From Hawksworthiomyces lignivorus (lineage: Eukaryota; Ascomycota; Sordariomycetes; Ophiostomatales; Ophiostomataceae): a stretch of 64,000 bases of DNA. Shown here in pieces: positions 1 through 64,000 of this stretch (position 1 is its first letter; each line of letters begins with the position of its first letter). The notes beneath the pieces were generated by a model. That model was not told the origin of the DNA, searched no databases, and saw only the letters and a list, made by a program, of their open reading frames with translations. The position numbers were made by a program, and so were the translations under genes. Where the stretch lies: NCBI GenBank assembly GCA_002917075.1, contig NTMA01000001.1, forward strand, positions 1,054,001-1,118,000. Reading direction: 5' to 3'.

Positions 1-1
1 T

Positions 2-1723
2 GGAGATCAGAACGGGCATGCCCAGAACGGGAATGGTCAACAGTCGACGGGTAGTGACGTCATCCCGCCCGGGCCGCGTCCAGTTTGGAAGACGCCTTTT
101 CATGACCAAGCAGAGCCGGGCCAGATCCCGGATCCAGATGCCATCGCAGACCAACTACGCCAGTTCCAGCGCGGCATGACCGGCGTCAGCCTGATCGATG
201 CCTCTCAGCGCGAACTGTGGGCGACGGGCTACACATCCAACCGGGCGCGGCAGAACGTGGCCATCTACCTGGCGAAGCACCTGCACATCGACTGGCGCCT
301 CGGCGCCGAGTGGTACCAGATGCTGGCTGTCGACTACGACGTCTGCGCCAACTGGGGCAACTGGCAGTACAACGCCGGCGTGGGCAACGACCCCAAGGGC
401 GCCGGCCGCATCTTCAACCCCATCGTGCAGTCGTTCGACTACGACCCCGAGGGTCTCTACGTGCGCACCTGGCTGCCCGAGGTCGCCCGCCTGCAGGAGC
501 TGGAGCACGTCTTCCAGCCGGCCGTCGCCCCGATGGACGTTCAGTACAGGGCGGGGCTGTGCGGCCACCCCCTGGCGGCGCGTCCAGTGAAGCTGATTAG
601 CTACGACAAGCACCAGCCCAAGAAGAGAGGCAGCAACAAGGGCTCCGCAGGGGGTCAGCCCCAGCACAACGGCAGTGCTCGCCGGTCGCCTGGAAGCAGC
701 CGCTGGGCGAATGGTGGTGCCTCGAGTAGAATGCCTCGCGCCCGTCTCTCTTGGCCTACGCCGCCGCCGATGCTGCCGCCGCCACCGCCGGCAATGAATC
801 CTCCGATGCAACTTACGGATGTGCAGGGCATTGGATTTTTCCCTCCGCCGAATAGACAGTCGCCATGGAGAGGCAGGTCTCACAATCAAGGACAGGATAT
901 TGCCAACCAGATGTCAACTCTTATGTCACCGGAATCACAGGTGCAACCACCTACGCATCATCCTATGCGGCGGGACCCCCATCAGAGACAGAATTATAAC
1001 CAAAACCAGAATAGCAGTAGCCAGAACTATAATAATAATAATTACAGCTACCAGAACTACAACAACCAGAACTGCAACAATCAAAACTACAACAATCAAA
1101 ACTACAGCAATCAAAACTATAACAACGAGAGCTTTAATCAGGGCTGCAACGAGGGCTCCGACAATCAGAGCTACAACCAGTTCTACGACAACCAGAGCTA
1201 CAATAACCAGAGCTACAGTGACCAGAGCTATAACAATCAGCGCTATAACAACTGGAGTTACAGTAACGAAAACAATAATTATAGCAGCAATAACTGCCCG
1301 AATCTTTGTTGCCAGAACCGCAACAGCCAGGACCCCAATCAACAGAACTACAACCTCATGAATAACCAAGGGTTTGATGGAAGCAGCAGCAACAGCCGCG
1401 CTTCAGCAACGGCATCGAGTGGCTCACTGATCGTTGATGGCTCGTCGGGCTGTACACAACAAGCCCAAGCTTATCAAGGCCTGCCAGATCCTAGCATTCA
1501 GAACATTCATCTGGTTTCTTCTGGTGTGAACAACGGAGCCGAGAATGGTGAAATCCAGAACAGCGAACGCATGAACGGCGAACAAGAGACCAGAGAATGC
1601 GAGAGCGGAAATGAGCAAAGCCAACAAGATGGTGATGATACGATTCACGTGGAACATCGAGTATTCCGGGCAAAGGAAAAGACGGAATCCGAGGGCAGTA
1701 GTCGAAGGTCCCGATCAATATAA
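2..1723 (+). CDS. cry: Cry-DASH cryptochrome/photolyase, 3' part (5' end outside window)
   Basis: The frame is open from base 2 to the TAA at 1721-1723, giving 573 visible residues without the N-terminus. Roughly residues 45-195 match the C-terminal FAD-binding helical part of the photolyase/cryptochrome family: the visible segments TGYTSNRARQNVA, DWRLGAEW, DYDVCANWGNWQY and AGVGNDP are characteristic of the Cry-DASH branch. Members of this family bind FAD and a folate antenna and act as blue-light receptors or repair cyclobutane dimers in single-stranded DNA. After the fold comes a long low-complexity extension: a Pro-rich stretch (about 220-270), then about 100 residues of NYN/QNYN-type Asn, Gln and Tyr repeats (about 330-435), then a Ser-, Glu- and Asn-rich end. 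The tail is longer and more prion-like than the fold requires. The family call is firm; the role of the tail is unknown. Confidence 0.9.
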   Translation, partial: GDQNGHAQNGNGQQSTGSDVIPPGPRPVWKTPFHDQAEPGQIPDPDAIADQLRQFQRGMTGVSLIDASQRELWATGYTSNRARQNVAIYLAKHLHIDWRLGAEWYQMLAVDYDVCANWGNWQYNAGVGNDPKGAGRIFNPIVQSFDYDPEGLYVRTWLPEVARLQELEHVFQPAVAPMDVQYRAGLCGHPLAARPVKLISYDKHQPKKRGSNKGSAGGQPQHNGSARRSPGSSRWANGGASSRMPRARLSWPTPPPMLPPPPPAMNPPMQLTDVQGIGFFPPPNRQSPWRGRSHNQGQDIANQMSTLMSPESQVQPPTHHPMRRDPHQRQNYNQNQNSSSQNYNNNNYSYQNYNNQNCNNQNYNNQNYSNQNYNNESFNQGCNEGSDNQSYNQFYDNQSYNNQSYSDQSYNNQRYNNWSYSNENNNYSSNNCPNLCCQNRNSQDPNQQNYNLMNNQGFDGSSSNSRASATASSGSLIVDGSSGCTQQAQAYQGLPDPSIQNIHLVSSGVNNGAENGEIQNSERMNGEQETRECESGNEQSQQDGDDTIHVEHRVFRAKEKTESEGSSRRSRSI

Positions 1724-2690
1724 CCGGTCCACTCTATCATGTTGAGATCTCTTGAGAGATATGACCAGTGTCATGGCTCCAACCCGTCCTCTCTTCTTCT
1801 AATGGTTGTATTATTATTACCACTGTTCTCTCCTTGCCCATTTTGGGGCTTAATGTCTTTTGGTCTTTTCACTTTCTTTTTTTTTCTACCACGCAACAAC
1901 TTTGCTCTTTCTTGGATACCCTATAGACTTTTTATTTCTTTGGTTGTTTCTGCTTGGCGTTGGAATTTTTCGACATACGATGAGCGTCCGCTTCCACAAG
2001 CTAGGAGGCAGTATTCATCTAAACGCGTGAAACGTTTGAAACCCATGAGAGTTTTATACTACATCTATATGATCAATATGAACGCAAACTACCGCTAGAA
2101 TTAAGAATGACTGCAAGTCTCTTCTAGCTAGCGTTTTATACGACTGTTGCAAAGCTTTTGGATTTTGGATTTTGGAGTTTTTTTCCCCCGCCTTTGGGTT
2201 TCTTAATCTTTTGGTTATTGGGTCTTGGGTTACTGGGTCTTGGGTTACTGGGTCTTGGGTTACTGGGTATTGGGTTACTGGGTCTTGGGTTACTGGGTCT
2301 TGGGTTACTGGGTATTGGGTTTCTCGGGCTTGGGTTTCTTGGGGTTGGATAGAAAAAGATATAATATTTCTAAAGAAGCCAGCTCGCTGCTGTATCTTTA
2401 GATATAAAGTTGTGCTAGATATTCATAAGGCAGCTTTTTAGAGCTAGCAACAGAGAATATCTCTTTCATGATATCATGTGTTGTCCATCCTAGTGAGGCG
2501 TAGACTGTTCATAGTGATGCATCGCAAGAGATCTTGAAATCACTCGATCTTGGGGACAATTGAGAGACAGTGAGCTTATTTTTACTGGCAATTTCCATAC
2601 ATAACAGAGTATCTGCGAGGAACGGTGTTTCTCTCTTTAGCTCCTTCAATAGCCCAGACCAGACGCGTGCGATTTTGCCACTTAGGCCTC
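1724..2690. other. Intergenic region between Cry-DASH and TPR-CHAT genes
   Basis: These are the convergent 3' flanks of the Cry-DASH gene and the TPR-CHAT gene. The region is T-rich and contains the 15-bp minisatellite listed separately. A 119-codon ATG-started frame at 1739-2098 has no recognisable domain and lies where a 3' UTR is expected. Confidence 0.6.
2221..2340. repeat. 15-bp minisatellite, eight tandem units
   Basis: Eight head-to-tail 15-base units of the form GGTCTTGGGTTACTG fill this interval exactly. Two units carry a C-to-A change at the fourth base (one of these also ends in TTCTC), and the last unit is diverged; a degenerate partial unit lies just upstream. The plus strand is a regular array of G-triplets on a T-rich background. 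It lies between two convergent genes. The units read through as LGLLGLG-type peptides in one frame, which I take as a consequence of the repeat and not a protein. Confidence 0.95.
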
Positions 2691-5600
2691 CTACGGCCCA
2701 TAGTGAGCAAACGGCGCCCAATATAGCGGGAAGCCCAAGTCTTCCGCCCTTGCAGCTATTACTGCTTCCCGTAGCGCCGCTGCCACATCTACGTCTCGCC
2801 AACATGATGCTCTCTGCCCAAATAGATGCGAGTAAAACTTGTCGGCCACCTGCACGCAGACCCTATCGTTCGACGGCCACAGGCAGCCGATGACATGAGG
2901 AAAACCGGCTACCATAAAGCCGCTGACTACATGAATGACCTCATCGGATAACCGCTCAGCCTTATTCTGCGCGGTTGAGCACGCGGAGAGATAGGCCAGC
3001 TGGGCGCGCTGAAGATTAACCTCTGAGATCTTGCCGACTGTAAGCTTGTCCTGCACCGCACATGTTCCGGTGCTGCGGGCCTCATCCTCCTTTCCATCAT
3101 CATATTTTTCATCTTCGACCTCCAAAGGTGGTTGGAGATGTGCTTGCCTCTGCAATATCAACCCGCTGTTTGATGGGTTGATGTGGTCCATCAATCCATG
3201 GCAAGCGAAATGTGCGACAGAGCAGAGCGGCAGCTGCTTCAGCACATCGTCGACACTTGGTTGCTTCATATCTTTTGCTGTGATGTGTCCTTTAGCTCGC
3301 TCAAGCACAATTGATGTCTCTTTGCCGACGCCGCGAAGAGGAGGTAACTCTGATTGGTTCAAGCCGACTGGCGTCTCTGGCATGGATATTGTTAAGACCA
3401 TGCCGTCTGTCATCTCAACCGCCGAAGTTTGCTTTGCCCGCTTACGAGCATGAGCGAGTGTTTTGATTGAAGGGACATAAGATGAGATTGTTGTATGAAT
3501 TGCTGTTTCCTCTGAGCCACGTCGATGGTCCCCAGCTGCATGGAAAGGCAGCGAGCTGGCCACTCCACTTCCAATCCACCATATCCTCAGGAGACTGTCA
3601 TTGTTAGGTGACTGTTGCAAATCGCGAATGGCATTTACGATGGGCTTAACGCAAGTTTCCCAAAGCCATTTCAAGTAAACTAGGTGTTCTTCGTTTTTGG
3701 CTACTTTTTCTCTCCTCTTCCCAGCCCAGTCTTTGCTCAACCAAACTTTAGCTTCGCCAGAAGACAATTTTGGGAGACTGATGGTTTTCACCGTCGTAGG
3801 TGTTATTATTATGGCGTCACTTTGAAGCGCCGTAACATTAACAACCACGATGTTACCCCCATCAGCATGCTGACGATAGTCTGCAGCTGTCTGTTCTTGT
3901 GCAATTTGCTTCTGCAGATCTGTGGTAGACTGCGAAATCGTCGCCGGCATTTGCCTCTTCTCAACGCTTTTGCTGTCAAGCAACAAGCCGATGATTACAG
4001 CTCGGCCCGTTTCTAGATATTCGAGAGCTTCTTCAACTCGATTCTGCATCAGGAGGAGCGAACAGAGGTTGGCTGTCACGCCTGTGAAAGTCGATATAAC
4101 GTGTTGTTGATCATTTCGATCAAGAGCCTTGAGATTAACGGTGGGCAGCAGGTGAATAACGCCCTTTCCTATCTGCGCAGCGTCGTCGTACTTCTCTTGG
4201 AGGCAGAGGAATAAAATACAAAAAGCACCAGCCCGGATACGCCGAAACGGGTCTCCATGAGTGGTGTTCCATGCCTGGATTAGATACGTCGAAGATTCGT
4301 CGAGATCAGCAGGCGACTTGGTTTTTCTATGCCGAAGTTCAAGCCACACTCCGAGATTGTACAAGCGAGCTAGACGCTCCTTGTGGTCCACCGGCGTGGT
4401 TGTCAACGCCTGCCGGGCCACATCGATTGTTTCTTCTAGATCCTCGTCTGCCCCCGTCTTCTTGTAACGATTTCCGATCTTAGCGGCAAGATTGTTTAGA
4501 AAGACAGCGCGATCAGGATGATCAAGAGGCGCGGTTGCTACTGCCTGCCTGGTGATGCGGATGGCTTCTTCTAAGTCGTCCAGCATGCCGGTACGCTCGA
4601 AACGGTCTTCCAACTTGTTTCCTAAATTATTCAGACGAGCTGCCAAATCCGGGTGGTCTTGCGGGGCGGCGTCTACAGCTTCTTGGGCAACGTGAATAGC
4701 TTCTTCTAGATCTGTCGCTGCTTTGGTCCGTTCATAGCGCGTTTGCAGCATATTTGCTAGATTGCTGAGCCATGCTGCGTAATCCTGATCAGTTTTAGGT
4801 GTTGCTGCTACGGCTTCCCGAGCTGCACTGATTGCTTCTTCTAAGTTAGCCAAGATGCCGGTCCGCATGTAACGGGTTTGGAGTTTCGTTCCGAGATTGT
4901 TAAACCAAGTCCCGCGGTCCGGGTTGCCATCAGGAGTGGCATCCAGAGCATCTCGCTGCACATGAATTGCCTCTTCTAGATCAGTCCTGGTGCCATTTCG
5001 ATCGTAACGAGATTCAAGTTCTGATGCTAGGTTGTTCAACCTGCGTGCGCGGAGAGGACTGTCTCCGGGCGTAGCCGCAACCGCCAGCCGGCATAGACGG
5101 ACTGCTTCTTCAAGGTCGCCTATGTCTCCCTTTCTCTTGAATCGGTTTCCAAGCTTAGTTCCAAGATTATCCAAGACGATACCGTAGCTTGGGTGGCTGT
5201 TTGGTGTAATGGCCAATGCCTGCTGAGCCAAGCTAACGCCTTCTTCCAGATAGTCAATTTCTCCAGTCCGTTCATATGCGCTGTGAACTTTCAGTCCCAA
5301 GTTATTTAAACGCACTATGTGACTTGGATTCTCACAAGGAGTGGCCGCCACTGCTTCCCTCGATATCTTAATTGATTCTCTTAGGTCGCGTATGTCGCCC
5401 TGTGTTTTATATCGGAGTTCGAGCTTGTCTGCCAAGTTATCCAGTCTGATTGCACGTCTAGGGTAGCTGTAGGGTGTGGCCTTCACTGCTTGTTGTGACA
5501 CGCGGATTGCTTCTTCCAAATCGGTGGCTTCGCCAAATTCTTTATACCGGCTTTCAAGCTTGGTCCCGAGATTATTTAGGCAAGCAGCACGGTCAGGATG

Positions 5601-6197
5601 TTGCTCGTCAAGGCTGAGCGTGGCTGCTACTGCATCCCGGGCCATGATAATTGCTTCATGGAGGTCGGCGATGTCTTTTGTCTTTTCATACCGGGATTCG
5701 AGCTTGTTCCTAAGATTCGTTAAAACTTTTGCGCGGTCAGGGTCGTTGCCTGGCGAGACTTTGGTTACTTGGCGGGCTATGCTGATTGCCTCTTCCAGAT
5801 CGGCAAGCGCTCCAGTTCGCTTATACCGGTTTCCAAGCTTGTTCGCAAGGTTGTTCAAACAGATTGGAATGATCGGGTGGTTGCCAACATCAAAGGCTGC
5901 TGCCACAGCCTGCCGAGCCACGCTGGCTGCTTCTTCGAGGTCGGCAACATCTTCAGTCTCTTCGTATCGGGCTTCTAGCTTATTTCCCAGCTCATTTAAA
6001 CAAGCAGCGCGCTCGAGGTGGTCGTCCAATGGACAAGCTGCCACATCCTGTCGAAGAAGCTTGATTTCTTTGTCTAGACCTGAAGGTGTCGCGGTGCCGT
6101 TCTGTCGATTCGTATTGTTCCCAGTCCATCCCGTCAACTTTTTCCACACCGAGCGCCCTTGAGTTTTCTTTGTCCCCCCTTCAGTAATTCGGGCCAT
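2691..6197 (-). CDS. TPR-CHAT protein: tetratricopeptide array with caspase-like CHAT protease domain
   Basis: A single uninterrupted 1168-residue frame starts at an ATG at 6197. Residues about 65-655 hold thirteen consecutive TPR-like units of about 45 residues, each of the form xLNNLGxKLExRYxRTGxxxDLEEAI followed by an A-rich helix. The C-terminal third (about 830-1168) is a CHAT domain: FACHG places the catalytic His at residue 1000, LSACST the catalytic Cys at residue 1073, and the ending PLYWAPF is typical. CHAT is a clan CD, caspase-like peptidase domain; TPR-CHAT proteins in fungi have NLR-like architecture, and bacterial TPR-CHAT is the protease of the gRAMP system. Dyad and frame are intact, so it is probably active. 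It diverges from a 284-residue orphan whose ATG lies 981 bases away. A role as ligand-sensing protease is inference. Confidence 0.92.
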   Translation of the reverse strand: MARITEGGTKKTQGRSVWKKLTGWTGNNTNRQNGTATPSGLDKEIKLLRQDVAACPLDDHLERAACLNELGNKLEARYEETEDVADLEEAASVARQAVAAAFDVGNHPIIPICLNNLANKLGNRYKRTGALADLEEAISIARQVTKVSPGNDPDRAKVLTNLRNKLESRYEKTKDIADLHEAIIMARDAVAATLSLDEQHPDRAACLNNLGTKLESRYKEFGEATDLEEAIRVSQQAVKATPYSYPRRAIRLDNLADKLELRYKTQGDIRDLRESIKISREAVAATPCENPSHIVRLNNLGLKVHSAYERTGEIDYLEEGVSLAQQALAITPNSHPSYGIVLDNLGTKLGNRFKRKGDIGDLEEAVRLCRLAVAATPGDSPLRARRLNNLASELESRYDRNGTRTDLEEAIHVQRDALDATPDGNPDRGTWFNNLGTKLQTRYMRTGILANLEEAISAAREAVAATPKTDQDYAAWLSNLANMLQTRYERTKAATDLEEAIHVAQEAVDAAPQDHPDLAARLNNLGNKLEDRFERTGMLDDLEEAIRITRQAVATAPLDHPDRAVFLNNLAAKIGNRYKKTGADEDLEETIDVARQALTTTPVDHKERLARLYNLGVWLELRHRKTKSPADLDESSTYLIQAWNTTHGDPFRRIRAGAFCILFLCLQEKYDDAAQIGKGVIHLLPTVNLKALDRNDQQHVISTFTGVTANLCSLLLMQNRVEEALEYLETGRAVIIGLLLDSKSVEKRQMPATISQSTTDLQKQIAQEQTAADYRQHADGGNIVVVNVTALQSDAIIITPTTVKTISLPKLSSGEAKVWLSKDWAGKRREKVAKNEEHLVYLKWLWETCVKPIVNAIRDLQQSPNNDSLLRIWWIGSGVASSLPFHAAGDHRRGSEETAIHTTISSYVPSIKTLAHARKRAKQTSAVEMTDGMVLTISMPETPVGLNQSELPPLRGVGKETSIVLERAKGHITAKDMKQPSVDDVLKQLPLCSVAHFACHGLMDHINPSNSGLILQRQAHLQPPLEVEDEKYDDGKEDEARSTGTCAVQDKLTVGKISEVNLQRAQLAYLSACSTAQNKAERLSDEVIHVVSGFMVAGFPHVIGCLWPSNDRVCVQVADKFYSHLFGQRASCWRDVDVAAALREAVIAARAEDLGFPLYWAPFAHYGP

Positions 6198-7178
6198 GTT
6201 AGGCTAAGCGCTTTCAGAAGAGTGAAGCGTCAAACACTGAAGGTGAACCACTGATGCAGGGACCCAGAACTTATTGTCTCGGAAAAAAAAAAGAGGAAGC
6301 AAGATGTCAATATCAAATTTAATTACACGATGCCAGAATTGTACAGTTTGTTCCAAGTTTCGTATCTTTCTTTGATAGTTTAATATTCCTCGCCCAGACT
6401 TGCTTCGACACTCCTGTCAGATGCGTCTGCGGATGTCAGGCGCAGCAATCTCAAGCGTATTCCAATGAAACCGATCCTAACATCTTCAACCAATAACAAC
6501 TATGGTCGGCCCGCACCGCAACTCCTAACGACTTTGAGAGCAAGGCTAATCTTCCCTTACGAGTGTCCTCAACCACAATAACCTGAGATGGTTATTCCCG
6601 GCTAGTAAGCATCAGTCTAGGTCAGTCTTCTGTGTGGCCAGTTGGGCCCAAGGCTGACAGCCATTGCAGCCTAGTTCTCGTCGCATTTGTTACAGTGGCT
6701 GTGGCAACAGAGCAAAGGCAATTTACAGCCTGGACGTACACATCATTTGAATCTTCGTCGGAAAAGAGGGGTTTCAACGCCCGATCATTCCCCGCCATCC
6801 CCTCCGTTTCGAAGCGCGTGGGTGTCTCGAATTTTCCATATATGCTTGCGTACGCGTAAATTGAGCACTTCCCTGCCTCTTTCCAGGCACTGCCCCTCTT
6901 CCAGACAGGAGGCAGCAAAGGGCCTGAATGCTGCGCCGCGAATATGATTCGCACAGAAGCGACCCCAAAGTGTCGAAATGTGTGTTTGCAGCCTGGGCTA
7001 GAATCGTCGCCAATCGGGTTCCGCCCCCTTGGCCGCAAATAAGGTCAAGATAGGCGCTGCCTCATTTGACATTTCTTTTCCTATAAGATGCACTGCGCCG
7101 CCGCTTGTGGTCGATAGCCAGGCCCCCAATTCTCCTCTTCTTCCTCCACAGTTCTATGGTCATCCAATCATACGCACA
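6198..7178. promoter_or_regulatory. Shared divergent promoter region of TPR-CHAT and the 284-aa orphan
   Basis: These 980 bases separate two ATGs that point away from each other, so they must hold both promoters. I see no conserved gene here. The frame of the downstream orphan stays open back to a TTG at 7029 but contains no ATG before 7179, so the region is leader, not coding. Specific transcription-factor sites cannot be assigned by eye. Confidence 0.5.
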
Positions 7179-8033
7179 ATGCAGCCGCTTTTCATTCCGC
7201 CTGGGTTTCTCCCGACAAATTTGGTCAAGGTCGGCAGCTTTACAACAAGCATCAAGAGACTCCTTGAAGACTATCATGTTCCGCAATGGCCCAGCCCGCT
7301 GGAGCATGCCGTTGTGCCTAACAATGAATATCTTATGTCGGCAGACGTAAAGCGCAAGGATAGCTTTAAGCTCGCTTTGACGTCATTTCTCTCGATTGAG
7401 TTCTCAAAGCGCAGTAGAAAGCAGCTCCATATCAGCGCCGAAAAGGTTGAGACGAGGACGCTCAACAACTCGACCCACTGGTTCGAGGAGGCGGCGGCCA
7501 TGGAAGACACGCGGCTTTGGCTCGAACGGTGCATTGATCATGACAGAGATGTATACATGATCGTGGGCTACTGCGCCCTAACGAACGCACAAGTCGCGGT
7601 TGATAGCTGGCAAGGGAAGAACATCGAGGGCCTCTTTAGAGTACCCTCCGGCACTATTGTGCCGATGGGCGACTACATCGATCCTGCAGTCGGGAACGGC
7701 CGCTATGAGAAGGATAGCAGACATTCCTCCTATGCCTTCAAGGGAGAACAGGTCTGCGCCGTTCAATACCGCAAAATGACTTTCAACTGGCTCTCGAGCC
7801 GCAATATCGCCAAGTCTCAACTCTCTAAGACTCGCTGGCTCTCTTTGGAAATGTCAAGAGGAGACGACGACGAAGAGGACATACTTGAAGCAAATTTAGA
7901 ATCGATAGATGTCGGGGATTCCAAAGGGGCATGGGAGACACACGAGTTGCCTGGTGGGTTAGTTCTCGCGTCTATAATAGACGACGAAGAAGAGGAGTCG
8001 GATTGGGTTTATTGCGAGACCATGCAAATTTGA
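7179..8033 (+). CDS. Orphan fungal protein, 284 aa, candidate gasdermin-like effector of the TPR-CHAT protease
   Basis: The first in-frame ATG is at 7179 with A at -3; the frame is open 150 bases further upstream but without an ATG. The 284-residue product is intronless. Visible features: a P-x-NLVKVG segment at about 12-19, an alternating hydrophobic/basic stretch at about 55-95 that looks like long beta strands, an amphipathic acidic helix at about 100-120, a VYMIVGYCALTNAQVAV core at about 125-141, then a hydrophilic C-terminus with very acidic runs at 229-233 and 268-274. There is no signal peptide or clear membrane helix. The N-terminal pattern recalls widespread fungal orphan proteins found beside NLR-like genes, and the two-part layout with a small acidic C-terminus resembles fungal gasdermin-like proteins, which are often encoded beside CHAT or subtilisin-like proteases. 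That family assignment is only a hypothesis; the gene itself is fairly secure. Confidence 0.7.
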   Translation: MQPLFIPPGFLPTNLVKVGSFTTSIKRLLEDYHVPQWPSPLEHAVVPNNEYLMSADVKRKDSFKLALTSFLSIEFSKRSRKQLHISAEKVETRTLNNSTHWFEEAAAMEDTRLWLERCIDHDRDVYMIVGYCALTNAQVAVDSWQGKNIEGLFRVPSGTIVPMGDYIDPAVGNGRYEKDSRHSSYAFKGEQVCAVQYRKMTFNWLSSRNIAKSQLSKTRWLSLEMSRGDDDEEDILEANLESIDVGDSKGAWETHELPGGLVLASIIDDEEEESDWVYCETMQI

Positions 8034-8547
8034 ATCTAAAAGATGATCCAAATTGTATGATAATCTGGAAAGTTGGTTATTATTGAGAGAATTGGAATAT
8101 CAAAGCAGTGATAAAGCTCAGATAACCAAGAAGTGACCAATCGTTCATGACTTAGGACTACATGCCTTGCCGAATCATTTATATCACCATTTTCTTTTTA
8201 CTTCTCTGCATCAGGTATCTATCAACTAGGACATATCCTAGGTTGGGCTGTCTGAGGCGCAGAGCACACACCGAGAACAGCGGCAAAACCATAAAAGACC
8301 ACTCGAGAGAGATTACATATCCATCAATAATTATTCCACTATTGAACATTCTTTTGTCTCGGTTTAGAAAGTATTTCCTTTAGCATAGTTTCGCATAGTT
8401 CAAATTCAAAGAAGGCAGATGAGGATTAATCTAATTTACACGTCGTTATCCCCCCCCCCAAAAAATTCAGTACCACTAATAATACCAGTCGAAGTTGGAA
8501 GCGATGGATAGTCGGCACGTGAATTTTTAGAGCAATCTCTTATGTCA
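8034..8547. other. Convergent 3' flank, no gene seen
   Basis: The interval lies between the stop of the 284-aa orphan and the stop of the helicase gene, which converge. It is AT-rich with a C homopolymer near 8450. A 73-codon ATG frame at 8162 with a hydrophobic start has no support. Confidence 0.5.
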
Positions 8548-11320
8548 CTACCACAAAGATGGCAAAACAGCTACTTCCGATACATTTGTGGTTGAAGGTG
8601 TGTTTACTCTAAAGAGTGCGTTCTGTCGTGTGGCCTGACCATAGCCCGCATCGATGGTCACCACACATCCCTCAGCGAGACCATCAAGTCCGTTTTGGCA
8701 AGCATCGTACAGTTTTCGGAGATATTTGCTACGGTGGAAAGAAACCGTCGTTGGCATTTTAGGATGCATTAGATGCCATTCGCCTTGCCGGGCACGTGTC
8801 AAGCCAACGTTGAACCGATACATGCAATCCATAAAGTCAGTAGGATAGTCTCGCACATAGTCAATGCAAATAATATCGGCTTCGTGGCCTTGAGAACTAT
8901 CCCATGTTCGAGCTTCAACCCGTTGCTTGATTCGATCGTAAGGATAAGTTGTGGCAAGCTCATCGATGGATTGTTGGTACATAGTCACGGCTGCCTTGTA
9001 TGGAGCTAGAAGTAGAATGGTTCCCGGCTCTTTTGTGTTCTCGACGCTCCTGAAATGCTTGTTCCGAATCAGCTCCAATACTTTCTTCATTGTCCAATCC
9101 ATGTGTTCTGGATGATACCAGCTCGTCCCCACTTGTACCGGCTTGCCAACTTGTGCGAGATGTATAATAAGTCGCGGAACACTGCATCGCGTACTAGCGA
9201 GATCATTGAAGAAATCTCGAATAAACTGAACGGATTGAGGGAATCGTTCCTTAAATGGAATACCAGAAACCATCTTAGCATCGTAGATCAACTTCGATGG
9301 CAGCCGCTCAAGACGCCCAAAAGCCCGATGGTTAATCAAAAGTTGATGTTTTAACACTCCTGCCAAGAACGCTCTCTCCATGACAGAGGTAGCTAGCTGT
9401 TTCCCGTAGGGATTTGTGTTGCTCTTTACAGTTGGCTGCGTCTGGCGGTGATCACCAATGAAGATCCAGCCGACAGCTGGGCAGAAATTAGCAATTGCAA
9501 TGAGCGTTGACAGCTCACGCGCATGAGCCGCCTCGTCAAAAACAATTAGGTCAGGTCTAAACATGCGCCTAAAAGCGGTCGCCGCAACGCAGGGCGTCGT
9601 TGCGATGAAATCAGCTTGATCCAGGACCGTTTGATACAAGTCAAATATGTGGAAGCGGAGGGCACGATTTTTAGCTACACTGTCATCGCATGCCTTCAGA
9701 AGCTCTGTGAGCTCGGGGAACTCAGATTTGCATGTTTCATAATGATTCCAAGCTACCTCATCCAGTGTAGGAGTGACACATTGATGGCGCACTTTGCTTG
9801 GCTTTGGAGGGCTTCCTTCTGCATTTTGGGTATAGAGGCTCAAGAAGTTTTTTGAAAAATCGACTTCAGGCTCATCTTCGCTGTTAATATGAATCGAAGA
9901 TTGTACAATGCTGCGACCATCGCTACCTTGCGCACGCCGCTGTACTGATGTTATGCGAATGCTTTTTCTCAGCTCTGTACCAAAGCTGCGCATGCGGATA
10001 GCTTTCTTGGAAAGACTAGAAATTTTCACGAGTTTGACGTATTTTGTAGTCGCGTCATCGAGAGGGTCGTTGATATCAAGAAGATATAAGACTTTGGCAT
10101 TCGATTTGCTTTGCATGAGACCGATCACAGACATCACCCAATCGGTTTTACCACCACCAGGACCACCAGGGAGGAAGCAAAGTCCACAAGGCATGTTGGT
10201 GAGATTTTTATGATATGCGAGCCGCTGATGTTCGTTCATGCGTACGTATTTCTTCAAAAGAGCGGAAGGTATGGCAGAATCTTGCTCTGGGTTAAACATG
10301 TGCGGATACATTTCGAACATGTTAATAGAGAATTCCGGTTTGCGAAAATCCAGCATGTACCTGAATGCAGCGACTTGTTTAGACTGTATAGCACTCGGTT
10401 TAACAGCGCCTCCTTTCATCCTTTGTACAGAAACGGTCGATTGCTGCTGAACATCTGGACTCCGATCTACTGGTACCATTTTGTCTCCTGTGTTGGGATT
10501 CTTTCTTCGAGCCCGAGGAAAGGGGTTTTTGGTCGCCTTGACCATCCTGGACAAAGCACTCATTTCTGCATCAAATGTAGCTTCAGATCTAGAAAAGAAC
10601 AATCGGATATTGACAGCATTCCAGTCACTAAGGATGAGGTCGTCTACACTTTTCTGCTGATTCTTGCCAGATGGAATGAGAGCTTGAAGTACCGACTTAC
10701 TGTCATCCATGGTCTGTACCAAGGTTATGTTGAATGCAATGAATTTGGACCAATCTTGCTTTGATTTACCCATGGAGCCGAAGTTGTTGTGTATCCGTCT
10801 CGCCGTCCAAAATACAGAGCGATCTTCCATTGTGATCGGATCGGCAAGGCGTAGTTGGCAAGTTTCGCCAATGCCGGGAAGTCGCATGTCAATGTTCGAA
10901 TTTGACTTCACGAGAATGAGCCACGTTTCTTCTTCACCGCATGAAATAGCAAGAAGAGGCCATGCCTTAAGAAAGTTTGGTTCGTTGTTGAATGCATCAA
11001 GCTCTTGGGCCTCGAAAGCGTCTTCAAATTCAGTTGCCATCTTGTGTACACTCTGAAAATGTTCAACAGACTGAAACTGAACAACAATGTCCGATCGAGC
11101 TGATTCTATTAGTCTAAGCGGGATAGGAGATTCATTGTAGTTAGGTCCGTCTGAGGAGAACTGGAAATGGGCTTGAGTCAGCCAAGCAGTTAAGAGTTGG
11201 AGAAAACTAATATTTGCTTGCCTTCAGAACTCCTCCCACAGTGTTCTTTGCCAGGAAATCTTGCATAGCCGCAAATACGCGGCGTGCATCATCTGAGCTA
11301 TAAATGTCACTAGAAGGCAT
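8548..11320 (-). CDS. UPF1-like superfamily 1 helicase, 903 aa, probable GC-AG intron
   Basis: Two exons: 11320-11222 (33 codons) and 11160-8548. The 61-base intron has a GC donor (AAG|GCAAGC), a branch-like GCTGAC and a CAG acceptor; joining gives a continuous phase-0 frame of 903 residues. Without it the protein would begin at an internal ATG (11040) and lose 73 residues. SF1 motifs are clear: Walker A GGPGGGKT (about 365-372), DEAA Walker B (about 575-578), GDHRQTQP motif III (about 602-609), SSQGHEAD (about 788-795) and NVGLTRAR motif VI (about 817-824). This is the AAA_11/AAA_12 layout of the UPF1/SETX/DNA2 group, which translocates on RNA or single-stranded DNA. The first 290 residues have no recognisable domain and there is no Zn-binding UPF1 N-terminus, so it is not UPF1 itself. 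It lies tail-to-tail with the 284-aa orphan. Confidence 0.9.
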
Positions 11321-12563
11321 TTTCAGAGAGCTGCTTAAACCTAACTAGAATAGCAAAGAACAGTTAATTAGAAGTATCAAGGCAAGTGGCCACTGTAATT
11401 AAAGTGTCGGGGAGGTGGGAAAGGGATACCAGGCGAACAGATACCATCTCAAAATTATATACAATGAAGCAAGATGTAAAGACGAACCAAATAAGATAGA
11501 AATGACATTTCGAACAAGCAACTCTGTAAGAGAGACAAATATCATGCTGCTGTTATATGACAGATCTGCTAGATGATCAAAGAACAGAAGTATGGGATTA
11601 CACTGCTTTGGTTCTATCTATTCCAAAATTGGCCAAGGAAAGAGAAAGGAATCCCGTATAATGGTGAAGGACCTGATAGAAAAGCAAGAACGGCAAAATC
11701 TGCACGCAAACTCACCAGCTGCAGGGCAAAGAGTGGTTGAGAATAAAAGTATGCCACGGCAGAAGTATTCACAGAATGAAGAAATGTGTAATCGGCTGCA
11801 GCAAACTGCACGATATATCGGAAAATCGAGACTGCAGCGACCAAGACCGTGGCAAGCTAATAGAAGCTTCATCAACAGAAATATAAGACAACAAGAGGGT
11901 TATTGGAGCTACACCGTTAAAGTCAAATAAGGGTAGTAAACAAAATAGACAGTAGTACAATGGGTGGGAGCCTCTCAGCCTCTTTGCGAGACAAACGTAT
12001 CTATTCTGCGAAAGGCAGGAGAAAGAAATGAGAAAGTACCTATAATTGAGGCGTAGATGGAGGATGATGCAGACGTCAAAATGAACAAATGCTAATTGAT
12101 AGGCTAGTGAAGGGAATAGGAGAGAAAGAGGAGAATAACAACAAAAAGCTATTCTTCAGGAAGCTGGAGAGAAAGTGAAAGGCGTTTGAGAGACAATCGG
12201 AATCAACGATATTATGTATGTAGGAGTCATTTTATCAAATAAGGAAGGAACGTTTGTCATCGAAGGCGAAACTGCTAATTCATCTTCTCCTAGCAAGGAA
12301 GGCGCGAGCCTTACGTAGAAGCCCTTTGATCTTGCACGCAAAGCCGTCTTTATTAAGCATATTTACTTTAAATATATTTGCTAGAGATAATTGAGTCTTT
12401 ATTTTCTACCAAGTCATCTACAAAAAAAACTGTCGCCGTAAAGGGAATGTGTGACGAAACTTCCAACCATTATGTGGCTTCTGCCATTGTATGTTGCACG
12501 TCTTGTGTGTTTCCTACTTTCTCGTACCTTTTTAGGAGTTCACAGCCAAGACTGAAATCAATC

Positions 12564-12597
<34 letters not shown>

Positions 12598-13716
12598 GGG
12601 GGGGGGGGGGGGGGGGGAGGAAAGGGAACGGACGTCACTTAATCTCTAAATCGTGCATGCAAGTAATTGACACATGAGTTGCAACGCGCAAGTCACACGC
12701 AATAATCAAAACTACAAGAGACAGGCCCTTGTATGTAAAGCAACCCGGAAGGAATTCGAGGTCAAGAAAAAGAGAGAAAACAGTTGAGCCTAGAGAAGTT
12801 TCCTGAATTGCCACTTTTGCAAAGAACTGGTAGCTTAGACGAAGATGCGGCCCTGTCTTCTAGGAACCGAAATATCTTCTCCAACGTCAATTGGGGTATC
12901 GAAAGAAGAGCAGATGAAAATACACCAAGCCTTCAAAGTGACTCTTGCTACGGAAAGGACCGAGCCGCCATAGAGCTTGAGTTGATAGAGCAGCACTTTA
13001 AACAGCGGCCATTAAGCTTCTGATAAAGTGATCTAGAAGTTCACTTCCTAGATTTAGATTGTAAATTAAGGCCCATCTAGTGAAAAGATCCGGTACGGGA
13101 ACAAGCTGAAGATACGAGACGAACACCTGTGCACTAATCGTATCGAAGATCATTCCCCACAGCAATACGAACTGCTTCGTATAAAACTATGCAAAGAAGC
13201 GCAGCTAATCTGCGCGCTAATTCTTATCACGGCCTCGTGGGAAGAAATATCACAGCAAGTGGCGCACTCCGACGTCGTATACACCCTACTAGGCTGAGAA
13301 GTCTGCTGTCCATTTACGAGCGAGAAGGAATACGGTGAGTGCTTGAGTTGCCGTGCAAGATACGGGTAAGAAACTATGGAACTCCGTAATCTTTCCTTCT
13401 GGCATGGGAGAAGAGGCATATCGTTATACGGCTAGCTAGAGCTGCGTCTAGATGCCTTATCACATACAGGAAAAGGAAGAGGTGCGAAAAGAGTAAATAG
13501 GGGCCTGAGATTAGCAGCATTGTCTCCTTTGCTGCTCCAATCTCGCAACTCAGCCCGAGAGTCTTGGCGCTTGACCTATGCGTGTAGTTGCTGTTTGCCT
13601 GCCGGAAGTGGGCAAAGTCAAGTTTACAGAGAGAAGACCTCAAAAAAAGAATAAAGAAAATAGATAATTACTACAGGAAGAAAAAAAATGTAGCATCTCT
13701 GTAAACAAAAAATTTG
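11321..13716. other. Gene-poor interval upstream of the helicase
   Basis: This 2.4-kb stretch contains the helicase promoter and the homopolymer block at 12564-12617. Short frames are present on both strands but none has a convincing start, domain or splice structure. No transposon terminal repeat was recognised. Confidence 0.5.
12564..12617. repeat. T18-A16-G20 homopolymer block
   Basis: Eighteen T are followed directly by sixteen A and then twenty G. The T/A part is a near-perfect palindrome. It is either an unusual microsatellite or an assembly/sequencing artefact. Confidence 0.9.
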
Positions 13717-13808
13717 GGGACTCTCCGTGGATCGAACACGGGACCTCTCGCAAGCTATAAACCCAGGGTGAACCCTAAGCGAGAATCATACCACTAGACC
13801 AAGAGTCC
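13717..13808 (-). tRNA. tRNA-Pro(AGG) with a 20-base intron
   Basis: On the minus strand the acceptor arms GGACTCT (13808-13802) and AGAGTCC (13724-13718) pair over seven bases. The T-arm is CCGTG-TTCGATC-CACGG, and the anticodon stem CTCGC/GCGAG encloses the loop TTAGGGT, which gives anticodon AGG. A 20-base insertion (13772-13753) sits one base 3' of the anticodon, the canonical position for nuclear tRNA introns, and its CCCT can pair with the AGGG around the anticodon as expected for pre-tRNA. The spliced tRNA is 72 nt including the discriminator base at 13717; CCA is not encoded. It would decode CCU and, with inosine at position 34, CCC. Confidence 0.94.
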
Positions 13809-16763
13809 ATTTTTTGGTTGCTGTCATTGAATTCCGCCCGCTAGTTTTAGGAGCAAAATAGTAAGGAACTAGGAAGTGGCAACTATCACCAAACATCTTC
13901 AGAGCTGGATGGAAACAGTGCAGAAGCACCTATACATGGGGAAAAGGATTTTATCTCAAAGTCAAATGAAAGAATCTTACAAGAGAACAGTAAAATGCGT
14001 CTGTTAACAAAAACACGCATGGGCTTAGTTAGAGAAATAGCCAGAGAAGGCGGAAGTGGAGACAGCGGCTTGTGAAGCAAAGCAAGAAGCAGAAAACAAC
14101 TAATCGGTTGAAAAAAGAAAATCGAAAACAACCCAGCCTCATCATATGTCGTCATCGCGCCGCCAAACGGTTTCAGCTTGCCAGGGACCTTTTCACTCTT
14201 GTCCCATCCTACGTTTACGGCCGCATTCCATTCCCAGATAATATCTGGGCTCCCCTGTATCTTTACTGTCTCTGTCCGCATATGGGTGTGAAAGTCCCTC
14301 CCCAATTCAGCCGCTCGCAAATTACTTAATGTCCAAGCTCTACGGAGTAATCCGTCTTACGTACCTTCATAGATGAAGACATCTAGCAAATGCCTTTAAC
14401 AGACACTACTTATTTCCATTGTCGCAGCTTGCCAAGTTTTCATAAGTTTTTCGCCTACTTTTTAGAAACAAAACTTAAGAACGGGGCAAACAGAGCGCAA
14501 AGGAAAAACCCACGTCCCCAACTTTTCCTCCCGCGATCGACAACGGCAAAGGGGCCTTTGGCATTTCTCTCCATCCCTCGTCTGTTCCTGGTGTAAGGGT
14601 ACAAACCGGCGAACGTTCCCCTTGGCGAGATTTGATCTTCAGCATTGTGTGGTCCGGAAGCACTGGAAGAGCACGAAACTGGGCCAGAGCTGGTCTAGAG
14701 CAGAGAACCCCCTTGTGAGTGATGGCCTGGCCGCGCCAGAGGGGTGATGTCCCATTCCTCTTGTTCTACGTTGTGTGATCGCCTCAGAGAAGTGCCCCAG
14801 CGCATTTTGCCGGTTGCCTCTTCCCCATCGCTTCCAATTCATTTTTGGGTTTGGGATTTGCAGTCTTGTTCCTGAACACTTTTCTGCTCATTAGAGAATC
14901 TTTAATTGATAGTCTCTTGGCGCTCTGTGCCTGTTCCGTTTACCACGTCTTGGCATCGTGTGTCCCTCTTCCGGCTTTCCTTACCTAGCAGTGCTCTTGT
15001 GCGGTCGCGTAGGCAAGTATATAGTGGCATATACAATAAGACACTGATATTAAATGGGCAATATGTTTAAGATGCCGCGAGGGATGGAGCTACGGTAGTC
15101 GCTAATCGTAGATGGAAAGACTCCAACTTTCGAGGAGGCGGAGTTGACAAGCTGCAATGAAACGGAAGCGCTGGCCACAACCAAAGCTCCTCCTAGGAGA
15201 GATCGAAGGAGCGGCTGTCTGTTCGCAAGCACAACGTGAGAGGGAAGGCTAGCCGAAATGGAAGCTCAAGGTCAAGTTCAGATGTCGTCAATCCCACAGA
15301 AATCCCATTGTTCTCTTTTCTGAAATGACTGATCCACTGTTCTGAAGTCGCACACGCATGTAAAACCGTCAATCTTCATCTATCCAACCTTGTTTGCTAC
15401 TCTCTCACCCCTCCCTGTTGCATCTTCTTCCCCCTTCGCCCTTCTTATCGGGCTGTGAATTATTAGATTGCAATATTCCCCATGTAAAAGATACTTTATT
15501 ATTTCCTTTTTTTTTTTCCCCTTCTTTTTATCCTCTCCACTTCTTCCATTGAGTGGCTCAAACAGCCGCCGTCCGGTCTCTTCCTTGCACCCATGCTTTT
15601 CCTTTTCTTTCTCTACTTTCTCCTGAGGCTTAATATACCGCAAACATCTCTGCGTACAAGCCTTTTAAACCTTGCTTCTTGCTCTTGTTTTCCTTTCTTT
15701 TTTTTGCCCTTTTCCATTGCACTATTGTTTTATCAAATTTTCTTCAGCTTACCCACTTTCGGCGTTCGCTGTTTTCGATCCCGTCGTTCCACCGCGTGTC
15801 ATCTCACACAGGCCAAACAAAGTACAAGAGGATTTAAGACACTTTCCTACAGAGGGTCAGGAACAAAAACGGAAAATTAGCTAGCAGTCTCTATGTAAGC
15901 ACGCACCGTGTTTGCTTTTTCCACTGTCCTTCCAACGAGCAGGCCGCCGGTCGTTGGTCGCCACGCTTTAGTCGTTCCCGACGCTCCGTCCGATCGAAAA
16001 CAACATCATTCAAGAAGACACGACACTAGTCAGACCCGCGAAGAATGATGCGCTATTGCTAATACGATAATACTTGGATAGTGCCTCGTGCAGTGGATTA
16101 CTGGAGCCACTTAACTCTACTCGATCGCACTCCGTTCTTTTTTAAGACGATCGCTCAGCTCAAGTTGCAGCCTCTATTTTCCTCGCTCTGCCTCGTTTTG
16201 CACTATTAGGCCTGCCTTAGCTCTAGCTCTGCAGGTTAAATACCCACTCCCGTAAATACCGACTGCCTCGACGCCCCTCCTCGACGTCTTCGTCTCTCAA
16301 AGTACAGGGGGCCCCATCTGCAGAGCTCCAAACTACCTGATTGCGTACCCGCTTACGCAGTGGCCGATTATTATTATTATTATTTTTTTTTTTTTGAATT
16401 TCTTTTTCCTGGCTTGTCTACCAGCACGAAAGTCATTTCATTGCCTCTCCTATCTCTCTCCCTTTCACGTCGCCACGTATCTCAACAACGTCCACGAGCG
16501 TCTCAGCCGACGGGGATACTTCTTCTACTTCTTCTTTTTCTTGTATTTCTATTATTATCATTTTTTTCCCTCCTTTTTTATTTTTATTTTAATTTCCTTC
16601 GTTTGAACACCTCCTTTCCTCTAATGTCCTCTAATTACATCCCGAGATAAGCAAAGCTACAGCTCGTTTGACATTATCTGTCCACATGCTGTATTGAGCT
16701 CTACATTTCGTTTATGATTTTCCCATCCTACTCGCTCTTCTCTTATCTACCGCAACCACCACG
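13809..16763. other. Intergenic region upstream of och1-like gene
   Basis: No coding gene is supported in about 2.95 kb. The last kilobase is pyrimidine-rich and has a (TTA)n run at 16367-16384 followed by a T run, which suits a fungal promoter and 5' leader for the mannosyltransferase gene at 16764. Confidence 0.5.
16361..16615 (+). promoter_or_regulatory. Pyrimidine-rich leader/promoter of the och1-like gene
   Basis: Long runs of T and CT, including a TTA microsatellite, end about 150 bases before the ATG at 16764. CT-rich tracts just upstream of the start are typical of filamentous fungal genes; the transcription start was not determined. Confidence 0.35.
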
Positions 16764-17987
16764 ATGCTTACCTTCCGCCGGGCCCTCATCGCGGCCGCCT
16801 TCATCCTCACTATACTTTATCTCACCACACGGACACACACGCCGGCGAGCCAGACTGTAATACAGCAACAAAAGACATCCGTTGCGGCTGCGACAGCTGA
16901 TGGAGCTTCACCACCAGATCCATACGCCACGGGTGCGTCATTACAAGATGGCGACCAGGAAGCTCTTTCGCCCCACCGGCCCAACGTGAACGGCCAGAAA
17001 ACTCTGCAGGTGCCCGACTTGTCTAAGCTCTCCCTCTACGATAAACTGGCCTACCAGTATCCCTACGATGTCGACAAGAAGTTTCCGGCGTATATCTGGC
17101 AGACTTGGAAGTACACGCCTGCTAACGGCGAGTTTACGTTTCGTGAGCAAGAGGCAACGTGGACGGAACAGCACCCGGGTTTCGTCCACGAAGTCATTAC
17201 CGACGCCGTGGCCTTAAAACTGCTGCGGCTGCTGTACGCCGCTGTCCCTGAAGTTCTCGAGGCGTATGATGCGCTGCCATTGCCTGTCCTCAAGGCTGAT
17301 TTCTTTCGCTATCTGATCCTCCTCGCGCGCGGCGGCATCTACTCCGACATCGACACATATGCTATTCGCAGCGCGCTTGAGTGGATCCCTGAGAGCGTAC
17401 CACGGGAATCCATTGGCTTGGTGATTGGCATCGAGGCCGACCCCGACCGGCCGGACTGGCACGACTGGTACAGCCGTCGCATTCAGTTTTGTCAATGGAC
17501 CATTCAGTCGAAGCCGGGTCATCCTGTCATGCGCGAGATTGTGACACAAATTACCAACGAGACGTTGAAGATGAAGCGGAGCGGCCAGCTGAGTGGTCTT
17601 CGGGACAAGAACGTGGTCGAATTTACCGGACCTGCCGTGTGGACCGATATCATCTTCGATTACTTCAATGACGAGAGATTTTTCGACATGTCCGGCTCTT
17701 CGGGCAAGATCGACTGGCGCAACTTCACCGGCATGGAGACAGCTAAGCTGGTCGGAGACGTGATTGTGCTGCCAATTACATCATTTTCGCCCGGCGTTGA
17801 ACAGATGGGCGCTAAGGACTATGACGATCCGATGGCCTTCGTGAAGCATGATTTTGAAGGTAAGCTTCCATTGCTTGTCTTTTTTCTCTGCTTGTCACTC
17901 ATGTAGTTCAATTGCTGATCTAATGTGAATTAAATAGGCACCTGGAAACCAGAGAGCGAACGTCATATTGGCGAAGTCCAAGAGTGA
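16764..17987 (+). CDS. och1: Och1-like alpha-1,6-mannosyltransferase (GT32)
   Basis: Two exons, 16764-17859 and 17938-17987, with a GTAAGC donor and an ATAG acceptor (78-base intron); joined they encode 381 residues. Reading through the intron would replace the conserved end TWKPESERHIGE with an unrelated tail, which confirms the splice. The protein is type II Golgi: a short cytosolic start, one membrane helix at about 6-21, a Ser/Ala/Pro-rich stem, then a GT32 domain. The IWQTWKY segment and the DxD motif D195-I-D197 within GGIYSDIDTY bind the nucleotide sugar and Mn2+. Och1 adds the first alpha-1,6-mannose from GDP-mannose to the N-glycan core in the cis-Golgi, starting outer-chain mannan. 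The paralogue Hoc1 has the same fold, so the Och1/Hoc1 choice is less certain than the family. Confidence 0.92.
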
Positions 17988-19255
17988 TTCGACGAACGAC
18001 ACAAATCGAAACGGATCGACTTCTATGCATAATCATAGCAAACTCACATTTTTCTTATCGTGTGCCTCTTACCATTCCTTTTTTGGTGGCCATTTTCTAT
18101 CTTCAGACGCATTAGCATTGGCGTATTTCGGGATCGGTTATTTTGGTCCATATTTGCTTTCTCATCGGCCGCCTAAATAAGAGGCGAGCAAAGTTCGGAA
18201 GGACATCAATGGGTTAGATACAACAAACGGGTGGGATTGGGATTCAAAACGCAAAACAGAATACGGTTTAATAGACGAAAAAGTTTCGACTCAACAAGTG
18301 TTTCGAGATATGGGAGGTTGGGCTGCTGGCCAGAAGATGCACCAAGGCGAAAGACAGGAGCAAGAATCAGTGAATGGGAGGATATCGAAAAGCGCCGAGA
18401 AACCAGGACACACCGGTCTTCTCATTTCCCTCAAGAAGGTAGAAATTCAGGGCGGCTTTCTTCTGTTGTATCTGCTGCGTTTGTTTCTTGGTGTACCTAG
18501 GAATTGGACACTTTCTCCGAGTCCACGCCGGGAGAGGTGGATGCCAGCAGTGATCCATTCCGTCAATTTATATAGAAAGTCGAGTGAAACCAGCTCGCAC
18601 CAATAGCTCTAGTAAATGCAGAGCAGTTTTATTTTAAAATGTGGAAACGAGACAGCGGACGTGTGAGAAAGTCGGGAATAGTATTGTGCAATAGAAGTGT
18701 GAATTGATGATGCCTCTGCCTCGGACGTAGGGCCAGCAGAAGAGAATATGGCTGAGCCGGGCTGTTGCATCAGTGGAGGTCGAGCATCACGAAAGACTGA
18801 ACGGGCAGGAGAGGGTGATGCGGTGCTCCGACGCCGTGTTCCTTCCGCCCGCCTTCCCCGCATCTCGCTAGCTAATAGCTAGCGAGTAGTACTTCGCATA
18901 TGCAGACCACTCCCCTATATTTGCATGTATCTCCCCTCTGGCTCATTCTACTGCGTACCAGCTGTGGATTCTGTGGGGTAGTCGCGAACCTGGAAACCAA
19001 GATTCAAAATACATTAATCCCATGTGAAGGAAGAAAGGAGTAAAGTAGCAGTTGCTGCTTTAGGATAGGGCAGAAAAGAAAAGAGGAGATCCAGGTCGTG
19101 AGGGGCCAAGTCAAGAGTCGAGTGGTTCCTTCCTCGGCGAGAGTTCTGGATCCTGCTCTGCGTATATTTGGTTTTCTTTCTTCATTGTTTGAATTCCTCC
19201 ACACCTCAACGTTCTCAACGTAGCCCTCTACTAAGCACGCCGACAACCATCCACT
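17988..19255. other. Intergenic region, no gene seen
   Basis: This holds the 3' flank of the mannosyltransferase gene and the promoter of the acyl-CoA synthetase gene. A short palindrome of GCTAGCTAATAGCTAGC type occurs at about 18868-18884. No frame with a recognisable domain was found on either strand. Confidence 0.5.
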
Positions 19256-21493
19256 ATGAGACCGTCTGCTTTTCGGAGAGGCTCTTCAGCTCTCCTCCGA
19301 AGCAGCCGCACCTGGCCGTCTTCTTCACCTGGTTTTCCTCTTGTTCTCTTTTCTTCCTATTCCATGCGAACTTGTCGTGCACAAGTTTCTGCTCGACAAA
19401 TTTCAAAGCAAAGCCTGACTTGGTCGGGTCGTCTTCCTTCAGTTGGTAACGAGTCACGCACTGCGGCACGGCTTTCTACTGCCTCTTACAGCACCGCCAG
19501 CAACAGTTCGACCATATCCGACCTTAGCATTCTCTCTGGCCCAGACCAGCCAGCACTCCTCACTCAGACTATCCCGCAGCATTTTGCTTCAATTGTCGCT
19601 CAGTTTCCTGATCACCCAGCTGTCATCGCTCGCGCTCCAGTGGCAAGCCCTCAAGATGATGCTTCTGCAATTTCTCCGCCGCGAGAGACGGTTTACACTT
19701 ACGGAGATTTGGACAGAGTGTCTGACCTCCTCGCCCATGGCCTCCAATCAGCCGCTGGTGTGAAGAAGGGCGACCGGGTTGCCATCAGTTTGGGCAATGG
19801 GCCGGAATTTGCTGCTCTTACCTACGCAATCTACAAGTTAGGCGCCGTGCTCGTCCCTCTGAACCCAGCGTTTACGGCAGTGCAGGTAGCCGCAGCCCTG
19901 TCACACCTTGGAGTTGAAGTGTTGATCATGGGGGCGGTAACCGATCTACCATATAAACCGGGCCGTGGCCGGAGCAACCGGTCAATCCTTGAGACAATAT
20001 CTGGAGGTGGTCAAGATGCACTGCAAAAACTAGGACCCATTCAATCGTCTACGGTGCCTTCGCTACGGACTATTGTGTTGGTAGATAATACTGCCGATCA
20101 CCCGGCGGTGGCGGGCTCCCTAGATTTTGCACAATTCGAGGAGAAGTTACCCGCTTTGACACCGTTTGCGACGTTAACAGGCGGCCTCAATATACACCGT
20201 AAGGATGTCATTGCCGGCCTTCAAAAGACTCCACTATCAGGAGTCTTGGAACTGGACCCCTCCGACATTATCAACATTCAGTTCACTTCCGGCACTACGT
20301 CTCACCCCAAAGCTGCCATGCTGTCCCATACTTCAATTCTTAACAATGGAGCTTTCATCGCAAACCGTATGGAAATCACACCTCAAGACCTGATTGTCTG
20401 TCCTCCGCCGCTATTTCACTGCTTCGGCTGCATCTTGGGATACATGGCAACAGCTACGACGGGTGCTGCAATTTTGTTCCCTTCGCCGGCTTTTGATCCC
20501 ATTGCGTCTCTGCAGATGGCCGCGGACCACCGAGGCACTGGTCTCTATGGAGTGGCCACCATGTTCGTGGCTATGCTAGAGCATCTAGAACATTCAGGGA
20601 GCGACAAAGAACATCATCGGGTCCTATCCCGAGAACAAGCTGCGCAGCTGCCAACCCACCTTCGGACTGGCATAGCGGCAGGTTCATCTGTGCCCGAATC
20701 TCTCATGCGCCGCCTCTTTGCTACCCTTGGGCTTAAAGATCTTGTAATTTGCTACGGTATGACTGAAACCAGTCCCGTCAGCTGCATGACAACACCGCAT
20801 GACCCTTTTTTGAAACGAACATCTACGGTCGGCCGCGTCATGCCGCACACAGCCGTGAAAGTTGTTGATCCAGCCGACCCCACCAAAATTGTACCACGGA
20901 ATACACCCGGAGAACTGGCCGTCAGTGGGTATCTTGTCATGAAGGGCTACTGGGGAGAACGTGAGAAGACAGATGAGGTGATTCTCCGCGATGACAGCGG
21001 CACACCCTGGATGTACTCCGGCGACGAAGCCTGTATGGACGATGACGGGTTTGTGGCCATAACTGGCCGTATCAAGGACCTCATCATCCGCGGTGGCGAG
21101 AACATACACCCACTTGAGATTGAGAATTGCTTGTTCCAACACCCGCTTATCGCTGAAGTATCCGTTGTCGGCGTACCCGATGCACGGTATGGTGAGGTTG
21201 TAGGTGCGTTTATCGTGCCGCATGGAGGCGTCCGCGTTGACGGAGGACACGTAGTTGAACCATTTGACGGGGGTTGTGTTACAGACGCCTCTTCTTCTAC
21301 CCCAACCCTAGGCGCAGACGATGTCCGGAGTTGGGTACGCGAGCAACTTAGCCCGCACCTAGTACCCAAGTACATCTTTTGGACGGAGGGTTATCCGAAA
21401 ACAGCGAGTGGGAAGATTCAAAAGTTCAAACTCAAAGAGACGGCGCAAAAGCTTTTAAATGCAGCTGTGCCCTCTAGCCAGGAAAGCAACTAA
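19256..21493 (+). CDS. Acyl-CoA synthetase (AMP-forming), ACSF2-like, probably mitochondrial
   Basis: A single 745-residue exon starts at an ATG. Residues 1-90 are rich in Arg, Ser and Ala and almost free of acidic residues, as in a mitochondrial presequence. The ANL adenylating motifs follow in order: FTSGTTSHPKAAMLSH (A3/P-loop, about 343-358), YGMTETSPVS (A5, about 500), YSGDEACMDDDG (A7, about 586), RIKDLIIRGGENIHPLEIE (A8, about 605-623) and PKTASGKIQKF with the catalytic Lys (A10, about 713-723). It should activate a fatty or aromatic acid with ATP to an acyl-adenylate and transfer it to CoA. Overall similarity is to the medium-chain ACSF2 group, whose substrates are often uncertain. 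The stop lies 134 bases from that of the convergent RNA cyclase gene. Confidence 0.93.
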   Translation: MRPSAFRRGSSALLRSSRTWPSSSPGFPLVLFSSYSMRTCRAQVSARQISKQSLTWSGRLPSVGNESRTAARLSTASYSTASNSSTISDLSILSGPDQPALLTQTIPQHFASIVAQFPDHPAVIARAPVASPQDDASAISPPRETVYTYGDLDRVSDLLAHGLQSAAGVKKGDRVAISLGNGPEFAALTYAIYKLGAVLVPLNPAFTAVQVAAALSHLGVEVLIMGAVTDLPYKPGRGRSNRSILETISGGGQDALQKLGPIQSSTVPSLRTIVLVDNTADHPAVAGSLDFAQFEEKLPALTPFATLTGGLNIHRKDVIAGLQKTPLSGVLELDPSDIINIQFTSGTTSHPKAAMLSHTSILNNGAFIANRMEITPQDLIVCPPPLFHCFGCILGYMATATTGAAILFPSPAFDPIASLQMAADHRGTGLYGVATMFVAMLEHLEHSGSDKEHHRVLSREQAAQLPTHLRTGIAAGSSVPESLMRRLFATLGLKDLVICYGMTETSPVSCMTTPHDPFLKRTSTVGRVMPHTAVKVVDPADPTKIVPRNTPGELAVSGYLVMKGYWGEREKTDEVILRDDSGTPWMYSGDEACMDDDGFVAITGRIKDLIIRGGENIHPLEIENCLFQHPLIAEVSVVGVPDARYGEVVGAFIVPHGGVRVDGGHVVEPFDGGCVTDASSSTPTLGADDVRSWVREQLSPHLVPKYIFWTEGYPKTASGKIQKFKLKETAQKLLNAAVPSSQESN

Positions 21494-21627
21494 TAGACAG
21501 GCGGCGAGAACAGAAGCCGTACAGATAGCAGCATCTAGCACTTATGTTGACCATTTATGAATCCATATGATCTAATTTTTAACTTATTTTTAAATCAGAT
21601 TCATTATATCTTGTTCTGAGAGACAGC

Positions 21628-27403
<5,776 letters not shown>

Positions 27404-28489
27404 TTAATGGCGGGTTGCGACCACTGGCACAGGTTAGTTGCGACTCGATGCAAAAGGGGTGGCTGTTGCTGGATGAGTGAGTTGGTGACACGTACCTGAT
27501 GGCACCACGATGACGATGATCAAGATGACGACGCCGGCAATCAGGCACATCCGCATCTTCATGTCCTTCCACCACATCTGCTTGCGGACGCGGTTGGCGC
27601 CGCGGCGGAAGCCGTCGGCCGAATCGGCCAGCCGACCCGTCTTGTTTTGCAGGCTGTCGAGACCCTCACCACGCTTTGACAGATCCTCCAAGTTCTTCTG
27701 CATCACACCGACGGTGTCGTGAATTTGCTAAGGAATCAGAGAGTCAGTAATGGTTCGTGCCAACGTGGCAATGACACATGACGATCAAGGGGAGAGGAGA
27801 TGCTGCATGTTCACTTGATGCACGTTCATCATTCCAAGTTCCAATGAAGTCGATGCAGGTGCGGTCCTCGCTATCAATACTCGGCGCTGCTGTCAAATTC
27901 GGTCGATGGGCGTCTTGGAACCATCTTCTCTTCCAAGATATGCTTGAGCGATAGCCTTGTGCCATCTATTTATCATCTAAGACCAGTGCGCTGTCTTGTA
28001 ACTGCTGTTTAGCAGCTACCATCCTGTAAGCGCAGTCGCGTAACCGCTGTCGCCAGGCACCAACATTTGGCCATTTCTCATGCGCTACTGTTCCGGCGCC
28101 TCCGATGAATCTCTTAAGCGCTCTTCATTCAGTGCGATGCGACCAGTTTTCTCATCAGGAAGATGAAGAAAGCAGCGGAAAGAGGCTCGCAGTATCGGTA
28201 GGTAAAAATAGAGAGGACCGCACTGCTCGGATGGTTTTGCGCCAGCGGCTATTTTGTCGTGATGGATTCTCCAATGATGGGCGGCGTCTTCTGCAGGCAT
28301 TCCCCCCAAGCACCACAAATAAAAGGGGAACATTCCATCGACAAAAGCATGCAGCAAGGCCGAAAGCAGTAAGGAAACTATTTATTAAGGACCTACCGAT
28401 TGCAGAATCTGCGTCCGCGATGGGCCGTCGCCTGCTTGCGCGGCCTGGCCGCTGGGAATGTACGGGTCATAGGGGGCGTCTTCGGGCAT
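27404..28489 (-). CDS. snc1: Synaptobrevin-type R-SNARE (Snc1/Snc2)
   Basis: Three exons: 28489-28397, 27727-27496 and 27423-27404, giving 114 residues. Introns are 669 bases (donor GTAGGT, acceptor TTAG) and 72 bases (donor GTACGT, acceptor CCAG). The start [14 protein letters not shown] is the family's usual short N-terminus. The SNARE helix spans about 32-88, with the zero-layer Arg in [11 protein letters not shown], followed by the basic [18 protein letters not shown] juxtamembrane segment, then a C-terminal anchor of about 18 hydrophobic residues and the lumenal end VPSVVATRH. Snc proteins sit on secretory vesicles and endosomes and pair with Sso and Sec9 for exocytosis at hyphal tips. 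The first intron is much longer than the others in this window. Confidence 0.94.
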
Positions 28490-30333
28490 GTTGGCGGTTG
28501 TTGAAGATGAAAGTTGTCGGAGATGAGAGCAGAGGTAGTTTCGATGTAGCAGAGGAGAAAAAACGCAAGATGCAGCGATCCAAGTTAGATGGTTAAGGTA
28601 TGTAGTGTATGACGAGAGGGAAAAGAGAAACTGAGAGGAAGAGGGAAAAAGGAATGGAAGACGGAACAATTTAGAAGGAGCAGAATCGATTGGAACGAAA
28701 AAGACAAGGGAGGCCGGACGAGTGAGAGGAGAGGGGGCTGAAGCGCTGCAGGCCGCTGGGAAGTTGGACCACTTGGCTGGAGTGGGTTTGACACCGTTTG
28801 AGAAGGGGGCGACAGTTTGGGGAGGAATTGGTACGAGCACCTAATACAAACACAGAAGTGGTTGGGTGGCCAATGGCGCGCCCGTGGTCTGTGTGGTCTG
28901 TGGTCTGGGTGGCCACTCGTCAGCCACGCTGATTCGTATGCAAAGTACCTGCGATAGGGATGACGGGTCTATTGCTATTCTAGGCCTAACACGAAGTACA
29001 CTAGCCATCCAGCTCGATGGAAAGGCCGGGAGGACATTCTTAGGGCGAGCTGGGAGACACGCAGACCTTGCAGCCAGCCCAGTGCCGTGATCTCATTACG
29101 AAAGGTCCATTCGGCAATGAAAAAGCAGACGCTTCTGCTGCTGTCTTCCTTTTCTCCTCCCGGATGGACAAATAGCCCTTTGAATGGGCAAAAATCAAAA
29201 CAAACGGGACGATGAAACCTTCCTGCAACGGGCACAACTGGGCCGAAGAAGCAGGGCAGAGAAGAACAGGGGGGAGGATGGAGCAGAAACAAGTAAAGAA
29301 CGTCAGGGAGTAATAAGAGGCCTACGTATAGCAGCAATGCTGCACCAATAATACAACACCAAGGATATTACGAGTGGACTTTTTTTTTATGGTTGCTGCT
29401 CTCAGCGCAGAGTGCCTGGGCAACGTGTTACTTGGCGCACTACATACTGGACATGTACGCGAGATTACGTGGGTGGACCACTTTAAACGAAGTACCAAGC
29501 CCCGGCGAGGCTGCCCTGGAAAGCTAAAAGATATTTTTAGCAGACTGAAGGGAGCAGCGCCGCTGTAACGAAGGGAGACGTCTGCTTCCTTCAGGAGCGA
29601 ATAGCGGCTAGCAGGTCAGCAGCTTGCCAGCCTATCGCAAGTTAGAGGCAAGAGAAAGTGAGAAAATAGAGGAGACGCTGGTGGAGGTACCTCTGTGACC
29701 AATGCTTAGGCGAAAGAAATGTCTGCAGCCGAGATGAGGCTGAACTGGCACGCATCCGAGTCTGGGGACCGGGACGGCACGGTGGAGGGTTTTGAGAAAG
29801 CAAGGGACGGGTAGAGAAGGAGACTTTGCAAGCGAAGAGAACAAAGAGAAAAGGACACAAGGACATACAGAGTAGAGAAAGAAAAAAGAATAGAAAGGAG
29901 AAAAGAATGCTCTGCCAAGAGGGTGCAATGCGGTAACCATACACACCCAAGAAGATCAGCGTCTGCTGGCTTTCTAGCTTGTAGACCGAGGTCGCATGAC
30001 TTGAAGCCTGGAGAAGCTTGGAGGAACCGGCCAAGCTTTGCTTGTCGCTCTCTGCAGGAAGCACAGAGAGGGGACGAAATGCATCCCAGATAAATCTTCC
30101 TTGCACTGCATTCTAAGGCATATATTCTTTTATCCTATCTTGTATTTCGTCGATGAACGCATTACTCAGTATGCTCCTGGTCATTGCGATTGCTTTGCTG
30201 TATAGAAGCCCTTTCGATCATTAAGTATACATTCCTCCAAATAATTTACTCTAGTGTTGAAACCGTGGCCCAATGCGCCCGACCATTTTAAGTGAGACAG
30301 AAAGGCAGGGGGGATCATAGCATGTATCTACTG
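28490..30333. other. Interval between snc1 and lipoyl synthase genes, no gene seen
   Basis: The frame of snc1 is open upstream to about 28840 but has no ATG before 28489, so that part is read as 5' leader. A short GTGGTCTGT-type repeat lies at about 28880-28908. Nothing else is supported. Confidence 0.5.
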
Positions 30334-31736
30334 TTACAGCGCTTTCTCTCTGTCCGTAGGTAGGCTAGTTGCCGTAGACGAGGTCGTAGTGGCGGCTGCC
30401 GCGGCTATCCCCGCGCCGGTGGCCCGCTTCCGCAGCACGTTCTCGATGAACGCCTCGCCGGCCTTGTACGACGAGCGCACGAGAGGCCCGCTCGCCGAGT
30501 AGAGGAAGCCCATGTCCAGGGCGCGCTGCCGCCACAGCTCGAACTCGTCGGGCGTCACATACCGCTCCACCTTCATGTGCCGCTTGGTCGGCCGCATGTA
30601 CTGGCCGAAGGTGACGACGTCGACGTTGGCCTTGCGCAGTTCTAGAAGACGTACGTTAGTAAACGAGCTATTTTTTTTTCTCTCTCTTTCGTGCCGCGTG
30701 GGGTCCAGCAGTCCCGTCACAAAGAGACACACGTACCGCGCAGGGCGTCAAACACCTCGTCCTCCTGCTCGCCCAGCCCGAGCATCAGGCTCGTCTTGGT
30801 GATGAGGCCGTCGGGCTTCTCGAGGGCGCCGCCGCGGACGGCCTTGGCGTGGGCGAGCACCTTGAGGCTCTGGCGGAAGGTGGCGCGGCGGTCGCGCACG
30901 TAGGGGGTGAGGTTCTCGACGGTCTCGACGTTGTGGGCATAGACGTCGAGGCCGCTCTCGGCCATGACGCGGACCATGTCGAGGTCGCCGGCGAAGTCGC
31001 CGGTCAGCGTCTCGACCAGCAGCGTGGGCTTCTTGTGCTTGATGCGGCGCACCGTGTCGGCAAAGTGGTAGGCGCCGCCGTCGGGCAGGTCGTCGCGGTC
31101 GACGCTGGTCAGCACGACGTAGCCCAGCCCCCAGCGGGCCAGCGCCTCGGCCGTGTTCTCGGGCTCGTGCGGGTCCAGCGGCGCCGGCGTCCGGTTCGTC
31201 TTGACGCTGCAGAACCGGCACCCCCGCGTGCACGTGTCGCCCATCAGCATGATCGTCGCCGTCGCCGCCGCCCGCGACGACCCGCCCCAGCACTCGCTCA
31301 GGTTCGGGCACCGCGCCTCCTCGCACACCGTGTGCAGGTTCAGCCCCCGCAGGTCCGCCTTGATCTTGCGCAGGTTCTCGTTCGTCCCGGGGCTCGGCAG
31401 GTTCGTCTTGAGCCACGGCGGCAGCCGCGTCACCGTCTTCTTGCGGCCCTCGGGGCCCACCTGCACCGTCTTAAGCTCAAAGGCGTCTGTCACCGACATA
31501 GGCGCCTCCGGCGCGCCGCCGACAAAGTCGGAAAACGGCGCCACGGTTGTGTCTTTGAAGTAGGTCGGCCTAGATCGCTTCGTAACGCCGGCATCGCTGG
31601 ACCCTACTGTCGGCTCCGGCGGTGCCGTCGTCTCTGTAGCAAAACGCCGTGTTGTCTTCGAGGAAGCTATCGCCCGGGTGAGAGACCGCCGAAGTGGTGC
31701 GCCAAACCGCTGCACGGCTGGCAATGTGGATCTCAT
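30334..31736 (-). CDS. lip5: Lipoyl synthase, mitochondrial (radical SAM)
   Basis: Two exons, 31736-30737 and 30641-30334, with a GTACGT donor, CTAG acceptor and 95-base intron; joined they give 435 residues. A basic presequence occupies about 1-40. Both iron-sulfur sites of LipA are complete: CX4CX5C at Cys138, Cys143 and Cys149 for the auxiliary sulfur-donating cluster, and CX3CX2C at Cys169, Cys173 and Cys176 for the radical-SAM cluster. The conserved C-terminal RSSY is also present. The enzyme inserts two sulfurs into octanoyl groups on E2 and GcvH proteins in the matrix, maturing pyruvate and 2-oxoglutarate dehydrogenases. A short Ala/Thr-rich tail after RSSYKAG is not conserved in the family. 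It diverges from mitochondrial uS14m across about 500 bases. Confidence 0.97.
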
Positions 31737-32239
31737 TGTGATTCAGTGTGGTGCGGACAAAACAAAACGAAACAAGCAATGAGATAAACGAATGAAAACA
31801 AAGAGAAAATGCAACAAGGAATTAGAGCAAACGAGGAGGAGGTAAGACGAGAATAGCAGAACAAGAGTCGACCATCAAATTTGTCATATACCGAAACTGG
31901 ACCGGCGCAGCGAGAGATTAGAAAATAAGAAATTATTATCGTAGCGCTGTTGATTGGGTCCTGCAGGTGCTGTAGCACGTGTACGAGTATAACAGCCGTT
32001 AGTAGCCGCTAATGGGCGCCGGACGAAGAACTTACGGGGGGCTTCAATGGAAAAGGGCACACGTGACTTTGTCAGAACGCTGACAATTTTTTTTGGGAGA
32101 GCTCAAATCCGCTAATTTCATCCGTCGAGCTTGAACATCTGTCGATCGTGATCGCAGCAAAAGCATTGGGCCGGGGTCCAATTGGGAAAAGAAAAAAGCA
32201 CAGCGTACCGGCATTCCTGGCCAGTACAAACCCGGCATC
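31737..32239. promoter_or_regulatory. Bidirectional promoter between lip5 and mrp2
   Basis: The two start codons face away from each other with 503 bases between them, so the promoters share this DNA. Both products are mitochondrial, which makes joint regulation plausible. No specific factor site was identified. Confidence 0.5.
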
Positions 32240-32720
32240 ATGTCTATGTTCCGTCCAAAGAAGCTCGACCTGGGCTGTTTCATCAACATCCGCGTGCTTC
32301 GCGACCACGCCAAGCGCCAGGTCTTCCAGGAGTATGAGGCTGAGAGGTATGAGATGGCTGACAAGGGCTTGCGCACCAGGCATTGCTGAAAGAAACTTCT
32401 AACCGCTGTGCAACAGACAAGCGCTCCGGCACATCATCCGCAACACAACGCTGCCGCCACGCATGCGCGCCGAGGCCCAGCTGCAGCTGACCCAGCTGCC
32501 CACCTACTCGCGCCCGACGCAGATCCGGAACCGGTGCATTCTCGGTGGCAAGAGCCGGGGTATCCTGCGGGATTTCAAGCTGTCACGAGTGAGTAGCCGA
32601 CTGGGAAACAAAGATTACGGGAGGGGCGCTATCATCTTCAATACTAACGTCATGCAGTTCAGCTTCAGAATGCAGGCACTGAGCGGAGGTCTACCGGGCG
32701 TGCGGAAAGCAAGTTGGTAA
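32240..32720 (+). CDS. mrp2: Mitochondrial small-subunit ribosomal protein uS14m (Mrp2)
   Basis: Three exons: 32240-32346, 32417-32588 and 32658-32720, with donors GTATGA and GTGAGT, acceptors ACAG and GCAG, and introns of 70 and 69 bases. The product has 113 residues, as expected for fungal Mrp2. The start MSMFRPKKLDLG has A at -3. The signature of uS14 is clear in the second half: RCILGGKSRGILRDFKLSR, then FRMQALSGGLPGVRKASW. The protein binds 16S-like rRNA in the head of the mitochondrial small subunit. It lacks the zinc-binding cysteines found in some bacterial S14 proteins, as is usual for this branch. The two small introns contain good CTAAC-like branch sequences. Confidence 0.95.
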
Positions 32721-33367
32721 AGCACTAGATGCATATGGAACAGGATAAAAATAAACATGTAAGATACGACGAGTGGCGGTATAGACAATGAGGAGGCCAG
32801 ATTATCTCAACAGAGGGTATCACGGAGACGTGACGAACGACGTTCAGGACGATTTTGTATCTCTGAATGTGCTGAATGTACATTACTGTCAGCTCATGCA
32901 AACCAAAAGGAATGAATAAACGAGAAATTAAAACAAAGGGATGCAGGTTCTATGTTTGCCATGATCAGAGCCTTTGCTTTATCAGATATGTCTCGGGTGC
33001 AGACCAAGATGCGACGAATATGACCAGCAAACAGAAGACGGTAAACAAGTCATGCTGATCTAGTGCTGTCTAACAGGGCTTGCTGTCGGCTTTGTTTTTT
33101 TATTCCGGCCATTCTCACTCTGATCGTCAAGATCCGTTTACCATCTTGGCTCTCCCAGGTTTATCGCTTTCTGCTTTCCGGTAGCTATCAGACGGTATTA
33201 TCAGATACGGCTCGTTCTCTTTCCATGTCGAGTAGGACCGATAGGGGCAATATTCTTTCAAAAGTATCTTCTCGCTGTCCTCTCGAGGGAATATTTGCTG
33301 TTCCTTATCCCATCACATCACACTCATCTGTGCTCTTTGCACAAGCCGCCAAGCAACGTAACTCGAC
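32721..33367. other. Interval between mrp2 and arb2-like gene
   Basis: This holds the 3' flank of mrp2 and the promoter and leader of the downstream same-strand gene. No coding frame with support was found. Confidence 0.5.
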
Positions 33368-35013
33368 ATGTTCCGTCGACTGTGGAAAGGCCTTCCAGAT
33401 GATCCCACCTTTCCAGAGGATCTGACGACTTTGGGGTAACGAAAAACGAAACAGAGTTCCCGGTGTTGAATATGCCTTTATTGTCTTGCTGACCATTTTC
33501 TAGCTACTTCGTCAACGAGGACGACGAGATTCGCAACATACAGGATCCCAAGTACTATTTCAAGTACTTCATCAACCGGAACATGCACTGGAACGACCGA
33601 CAGCGGTTTGCGTTCAACTGTATGTCTCCAGCAAGCAACATTAGAACATTCTCGAAATAGTGAAACACCACTTTGGTCCATCTGCTAGCACATGCTAACC
33701 TCCGCCTCCCCAGCCGCCGTCCAGCAGATCGTCCTCGGCCGCCTTGCGGCACTCGGCCTGCACCCTATCCGGCTGCCCCTCGGCGCCGGCGCCGACGAGT
33801 CCCATGTGCAGGTGCTAGCCACCGATGACCTGTCCACGGCGGACCGCGTCGTCCTCTTCGTCGGCGAGACCAGCCAGGACCTGGGCGTCCTGGCCCACCG
33901 CGTCGCCGGCGGCCCCGGCGGCATCGCCAAGGGCAGTCTGGTCTCCATGGTGGAGCGCCTGCGGGGGACGCATCATAGCAAGACAGGCACTAACGCAGGC
34001 GCGAAGCCGCCGCCTCCCGCTGTGCTCGTGCTCAACCCCGGCCAGCTGTTCTGGTGGCCCGCCGGCCGCCGCGCGCTCAGCCTGCCAATGCGCCAGGGCA
34101 TGCCGCGGCCCAGCGCCGCGCACCTGCCGCCGCGGACGCACCTCGACCAGAACGTGATCGCGGGCCACGAGACGGCCGAGACGCACGTGGCCAGCGCGTT
34201 CCGCGAGCTGCTGGAGCCGCTCCGTCATCGTCGGGCGCCGCTGCCCCCGCTTCGCATCTCCGCGATTGCCATCGCCGGCGGCGCGGACGAACTCGAGGCG
34301 TTTCTCGACCAGCCGTCTCACTGGGAACGCTGGGGCGAGCACATGGACAGCCTGGCCCTTCTAGGTGGACTGTACCACGAGAGTGCCGTCAAGACGGCCG
34401 AGTTCAGAGATTTTCTGCAGCGGGTAGGTCGTGGCTGCTTCAACCTTATTATATGCATTTCGTCCCAAGCTGCTCTGCTTGCGTCTTGCTCTTATTAACC
34501 AACTCATACAATTCCTAGAGAGCCCGCGCATACATTGCTAGCGAAGCCCCGGTCGACACGCCCATTGCCGGCCCCGAAGGAAACGACCAGACGATGCGGT
34601 CGACGAACTATGGATGCCCTGTTCACAGCTCCGGCACGTCGTGGCTTACGGAAATGATGTTCATCGACGCGCAGGCGGCGGTTCTGGAATGGAGTGAGGC
34701 CGTGGCGCACAACCCGGCGTATTCCAATCCGCACATCGAGATCACGTATGCTGAGAAAGTGGTGGGCGCCGAAGAGAACTCGTGGGCAGACTATGAAGGG
34801 AACATTGATGGCAACGAGGATGAGCTGGAGCAGAAAAACGAGAACGGACAACTGGCAAATGCTGAGGGCGGCGCCGCTGGTGGCGAGTCCGAGCCTTTCG
34901 TCCGTGCTGGAACTACCGAACCAACGGAAGCCAAGAGTTCCGCGGCCACGAATGGGACGCTAGAAGACTTGAATGACAAAGTGGCCAAGACTTCTGTTAT
35001 GGATGAATTGTAG
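33368..35013 (+). CDS. arb2: Arb2-domain protein
   Basis: Four exons: 33368-33435, 33504-33619, 33714-34423 and 34519-35013; the introns (68, 94 and 95 bases) all have GT-AG ends and the joined frame is 462 residues. The N-terminus MFRRLWKGLPDDPTFPEDL followed by GYFVNEDDEIR is the usual start of fungal Arb2-domain proteins. The domain continues through RVVLFVGETSQDLGVLAHR and GGPGGIAKGS to about residue 350 and has an alpha/beta-hydrolase-like layout. In fission yeast, Arb2 is part of the Argonaute siRNA chaperone complex with Arb1 and Ago1 and is needed for heterochromatin; related domains occur fused to class II histone deacetylases. The final 100 residues are acidic and low in complexity. 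The precise role in this fungus is inferred from family only. Confidence 0.88.
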
Positions 35014-35281
35014 TTCGTCGTGCAGAACAGTCATGCATTCGACAAGAAAGGGACATTAAGACTGGAGCACGGCTGTGGTCATGAAATTGTGTTTTCAGCG
35101 AGGGGGATGTGGCTTTGCCGAGATAATCTCTCAGGCTTGATGCTAGTGATAATATATACACATTACGTCGTTGTTTCCTCTGGTATTTTTTCCTTCTATG
35201 CCGGTCCCTTCCTGCCTGCGCCCGAAACCTAATGCCAAATCACACGATGCAAAACTATGTCACTCTCTCCAATGGCCTATA

Positions 35282-37423
35282 TTAGGCCTTGAACAGAGCC
35301 ATGAAACCGCTCGGCGGCGGCGGGGCGTCTTCGAGCAGCTCCCGTGCCCGCCGCCGCCTGTCTTGAATCACCTTCTCCTCAGCAGCCCACCGGCCGAGCT
35401 TGTCGGACATGCTGCCGCTGACAGCTGCCAGAGGTGCGGACGACGACGACGCAGCCGCGGCGCCGTCGCCCCACAGGGTCAGCCAGCTAGGCCACCAGGA
35501 GCTGGCCGACGAGGTTGCCGACGCTGCCGCTGCCGCCTCCGCCGCCTGCCGCGCCGCGGCCTCGTCCCGCACCAGCTGGGCCACCATGGTGGACCAGTTG
35601 TCCAGGCCGGCGACCAGGCACTGGCGGCAGACGGAGCGGCCGCCGTGGAGCACGGCGGCGTCGGCGCGGCTCTGGTTGAGGAGCTGGGCGGCCGTCTTGC
35701 GGTCGCCCTGCTGGGCGAGCGCGTGCAGCTGCTCCTCGGCGGCGTCGACGGCCTCGCGGGTCCAGGCGATGCCCTCCTCGCGGGCCTGCTGCTGGTGGGT
35801 GCGCGCCGACGTCGACGCGAGCCACGAGGACGACGCTGCTGCTGATGATGTCCGCGCCGACGCGTACAGGATCTCGCCAATGTGCAGGCGCAGAGCGGCC
35901 TCTTCGCAGCGCGCCTGCGGGCCAGGCAGCGGCGGGCCGAAGCCGTCGTCCGGCGCGGGCGGGTAGCCCGGTGGTGACAGCAGGGCGATGACCTGGTCGA
36001 CGAGGGTCGGCGCGGCGCTTTTCTTTTTCTCGGCCGAAAACACCGACGACGCCGCCGACGCTGGCGAGGACGACGACGACGCGCCCGCAGGCGAGTCTCG
36101 TCCTGGCGGCAGCGCCCGCCGCGCCTGCAGCACGGCCACGAACACGGGCAGCGCCGCGGCGACGGCGCCCGCGCGCGCCTGGAACGTGGCGTAGGCTGTC
36201 AGCGTGCGCAGCAGGTTCTGCGAGACGGGCACGGCGCCGGCGGCTGTGGTCCCGTCGGCGTGGTGCTTCGACCAGTCCTGGATCCACGCCGCCGCGTCGA
36301 CGTCCGCGGGGCCGGCCGCCAGGATGGACCTAAAAGAAGAAGAAGAAGAAGCGTCGCCGCCGGCGGCAGCGGCGGCATCGTCGTCCCCGCTGCTAGGCGG
36401 CCGCGCCGCCGCCAGCACCGCCCGCCCGTACACGTATGCGGCCGCCTCCGCGTCCTTCTTGTACTCCAGGTAGTTGGCAAACGCCAGCGCCGCCGTGATC
36501 TGCTGTCCCGCCGTGAACCCCCGCGTGTGCAGCAGCTTCAGGTACAGCTCGGCCGGCGACGGGAAGCACGGCTCGCAGTTCTCCTCGCGCGGCGCGCCGC
36601 CCGCCACGCTGCCCGGCGGAAGCGGCCGCGGGTTCGGGTTCGACGGGCCCACCACAATCTCCGGCGAGCACACCACGTTGCGCGTCCGGTCGCGCACCCA
36701 GCCCTCGACGTGCTCGGCCGTCTCGGCGGCCGCCAGCAGCGCTTCAAAATATCCCCGCCGCCACGGCTCGCTCCGCCGCCGGATGTCCATGGCCTCGGTG
36801 TCCTCTAACAGGAAGAGAGCATGGTCCCCTCCCGCGCTCGCTTCCACGGCGTCCAGAGTGCCCACCACATCCGCTGCTCCGTCGACGCGCGGGTCCTCCA
36901 GCCGGCCGATCAGGTCCAGCAGGATCTGCATCACCTTGACGTGGTCGACGATCCGGATCTCCGAAGCCGCATCGTCCGTGCTCTCTGCCCCGCTGCCGCT
37001 GCCGGTGCCCTCCTTTTCGCACAATGCGCCCCGCAGCCGCATCCGCGACATGAAGCTCCATTCCGGCGGCGTCGGATGCGCTCGCTCCATCCACTCTTGC
37101 TGGATGACAAATTGGCCAAGCAGCACGCAGCTGACGGCAGCCCAGAAATAGAGAGTATACTTAACAAAGGCGAGGGCCTCATAGCGGAGCCATCGGCGAC
37201 GTTGTGTGGTGAAGTACCGCGAGGAGTGGGTGGTGCTCGACGACGGGGTGACTAGGAACGGCAGCTGAGGCCGTGCTCTGGCGTATCGTCCCCAAGTAGG
37301 TGTGGCTGCAGAGGCAGAGACACTTGGTGCGATGCTCTGGCTCTGTGTGAAAGAGAAGGCTCGCCGGCCAGATGTGCTTGGCCGGGGCCGGGAGAGTCGC
37401 AAGAGCGACAATCGGGGTCGCAT
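35282..37423 (-). CDS. Predicted mitochondrial membrane protein with TPR-like helices (Mgr3-like)
   Basis: One exon of 713 residues starts at an ATG. Residues 1-80 are basic and rich in Ser, Thr and Arg with few acidic residues, suggesting a mitochondrial presequence. One membrane helix lies at about 88-107, followed by the conserved-looking EWMERAHPTPPEWSFMSRMRLRGA. The rest is helical and Ala-rich, with TPR-like pieces such as AELYLKLLHTRGF and AFANYLEYKKDAEAAAYVYGRAVL, interrupted by Ser/Asp/Ala low-complexity runs (about 340-365, 425-455 and near 530). A single N-terminal anchor with TPR-like repeats recalls Mgr3, an adaptor of the i-AAA protease of the inner membrane, but I cannot prove orthology. 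The very GC-rich coding sequence has long shadow frames on both strands. It is convergent with the Arb2 gene. Confidence 0.8.
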   Translation of the reverse strand: MRPRLSLLRLSRPRPSTSGRRAFSFTQSQSIAPSVSASAATPTWGRYARARPQLPFLVTPSSSTTHSSRYFTTQRRRWLRYEALAFVKYTLYFWAAVSCVLLGQFVIQQEWMERAHPTPPEWSFMSRMRLRGALCEKEGTGSGSGAESTDDAASEIRIVDHVKVMQILLDLIGRLEDPRVDGAADVVGTLDAVEASAGGDHALFLLEDTEAMDIRRRSEPWRRGYFEALLAAAETAEHVEGWVRDRTRNVVCSPEIVVGPSNPNPRPLPPGSVAGGAPREENCEPCFPSPAELYLKLLHTRGFTAGQQITAALAFANYLEYKKDAEAAAYVYGRAVLAAARPPSSGDDDAAAAAGGDASSSSSFRSILAAGPADVDAAAWIQDWSKHHADGTTAAGAVPVSQNLLRTLTAYATFQARAGAVAAALPVFVAVLQARRALPPGRDSPAGASSSSSPASAASSVFSAEKKKSAAPTLVDQVIALLSPPGYPPAPDDGFGPPLPGPQARCEEAALRLHIGEILYASARTSSAAASSSWLASTSARTHQQQAREEGIAWTREAVDAAEEQLHALAQQGDRKTAAQLLNQSRADAAVLHGGRSVCRQCLVAGLDNWSTMVAQLVRDEAAARQAAEAAAAASATSSASSWWPSWLTLWGDGAAAASSSSAPLAAVSGSMSDKLGRWAAEEKVIQDRRRRARELLEDAPPPPSGFMALFKA

Positions 37424-38434
37424 GATGTAAGGGAGGAATTAGAATGCAGATATCTAACGAGCTCGTTTGGAACTTGGCAGATATCTTTGTGAAGTAAGAG
37501 ACTTATCAATCTCGAAATTAGTCAAGGGAATTCGCCTGCGGCAGCGTATGTAGCCATGGCTTGTGAAAGATGTCGTTCGTTACAAGAATCCGGGTGAGAT
37601 GGAGCTTATGCCTCTACTCCGCTGAAGTTTCTTCGTGGGGTCAATCTCAAGATGCTGATTTCAAGTGTTAACCCGATTATGGCACATCTGTCACATGACT
37701 TTGACTTCTCCACTTTTCAGCTATGTCAACCAGAGACAACCTTTGTTTGGCTGCTTCTTACAAGCTGTATGTACTTTAAACAAGTACATTCTGCGTCTTA
37801 CAGAGGTATGTACAAGCTTTCAAGTTAAGAGGGCTAAGCATTGTTTACGAGGAAAGGGGAAAGTTCGTCTTCCTTGTCCTTACTTTAATTAAGTATGGAG
37901 ACAATGGCATATAGGACAGCAAACGAGTGAGAAGTAGACATGACATTTATTTCATCTTATTTTCTCGTCAGAAAGATGTTAATTCGGACTTGTTATGGTA
38001 TAATAGAAAAAAACTGGCAAAAAAACGATAATGTCTGTAAATATCATTCTGTGTGGCATGAGTATTCGTTCTGCCCGTATATGTGGTTTGAAATCTGTCA
38101 GTATTCTATGTTTTCACGCTGGAACTCTTTCCTCTCTTTCTTTGTTTCCCCTTCTTCTTTATGCTTCGCTGTACACGATAATGTACTTTGAAATTTCCCT
38201 TTTGTTTTCATCGCGATGACGGTAATGCTTCAACAATCAAAACACAAGAACCAGAATATAACGTCCAAAAAGAAAGGTAACAAGAACAAGGAAATTTGAT
38301 CGAGGCGAGATTTTCTCTTCAATGAAGATGGTGGGAAAAGATGAGCGGAAGGGAAAGAGAAAAGTAAGATATCGACTACGTGCACCCATTCAACAGTAAA
38401 CTACATGCATGCTGTGCAGGGCTGCTCCTCATGC
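37424..38434. other. AT-rich intergenic region, no gene seen
   Basis: This has clearly lower GC than its neighbours, in sharp contrast to the GC-rich gene on its left. Short frames are present without recognisable content. It holds the promoter of the mitochondrial protein gene and the 3' flank of the 1369-aa gene. Confidence 0.5.
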
Positions 38435-41400
38435 CTAAATCTGCTCTTCTTGAGACCGCACTAGCTCGCATAGCGTGCGCATGAACAGCGGATCAATTCC
38501 CCGAGCAGCTTCCGTGTTCATCAATGTGTTGCCTAGCTCTCCTGTCGTGAGCTTGAGCGTCGATACTAGCTGGCTGATGCAGTTGTGGAGACCGACTTGC
38601 AGATCACGCATCTGGGCATCCGATGACGGGACTGGTGGCGCCGGCGGCGCCGAAACGAATGGCGAGGGCGGTTCGGCTGCGATAGGACTCGTTGCGGCCG
38701 GAGGAGTTTCTTCGATCACAGGGTTTGGTGTCAAGACCGGCTTGCTAATCTTGAGATTCGGCCGCGCATTGATTCTGGGGTGAGCCCTTTTGATCTTCGA
38801 TGCCACCAGAGACTTCGCCTTGGTTATTTTTGTCGTTGCCGAGTCCGCTACAGCCGCTTCATACAATGGCATACCGCCAGATCTGAGCCTGCGCCGCCTC
38901 AGTGAGTTATAGCGTCGATTCAAGCCACTGCCGCTAAGTAGCTCTCGGTTATTCAAAGGGGCAGGGCGATTAGCTCTGCTGCTGTCGGGTTCTAGTATTT
39001 CTGACATACCCAATAGGGCGGCCGCCTTTCGAGAGATCAGCAGATTGTCGTCATCTGCGTGCCCACGTGATGGAGGTGGACTAGACGACGGCGACAACAG
39101 CAATACGGAGCTGTCTTCTAATATCGCCGGTGACAGCGGCCGCAACCAGCTTGGAGAAATGGAATCCATAGATGCGGAATGCGACAGCGGAGGCAATGCA
39201 ACGTCAGATCCGACATAAACACGGATGGTCTGGCGCTTTTGCTTTTTGGCTGTCCTAAACAAAGCAGCCTCTGCCGTTGACGCCGTTGCCGTGCTTGCCG
39301 CTGTCGATTGGGCGTACTGTTCGATGTGGGATGCTATCGAGGTTTCTGGCTCGGGAGCCAGTGACGGCGGTGGACAGAGCAGGCTGACATAGTTGAAGGC
39401 AACGATGTGGGCATAAAGAGCATCAAAAAGGTAGTCGGAACCCGTCGGGAAAATCCTCTTAAAGCAGGTTCCGCTTCCCTTTCCTTGCTCCTCATCAGAA
39501 AGAGTCTGCTGGTCGTCCGAGAAGTTTCCCCGACTACTGGAGTGACGCGGTGTTGGTGGCCTAACAGGCGAGAGCGCATTGGTGTTGCCAGAAGATTCTC
39601 CTCCTGCGGCTCCACTCAAGCTCGGCGACGTTCGCGATGCCTTTAGTCGTTTCGGCAGACCCCAAAACCAGCGGGCTGAGTGTGGAGACGAAGATGTAAT
39701 CGCGTCCGAGTCAAAAGTTGTTCCATGAAATGAGGGTGCCGTTGGTGAAGTAGGGAGCGTAGGCGTCGTAAAAGACGAGCGTGTAGGGGAATCGGTTGCC
39801 AGACCACCTAAAGTCGAAGGTGCCATGATAAGGCTGTCGATATTTTCACCTGCGAATAGATCACAGCGACGAACTTTACGAGAATAGGAACGAATGGTCT
39901 GAATCGAGAAACTTGTCAGGCTGAGCATCGTCTCTGGGAAGCACGAGACCGATACGCGGAGCGTATCAACAATCTCTCGAGGTAAAGGAATGGCTACTAC
40001 TCCAGGTTGATAGAAGCTACTGTATGGGAATGGTTGGCTCTGCTCTGGTTCATTTTGTATGTTGGTGACGCTACGGTGCTGCCCAGACGCGGCATCATAA
40101 TTCTGCTCTGCTTCTGATGGCAACTGGATTTCGGCGTTCTCATCTTCTTCGCAAACTAGGTGGTGGCCCTTAGAGAACGGACTGTAATTATAATCTTTTG
40201 GAAGATGGGGCCCAAGATCCGTGTTGTTGAATTGCTCGTGTGCGGTCTCTTGGTTGCCTCGCGAGGAGCCTTGAATCCACGACTTAAGATTTGGCTGTGC
40301 GTCACCTGTCTCTTCGAGGGCGAGGTGAGGCTCAGAATAATCTAATCGAGTATTAGCATAGCAGCACAAAAATTAACAAGGATGTTTGGAGCAGCCGTAC
40401 CAAATGAAAGGGAGCGACGAGATCGAAGAGATGGAGATAGCTGCCTAGAAAACGACATTTCTGTGGCTATTTTTATCCTATCTTCGCCTTCGTTGTAAGT
40501 GTAAGTGTCTTGAAAATCAGCAAATAACTCTCCATTGGTCGCTGGCTCGCTATCGTCGTTGTGATTGCTAGCGCCATCGTGGATGCCGTTATTATCCTCA
40601 TCCTCGTCGTCGTCATCATAGTCAAATTGGCTTCGTAAAACCTGATTTTCAGCTGGCATCACCCTTGTCTCATGCCCGCTATTGCCTGTATCATCTAAAA
40701 CGACTTTCTTCTGAAATATCTGCACACCGCTCACCGAGATGGTATCTTTGGCTTCGGCCATCGTTATTTCACCTGCTATCCCTAATGGTCCCTCATGCAG
40801 AGACAGCGCGTCATCTCGATTTGGCCACTTTTGTTCCTCAATGGGCTGTCGATACACAGTTTGTTGCAGAAACAATGGTGCCTGCTTAGCGAGGGCGGCA
40901 TCTTGTACAGGCGCAGGCAGATCAACTGAGATCAAGCCAGTCCTAGCACGCGAGTTGCTATGGAAGTGAGAAGGTCCAGCTTTGCTCTTTGTAGAGAGCA
41001 AGGCGTTTGGGAACTCTTCAAGGGAAACCGATGTATCACTGAGAGATGAGAGATGCTTAAGGTGAAGCAGCTGTTGTTGATCTGACTGGCCATGTTTTCG
41101 CGGCTGCGTAAAACTCTCTTTCCGAAGGTTGTCGGAAGTTGCTTTTTGGCTGAGTGATTTACTCCTCTGAAGTTGGACAGCAGAAGAGACAGGAACAGTC
41201 AGAGTATTAGAAAATTCCTTTTGGTTTATCCAAGTATGCGACTCCTTGTCCTCATTTCTCTTTCCGCGAGATAGTCCCAAGGCGGTTTTGGGTCGCTGGG
41301 GGAGGGACATTGCTGAAAACGATGGCAAGCTGATAGTAGCCGGGTCTTCCGTTGTTACGTTTGTTTCAGTGGAGGATGGCACGTCGATGGTCTTTTTGAA

Positions 41401-42603
41401 ACTGCTGTCATCGTCATCAAAATCCATCCAGCTCGACTGTTGCGTTTCAACCTGATTTTCAACAGAAGCGCCAATCCGTTTTGAAGCTTGATAGCCTGCA
41501 CGAGGCCCTCTTCCTGCGTTGGATGCATGGTTGTATGTATGTCCAGGCTTTGCTTTCTGGCTTTCGGTATAGAAGCTACCGCTATTGCTCCTTACACGCT
41601 CTGTGATACCTGTAGGCATCGTGGCTTCTTCTTTGGGCGTGTCATCATGAACGGTATCATTACCAAGGTCAAATTCGACATGGCGATCACAGGACACCAT
41701 AGATTCTCTCTGTGAAGGGCCCATTGCTGAGAGCGTATGTGACAGGGAGGAAACGCGACGACCTGACGAAGTCACTGACGTGGCTGCGGTTACAACCGAC
41801 TGCTGCCGGCCACGCGCAGACAATGGCACAGACAAGCCAAATGAAGACACGCTGGCTGAATCCGACAGGATGTTGTTGTCATCGGTGTAGCAGCTGCTGT
41901 AGCTGTCGCAACTTCCACTGCTGTTGCGGCTGTTGCTGATCTGATTTCGGCTGCCACAGTCAAATGACTCGCTGTGTTCAACGCTGCCGGCAAATAACGC
42001 ATGAGCAACCTCCTCAGGTATCTGCTCTCGTGGCTGTTGCAGCTGTTGTCGATACTGCTGCTGTCGCTGCTTTCGTTTCAGGCCAGAGTCATACCAGCGA
42101 GATGCAAACAAGCTGGGGTTTGGTATTTCAAAGCTGTCAACGCTGTCTTTGTCGAAATCATTTACGGCCTCTGTGGTGGCTGCAGGGTATTGTGGAAGAT
42201 AAGGAGAAGGCCGCATTGGGTGAGAAAGGACCGCACGCCCTTCAGAACGACAGTGAACTCCAGCTCTTCTGACCGGTATCTGTGGGACTGATTCGTCCTC
42301 AAGCGAGAGTCGCACAGGTAATGATACAGATTTTGTGTGACCATCATCGCTCCTCTCAACCGGCATATTCACAACATCTGTCTGCATGTAATTTTGTGAA
42401 GTCTCCGGATATACAGTCGCATCTGGAGGCGAATTTGCTGTTCTATTATGATGCTTCTGCGCTGCTGCATTTTGAAAAACGGTGGACTCGAAGATGGCTC
42501 CCATAGGTCGAGGAATGCCAGCAGTCATTCGCTTAGCAGCAAATACTGGCTCGGCCGTTTCTAGATTAAGAGCCAAGAGCTCCGGGAAGTTGCATGCATT
42601 CAT
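38435..42603 (-). CDS. Large disordered fungal protein of unknown function, 1369 aa
   Basis: Two exons, 42603-40401 and 40341-38435, with a GTACGG donor, TTAG acceptor and 59-base intron; the join (SLSFDYSEPHL) keeps one frame of 1369 residues. I do not recognise the protein. Most of it is Ser-, Gln- and Asp-rich and predicted disordered, with an acidic DDDDEDEDNN run at about 660. More ordered-looking parts are the N-terminus (FPELLALNLETAEPV), a segment with IPLPREIVDTLRVSVSCFP and TSFSIQTIRSYSRKVRRC at about 855-895, DALYAHIVAFNYVSLLCP at about 1050, and a helical C-terminus ending LFMRTLCELVRSQEEQI. There is no signal peptide, membrane helix, zinc finger or kinase motif. The many Ser-Pro and Arg-x-x-Ser sites would suit a phosphorylated scaffold, which is inference. 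Start chosen as the first ATG of the frame. Confidence 0.82.
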
Positions 42604-45600
42604 ATTTCTTGCTGGTCCCAGGTAAAGTGCAACGAAATGAATTAATGTAGATGGTCCAAGGGAAGTTAGGTATGAGTGCGAGTGTACTACCAGGTTCGCG
42701 TGCCCGCCCTTTTGTGACCTTGTTGTGACAAAACAGATGTCCCGTCTTGACTTATTCTCAGAAATGAATGAACAATTTCAGAGAATGCTATTGTTCTGGT
42801 AGGCGCAATATGTTTTAGTACAGTTGTCACAGCTGTCTTTTCAGAAGGATTGATGAAGTGCTGTCGAGGAGGCAACTGCAAACTGGCATAGGCGTGAATT
42901 CATATTGAAGAGTGGAATGAAAGGAGTATGCGTAACAAAGCTCACAACTATTCTAAGCTAGTCATGGGGAATACTTGAGAGTGAGATATTAAATGGTTGA
43001 CCGACTCCGCATGCATATTTGCAGTTCACGATGAGAAAGGCTGACGGACAAAACCAAGGCCTGTACAGGGATGACGGAGGTGTGCTCCATATTAGGAAAG
43101 TGAACGACGATGTGCAGAAAAAAGGAGGACAGACACGCAGCAAAATCAAGAAGTAAAACAAATGTGAGTGGAAGCTCCTTTTAATGGGACTGCCGTTGGA
43201 ATTCATTGCGGCTGTTGACATGGAGGGGGTGAGGTAAAACAAAAAGAAAGTAATGCACAACGCGAAATAGCGATAGTCTCAAGGTAGGTAGGCAGAGAAC
43301 GCCGTCAACATACAAAGGGATAGCGCGGATTGCGGAGAACGCGACTGACAAAACAAGGACATATCCATCCCAGAGCACAAAGCGGTCACAAATTATCAGC
43401 ATGTGTTGCAATATAGAAGATCACCAGAGACCGCTTCAAAAGCTGTTTATACATCAGGAACATTTGACGGTGATGCGTACCACTACTACTATTGGGTGAA
43501 TCTCGCCCAGTAGACTCTGAAAAGGTCACCGCAAGAATTTCACAATGCATATAGGTACGAGGGATTGGAAGATGAATGAGTAGATAAAATAGGCCAAAAG
43601 TAGAAGGCATGCTTTCTCAACTTAGCGAGAGCTGCATGCACATCAGCGGTCACAAGATGTTGTGCATAACCGATATCATGGGAAAAGGAATAGATCCTGG
43701 GAAGAGTAGCTTCTCACAAATGAAAGGCACGACGAGGCTACTGCCATAAAACACGCGGACTCTGATGCAACTGCTGACGGTGGAGGCAATGGCCAGGGGC
43801 GGTGGTCACTACCAGAAAGGAAGACCAAACATCATTCGACCGGCGCACAATATAGGGGAACGAATGCGCGTTCCGTACACGTATCGGATATCACAGTTTG
43901 CAATTACCGCGCTGCCACGAGGGAGAAAGAGAGAAAAAGAAGAAGAAATGTCCACAGGAATAGGTTGCAATGTTGTTTACATCTTGGTTAAAAAAAAAAG
44001 AAGGAAAGAGAGCAAGACAAAACTGAGACATTCTATCCCTTGCCAGACACCGGTGCCCTAACTTGTGTGCATTCGAAGCTGGCCGGCAAAAAGTCCTTCT
44101 CGAAAGAGCTAGAAAGCAGTGTGATTTCGGGAAGTCTCACTTGAACATCCCCGTCCTTGGACTCCTTCGCCTATGAGAGGAAGAAAGGAGGACAAGACCG
44201 GCAAGTTACGGATGAGTCTGAGAAAAGACGACCACTTAGATGAAGCATATAAAAGAAAGCAGGGGGAAGAATCCAATCATAAACAACGGGTACCGTGGAC
44301 GTTTGCTTCAGATGATTTCATCTTTCATTGCGAGGAAAATAGAGGGATGTCGATCATCTTGCTGCAGGCCGGCTAGGGCGCGCTGGAAGGCTTGAGCATA
44401 TCTTCCGCTTTCTTTTTTTAAGAGAACAGATCACTATGGCCCAATAGCGCATGCAGCGGTGGTAACCTACCTACTTACAAAAGCAGCGTCCGTTAGCGTA
44501 CCTGGGCGAACGCAGCTCATGGAAGACGTGTGGAGAGACGATTGCGTTCGCCTGTGCGTTTTGTACATGCGTTATTGATGCGTGCTTCGCAAGGATCTTT
44601 CACAACAACCATCGATATATTTAGTAAGAGCCAGCAACATCATTGGCGCTAAGCAAAGGAAATTTTTACTGGCCAATAAAGGTACATGTCACTCGGCGGA
44701 GTAGCCCACAGGATGTGTTATTGGTACAAGGGGGGGAAGGCGATAATCCAAAAGACAGAAAGCAAGGGACAGCAAATATATGGCCTAAGAATGAGTTGCA
44801 TCGGACATGGCTTGTCCTTGTAATAATTGCGGTGATCATGACTCAATATTGAACAAGTCGGAGACAAGAGGTGCGGTATTAGAGAATAATAAGAGCGGTT
44901 AGGCAGGTTGTGAGCAAAGAAGACTTCCACAAAACGATAATGCCATAGACGAGGATGGGATTGAGATGCATGTTGGCTTTAACTGTTTTGGTAGCCACTG
45001 AACAATAGACACGATAAGACGGAGCTAACCGCGCAAGCAATGGTAAAGAGATCGCCGGACGCAGAGAGTCTGGAAGAGACGCGGATGCAAGGAGAAGGAG
45101 TGCAGCAGCGGAAGTAGGGAGACTTGGAAAAGCAAGCAACGCGAGACAGAAGAGGCAGAAGAGGCAGCAGGACAATGGGGAGGAAACTTACGCACGCGCG
45201 ATAGAAACATGGGGTTACGGTGCTTGCGAGACGACGCAGAGCAAAAGAAATAAGGCGGCCAAGGCGGAGCGGTGCAGTGAGCTCGTCCCCGTCCACATTT
45301 GGTTTATTTGCTTGCTTAATGCATATAAGTTTCTTTTGGTTTTTTTGTGCTCTCTTCCGCTTGCCCTTTTGCTACTACTTCGTATAACTGGACGTATAAT
45401 TACGTCTTACTCTCTGTGTCTGTGGGGACTCGATGCTGGCTTGAGGCCTGCATGCTCTCTTGTACTTTTACCCCCTTAGTACGCGCACAAATCCATCTGC
45501 AGGCCATGTCTCAGCTGTACACCAATGGCCAAACTTGGGAGCTGCTAGCGTCTGATAGCAGAAATAGAGGCAGAAGGATGCAAGGGATGGAATGAAGGGA

Positions 45601-47131
45601 AAAATTGGTAGAGACGTGGAAAATGCAAGGAGACATTGAAGATGTCGTGGTTGAAAAGAGTCCCGGGCGAGAGGATCAGCGCGAAGCTCTATGCTATTGA
45701 GAATTATGTCATAAACAGGACATGAGAGGGATGAGAGGCGAAATGCATCCGTTTGAGATCGACAGAAGGGATTCTAGGCTATCCCCTCCTCGGCCTCAGC
45801 GCCCCGCGAACAACTAAACGAAGGGAGCCATCGAGCCATCCCGCGAAGCTCTGCGTTCCACCTTCAATTCAAGAGTCGGAAGGATCTTTCGCTCCGTCAC
45901 ACACCAGTCATGCCCGCTGCCTTCCTTTCGGTATTGATATTCGCACGATGCAACCCTACCTTAGAGCCCATGCAAGCCATGTCGAGCTTAAACAGTAAGT
46001 AATTACGCATCTGCCTGGTCATCTTTCTATCTTGTCCTGGACCCCGGCACTCATAGCATCATATCCAAGGCTAACTGCCACGTTTATTTGAACTACGTAC
46101 TCGTACAGCAAACGCAATCCACCATGCTTTCTTTTGTTAGTGTTTTTTAGAAGCAGAAGGAGCACAGTAGAAGTTGAAAATCGTGCGATGCCCTCCCTGC
46201 CCATAAAGGCAGCACGATGTATGCACAGGGATACAAATAACAACAAGGACAGAACGCCGTCTGCTCTGCTACTAATATGCATTCCGTATTCATAATCGTT
46301 GTTTCCTTCTTCAGTAAGCCGACACGAATAGCAGATAGAATCCTGGTACCACGCCGTCAAATTGTAAAGGACGATATGATCGCTCGGCCAGCCCATGTTC
46401 TCGCTACCTTGTCCTTGCAGTACAGAGCTCAACACGTCCACTGACCACTCTGTGAGCCATCCGCTCCGTCATGCTATCAGAGCATTGACCAGAGCTCTTT
46501 GACAGCTTTGCTGGTAGGTGCACGTTGTGCCGCGCCGACCCGATAGCATATTTATTTGCGAGCTGGTGCGCAGACCGATTTGTGTAAATGAGCTCTCCTA
46601 AGATAAAAAAAGCTGCGGATGCGAAATTTAGTAAGGGAAAGGTGTGAGCTTAGCGTTGTTCTCCACTTAGTGCCGAGTGTGGGCCAATCAGCCTTGTGCA
46701 GGAGAGACAAGAACTCTAAAAAAAAAAAAAAAATAGAAGCGAGACAAAAGTTTTTACTAGTACAGCAAGTAATCGACGACCAAGAATCGCTACCGTTGTT
46801 CCTAAAGGGAGGACACAAGTAAGGACCAAGGAAGAAGAAGAAAGAAAATTAAGAAAATAAGCAACGAAAAAGCAAAGCAAAGAAAAGAAAGTGAGGAGAG
46901 AGAAAACAGAGAATTAGATTCGAAATCTTGCCAAGGTGCTTAGCTGCACAAGGAAAGGGGGTCGGATAAGAAAGAGGGCATTGAGGCCTTCACAGAACGA
47001 GAGGCCATATACGAAGCCAGCTGAAAGCTCACATCCACGTGAAAGATTGGGAACTCAAGGCCACGTGAGAACACCCTACGGCAGCAAACACACCGCAGTT
47101 TGAGGCTGGCATATACGCATCACGACGACGG
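42604..47131. other. Long gene-poor interval
   Basis: About 4.5 kb without a supported gene. Short ATG frames are scattered on both strands. The only coding-like trace is a minus-strand 27-codon frame at 45298-45215 that reads like a signal peptide and stops inside a possible splice donor. A-rich runs occur near 43990, 46718 and 46840-46900. The right end holds the promoter of ipi3. Confidence 0.5.
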
Positions 47132-48716
47132 ATGCTCTCTGAAGATTTCTTTGCCGCTGTGTGCGGCCCGCCGCTCTCCAGCAACACAGCCATTGCTCGA
47201 GATGTGGCCATCTACCACCAGACGCTTAGCCCCGCCTTCGGTGTCAAGGCGACTTTCAGAAAGAGTCAGACACCGCCGGGAAGTCTGGCTGTGAGCAGAG
47301 CCCATGTCTTTGCCGCCCAGCAGGACCGAGCGTACATACACGTGTATTCGCGCGTCCGTGGCGGCCAGGAAACCTTTGTGCCCGTGCCTGAGAAGGTGCG
47401 GTGTCTGGCCCTGGCGGGAGATGTTCTCGTCGCCGGCACAGCTGAGGGCCGGCTAATCTTGTGGGAGGTTGGTTTCTACTCTATTGCTCTCCCACGCTAA
47501 ATCTTTTTTCCACCTTGCTGACCACTATCAGACTCTCACTGGGCGGCTCATCACTACACCTCCTTGCCACGTGCAAGCTGTGTCTTGCCTGGCTACGACG
47601 CCTTACCATGTGCTCTCTGGATCAGAAGACTCCAACGTCCACGTATGGTCGCTGCCGCAGCTTCTAGCATTGAACGGCGCCATTGGCGGCTCAGCAGGCC
47701 ATCCGGGCGACGAGCCTGAACCAGAGCGGACCCTCGCTCGCCATCGTGCCGCCGTCACTGGCCTGGTCGTAGGAGGCGGCATCAGCCGGGACACCAATCT
47801 CTGCGCCTCTGCCAGCCGTGATAAGACTGTGGTGCTCTGGAACTACCAGACGGGCGTGGCCCTGCGGACGCTGCTCTTCTCGGTGGTGCCGACGTGCATC
47901 GTCCTGGACCCAGTTTCGCGCGCTTTGTATGTTGGAGCAGAAGACGACAGCAAGAAAAGCAGCGACAGCTTGGACGCAAAAGCCAGCCCAAACACGGGTA
48001 GCCTATTCGCAATCGACTTCTTTGGCGAGAAGCCGCTGCTTGGGTCCCGCAGCACGGAGGCGGCATCGACGGCTGTGTCGATCGCCAATCCTTTTGGCAT
48101 TGTGCCGAGCGACGCTGGGCCTGCAACCTGTTTAGCCGTCAGCTACGACGGGTCGACGCTTCTGTCTGGCCACCCGCGGGGGCGCATCTTGCAGTGGAAC
48201 TTGGGCGACGCAGGAGGTGGCAGCGGCTGTCTTCCTCGGGAGCTGTCCAATCTGAATGCGCCAGTCACAAACATCATCTTTGTGCCACCGCTCCCGGTTC
48301 ATGAGGCGGCTACCGCACATCAGCAAGCGACAAGTGTCCACACGGTTGTCAAGCCGTCCCAGATGGGTCGAGACTATTCTGTATCTGTCCGCTTCGACGA
48401 GCCTGTACCGGAATCCGCTTCTGAGCCGCTGCAGCAGACTGAAACTGCCACGGCGACCGCCTTTGATGCGCTGCTTGATTTGCCGGGGTTCCCGCAGGCG
48501 AGCTTGGACAGCGCCATCTTATCTTTTCAGCAGCAGCTGGCTGCCCCTGCTGATGACATCAAAGATAACAGCAGCAGCAGGGCCAGCAGCGGGGGTGGCG
48601 GCGATCTAGAGCTCCGGAAACAGAATAAAGAGCTCCTGGAGATCGTCAATGAGCAGCGGGCGCTCTACCAAGAGGCGCTCCAGCGCTATTCAGATTTAAA
48701 AGCTGCTCAACCATGA
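47132..48716 (+). CDS. ipi3: Ipi3/WDR18-like WD40 protein of the Rix1 complex
   Basis: Two exons, 47132-47467 and 47532-48716, with a GTTGGT donor, TCAG acceptor and 64-base intron; joined they give 506 residues beginning MLSEDFFAAV, the usual Ipi3 start. WD-type repeats are visible as LALAGDVLVAGTAEGRLILWE, HVLSGSEDSNVHVW, NLCASASRDKTVVLW and LAVSYDGSTLLSGHPRGRILQW. The extreme C-terminus is a predicted coiled coil (about 470-503) that in this family contacts Rix1. With Rix1 and Ipi1 the protein drives ITS2 processing and the nucleolar-to-nucleoplasmic maturation of pre-60S particles with the ATPase Rea1. A Ser/Gln/Ala-rich linker at about 420-465 is variable. The GTTGGT donor is weak but the joined frame fits the family. 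Confidence 0.9.
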
Positions 48717-50709
48717 GCATGTGTGACTGCATTTGTGTCTGATAAGGGTGCAGTGGCTAGGGCTTTTACCAATGCCGCATGCAATTGAGCACGCACGGTC
48801 GGACATGCATCGATATATGTCATCACGTATAGCGGGGATGCACTACGTACAAAGCAGAAATGTCCGTGATGCATACCTTGCTTCTGCGATGGCGCCGCCA
48901 AGAAAGTCTCGAAGCAAAAAAGAAACGGCTGGCAGGCCGTGCAGCTTCCTCATTCGTGCTATCTTGAGCCAGTCTTCAGGGCCGAGCAGTTCCAGCAGGC
49001 CGAGCACGCGCATGTTTCTATTTTAGCTGGGCAGTTTCAGATTGGCGGGTCGGGGTATTTTTTACTGCACGGAGTGCCGACTTGGGGAATTCTCAATACA
49101 ACGATAATTGAAACCCCTTCCTTTCACTCGCTTTCGCCGCAGAACAATAGAACACAGTCTAGTCTTTCATCAGAGTCAAGTCACCTGCAGCGAAGGCCAA
49201 AAAAAAAACAAAATCCATCGTGATTACGCTAGCAAGCCTCCCCCAATGTGCACCCCAGTTTTCAGATGGAGGCTGTGCGTTACAGAACGCGTCATAATTC
49301 TAGATAGAATAAATACCTACGTGTACGCAAACACCGCTGCCAATTTTCTCTTCCTTAATTGCTTCAGGATCTAAGCAATCCGGGGTCGCCAAGTGATGTT
49401 AGTGGCCGGCCCTCAGCTCAAGAAATTTGACAGTGAGATGCACTCTGCAAAGCATAAAACAAAGAAATGTAGGGGTAGAATAAAAGTCTAGAACGAAAAA
49501 GTCAACTCCATTGGCTTTTCTCGCCTTATCTTTCTGTTATTTTTGTAAAGGCATACAACGCACGGCTTACTTGCCAAGTGTCGCTCTTCTGTTTTGCCAA
49601 TTTGTGTGCGGGCGGCGCATGAGATCGTTGATGCGGCGCAATTGTCGTTTGATGAGCCCCATCGCCAAAATGCGAGCCGCCCCTTTCTAAGAGACAGTTG
49701 ATGGCGCTTCACATACAGTCTACCACAACCACATTTCCTCTTGCTAAGGCGTGCTCTTATCGTTCTTCCAAGAAAAGGCTCCTGTCAGATCCGTCCATCA
49801 TCCATTGGTCTCCTTTATTACTTTCTCACATGGCTCTCTTCCCTTTCCGTTTTCCGGCTTCGTTAACGGTTTGAGAACGGTTCCTTTCCTCTATCTCTGG
49901 TTCACTTCACATCCCTCCCTTCCTTCTGGGTCTATCATCACATACCAAGTCAATTGAATCCTTCAGACCTGACTTGCCTCGTAGAGCCCCTACTCACAAA
50001 AGATAAGGCCGCATTACACAGCAACAGATTGCAGCGTTTGTGCTGTTGCTTTGAAAGTGGCTGAAATATGCCCCCATCTATTGCTTTCCTCTCTTGCCTG
50101 ATGAAACTGTTTCACAACTACAGGGTGGATTTCTCTCTTTGGTCTGCTATTATGTTCTGCCCTCCGATCCGATGTGCCAGTGCCCATCTCTCTACCACAG
50201 GTGTTCTCTGTTTCCATTTTGGTCCTCTTGTTCCCCTGCTGTGCTTCTATTATTGTCTCATAAACGCTATCAAATCTTGACCCACCTTGCTACCCAGCTT
50301 AAACATGACCCCCAGACCACGGGTGGGGGGGTTGCCGGCATCGTGAAAGAAAGAGATTGAAGAAGACTGGATGATCTCAAACAGCGGAAAGCGTCACTCT
50401 ACTCGTAAGCCACAGGACGGCTCCACAGGGACGAGAACATAACATGGACACGGTTCGCTGCTAGGGAACATGAGAAGATTCTCTTCTCCTCTTTTCCTCT
50501 TCTTCTTTTCTTTCTTTTTTTTTTTCTTTCTCTCTTTTTTCCCTTTACCTCTTCTTCGGCCGATCGTCTTCCTTTAGTCGTTCCTTTCTCTCCTTCCCTT
50601 TCCTTCTTGGGACTCAGGTAGGCCCGGAGCCGGTACCTTCCCCCCTGTCTTTCGTTTGTCTGTCTCTCTCGTCTCTCCTTTCGTCTCCCTTTCCTGTCCT
50701 TCTCTCAGG
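48717..50709. other. Intergenic region upstream of the S53 peptidase
   Basis: No coding gene is supported. The last 250 bases are almost pure pyrimidine on the plus strand and are listed separately as the promoter/leader of the peptidase gene. Confidence 0.5.
50481..50709 (+). promoter_or_regulatory. CT-rich promoter/leader of the S53 peptidase gene
   Basis: Nearly continuous C and T from about 50481 to 50706, including several T runs, lead directly to the ATG at 50710. Such tracts mark strong promoters and leaders in filamentous fungi. The frame is open back to a TTG at 50656, but no ATG precedes 50710. Confidence 0.45.
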
Positions 50710-52842
50710 ATGCGGTTCGATATTGTCGCTACCGTACTGGCTACCCTGGCGGTAGCCGCCGAGGCAAGCCCCCGGTTCCGCTCTTCGCAGCGGCATGCGG
50801 TCTCCAAACGGCACGTGCTCCACGAGACACGTCCGGTGGCCGCCACTCACATGTGGAAGAAGAAGGCTAAGATCCACCATGAGTCTGTCTTGCCCATGCG
50901 CATCGGCCTGACCCAGCAGAACTTGCACCGCGCCGAGGAGCTGCTCAACGATGTGTCCCACCCGGATTCGCCAAACTACGGCCGTCACTGGACGCCGGAG
51001 CAGGTCACTGAGATGTTTGCCCCTACTCAGGAGGCCATCGACGCCGTGATGGCGTGGCTGGTAGAGGGCGGCCTGGGTCCGGACCGGGTCATGCTGTCCC
51101 GGGGCCGCAACTGGATCATGTTCAATGCCACGGTCGGCGAGGCCGAGTCTCTGCTCAAGACCGAGTACCACGTGTACCAGCACGCCAGGCACGGCGCACA
51201 CCACGTCGCGTGCGACCAGTACCACGTGCCTGAGCATCTCAAGGAGCACATCGACCTGGTCATGCCGACGGTGCACTTTGACGGGCGTCTGGGCGTCGGC
51301 CGCACGACCAAGACGCAGAAGCTCGACGACGAGTCGCAGCTGGAGCTCAAGAAGCGCTCGCTGACCAAGCGCTGGAAGGAGTCCACGTCGCAGAACAAGA
51401 GCCCGCGGTTCCACGCCAAGCGGGAGCCGCAGCGCCCCGAAAAGGGCATCCTGGGCTCCCCCTCGGACGCGTCGCTGCCCAAGCAGGGCGCCACCATCAC
51501 CAACGCCCTCATGGACCTCAACCAGTGCGACACCATGATCACCCCGGCCTGCCTGCAGGCCCTGTATGCCACCCCGCCCGGCACGCTGTCTGCGAGCAAC
51601 AACACGCTGGGCATCGTGGAGTACACGCCGCAGGCCATCCTGCAGACGGACCTGAACCTGTACTTCTCGCAGTTCCAGCAGAAGCTGGAGGGCAAGGGCC
51701 CCATCGTCAAGCTGCTCGACAACGCGGTGCTGCAGACGACCAACCAGAGCTTCAACTTCAACGGCGAGTCCGCGCTCGACCTCGAGTTCGCCATGGCGCT
51801 CATCTTCCCGCAGCAGGCGACGCTGTTCCAGGTCGGCGACCTGGTCCAGGGCGGCAGCTTCAACAACCTGCTCGACTCGCTCGACGGCTCCTACTGCACC
51901 TTCCAGGGCGGCGGCAGCACCAACCCCAACGTCGACGGCCAGTATAGCAATAACGTCAACTGCGGCACCACCAAGCCCACCAACATCATCTCCACCAGCT
52001 ACTCGTACAACGAGGGCGACCTGACCGCCACCTACGAGCAGCGCCAGTGCAACGAGTACATGAAGCTGGGCCTGCAGGGCGTCACCATCATCTACTCGTC
52101 CGGCGACTTTGGCGTCGCCGGCAACGGCGACACTTGCATCGACCCGCTGACCGGTGCCTACAACAACGGCTCGTCCGGTCTGTTCAACCCCTCGTTCCCC
52201 GGCAGCTGCCCCTTTGTGACGTCCGTCGGTGCCACCCAGCTGCCCAACGGCACCTCCGTGCGCGGCCAGGAGACCGCCTGCGAGAAGGTCATCTTCTCCG
52301 GCGGTGGCTTCTCCAACGTCTTCCCCATGCCCTCCTACCAGCAGAAGGCCGTGGCCTCGTACTTTACCGACTCGGCGCCGCCATACAGCGCCCAACGCTT
52401 CAACAACTCCCAGAACGTCCGCGGCTACCCAGACGTGTCCGCCAACGGCGCCAACTACGTGACGGCAGTCAACGGAAACTTCTCTCTGTCCTTTGGCACC
52501 TCAGGTACGTGTATTCCTCTCCTCGCTGCGCTTTTGCTTGTGCAAAATTTTTTTTGTTTCGCCATGTGGTCTACTCTGCTAACCAGCTCAGCCTCTGCCC
52601 CCGTTTTTGCCTCCATCATCAACCTCATTAATGAGCAGCGCATCAATGCCGGCAAGGGCCCTGTGGGATTCATCAACCCAGTGCTGTATGCGAACCCGCA
52701 GGTGATGAACGACATTACCAGCGGCAACAACCCGGGCTGCGGGACAAATGGATTTACTGCTGTGCCAGGATGGGACCCTCTAACAGGTCTAGGAACGCCT
52801 AATTACCCAGCGATGGAGCAATTGTTTTTGAGTCTGCAGTAG
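50710..52842 (+). CDS. Secreted sedolisin-family (S53) peptidase, tripeptidyl-peptidase-like
   Basis: Two exons, 50710-52504 and 52592-52842, giving 681 residues. A signal peptide covers about 1-19 and a Pro-kumamolisin propeptide about 40-200. A basic linker with KKR and KR sites at about 218-245 may be cut during maturation. In the catalytic domain the Glu/Asp pair is E353 and D357 in NGESALDLEF, the oxyanion Asp is D466 in SSGDFG, and the nucleophile is S598 in GTSASAP. The calcium site near the end shows as MNDITSGNNPGC and GWDPLTGLGTP. Sedolisins are acid serine-carboxyl peptidases; fungal members release tripeptides or act as endopeptidases outside the cell. The 87-base intron begins one base after the Ser598 codon, is a multiple of three and has no stop. 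About ten N-glycosylation sequons are present. Confidence 0.96.
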   Translation: MRFDIVATVLATLAVAAEASPRFRSSQRHAVSKRHVLHETRPVAATHMWKKKAKIHHESVLPMRIGLTQQNLHRAEELLNDVSHPDSPNYGRHWTPEQVTEMFAPTQEAIDAVMAWLVEGGLGPDRVMLSRGRNWIMFNATVGEAESLLKTEYHVYQHARHGAHHVACDQYHVPEHLKEHIDLVMPTVHFDGRLGVGRTTKTQKLDDESQLELKKRSLTKRWKESTSQNKSPRFHAKREPQRPEKGILGSPSDASLPKQGATITNALMDLNQCDTMITPACLQALYATPPGTLSASNNTLGIVEYTPQAILQTDLNLYFSQFQQKLEGKGPIVKLLDNAVLQTTNQSFNFNGESALDLEFAMALIFPQQATLFQVGDLVQGGSFNNLLDSLDGSYCTFQGGGSTNPNVDGQYSNNVNCGTTKPTNIISTSYSYNEGDLTATYEQRQCNEYMKLGLQGVTIIYSSGDFGVAGNGDTCIDPLTGAYNNGSSGLFNPSFPGSCPFVTSVGATQLPNGTSVRGQETACEKVIFSGGGFSNVFPMPSYQQKAVASYFTDSAPPYSAQRFNNSQNVRGYPDVSANGANYVTAVNGNFSLSFGTSGTCIPLLAALLLVQNFFCFAMWSTLLTSSASAPVFASIINLINEQRINAGKGPVGFINPVLYANPQVMNDITSGNNPGCGTNGFTAVPGWDPLTGLGTPNYPAMEQLFLSLQ

Positions 52843-55006
52843 GGGGAATGCGCCGGTACTGAAGAGAGAAGAGGAGCCATTGCTCCAGAGATAGGACAGG
52901 TCCAACAGGAGAGACAATTGGACTCCACACGGTCCACTCATATTTATTTACTTATTTTATAGTTCAGGGACGATGACATATCATCGCATGGGGCAGTGGT
53001 CCATACATATTACTTATTTACTTGTTGTATAACACACAGAGTTGGCCTCGCTGTATGTCTTGGCCGAACTAAAAGTGTTCGGTCTGTTCTTTTGCAGACA
53101 GCTTGTGAAGAGTTGAATTTGATCCAGAGCATAGAGTATAACGTGAACTAGGTACAGTTTCTTCGGCGGAGTGATTTCAATTTATTATTCAAGAAGTTCT
53201 AGGAGCGCAAAGCTGTGTTTTACAAACGAAAACTGCACGAGAAGCAAAAATCCACCAATGCACCGTCAATCACAATTGAATCCCTCCCACCCACTGGTAA
53301 TGGCTTTAGAAGATATACACCTTGCACGCTACAAGACGCGGTAAGTCGTCAACGAAGAGCAAGAGGCAAAGAGGCAGACTAAAGAAGGAAATATAAAAAT
53401 TTGTCTAGCCCCAAAGTTACGGGAAAGGAATATAATAGCAGTAGCAACACAAGACTAAAAGAATAAGGGAGAGCATGTCAAATAGACAGAACTCCCTTGT
53501 TCCGAATCGTTTCCCAAGTATTCAGTCCAGAAGAGCAAAAAGAACCGAGAGAGTCACAAAAAAGAAAACGTACAAGGTCCTCCCATGCAAATGATGCCCT
53601 AAAAGTGCAAGGTAGCCAAAGGGTGCAGGATCACTGGAAAAACAAATAGAAGACGAAGTAGAAGAAAGTATTCGACTTTTATAGAGTCGAAAGGGAAGTA
53701 AACAACAAACATACACAACAGACAAGACAAACTAACGAACACCCATTTCGGCCATGCAAGATGTGTATGATGCTTAACCATAAAAGATTCCACCCCGTGC
53801 CATGATGCACAAGAAAAAAATAAGGAAACCATTTCAACCCATGCAGACACCAGGCTGGATGCAAGAAACCCAGCGAAGTCCCGCTCCCATATGCAAAACA
53901 ACAGGAATGAATAAGAAACACGAAAGAGCAACACGAGCCTTCCCAAAAACATGTAAACCCAGTGAAGAGGAATAAAAAAAATCCTTGTCCATCCATTCCG
54001 GAAACCAGATGAGGCGCCGGTTACCAGAACTGCCATCCGTTGTAGCGAATGCCGTGCTTTTCTTTAACCCATCATGGTGATGTAGCCTTGCCGCCGCAGT
54101 CCCAAGCCCAGACATGATTACCGTCCTGAAAAATGCAGTTCCTTTAAACTTGCCTCGACCATATTACTTTTGCTTCCCACATTCGCCCTTCTTTCCATCT
54201 TCTTCATTTTACCTTTTCTCCAGTTTTGGCCACCTCTCTTTTTTTTTGGTCTTTTGAGTTTTTTTTTTTTTTTTCTCCCAGCTTCACAAAACCTTCGAAT
54301 ATGTCTGCCGTTGATCCCGCTAAAAAGGAATCCCAGTCGCTGTGTTGTTCCTCCGCTATATTTCAATCCAAAGAGAACGTTGAGGGTAAATCAGATTTCC
54401 ATTCGATGTGTCAAAGAACATGCTTCCGGAAGGCAGTATGTTCAGAACGATGTCGCCATGCAAAATCCCAAGAATTGCAAAAAGGTAAGTCAGAGAGAAA
54501 GAGAAACCAGAAACTCCAACAATCCTTTGATACCATTAAAACCAGTTGCTGTGCACACCATAGCGTAAGAAAACATCAGGCAGCCGACAAACCACGAAAG
54601 GCCATAATGCAGTAGCCAGCCCCGAGTGCCAACGAATCCATTGCGCCGGAGCGATGTAACACGGCTTTCAAAAAAGTCGATAAAGGGGTCAGAGCTGAGA
54701 ATTGTGATAGTAGTTGAAAAAGTCTGAATTGCCACGCTGATTATCACCAGCAACAGAGCATGCAGACGAAAACTTGAACGCAAAGTAATGCAACTCTAGA
54801 AACTGAACCGCAAATCAGAAAAATCAAAGACAGGAAAATCATATAACGCGCAAGGGGGAATCATTCCAGTTCGCCTGGTAGCAAGGAATAAACAAAAAAA
54901 AGAAATCAGAAGCAAAAAATAAGACAAGAAACATGAAGTTTATGCAACATGCACAAAAAAATCACGTCTCTGTTGTGCCGTCAACAAGGCCGTGAATTTG
55001 CTTGCA
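52843..55006. other. Convergent interval, no gene seen
   Basis: This holds the 3' flanks of the S53 peptidase and whi3-like genes. The minus strand is T-rich, and homopolymer runs occur near 54240-54275. Frames of 130-145 codons on both strands are hydrophobic low-complexity readings of T-rich DNA without a domain. Confidence 0.5.
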
Positions 55007-56902
55007 TTATCGGCCCATCATGAAGGATGGGTAGCTCGCAGTTGAGCCACCATTTGCCAAGGGGTTGGAGCTGGCGCTATCTCCGTTCAAAGAATTATGG
55101 TAAAGAGAGGCTGCGGACCAGCCGTTAGATACCGTGTAGCTAGGAGGAGCGCCAAAAGCAGAACCTCCAATGGGACCCGGGGTGCCGTTCTGCAGAGGCG
55201 TCGCATTATTGCTGAAAGATTGCCGAGTAGGACCAAAGCCCGGAGGCATAGTAAGTCCAGGAGGGGGACCATTGGCAGCAACAAACCCATTGTTCCCAGC
55301 ACTGGACAGCATCGAATTCATGCCTGCTGTTGCAGAAACGCCCATAGATGTGCCCAAGCCCATTTGCGGAGGATTTTGTCCCGACCGAACACCGAGAGGA
55401 TTCTTTGAAAAGCTGAGACGAATGCCGCCCTTGATGCTGTTGTGGAGCATTGTGCCATAAAGCTCGTGGAGAGCTTTCGTTGCGAATGAGATATCTTCAA
55501 ACTCGACAAAGCACATCGGCCCATTCTGTTTGGTACGGAAACAAAGTCGTTTGTAACCACGCTGCTTAGAGAACATAGCCTTAAGTTCCTCTTCAGACGT
55601 GTTCATGGGTAGATTGCCAACGTATAGGGTGTTGCAGGGCGGATTCTGATCAGCTGGGTTCACAGGCGGGAGAGCATGGTTTCGGTACAGCGGGTAGGCA
55701 CCAGGCTGTTGCTGCACCGTAGGCCCGTTCAGCATGGATGGGGACATGTTGAGGGAATGGGTGGACATAGCACCAGCGCTCTGACCATAGGGGGCGATGG
55801 AGGTAGCACCACCGAATGCACTTGCCGGCCCGCTGACTGGAACACCAACGGCGCTTGTATTAAGAGAGAGACCTGCCAGGCGCTGGGAGAGGGAGGCCTG
55901 CGACGCTGTCGTGCGGCGCTGTTGATGATGCTGAGGTCGCGGCTGATGCGAATGAGGCATCTGCTGAGGGCCACCCATGGTGGCAGACAGCCCCCCAGTC
56001 TCAGCATACGCCACCGGATCCTTCAACAGCTCGCGTGTCTCGTCATCAGATGCCGTGTCATTGTTGATCAGAGCTTTGCCAGAAATGCGATGGCGCTCGC
56101 TCAGATGATTGCCGATGGGCGATTGCGGTGAAAATATGTTTTGATAGTGATTGGCCGAGCCAGCTGGCTCCGAGTTCGCCAAGTCAGCCGCGCCATTTGC
56201 ATTTCCGTTTCCATAGACATTGTTCACAGAGGCTGGCATGCCTTCCAGGGCGTGGAAAGACCTGGGGAAACGCGAAGAACCGCGAGAAGAGGCAACGGAA
56301 GATGCCGGAGTACCGTTTGAAGAGAGATCAGCGGTTAAGCGGCGGGAACCATTGCTATTCAGCAACTCGACAATCATTGGGGCGTCGCTCGCAAAGTTCA
56401 TCTTGCCATCTAGCATGGCCTTTGCTTCGTGTGCGCCTTCGGGTGATTCAAAAGAGAGAATGGCGGAACGATATCCAGAATCATCAGAACGGTCGGGAGG
56501 CAGAATCTCGACGCTTGTCAGTTCTTTCGAAAATACAGTCATCAGGCGGAGTTTTTCGTCCGTGGTGCCGAGCGGCAGACGACGGATAAGAACAGTATTC
56601 GTTGGAGAAGAGGCAGCGGAGGACATCAAGCTGAACGTATTGTTCATGGATAGCGACAGTTCGCGATCAAATCCGTTTGCGGACGACGAGCCGATCGGAA
56701 GCGGAAAGGTCGACGTATTGGATGTAGGCGGCCCGATAGGCTGTGGGTTGGGATGAAAGCTTGAAGACATCGTGGTGCTGGACGCGGCGACGGGAGCGGC
56801 CGGTGTAATAATCTGTGAAAAGGAGGAGCGGCTCGATGGTAGAGGCGCAAATGGCGAAGCCGAGACCGGAGTCGCGTCCACCGTTTTGCGATCCCCGTTC
56901 AT
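55007..56902 (-). CDS. whi3: Whi3-like RNA-binding protein with RRM
   Basis: One exon of 631 residues starts at an ATG. The C-terminal RRM (about 424-500) is well preserved, with RNP2 TLYVGNLP and an RNP1-like [12 protein letters not shown]; its sequence is of the Whi3/Whi4 type. A second, degenerate RRM-like segment lies at about 100-175 ([21 protein letters not shown]). The rest is Ser-, Asn-, Pro- and Gly-rich and disordered, with a His/Gln-rich patch at about 315-335. Whi3 binds mRNAs such as those of G1 cyclins and formins, forms condensates, and controls cell-cycle entry and polarity; in multinucleate fungi it positions cyclin transcripts. The long polyQ of yeast Whi3 is not present. 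The 5' flank is strongly pyrimidine-rich on the coding strand. Confidence 0.9.
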
Positions 56903-57800
56903 AAATTTGAGGTGTGTGTGCGCTCAAGCAAAGGCAGCCAGGTGTCGAAAGAGCGCTGAGGGGCGATCAGTGTAGAGCGGGCGATGATACGAAGCGGAAG
57001 ACAATGGAAAACGACGACGACGAGTGCGATGGAAATTTATTGCGACACCAGTCGCTCGACGATAGAAAAGTTAATGGTGATCAAATGAACTGTTCGATGC
57101 ACGTACGCAGTGGTAGCTGGCGATGTTCAGGTTGAAGGACTGTGGCGGGCGCAAGAGGGAAAGGGGCGCATGCGCGAATGAAAGTCTGGATGCGTGCGTG
57201 TGTGCGAAAAGTGCGACTGCGTCTAATGGATGATTTTTGAGGTGGCTGTCGCAAAATCTGTGGAGCTGGTGGCGACTTAACGCCTTGTGCGAAATGCTGA
57301 TTGAGCGATAGATGCGATTAAAAATAATCTTTGGCTAGGATGTGGATTCGAAAAGGGACGCGATTTTGTTTTCCGCTTCTCGAAAAGCGTGAATAAAAGG
57401 AGACGACGGAGATGTAGGAATGATGTAGAAACTGTGTTGTGTGTTTTAGTTACCAGAGGAAACAAATTTGGGTAATTGTGCAGTCGCAATTGAGATTTCT
57501 TGGGGGGAGGGGGGAAGAAAGAAAGGTGAGTGGGTGCGTGGGTTCGAAAGTGGGCACGGAAGCAAGTGGGCAAAGTAGAAGGGCGGGTATGGGTATGGTG
57601 AAAGGGCGTGGGAGCGGGTGGACTTTTGTTGGAGAATGGGAGGGGGGTGTGTGTGAGCGTGTAAGAGAGATGCGCGAGTGTGATATGTGGTATTTGGGGG
57701 GGGAGAGGATGAGACGGAGGTTTTGAACAGGGAGAGAAAAATGGAATGGGCTTAGAAAAGTCGTGGGAAGAAGGGAGGGAGGGTGTGTATATACAAGCAT
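56903..57800 (-). promoter_or_regulatory. Pyrimidine-rich leader/promoter of the whi3-like gene
   Basis: On the minus strand about 900 bases before the ATG are rich in C and T with CA-repeat patches; frames through this stretch read Pro, Ser, Thr, His and Leu only and start at GTG, so they are not genes. A possible intron donor (GTATGC) lies at about 57800 on the minus strand, compatible with a spliced leader. Confidence 0.4.
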
Positions 57801-59937
57801 ACCTTAAATACTGTAAAACAAAGAAAAGACGAGACACAAATTAGAATAAAATAAAAATAAAATAATCCTGTGCGGTCCAACACGGCAGAGGAGAAATTAG
57901 TGACCTCGTCCTCTTCTTCTGTGGGCAGATGGTTGGAGGGAGCAGGCGCTGGGAGTCGTAGCGATGAAAATGCCAGGCAGAAGAGAACGACAGCTCGCAA
58001 TTCGACTGCTCCGGCAATATGGCTAATCCTCAGGAGCACTCGGGAAAAGGAGGTGTGCGCTAGCGATAGCACAGGCAATCGACGATGATATCTTCCTGTT
58101 TGGCGCCACCCAGAGGGGAGTGGAAGATGGCTTTCGAGGATATGACACACGCGCGCGAAAGCTGTTTAACTAGCAAAAGCAGGGCAGAGGCGCGATGAGA
58201 ACCCGCAAGATAAATTCCAGGAGATCTGGACTGGCTGGCGATCTGTCTGACAACAGAAGAAGAAACAGACACCACGGTGGAAAGATAGAGACGAACAGTC
58301 AGAAAGAATAGATTGAGACGGGATGGGATCGCAGGAGCCGGCGGGCGGTATACAGCAGGCGAGAGACGGGATGGTAGTGGTCGCTCAGTGGTCGGTGAGG
58401 CTGCTGTGGAGGATCAAAAGGTGGATTCTGGAAGTGAGTCTATGCGGCGATAGCAATCATTATCAGTCTAGACAGGAACCAATACAATTGCGACGAGGAT
58501 GTTCGGAGAAAGAGAAAAGAGAGAGGGAGAGAGAGGAGGAAAAAAAAAAAGTGGGAAGAAGGGGGGAGGGGGCGTCAAGGAACGTTTCTTGTAAGGATGT
58601 GTAAAGGGTAGTGGTGCGTGCATGATTCTAGGTCGCGGCGAGCGAGAGGTGTGTGTGTACTCGCGGCGTTGAAGTACCAGTACTGCCTAGACACAGTACT
58701 AGTGCAGCGAGACCAAGTCAGAAGATAATCAGCACGAGCCAAGGCGAAACGAAAAGGGCCTGAAAATCCGACAGTTGCGGGAAGGCTTCCTTCGTATCTG
58801 GTGGTTCGCTCACCTTGCTAGTGTGCAACCTGCATCTGCAAGGACGGCAAAGTTGGTCCATTATTTTAGCGCAACCACCCAGCAGCAGACCCCCAACGCC
58901 CCCCCAGGAAGTTCTGGCTGTCACCACAGGGTCCCCACGGCGAGCTGTAAGATGCATAGCGCATTCATAGCGTACAAGAGGCAGCCTTTAGCTTACTAGC
59001 TGGACTGTTGCGACCTGCTAGTTCTCGATTGGCCTGGTCATCCGGACTGCGGTTTGCCGCGCTCTCTTATGCCGGTGCCCAGCTGTGGAGGTGCAAGGGG
59101 AAATGCCATCATCGCCAGGAGGCGGGCCAAGACAAGGCCGCCAGGCCAAGATCTTGCAGTGGACCATAGCCACTTGGCGCCCGGCAGCGTTGTTGAAGAG
59201 AAAGAGTATGCCATGTTTTCTCGCTTTGCAGCCTTTCATTCCTCTTTTGCTTTTTTTCTGCCTTTTTTTTTTCTTTAAAAAATTGCTTCTTCCGTTGTCT
59301 GACTTAATAGGGACTCGCTTCTCTGATATCTCCCTCTCCCTGCCGCTTCTGCACGTACCTAACATATGCAATACACCATGCCTCTTGGGGGGGTCGTTTC
59401 GCCTGCTATCGTGCCAATCAGAGCAAACTCCCACACCAGGATTGCGCAGACGAGCTGATGTGGAGAAGAAGAATAAGAAGAAATGCGAAGACGTGTCGTA
59501 TCACTTTCCCCTTCACCCTAACCAAGACAACAATGACTGAAGATTTTTTATCTCACGGGAGGGATGGCCCTGTGTGTGACGTCGATGCCAGTTGGTTGAG
59601 GCGTGCTTCTCGCCCAGATGGCGCATTCAGAAGAGGCAGAGAGTCGTGTGGCGCAGCTTGAAAGAAATAACGAAGGGGATAATGGTTTTTTTTTGTGTTT
59701 GTTGTTTTCTTCCGGGTATCTGGTCAGCCCCGATGTGTCGAAACGGAGAAAAAGGAAGAGCAATATTAGATCGAGATCGAGACAAAAAGCAAAGATCAAA
59801 AATAAACAAGATTTAAAATGAAAATGAAGTATAGCAAAAGCAAAATCGGGTTCGCAAGCAAGAAGAAACCTGAAATGGGCAATTTCTGATCATAAATCTC
59901 CGTTTTAGGAAAGCTCGAAAGTGACGGGTATTGGTTT

Positions 59938-59962
59938 CTGGGAAGCTGGGAAGCTGGGAGGC
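59938..59962. repeat. Short GGGAAGCT tandem repeat
   Basis: Three adjoining copies of an 8-base CTGGGAAG-type unit, with a further diverged copy (CTGGGAAGCC) about 10 bases on. Confidence 0.7.
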
Positions 59963-60512
59963 TGGCTCTCTGGGAAGCCACGATTGGGGGCCACGCTGCG
60001 CGTCAAACCCACGAGTGTACGTCGTAACTCGTACCAGTGGAGACGTGTTTCGAGTAGGCGCCACCGAAGGCGAAGAAAACTCTCATACGATGGATAGTAG
60101 AGAAGGATCGACTGGCGGCAGAGTACCTCTCACTTTTTATTTTTACGGCCTCGCTCTAGGAGAAGCAAATTTGCAAGTCACAAGCAAGATGGCACGCCTT
60201 TGTCTCTGCATAGGGTCCTTCATTCTTGCTCTTCTTTCACTCTAACTCGGGTCAGAGTAGCTAGTGCATTCAACTACGCATATAAAATGGAACAACGCAA
60301 CGTACATTCCAAGACCTTATAAAATTGGCTTCTTTATGTGCTGTCTATGCATAGCTGGCTAAATGAGCTTTGCAAGTAGGGCAAACACTGGGCGACATGT
60401 CTGAAAATGAACCTGTTGAGCAGATTCATGCGTGACAAAGGACGTTGTTTGTTAATCGCAATACACCGTACGGGGGGAGTGCACTTGGACGCGATGCCCA
60501 CTGGCAGATGAC

Positions 60513-60540
60513 AAATGGTAAATGGCAAATGGCAAATGGC
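60513..60540. repeat. 7-bp AAATGGC tandem repeat, four units
   Basis: Units AAATGGT, AAATGGC, AAATGGC and AAATGGC follow each other without gaps. Confidence 0.85.
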
Positions 60541-61100
60541 AAAATGCTGCTGCTGCAGATGCGACCGGTGAATGGCGGGGCAAACAAAACCCAGTCGGGG
60601 ATTTCATCGTTTTCAAAGAAAAGATTACACAAATGCCCTTGGTATCGAGTATCATCTACCGTTTTACCCATTCTCCTACTCTTGTGCTTGGGAAGCATTT
60701 GTCGTCAGCGGTTGACAGGCGCCAGGAAGTAGATGGAAACAAAAATATGTCGAACACGTGCATCAACGCTTTTCACCAAGATCTAGCCACATGAATTTGG
60801 AGTACAGATACACGTAATCAGTGTCAATGGACATACTCGTTTGTGAGGCTTTGTCGGTGGGCTGCCATGCTCCTCGGAAGTGGCCTTAGGGGCGTGGCGC
60901 CTGCTTGGAGAAGCCACACCCCTGGACGCCCCTAAATTCACCGAGCTTGACCTGGCCAAAAAGAAAACGACCGCGCTTCTGTTTCTACGTGTAGGCTTTG
61001 TGTTGCGGATGCGGCCTTCTAGAGCGGCCAGGCCATGGCAGTCCCGCACCCGAGGATGCGGGACATAGAGCATCGCGCCAAACAACATGGAACAGCGACA

Positions 61101-61130
61101 ATAAAAAATAAATAAAATAAAATAAAATAG
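61101..61130. repeat. A-rich ATAAA microsatellite
   Basis: Consecutive AAATA/AAAAT units with one or two irregular members. Confidence 0.8.
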
Positions 61131-62453
61131 AACAAGGAGTCAAGGGAGAAAGGCAAGGGAGATGAGGGTCGGGGAAAGGTACTAAGTACGTACAGATGGA
61201 TAGTCATCACATTCCAAAGCGTCTTCGTGGCCCAAATAGAGAAATCACAGAGGGCAATCTTTTCTTCAGATGGACTTTGCCAGGCAGAAGTCCGACCGTG
61301 TGTCCTATGAAAAAGTCAGCCCTAGCACTGTATACATTGTACTAGGTACACGCGTTTGTGCACGTTTATAGGTATGCATTTTAAGAAATGTAACTCTGGC
61401 TGTACTAAAATTTTCTATTTTGGAAAGTGCTTGGTACTTAGCTTTCGTCCGTCCGCAAACGCACAAAGCCACCTTCAGTCGGGTTGATGTGGACCCACTA
61501 TTGCGTTTTAGGCCCGCTTTATTTTTTTAGTGCCCCACTCCTCCTTTCCTCTTTCCTTTCTTTCTTTTTCCTAGCCTAGCCAATAAGGCCTTTACATCAC
61601 CAACACCAAAGAGTAAGTCACATTGTCAACGCGAGTTGTTGAAAGGGGCAGTCCAGGGCGCGGAGGAATGGATCTTCAAATAAGTGCGTACTTCGTTCGA
61701 TTTCTAAGAGCTACTGTGGGAAATGCAAAAAGGAGGCGGGATGTAGGCCTAACGCAAAGTAGAGGGAAGTTAAGGCACTGGAGGTCCTACAATACGCTTA
61801 TTGAATCAAACATCGGATTAACCTTCAGCTCTGATTCTTTATGTCGCTCCTTTAGACCCTAATATCCATGCTCAAATACGTTTTGCCTGGTGCACCTTCA
61901 TTGGCAATTTGCGAAACCTCGGCAGGAGCAGAATGATACGTCCTTCATCCCTATATTGATTGCAGGCTGTACCTTCCCTTCACCGACCGTGAAGGAGGGA
62001 GGGCACTTCATCTACGGAATAATACGCCATACTGACCAGTCAAATAGTTTGGTTGTGATGGAGAGTCAACCCACCCTCTTGACACAAGACGACAGCGTCG
62101 TTGGGTGCACCCTTCCTCTGCTTCTTAAAACACTTGCAGATGCGGAAGCTGCATTTGTGCGTAGTTTAATGCTTTTCCAGCCCGGAATTTGCCAGAGAAG
62201 GAGGGTGGGGAAGGCAGAGGCCTTTGCCGACGTCCCAAAATGGAAATCAAATGAGAAAGCTCACACGGGAGAACGCCCTCCTTGGTGTAACGCCTCGTTT
62301 CTTCCCTCTCCCTCTGCTGCATGCATTTTCCATGCTGTTTTTGGAGCCCTTGTACGGAGTAGAATAGGACCGTTGCCTGTGTCTACCGTGATAGCAACTC
62401 AATTTTTTTATCCTGCTCTCTGAGAGTGAAGGGTGTCGCTTATAGTGCTGATT

Positions 62454-62485
62454 TCCCATCTCCCATCTCCCATCTCCCATCTCCC
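62454..62485. repeat. 7-bp TCCCATC tandem repeat, four full units
   Basis: Four exact TCCCATC units and a fifth partial one (TCCC). Confidence 0.9.
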
Positions 62486-64000
62486 GATGAAATAGATGTG
62501 AGGCATCCGCCGACCCGTCCGTGCAGTACTTTGTGAAAAAGAAAGAAGCAGCAGAGCTCCAAACCAAGGCTAGGTGAGCCATCGCGGCGGTCGTTCTCAT
62601 TTTACGGTGTGGCTCTGCTTGCTTTTGATTCGCTGTTTGCCTCTTCTTGAGCTTATCAATTTGTCGCCCTGTTTGATGAACACCACTGCTGCGACTATGG
62701 ATTTAATGCCTTGGCCTTTTGAAAAGGTCCCTCACATCACTTCACTTAGTTTCCATTGTTCTTGTCTCCTCTATGCCGGCCGATCATTACTTTTTCAATG
62801 GTGATCATTCGATGGCAACCGATAACCCCCCTGTCTCTTTACCAGATTTTTTTGGCTCACTACGGCGCGGTTCTGCACCCTCGGAAACGACGGGAGAGAA
62901 GAAGAGAAGAAAATTAAAGAAAAATGAAAGTAAGAAAAAGGAGGAGGAGCGAGCCGTTCGAAGGAACAAAATTGAGTAGGTAAGAAACCCGAAACGAAAT
63001 CCGCGGAGGATAGAGGAAGGATGATCTTCAAAGGAGTCTTCTCGTGCCAAGTGGCCCATCGTCCCAAGAAAAAATGAGCAAATATACTCCGGAAGTACGT
63101 AGGACACAAGAGTGCGCAACGCTCTGGGAGGCTGCTCCCGCGATCTGAACCCAAATGATAGAAGCTACGCACAACATCCTTCTGTGAGCTTCCCGTCCCT
63201 CCAGGGAGCCAAAGGGCAAAACGGCCTGGAGGTGACGAACTCCTCTTTGCCTTGCATCTTAGCAGCCAGTAAAATCGAACCTGCCCGGCATTTGCCTGAT
63301 ATTCCTTCCATTTCGTTCTTGGATATTACGTCGTACGTCGCATGCCCCCATACTCTTTTGTCCTTGGCCACTCTCAACCTCTTCTACCACGATTTTCTCT
63401 CTGCCTCTTTATCTCTGAGTTCTCTGTCTCTTACTAATTGTTTGCTCTTCTTTCCGCCTAGACTGGTTAAAGCCGGCAAAAGGAAAGAAGCCAACTGGCC
63501 ATGAGAGAATGGGGTTGTGGTATGGTGTGGTGTGGACTGCACTTTTTCTTCTTTTTGCGAGAGTGATGAAAGGTGCCCACCCTAGAGCGAGCCACTATTC
63601 GCGGCGATTTGTCATTGGCCCATCCAGCTCCTCAAATGCATTGCGCTAACGCAACCGCAATCCTTCTTGTCACTTCCGGTTGGAGAGCTCTGAAACGAGC
63701 TAGGGTGATCCAAACGGTGGAAGAAAAGAAGCGCAGGAAGTTTGCGGAGGGGACCAGGAGAGAGAAAAAGCCACAGGCCAGAGGGGAGACAGAAAAAGTC
63801 CGTGAGTCTGGCAGCGGAGGAGGATCCTCTCTGGATAGCACCGGGGGTCTCGGAGGCCCTGGCCTAGAAGTTTGTCCACATCGAAAGTCTGTGTGTCTTT
63901 CTTTTTGTCCCCTGCGGGTCCAACAGGGGGACAGCCCACGGTAGACAGCAGAGAATAAGAGAAAAGTGATGACCTGCGGTACCTCTGGAAGAAGAATGGA

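Follow-up and report, generated by a model that had tools for sequence, protein, structure and literature searches.

A TPR-CHAT protease gene and a divergent fungal gasdermin gene form a putative cell-death pair in Hawksworthiomyces lignivorus

In a 64,000-nucleotide stretch of H. lignivorus contig NTMA01000001.1 (the window), a gene encoding a TPR-CHAT protease lies head-to-head with a gene encoding a divergent fungal gasdermin (fGSDM). The two genes very probably specify a pyroptosis-like death switch of this filamentous ascomycete in which a tail-inhibited gasdermin would be cut by the sensor-protease TPR-CHAT, the SF1 helicase gene beside them being a mere neighbour.

An open-frame scan found all three genes, in the order and orientations given in a preliminary description of the locus (Table 1). 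The TPR-CHAT frame (2691-6203, minus strand, 1170 codons) has its ATG at 6197, 981 bp from the gasdermin gene, and contains no internal stops, so the protein is intact, as had been described. The 284-aa ORF sits within a 343-codon open frame. The main helicase frame spans 8548-11223 on the minus strand (891 codons) and is convergent with the gasdermin gene, the two stop codons being 514 bp apart. Because the open frames are long, the 284-aa protein has a relative that is 43% identical, and the best 12 of 23 helicase matches are 56-61% identical over 85-96% of the query, the three genes are not chance frames. The interval between the divergent genes is possibly a promoter common to both. Bacterial promoter and terminator patterns occurred there at chance level; these patterns do not apply to fungi. 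Housekeeping genes had been placed only to the right of the locus, which is incorrect: a DNA photolyase/cryptochrome frame occupies 2-1720, directly left of the TPR-CHAT gene.

Table 1. Features of the TPR-CHAT/gasdermin locus and the adjacent helicase gene (window coordinates)
Feature	Position	Strand	Description and basis
TPR-CHAT protease gene	2691..6197	-	single exon, 1168 aa; open frame and Pfam CHAT/TPR_10
CHAT caspase-like domain	2697..3677	-	C1:1056697-1057677 match and Pfam
Putative catalytic Cys1073 (LSACS)	2979..2981	-	alignment
Putative catalytic His1000 (FACHG)	3198..3200	-	alignment
TPR array	4242..6002	-	at least 12 repeats of 45-48 aa (12 anchors); one more at residue 317, outside the pattern
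Gap between divergent protease and gasdermin genes	6198..7178	.	981 bp
Divergent fungal gasdermin (fGSDM) gene	7179..8033	+	284 aa, single exon
Acidic C-terminal tail of gasdermin	7854..8030	+	residues 226-284
SF1 (UPF1/SEN1-like) helicase gene	8548 to ~11320	-	two exons by homology
Helicase exon 1	~11231-11320	-	putative splicing, by comparison of N-termini
Helicase exon 2	~11160 down to 8548	-	putative splicing, by comparison of N-termini

In a Pfam scan, the TPR-CHAT protein matched CHAT (E = 3.4e-37) and TPR_10 (E = 7.5e-31). Its FACHG and LSACS motifs presumably hold the catalytic His and Cys of CHAT; the cysteine, residue 1073, is the one named in the preliminary description, and the histidine is residue 1000. 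The features that mark CHAT-type Q2L proteins, a His/Cys pair in the CHAT domain and superstructure-forming repeats (here TPR; in others ANK or WD40), are both present, consistent with a putative sensor-protease of the Q2L type. The repeats have diverged (mean pairwise identity of 45% in protein and 53% in DNA, with a DNA maximum of 64%) and thus give no sign of recent shuffling; the possibility of a recently shuffled array was rejected on these values. By sequence, TPR-CHAT matched in the PDB only the TPRs of kinesin light chains (14 rows); no link to a solved CHAT structure emerged. In PADLOC the 284-aa protein had no match, and those of TPR-CHAT were weak, the best having E = 0.012.

According to sequence profiles and a predicted structure, the 284-aa protein (P0002) is a divergent fungal gasdermin. 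It had been called an orphan, a label that does not hold for a member of a recognisable gasdermin family; gasdermins had been invoked as a mere analogy, and it is the effector itself that is now identified as one. Its closest relatives are P0003 and P0004. Together the three form their own long branch in the tree (local support 1.0), and P0002 is 13-22% identical to the rest of the family. A single-sequence search with P0002 found a distant relative within its own genome (25% identity) that matches the solved gasdermin RCD-1; P0005 is the single-sequence link from P0002 toward the gasdermins. The family set comprised 36 rows, of which 21 carry no species name and the others include 14 named species, and was gathered with a profile already containing P0002-P0004. 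Against the PDB, the family profile matched RCD-1 (E = 2e-14) and HET-Q1 (E = 1e-6; structure 9uv9). Profiles linked P0002 and the gasdermin family in both directions, with 13 of 35 family members in the reverse profile not scoring above the best of 2100 shuffles. A profile built from three sequences, P0002 plus its close relatives, retrieved no gasdermin from the PDB, its one row being a chance match to a designed minibinder. Pfam assigned P0002 to no family up to E = 1, and P0003 and P0004 have no precomputed Pfam domain either. The relative P0035 has a precomputed domain, PF26164.1, and was given no family when scanned with a Pfam version lacking PF26164.

An AlphaFold model of P0002 built from the 36-row alignment, and so resting on distant relatives, was of moderate confidence (pLDDT 66.6); three sequences yielded no usable fold (pLDDT 31.8). 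Searched with Foldseek, the former model retrieved gasdermin entries at ranks 1-30, the best row having TM-scores of 0.39/0.49 and an rmsd of 7.6. RCD-1 was the best match by both fold and profile, and RCD-1-2 aligned to residues 2-245. It is highly improbable that P0002 is instead a non-gasdermin effector that resembles gasdermins only in a model of moderate confidence: the Pfam result, the two pLDDT values and TM-scores below 0.5 would fit such a protein, but the two-way profile agreement, the family matches to RCD-1 and HET-Q1, the P0005 link and the Foldseek ranking argue against it. P0002 further has the attributes of an fGSDM: homology to RCD-1 and HET-Q1, an N-terminal gasdermin fold in the predicted model, a length within 240-300 aa, a short C-terminal segment past the pore-forming domain, and a protease gene within 10 kb. 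Its C-terminal tail contains 20 D/E versus 2 K/R (pI 4.1 versus 8.7 for residues 1-225), and the confidence of the model falls below 50 at residues 254-262 and 264-284. We annotated this tail as a putative inhibitory segment lost on cleavage.

Searching the genome revealed two more fGSDM genes, each adjoining an S8 protease gene, such that all three fGSDM genes found have a protease neighbour. According to two reviews (PMC12881547, PMC10197012), CHAT and S8 proteases are known partners of fungal gasdermins, ∼80% of fGSDM genes are clustered with protease genes, 17-19% with CHAT, and a Podospora TPR-CHAT activates its gasdermin. Given this clustering and activation, the window pair belongs to an already known kind and looks like a further instance of the cell-suicide switch described in fungi. 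The earlier proposal that TPR-CHAT is paired with a probable cell-death effector is thereby supported, the effector being a fungal gasdermin, a known CHAT partner; that CHAT would cleave it is well supported by homology.

We consider it unlikely that the gasdermin and CHAT are both genuine but do not work as a pair, with the gasdermin activated by allele mixing, as for RCD-1, or by another protease, and CHAT acting on another substrate. RCD-1 is activated without cleavage (PMC12881547). In addition, five other CHAT genes in the genome had no recognisable fGSDM within 7.4-11 kb either side of the CHAT match, indicating that CHAT is not always accompanied by a gasdermin. Against this reading, the protease and gasdermin genes are adjacent and head-to-head, the two other fGSDM genes likewise adjoin proteases, and the 59-residue acidic tail resembles the piece cut from HET-Q1, which is cleaved at F238 with removal of 40 residues (PMC10989679).

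By analogy with these published relatives, the protease-gasdermin switch would operate as follows. TPR-CHAT would combine sensor and caspase-like protease in one protein, and the short acidic tail would hold the gasdermin inactive. The TPR array would detect a cue, for which non-self cell fusion, a virus or another invader are candidates. CHAT may then cut the gasdermin near the junction of the pore-forming domain and tail, at approximately residues 226-250, and the freed domain would oligomerise in the plasma membrane, killing the fused or infected cell. Such a switch may serve in allorecognition or defence.

The helicase gene is probably an ordinary neighbour outside this module. Alignment with other N-termini placed its ATG at ~11320, in a short first exon, as the preliminary description had it. 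Pfam detected AAA_11 (E = 4.5e-18) and AAA_12 (E = 2.2e-17), with weak AAA_19 and DUF7300 rows, and UPF1, NAM7 and SEN1 matched with E-values of 7.8e-12 to 1.2e-7. The Pfam rows of the 891-aa frame, which leaves out the ~30-aa first exon, did not include the N-terminal Cys/His-rich zinc-binding domain, the defining feature of the nonsense-mediated decay helicase UPF1. The window helicase has the AAA_11/AAA_12 core in common with UPF1/NAM7 and SEN1, and its close relatives are a separate fungal family. Named carriers are ten fungal species, the best match being Niveomyces, filed under Hypocreales. Sporothrix and Grosmannia belong to Ophiostomatales, which would account for six of the ten if the five Sporothrix species follow S. 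schenckii. With Niveomyces under Hypocreales, the suggestion that the relatives are mostly Ophiostomatales was dropped and no order-level assignment was drawn.

The helicase had been proposed as a third module member. On that reading, it would sense foreign or aberrant nucleic acid, such as mycoviral RNA, and license TPR-CHAT cleavage of the gasdermin; if true, the three genes would represent an RNA-sensing pyroptosis pathway in fungi. The helicase is indeed close by, retains its SF1 motifs in alignment, and has no second close copy found in its own genome. By contrast, its ten named carrier species share none with the 14 named gasdermin species (21 of 36 gasdermin rows being unnamed), as judged by a word-based search that diverged copies may escape. 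Its other matches lie on contigs C117 and C67, neither of which carries any of the remaining five CHAT genes or two fGSDM genes, and TPR-CHAT already carries a likely sensor array of its own. Neither of the reviews PMC10197012 and PMC12881547 contains the word "helicase". Overall, there is very little chance that the helicase belongs to the module, and its proposed membership is unsupported.

A close counterpart of the protease-gasdermin pair is the two-gene TPR-CHAT/fGSDM cluster of Podospora anserina, reportedly described by Clavé et al. in 2022; PMC12881547 and PMC10197012 likewise place a TPR-CHAT gene adjacent to a gasdermin gene there. The window gasdermin differs in belonging to a divergent branch. 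HET-Q1 of P. anserina resembles the window gasdermin in having ∼280 aa and a short C-terminal tail, but its protease, HET-Q2, is an S8 subtilase rather than a TPR-CHAT. PMC12881547 describes the het-Q genes as idiomorphs, and RCD-1 of Neurospora crassa as activated when two alleles meet, not by a clustered protease. Bacterial gasdermin-protease operons and the Craspase TPR-CHAT (type III-E CRISPR) share the principle of a sensor-coupled protease, and bacterial gasdermins, as proposed for the window protein, are substrates encoded near their protease. These systems are prokaryotic, and no CRISPR part was seen at the window locus.

Together, these data turn a supposed orphan into a gasdermin missed by the Pfam version used. 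PMC12881547 names the stimuli activating such sensors as a major open question, and the protease-gasdermin pair, compact and intron-free, is suited to direct testing in yeast. As P0002-P0004 are invisible to Pfam and occupy a separate long branch, the number of fungal gasdermins may have been underestimated.

The preliminary description had placed a TPR-CHAT protease gene, a 284-aa orphan effector gene and an SF1 helicase gene side by side, and open frames bear out all three at that location. In a Pfam scan, the first matched CHAT and TPR and the third AAA_11/AAA_12; the 284-aa protein, P0002, matched no family in the Pfam copy scanned, which lacks PF26164. The TPR-CHAT protein possesses putative catalytic residues His1000 and Cys1073, whose motifs we take to be catalytic. 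The helicase N-terminus runs on in a second frame that reaches an ATG at 11320 and resembles the N-termini of helicase relatives. The gene therefore probably has a short first exon, as judged from sequence.

Features of the window, and gasdermin (fGSDM) and CHAT loci elsewhere in the genome
Feature	Sequence	Position	Strand	Remark
15-bp repeats	window	1021-1252		within 3' part of photolyase frame
15-bp minisatellite	window	2213-2336		8.3 copies, 92% matches; between photolyase frame and TPR-CHAT
TPR-CHAT frame	window	2691-6203	minus	open for 1170 codons
284-aa frame (P0002)	window	7179-8033	plus	open frame
Helicase frame	window	8548-11223	minus	open for 891 codons
Long open frames	window	35285-37438, 38438-40372, 40345-42777	minus	718, 645, 811 codons; no Pfam match at E 0.001
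Pro-kumamolisin activation domain in frame	window	50578-52839	plus	E 1.5e-46
fGSDM frame (P0005)	C132	9448-10317		genome search
fGSDM frame	C130	241448-242374	minus	43% identity with a Fusarium fGSDM across 235 residues
DUF7580/Peptidase_S8 frames; fGSDM	L050 (part of C130)	2102-4355; 4448-5374		fGSDM convergent with these frames
DUF7580/S8 protease frames; fGSDM; HET-domain frame	L013 (part of C132)	1488-3792; 4449-5321; 8377-9999		fGSDM downstream of protease frames; HET-domain frame ~3 kb further
CHAT copies	C41; C115	48798-49664; 76730-77386		stop codons within matched stretch

In a single-sequence search of ~5.8 billion proteins, the only relatives of P0002 with E values up to 0.1 were P0003 (43%) and P0004 (37%), each encoded on a short contig. 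A search of its own genome (43.7 Mb, 191 contigs) yielded one further weak match, at C132:9781-10098 (E 0.0016, 25% identity), within the gene for P0005. According to a PDB search, P0005 alone matched the fungal gasdermins RCD-1-2 (E 0.001) and RCD-1-1 (E 0.0016); it also matched a bacterial gasdermin model at 3.7e-5. An S8 protease frame ends ~0.7 kb before the P0005 start, on the same strand.

A profile of these four sequences collected 36 proteins, 34 of them new. Species names accompanied 15 rows (14 species, including Xylaria, Metarhizium, Cordyceps, Fusarium and Diaporthe); 21 were unnamed. Alignment A3 (36 rows) comprised 34 of these proteins, P0002 and P0005, the fragments P0023 (169 aa) and P0025 (156 aa) being left out. 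Against the PDB, its profile matched RCD-1-1 (2.2e-14), RCD-1-2 (1.4e-12) and HET-Q1 (1e-6). The Diaporthe citri relative, P0035, carries a precomputed Pfam assignment, PF26164.1, which may represent a newer family for fungal gasdermins.

Residual circularity attends the profile evidence because the profile that collected the relatives already contained P0002-P0004. To lessen it, a 33-row profile was built without these three; it scored them at 21.3, 18.0 and 15.6 bits, respectively, the best of 3000 shuffles reaching 5.9 bits. In the reverse direction, the profile of P0002-P0004 was run against 35 family members: 22 outscored all 2100 shuffles (best, 7.2 bits), and the other 13 did not. Comparison of the two groups by hhalign gave a probability of 96.3% (E 1.8e-9, 190 columns). 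The single-sequence route from P0002 through P0005 to RCD-1, read from sequence similarity, is free of that circularity.

Three reviews put at ~80% the share of fungal gasdermin genes that lie in a cluster with a protease gene, mostly S8 and ~17-19% CHAT or cysteine proteases; they also state that cleavage at F238 takes ~40 residues off the C-terminus of HET-Q1 (278 aa), and that in Podospora a gasdermin is activated by the TPR-bearing CHAT protease next to it (PMC12881547, PMC10197012, PMC10989679). One allele of the A. fumigatus incompatibility gene hetB has a CHAT domain, as reported in PMC11138114. In a predicted model, residues 2-245 of P0002 align with the gasdermin fold, and the calculated pI is 8.7 for residues 1-225 and 4.1 for the last 59. 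By analogy with relatives, the simplest reading is that the acidic tail would be an inhibitory segment that CHAT would cut off within residues 226-250, which would leave the pore-forming domain.

The genome contains at least two further fGSDM genes, on C132 and C130; the searches scored best candidates only, and more are possible. The C130 fGSDM, absent from the A3 profile, scores E 1.1e-68 against it. DUF7580 and Peptidase_S8 frames adjoin both genes and, in L050, probably form a single multi-exon gene. L050 is a second gasdermin-protease pair, and the surroundings of L013 are a cell-death gene neighbourhood. Overall, a protease gene lies beside all three fGSDMs found (S8 for two, CHAT for one). 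By simple arithmetic, a random gene has a ~0.3% chance of lying within 10 kb of any of the six CHAT matches in the genome, and ~1% for CHAT or S8 loci (computed with 23 loci; a recount gives 6 + 16 = 22). Profiles found no fGSDM near the other five CHAT matches (17-20 kb each, 7.4-11 kb on either side). The CHAT copies on C41 and C115 may be decaying genes, or the search may have read through introns in them.

A photolyase gene flanks the TPR-CHAT/gasdermin pair on its left, and the helicase is best interpreted as an ordinary flanking gene. The best 12 of 23 helicase relatives showed 56-61% identity at a query coverage of 85-96%; those named were Niveomyces, five Sporothrix species and Grosmannia, and more distant named rows were Thyridium, Gaeumannomyces and Coniella. 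Sporothrix and Grosmannia belong to the Ophiostomatales; Niveomyces is filed under Hypocreales. None of the 10 named helicase species was among the 14 named gasdermin-row species, in a comparison where most gasdermin rows are unnamed and a word-based search can miss diverged copies. The other helicase matches in the genome sit on C117 and C67, where genome searches found no CHAT or fGSDM match. Given these two observations, the helicase as a third module member is unsupported.

Of the proposed three-gene module, the TPR-CHAT/gasdermin pair stands intact; helicase membership is not supported, and the "orphan" is, by profile and by its link to P0005, a divergent gasdermin. The pair is real, probably functional and of a known kind, and its gasdermin belongs to a divergent branch of the family.
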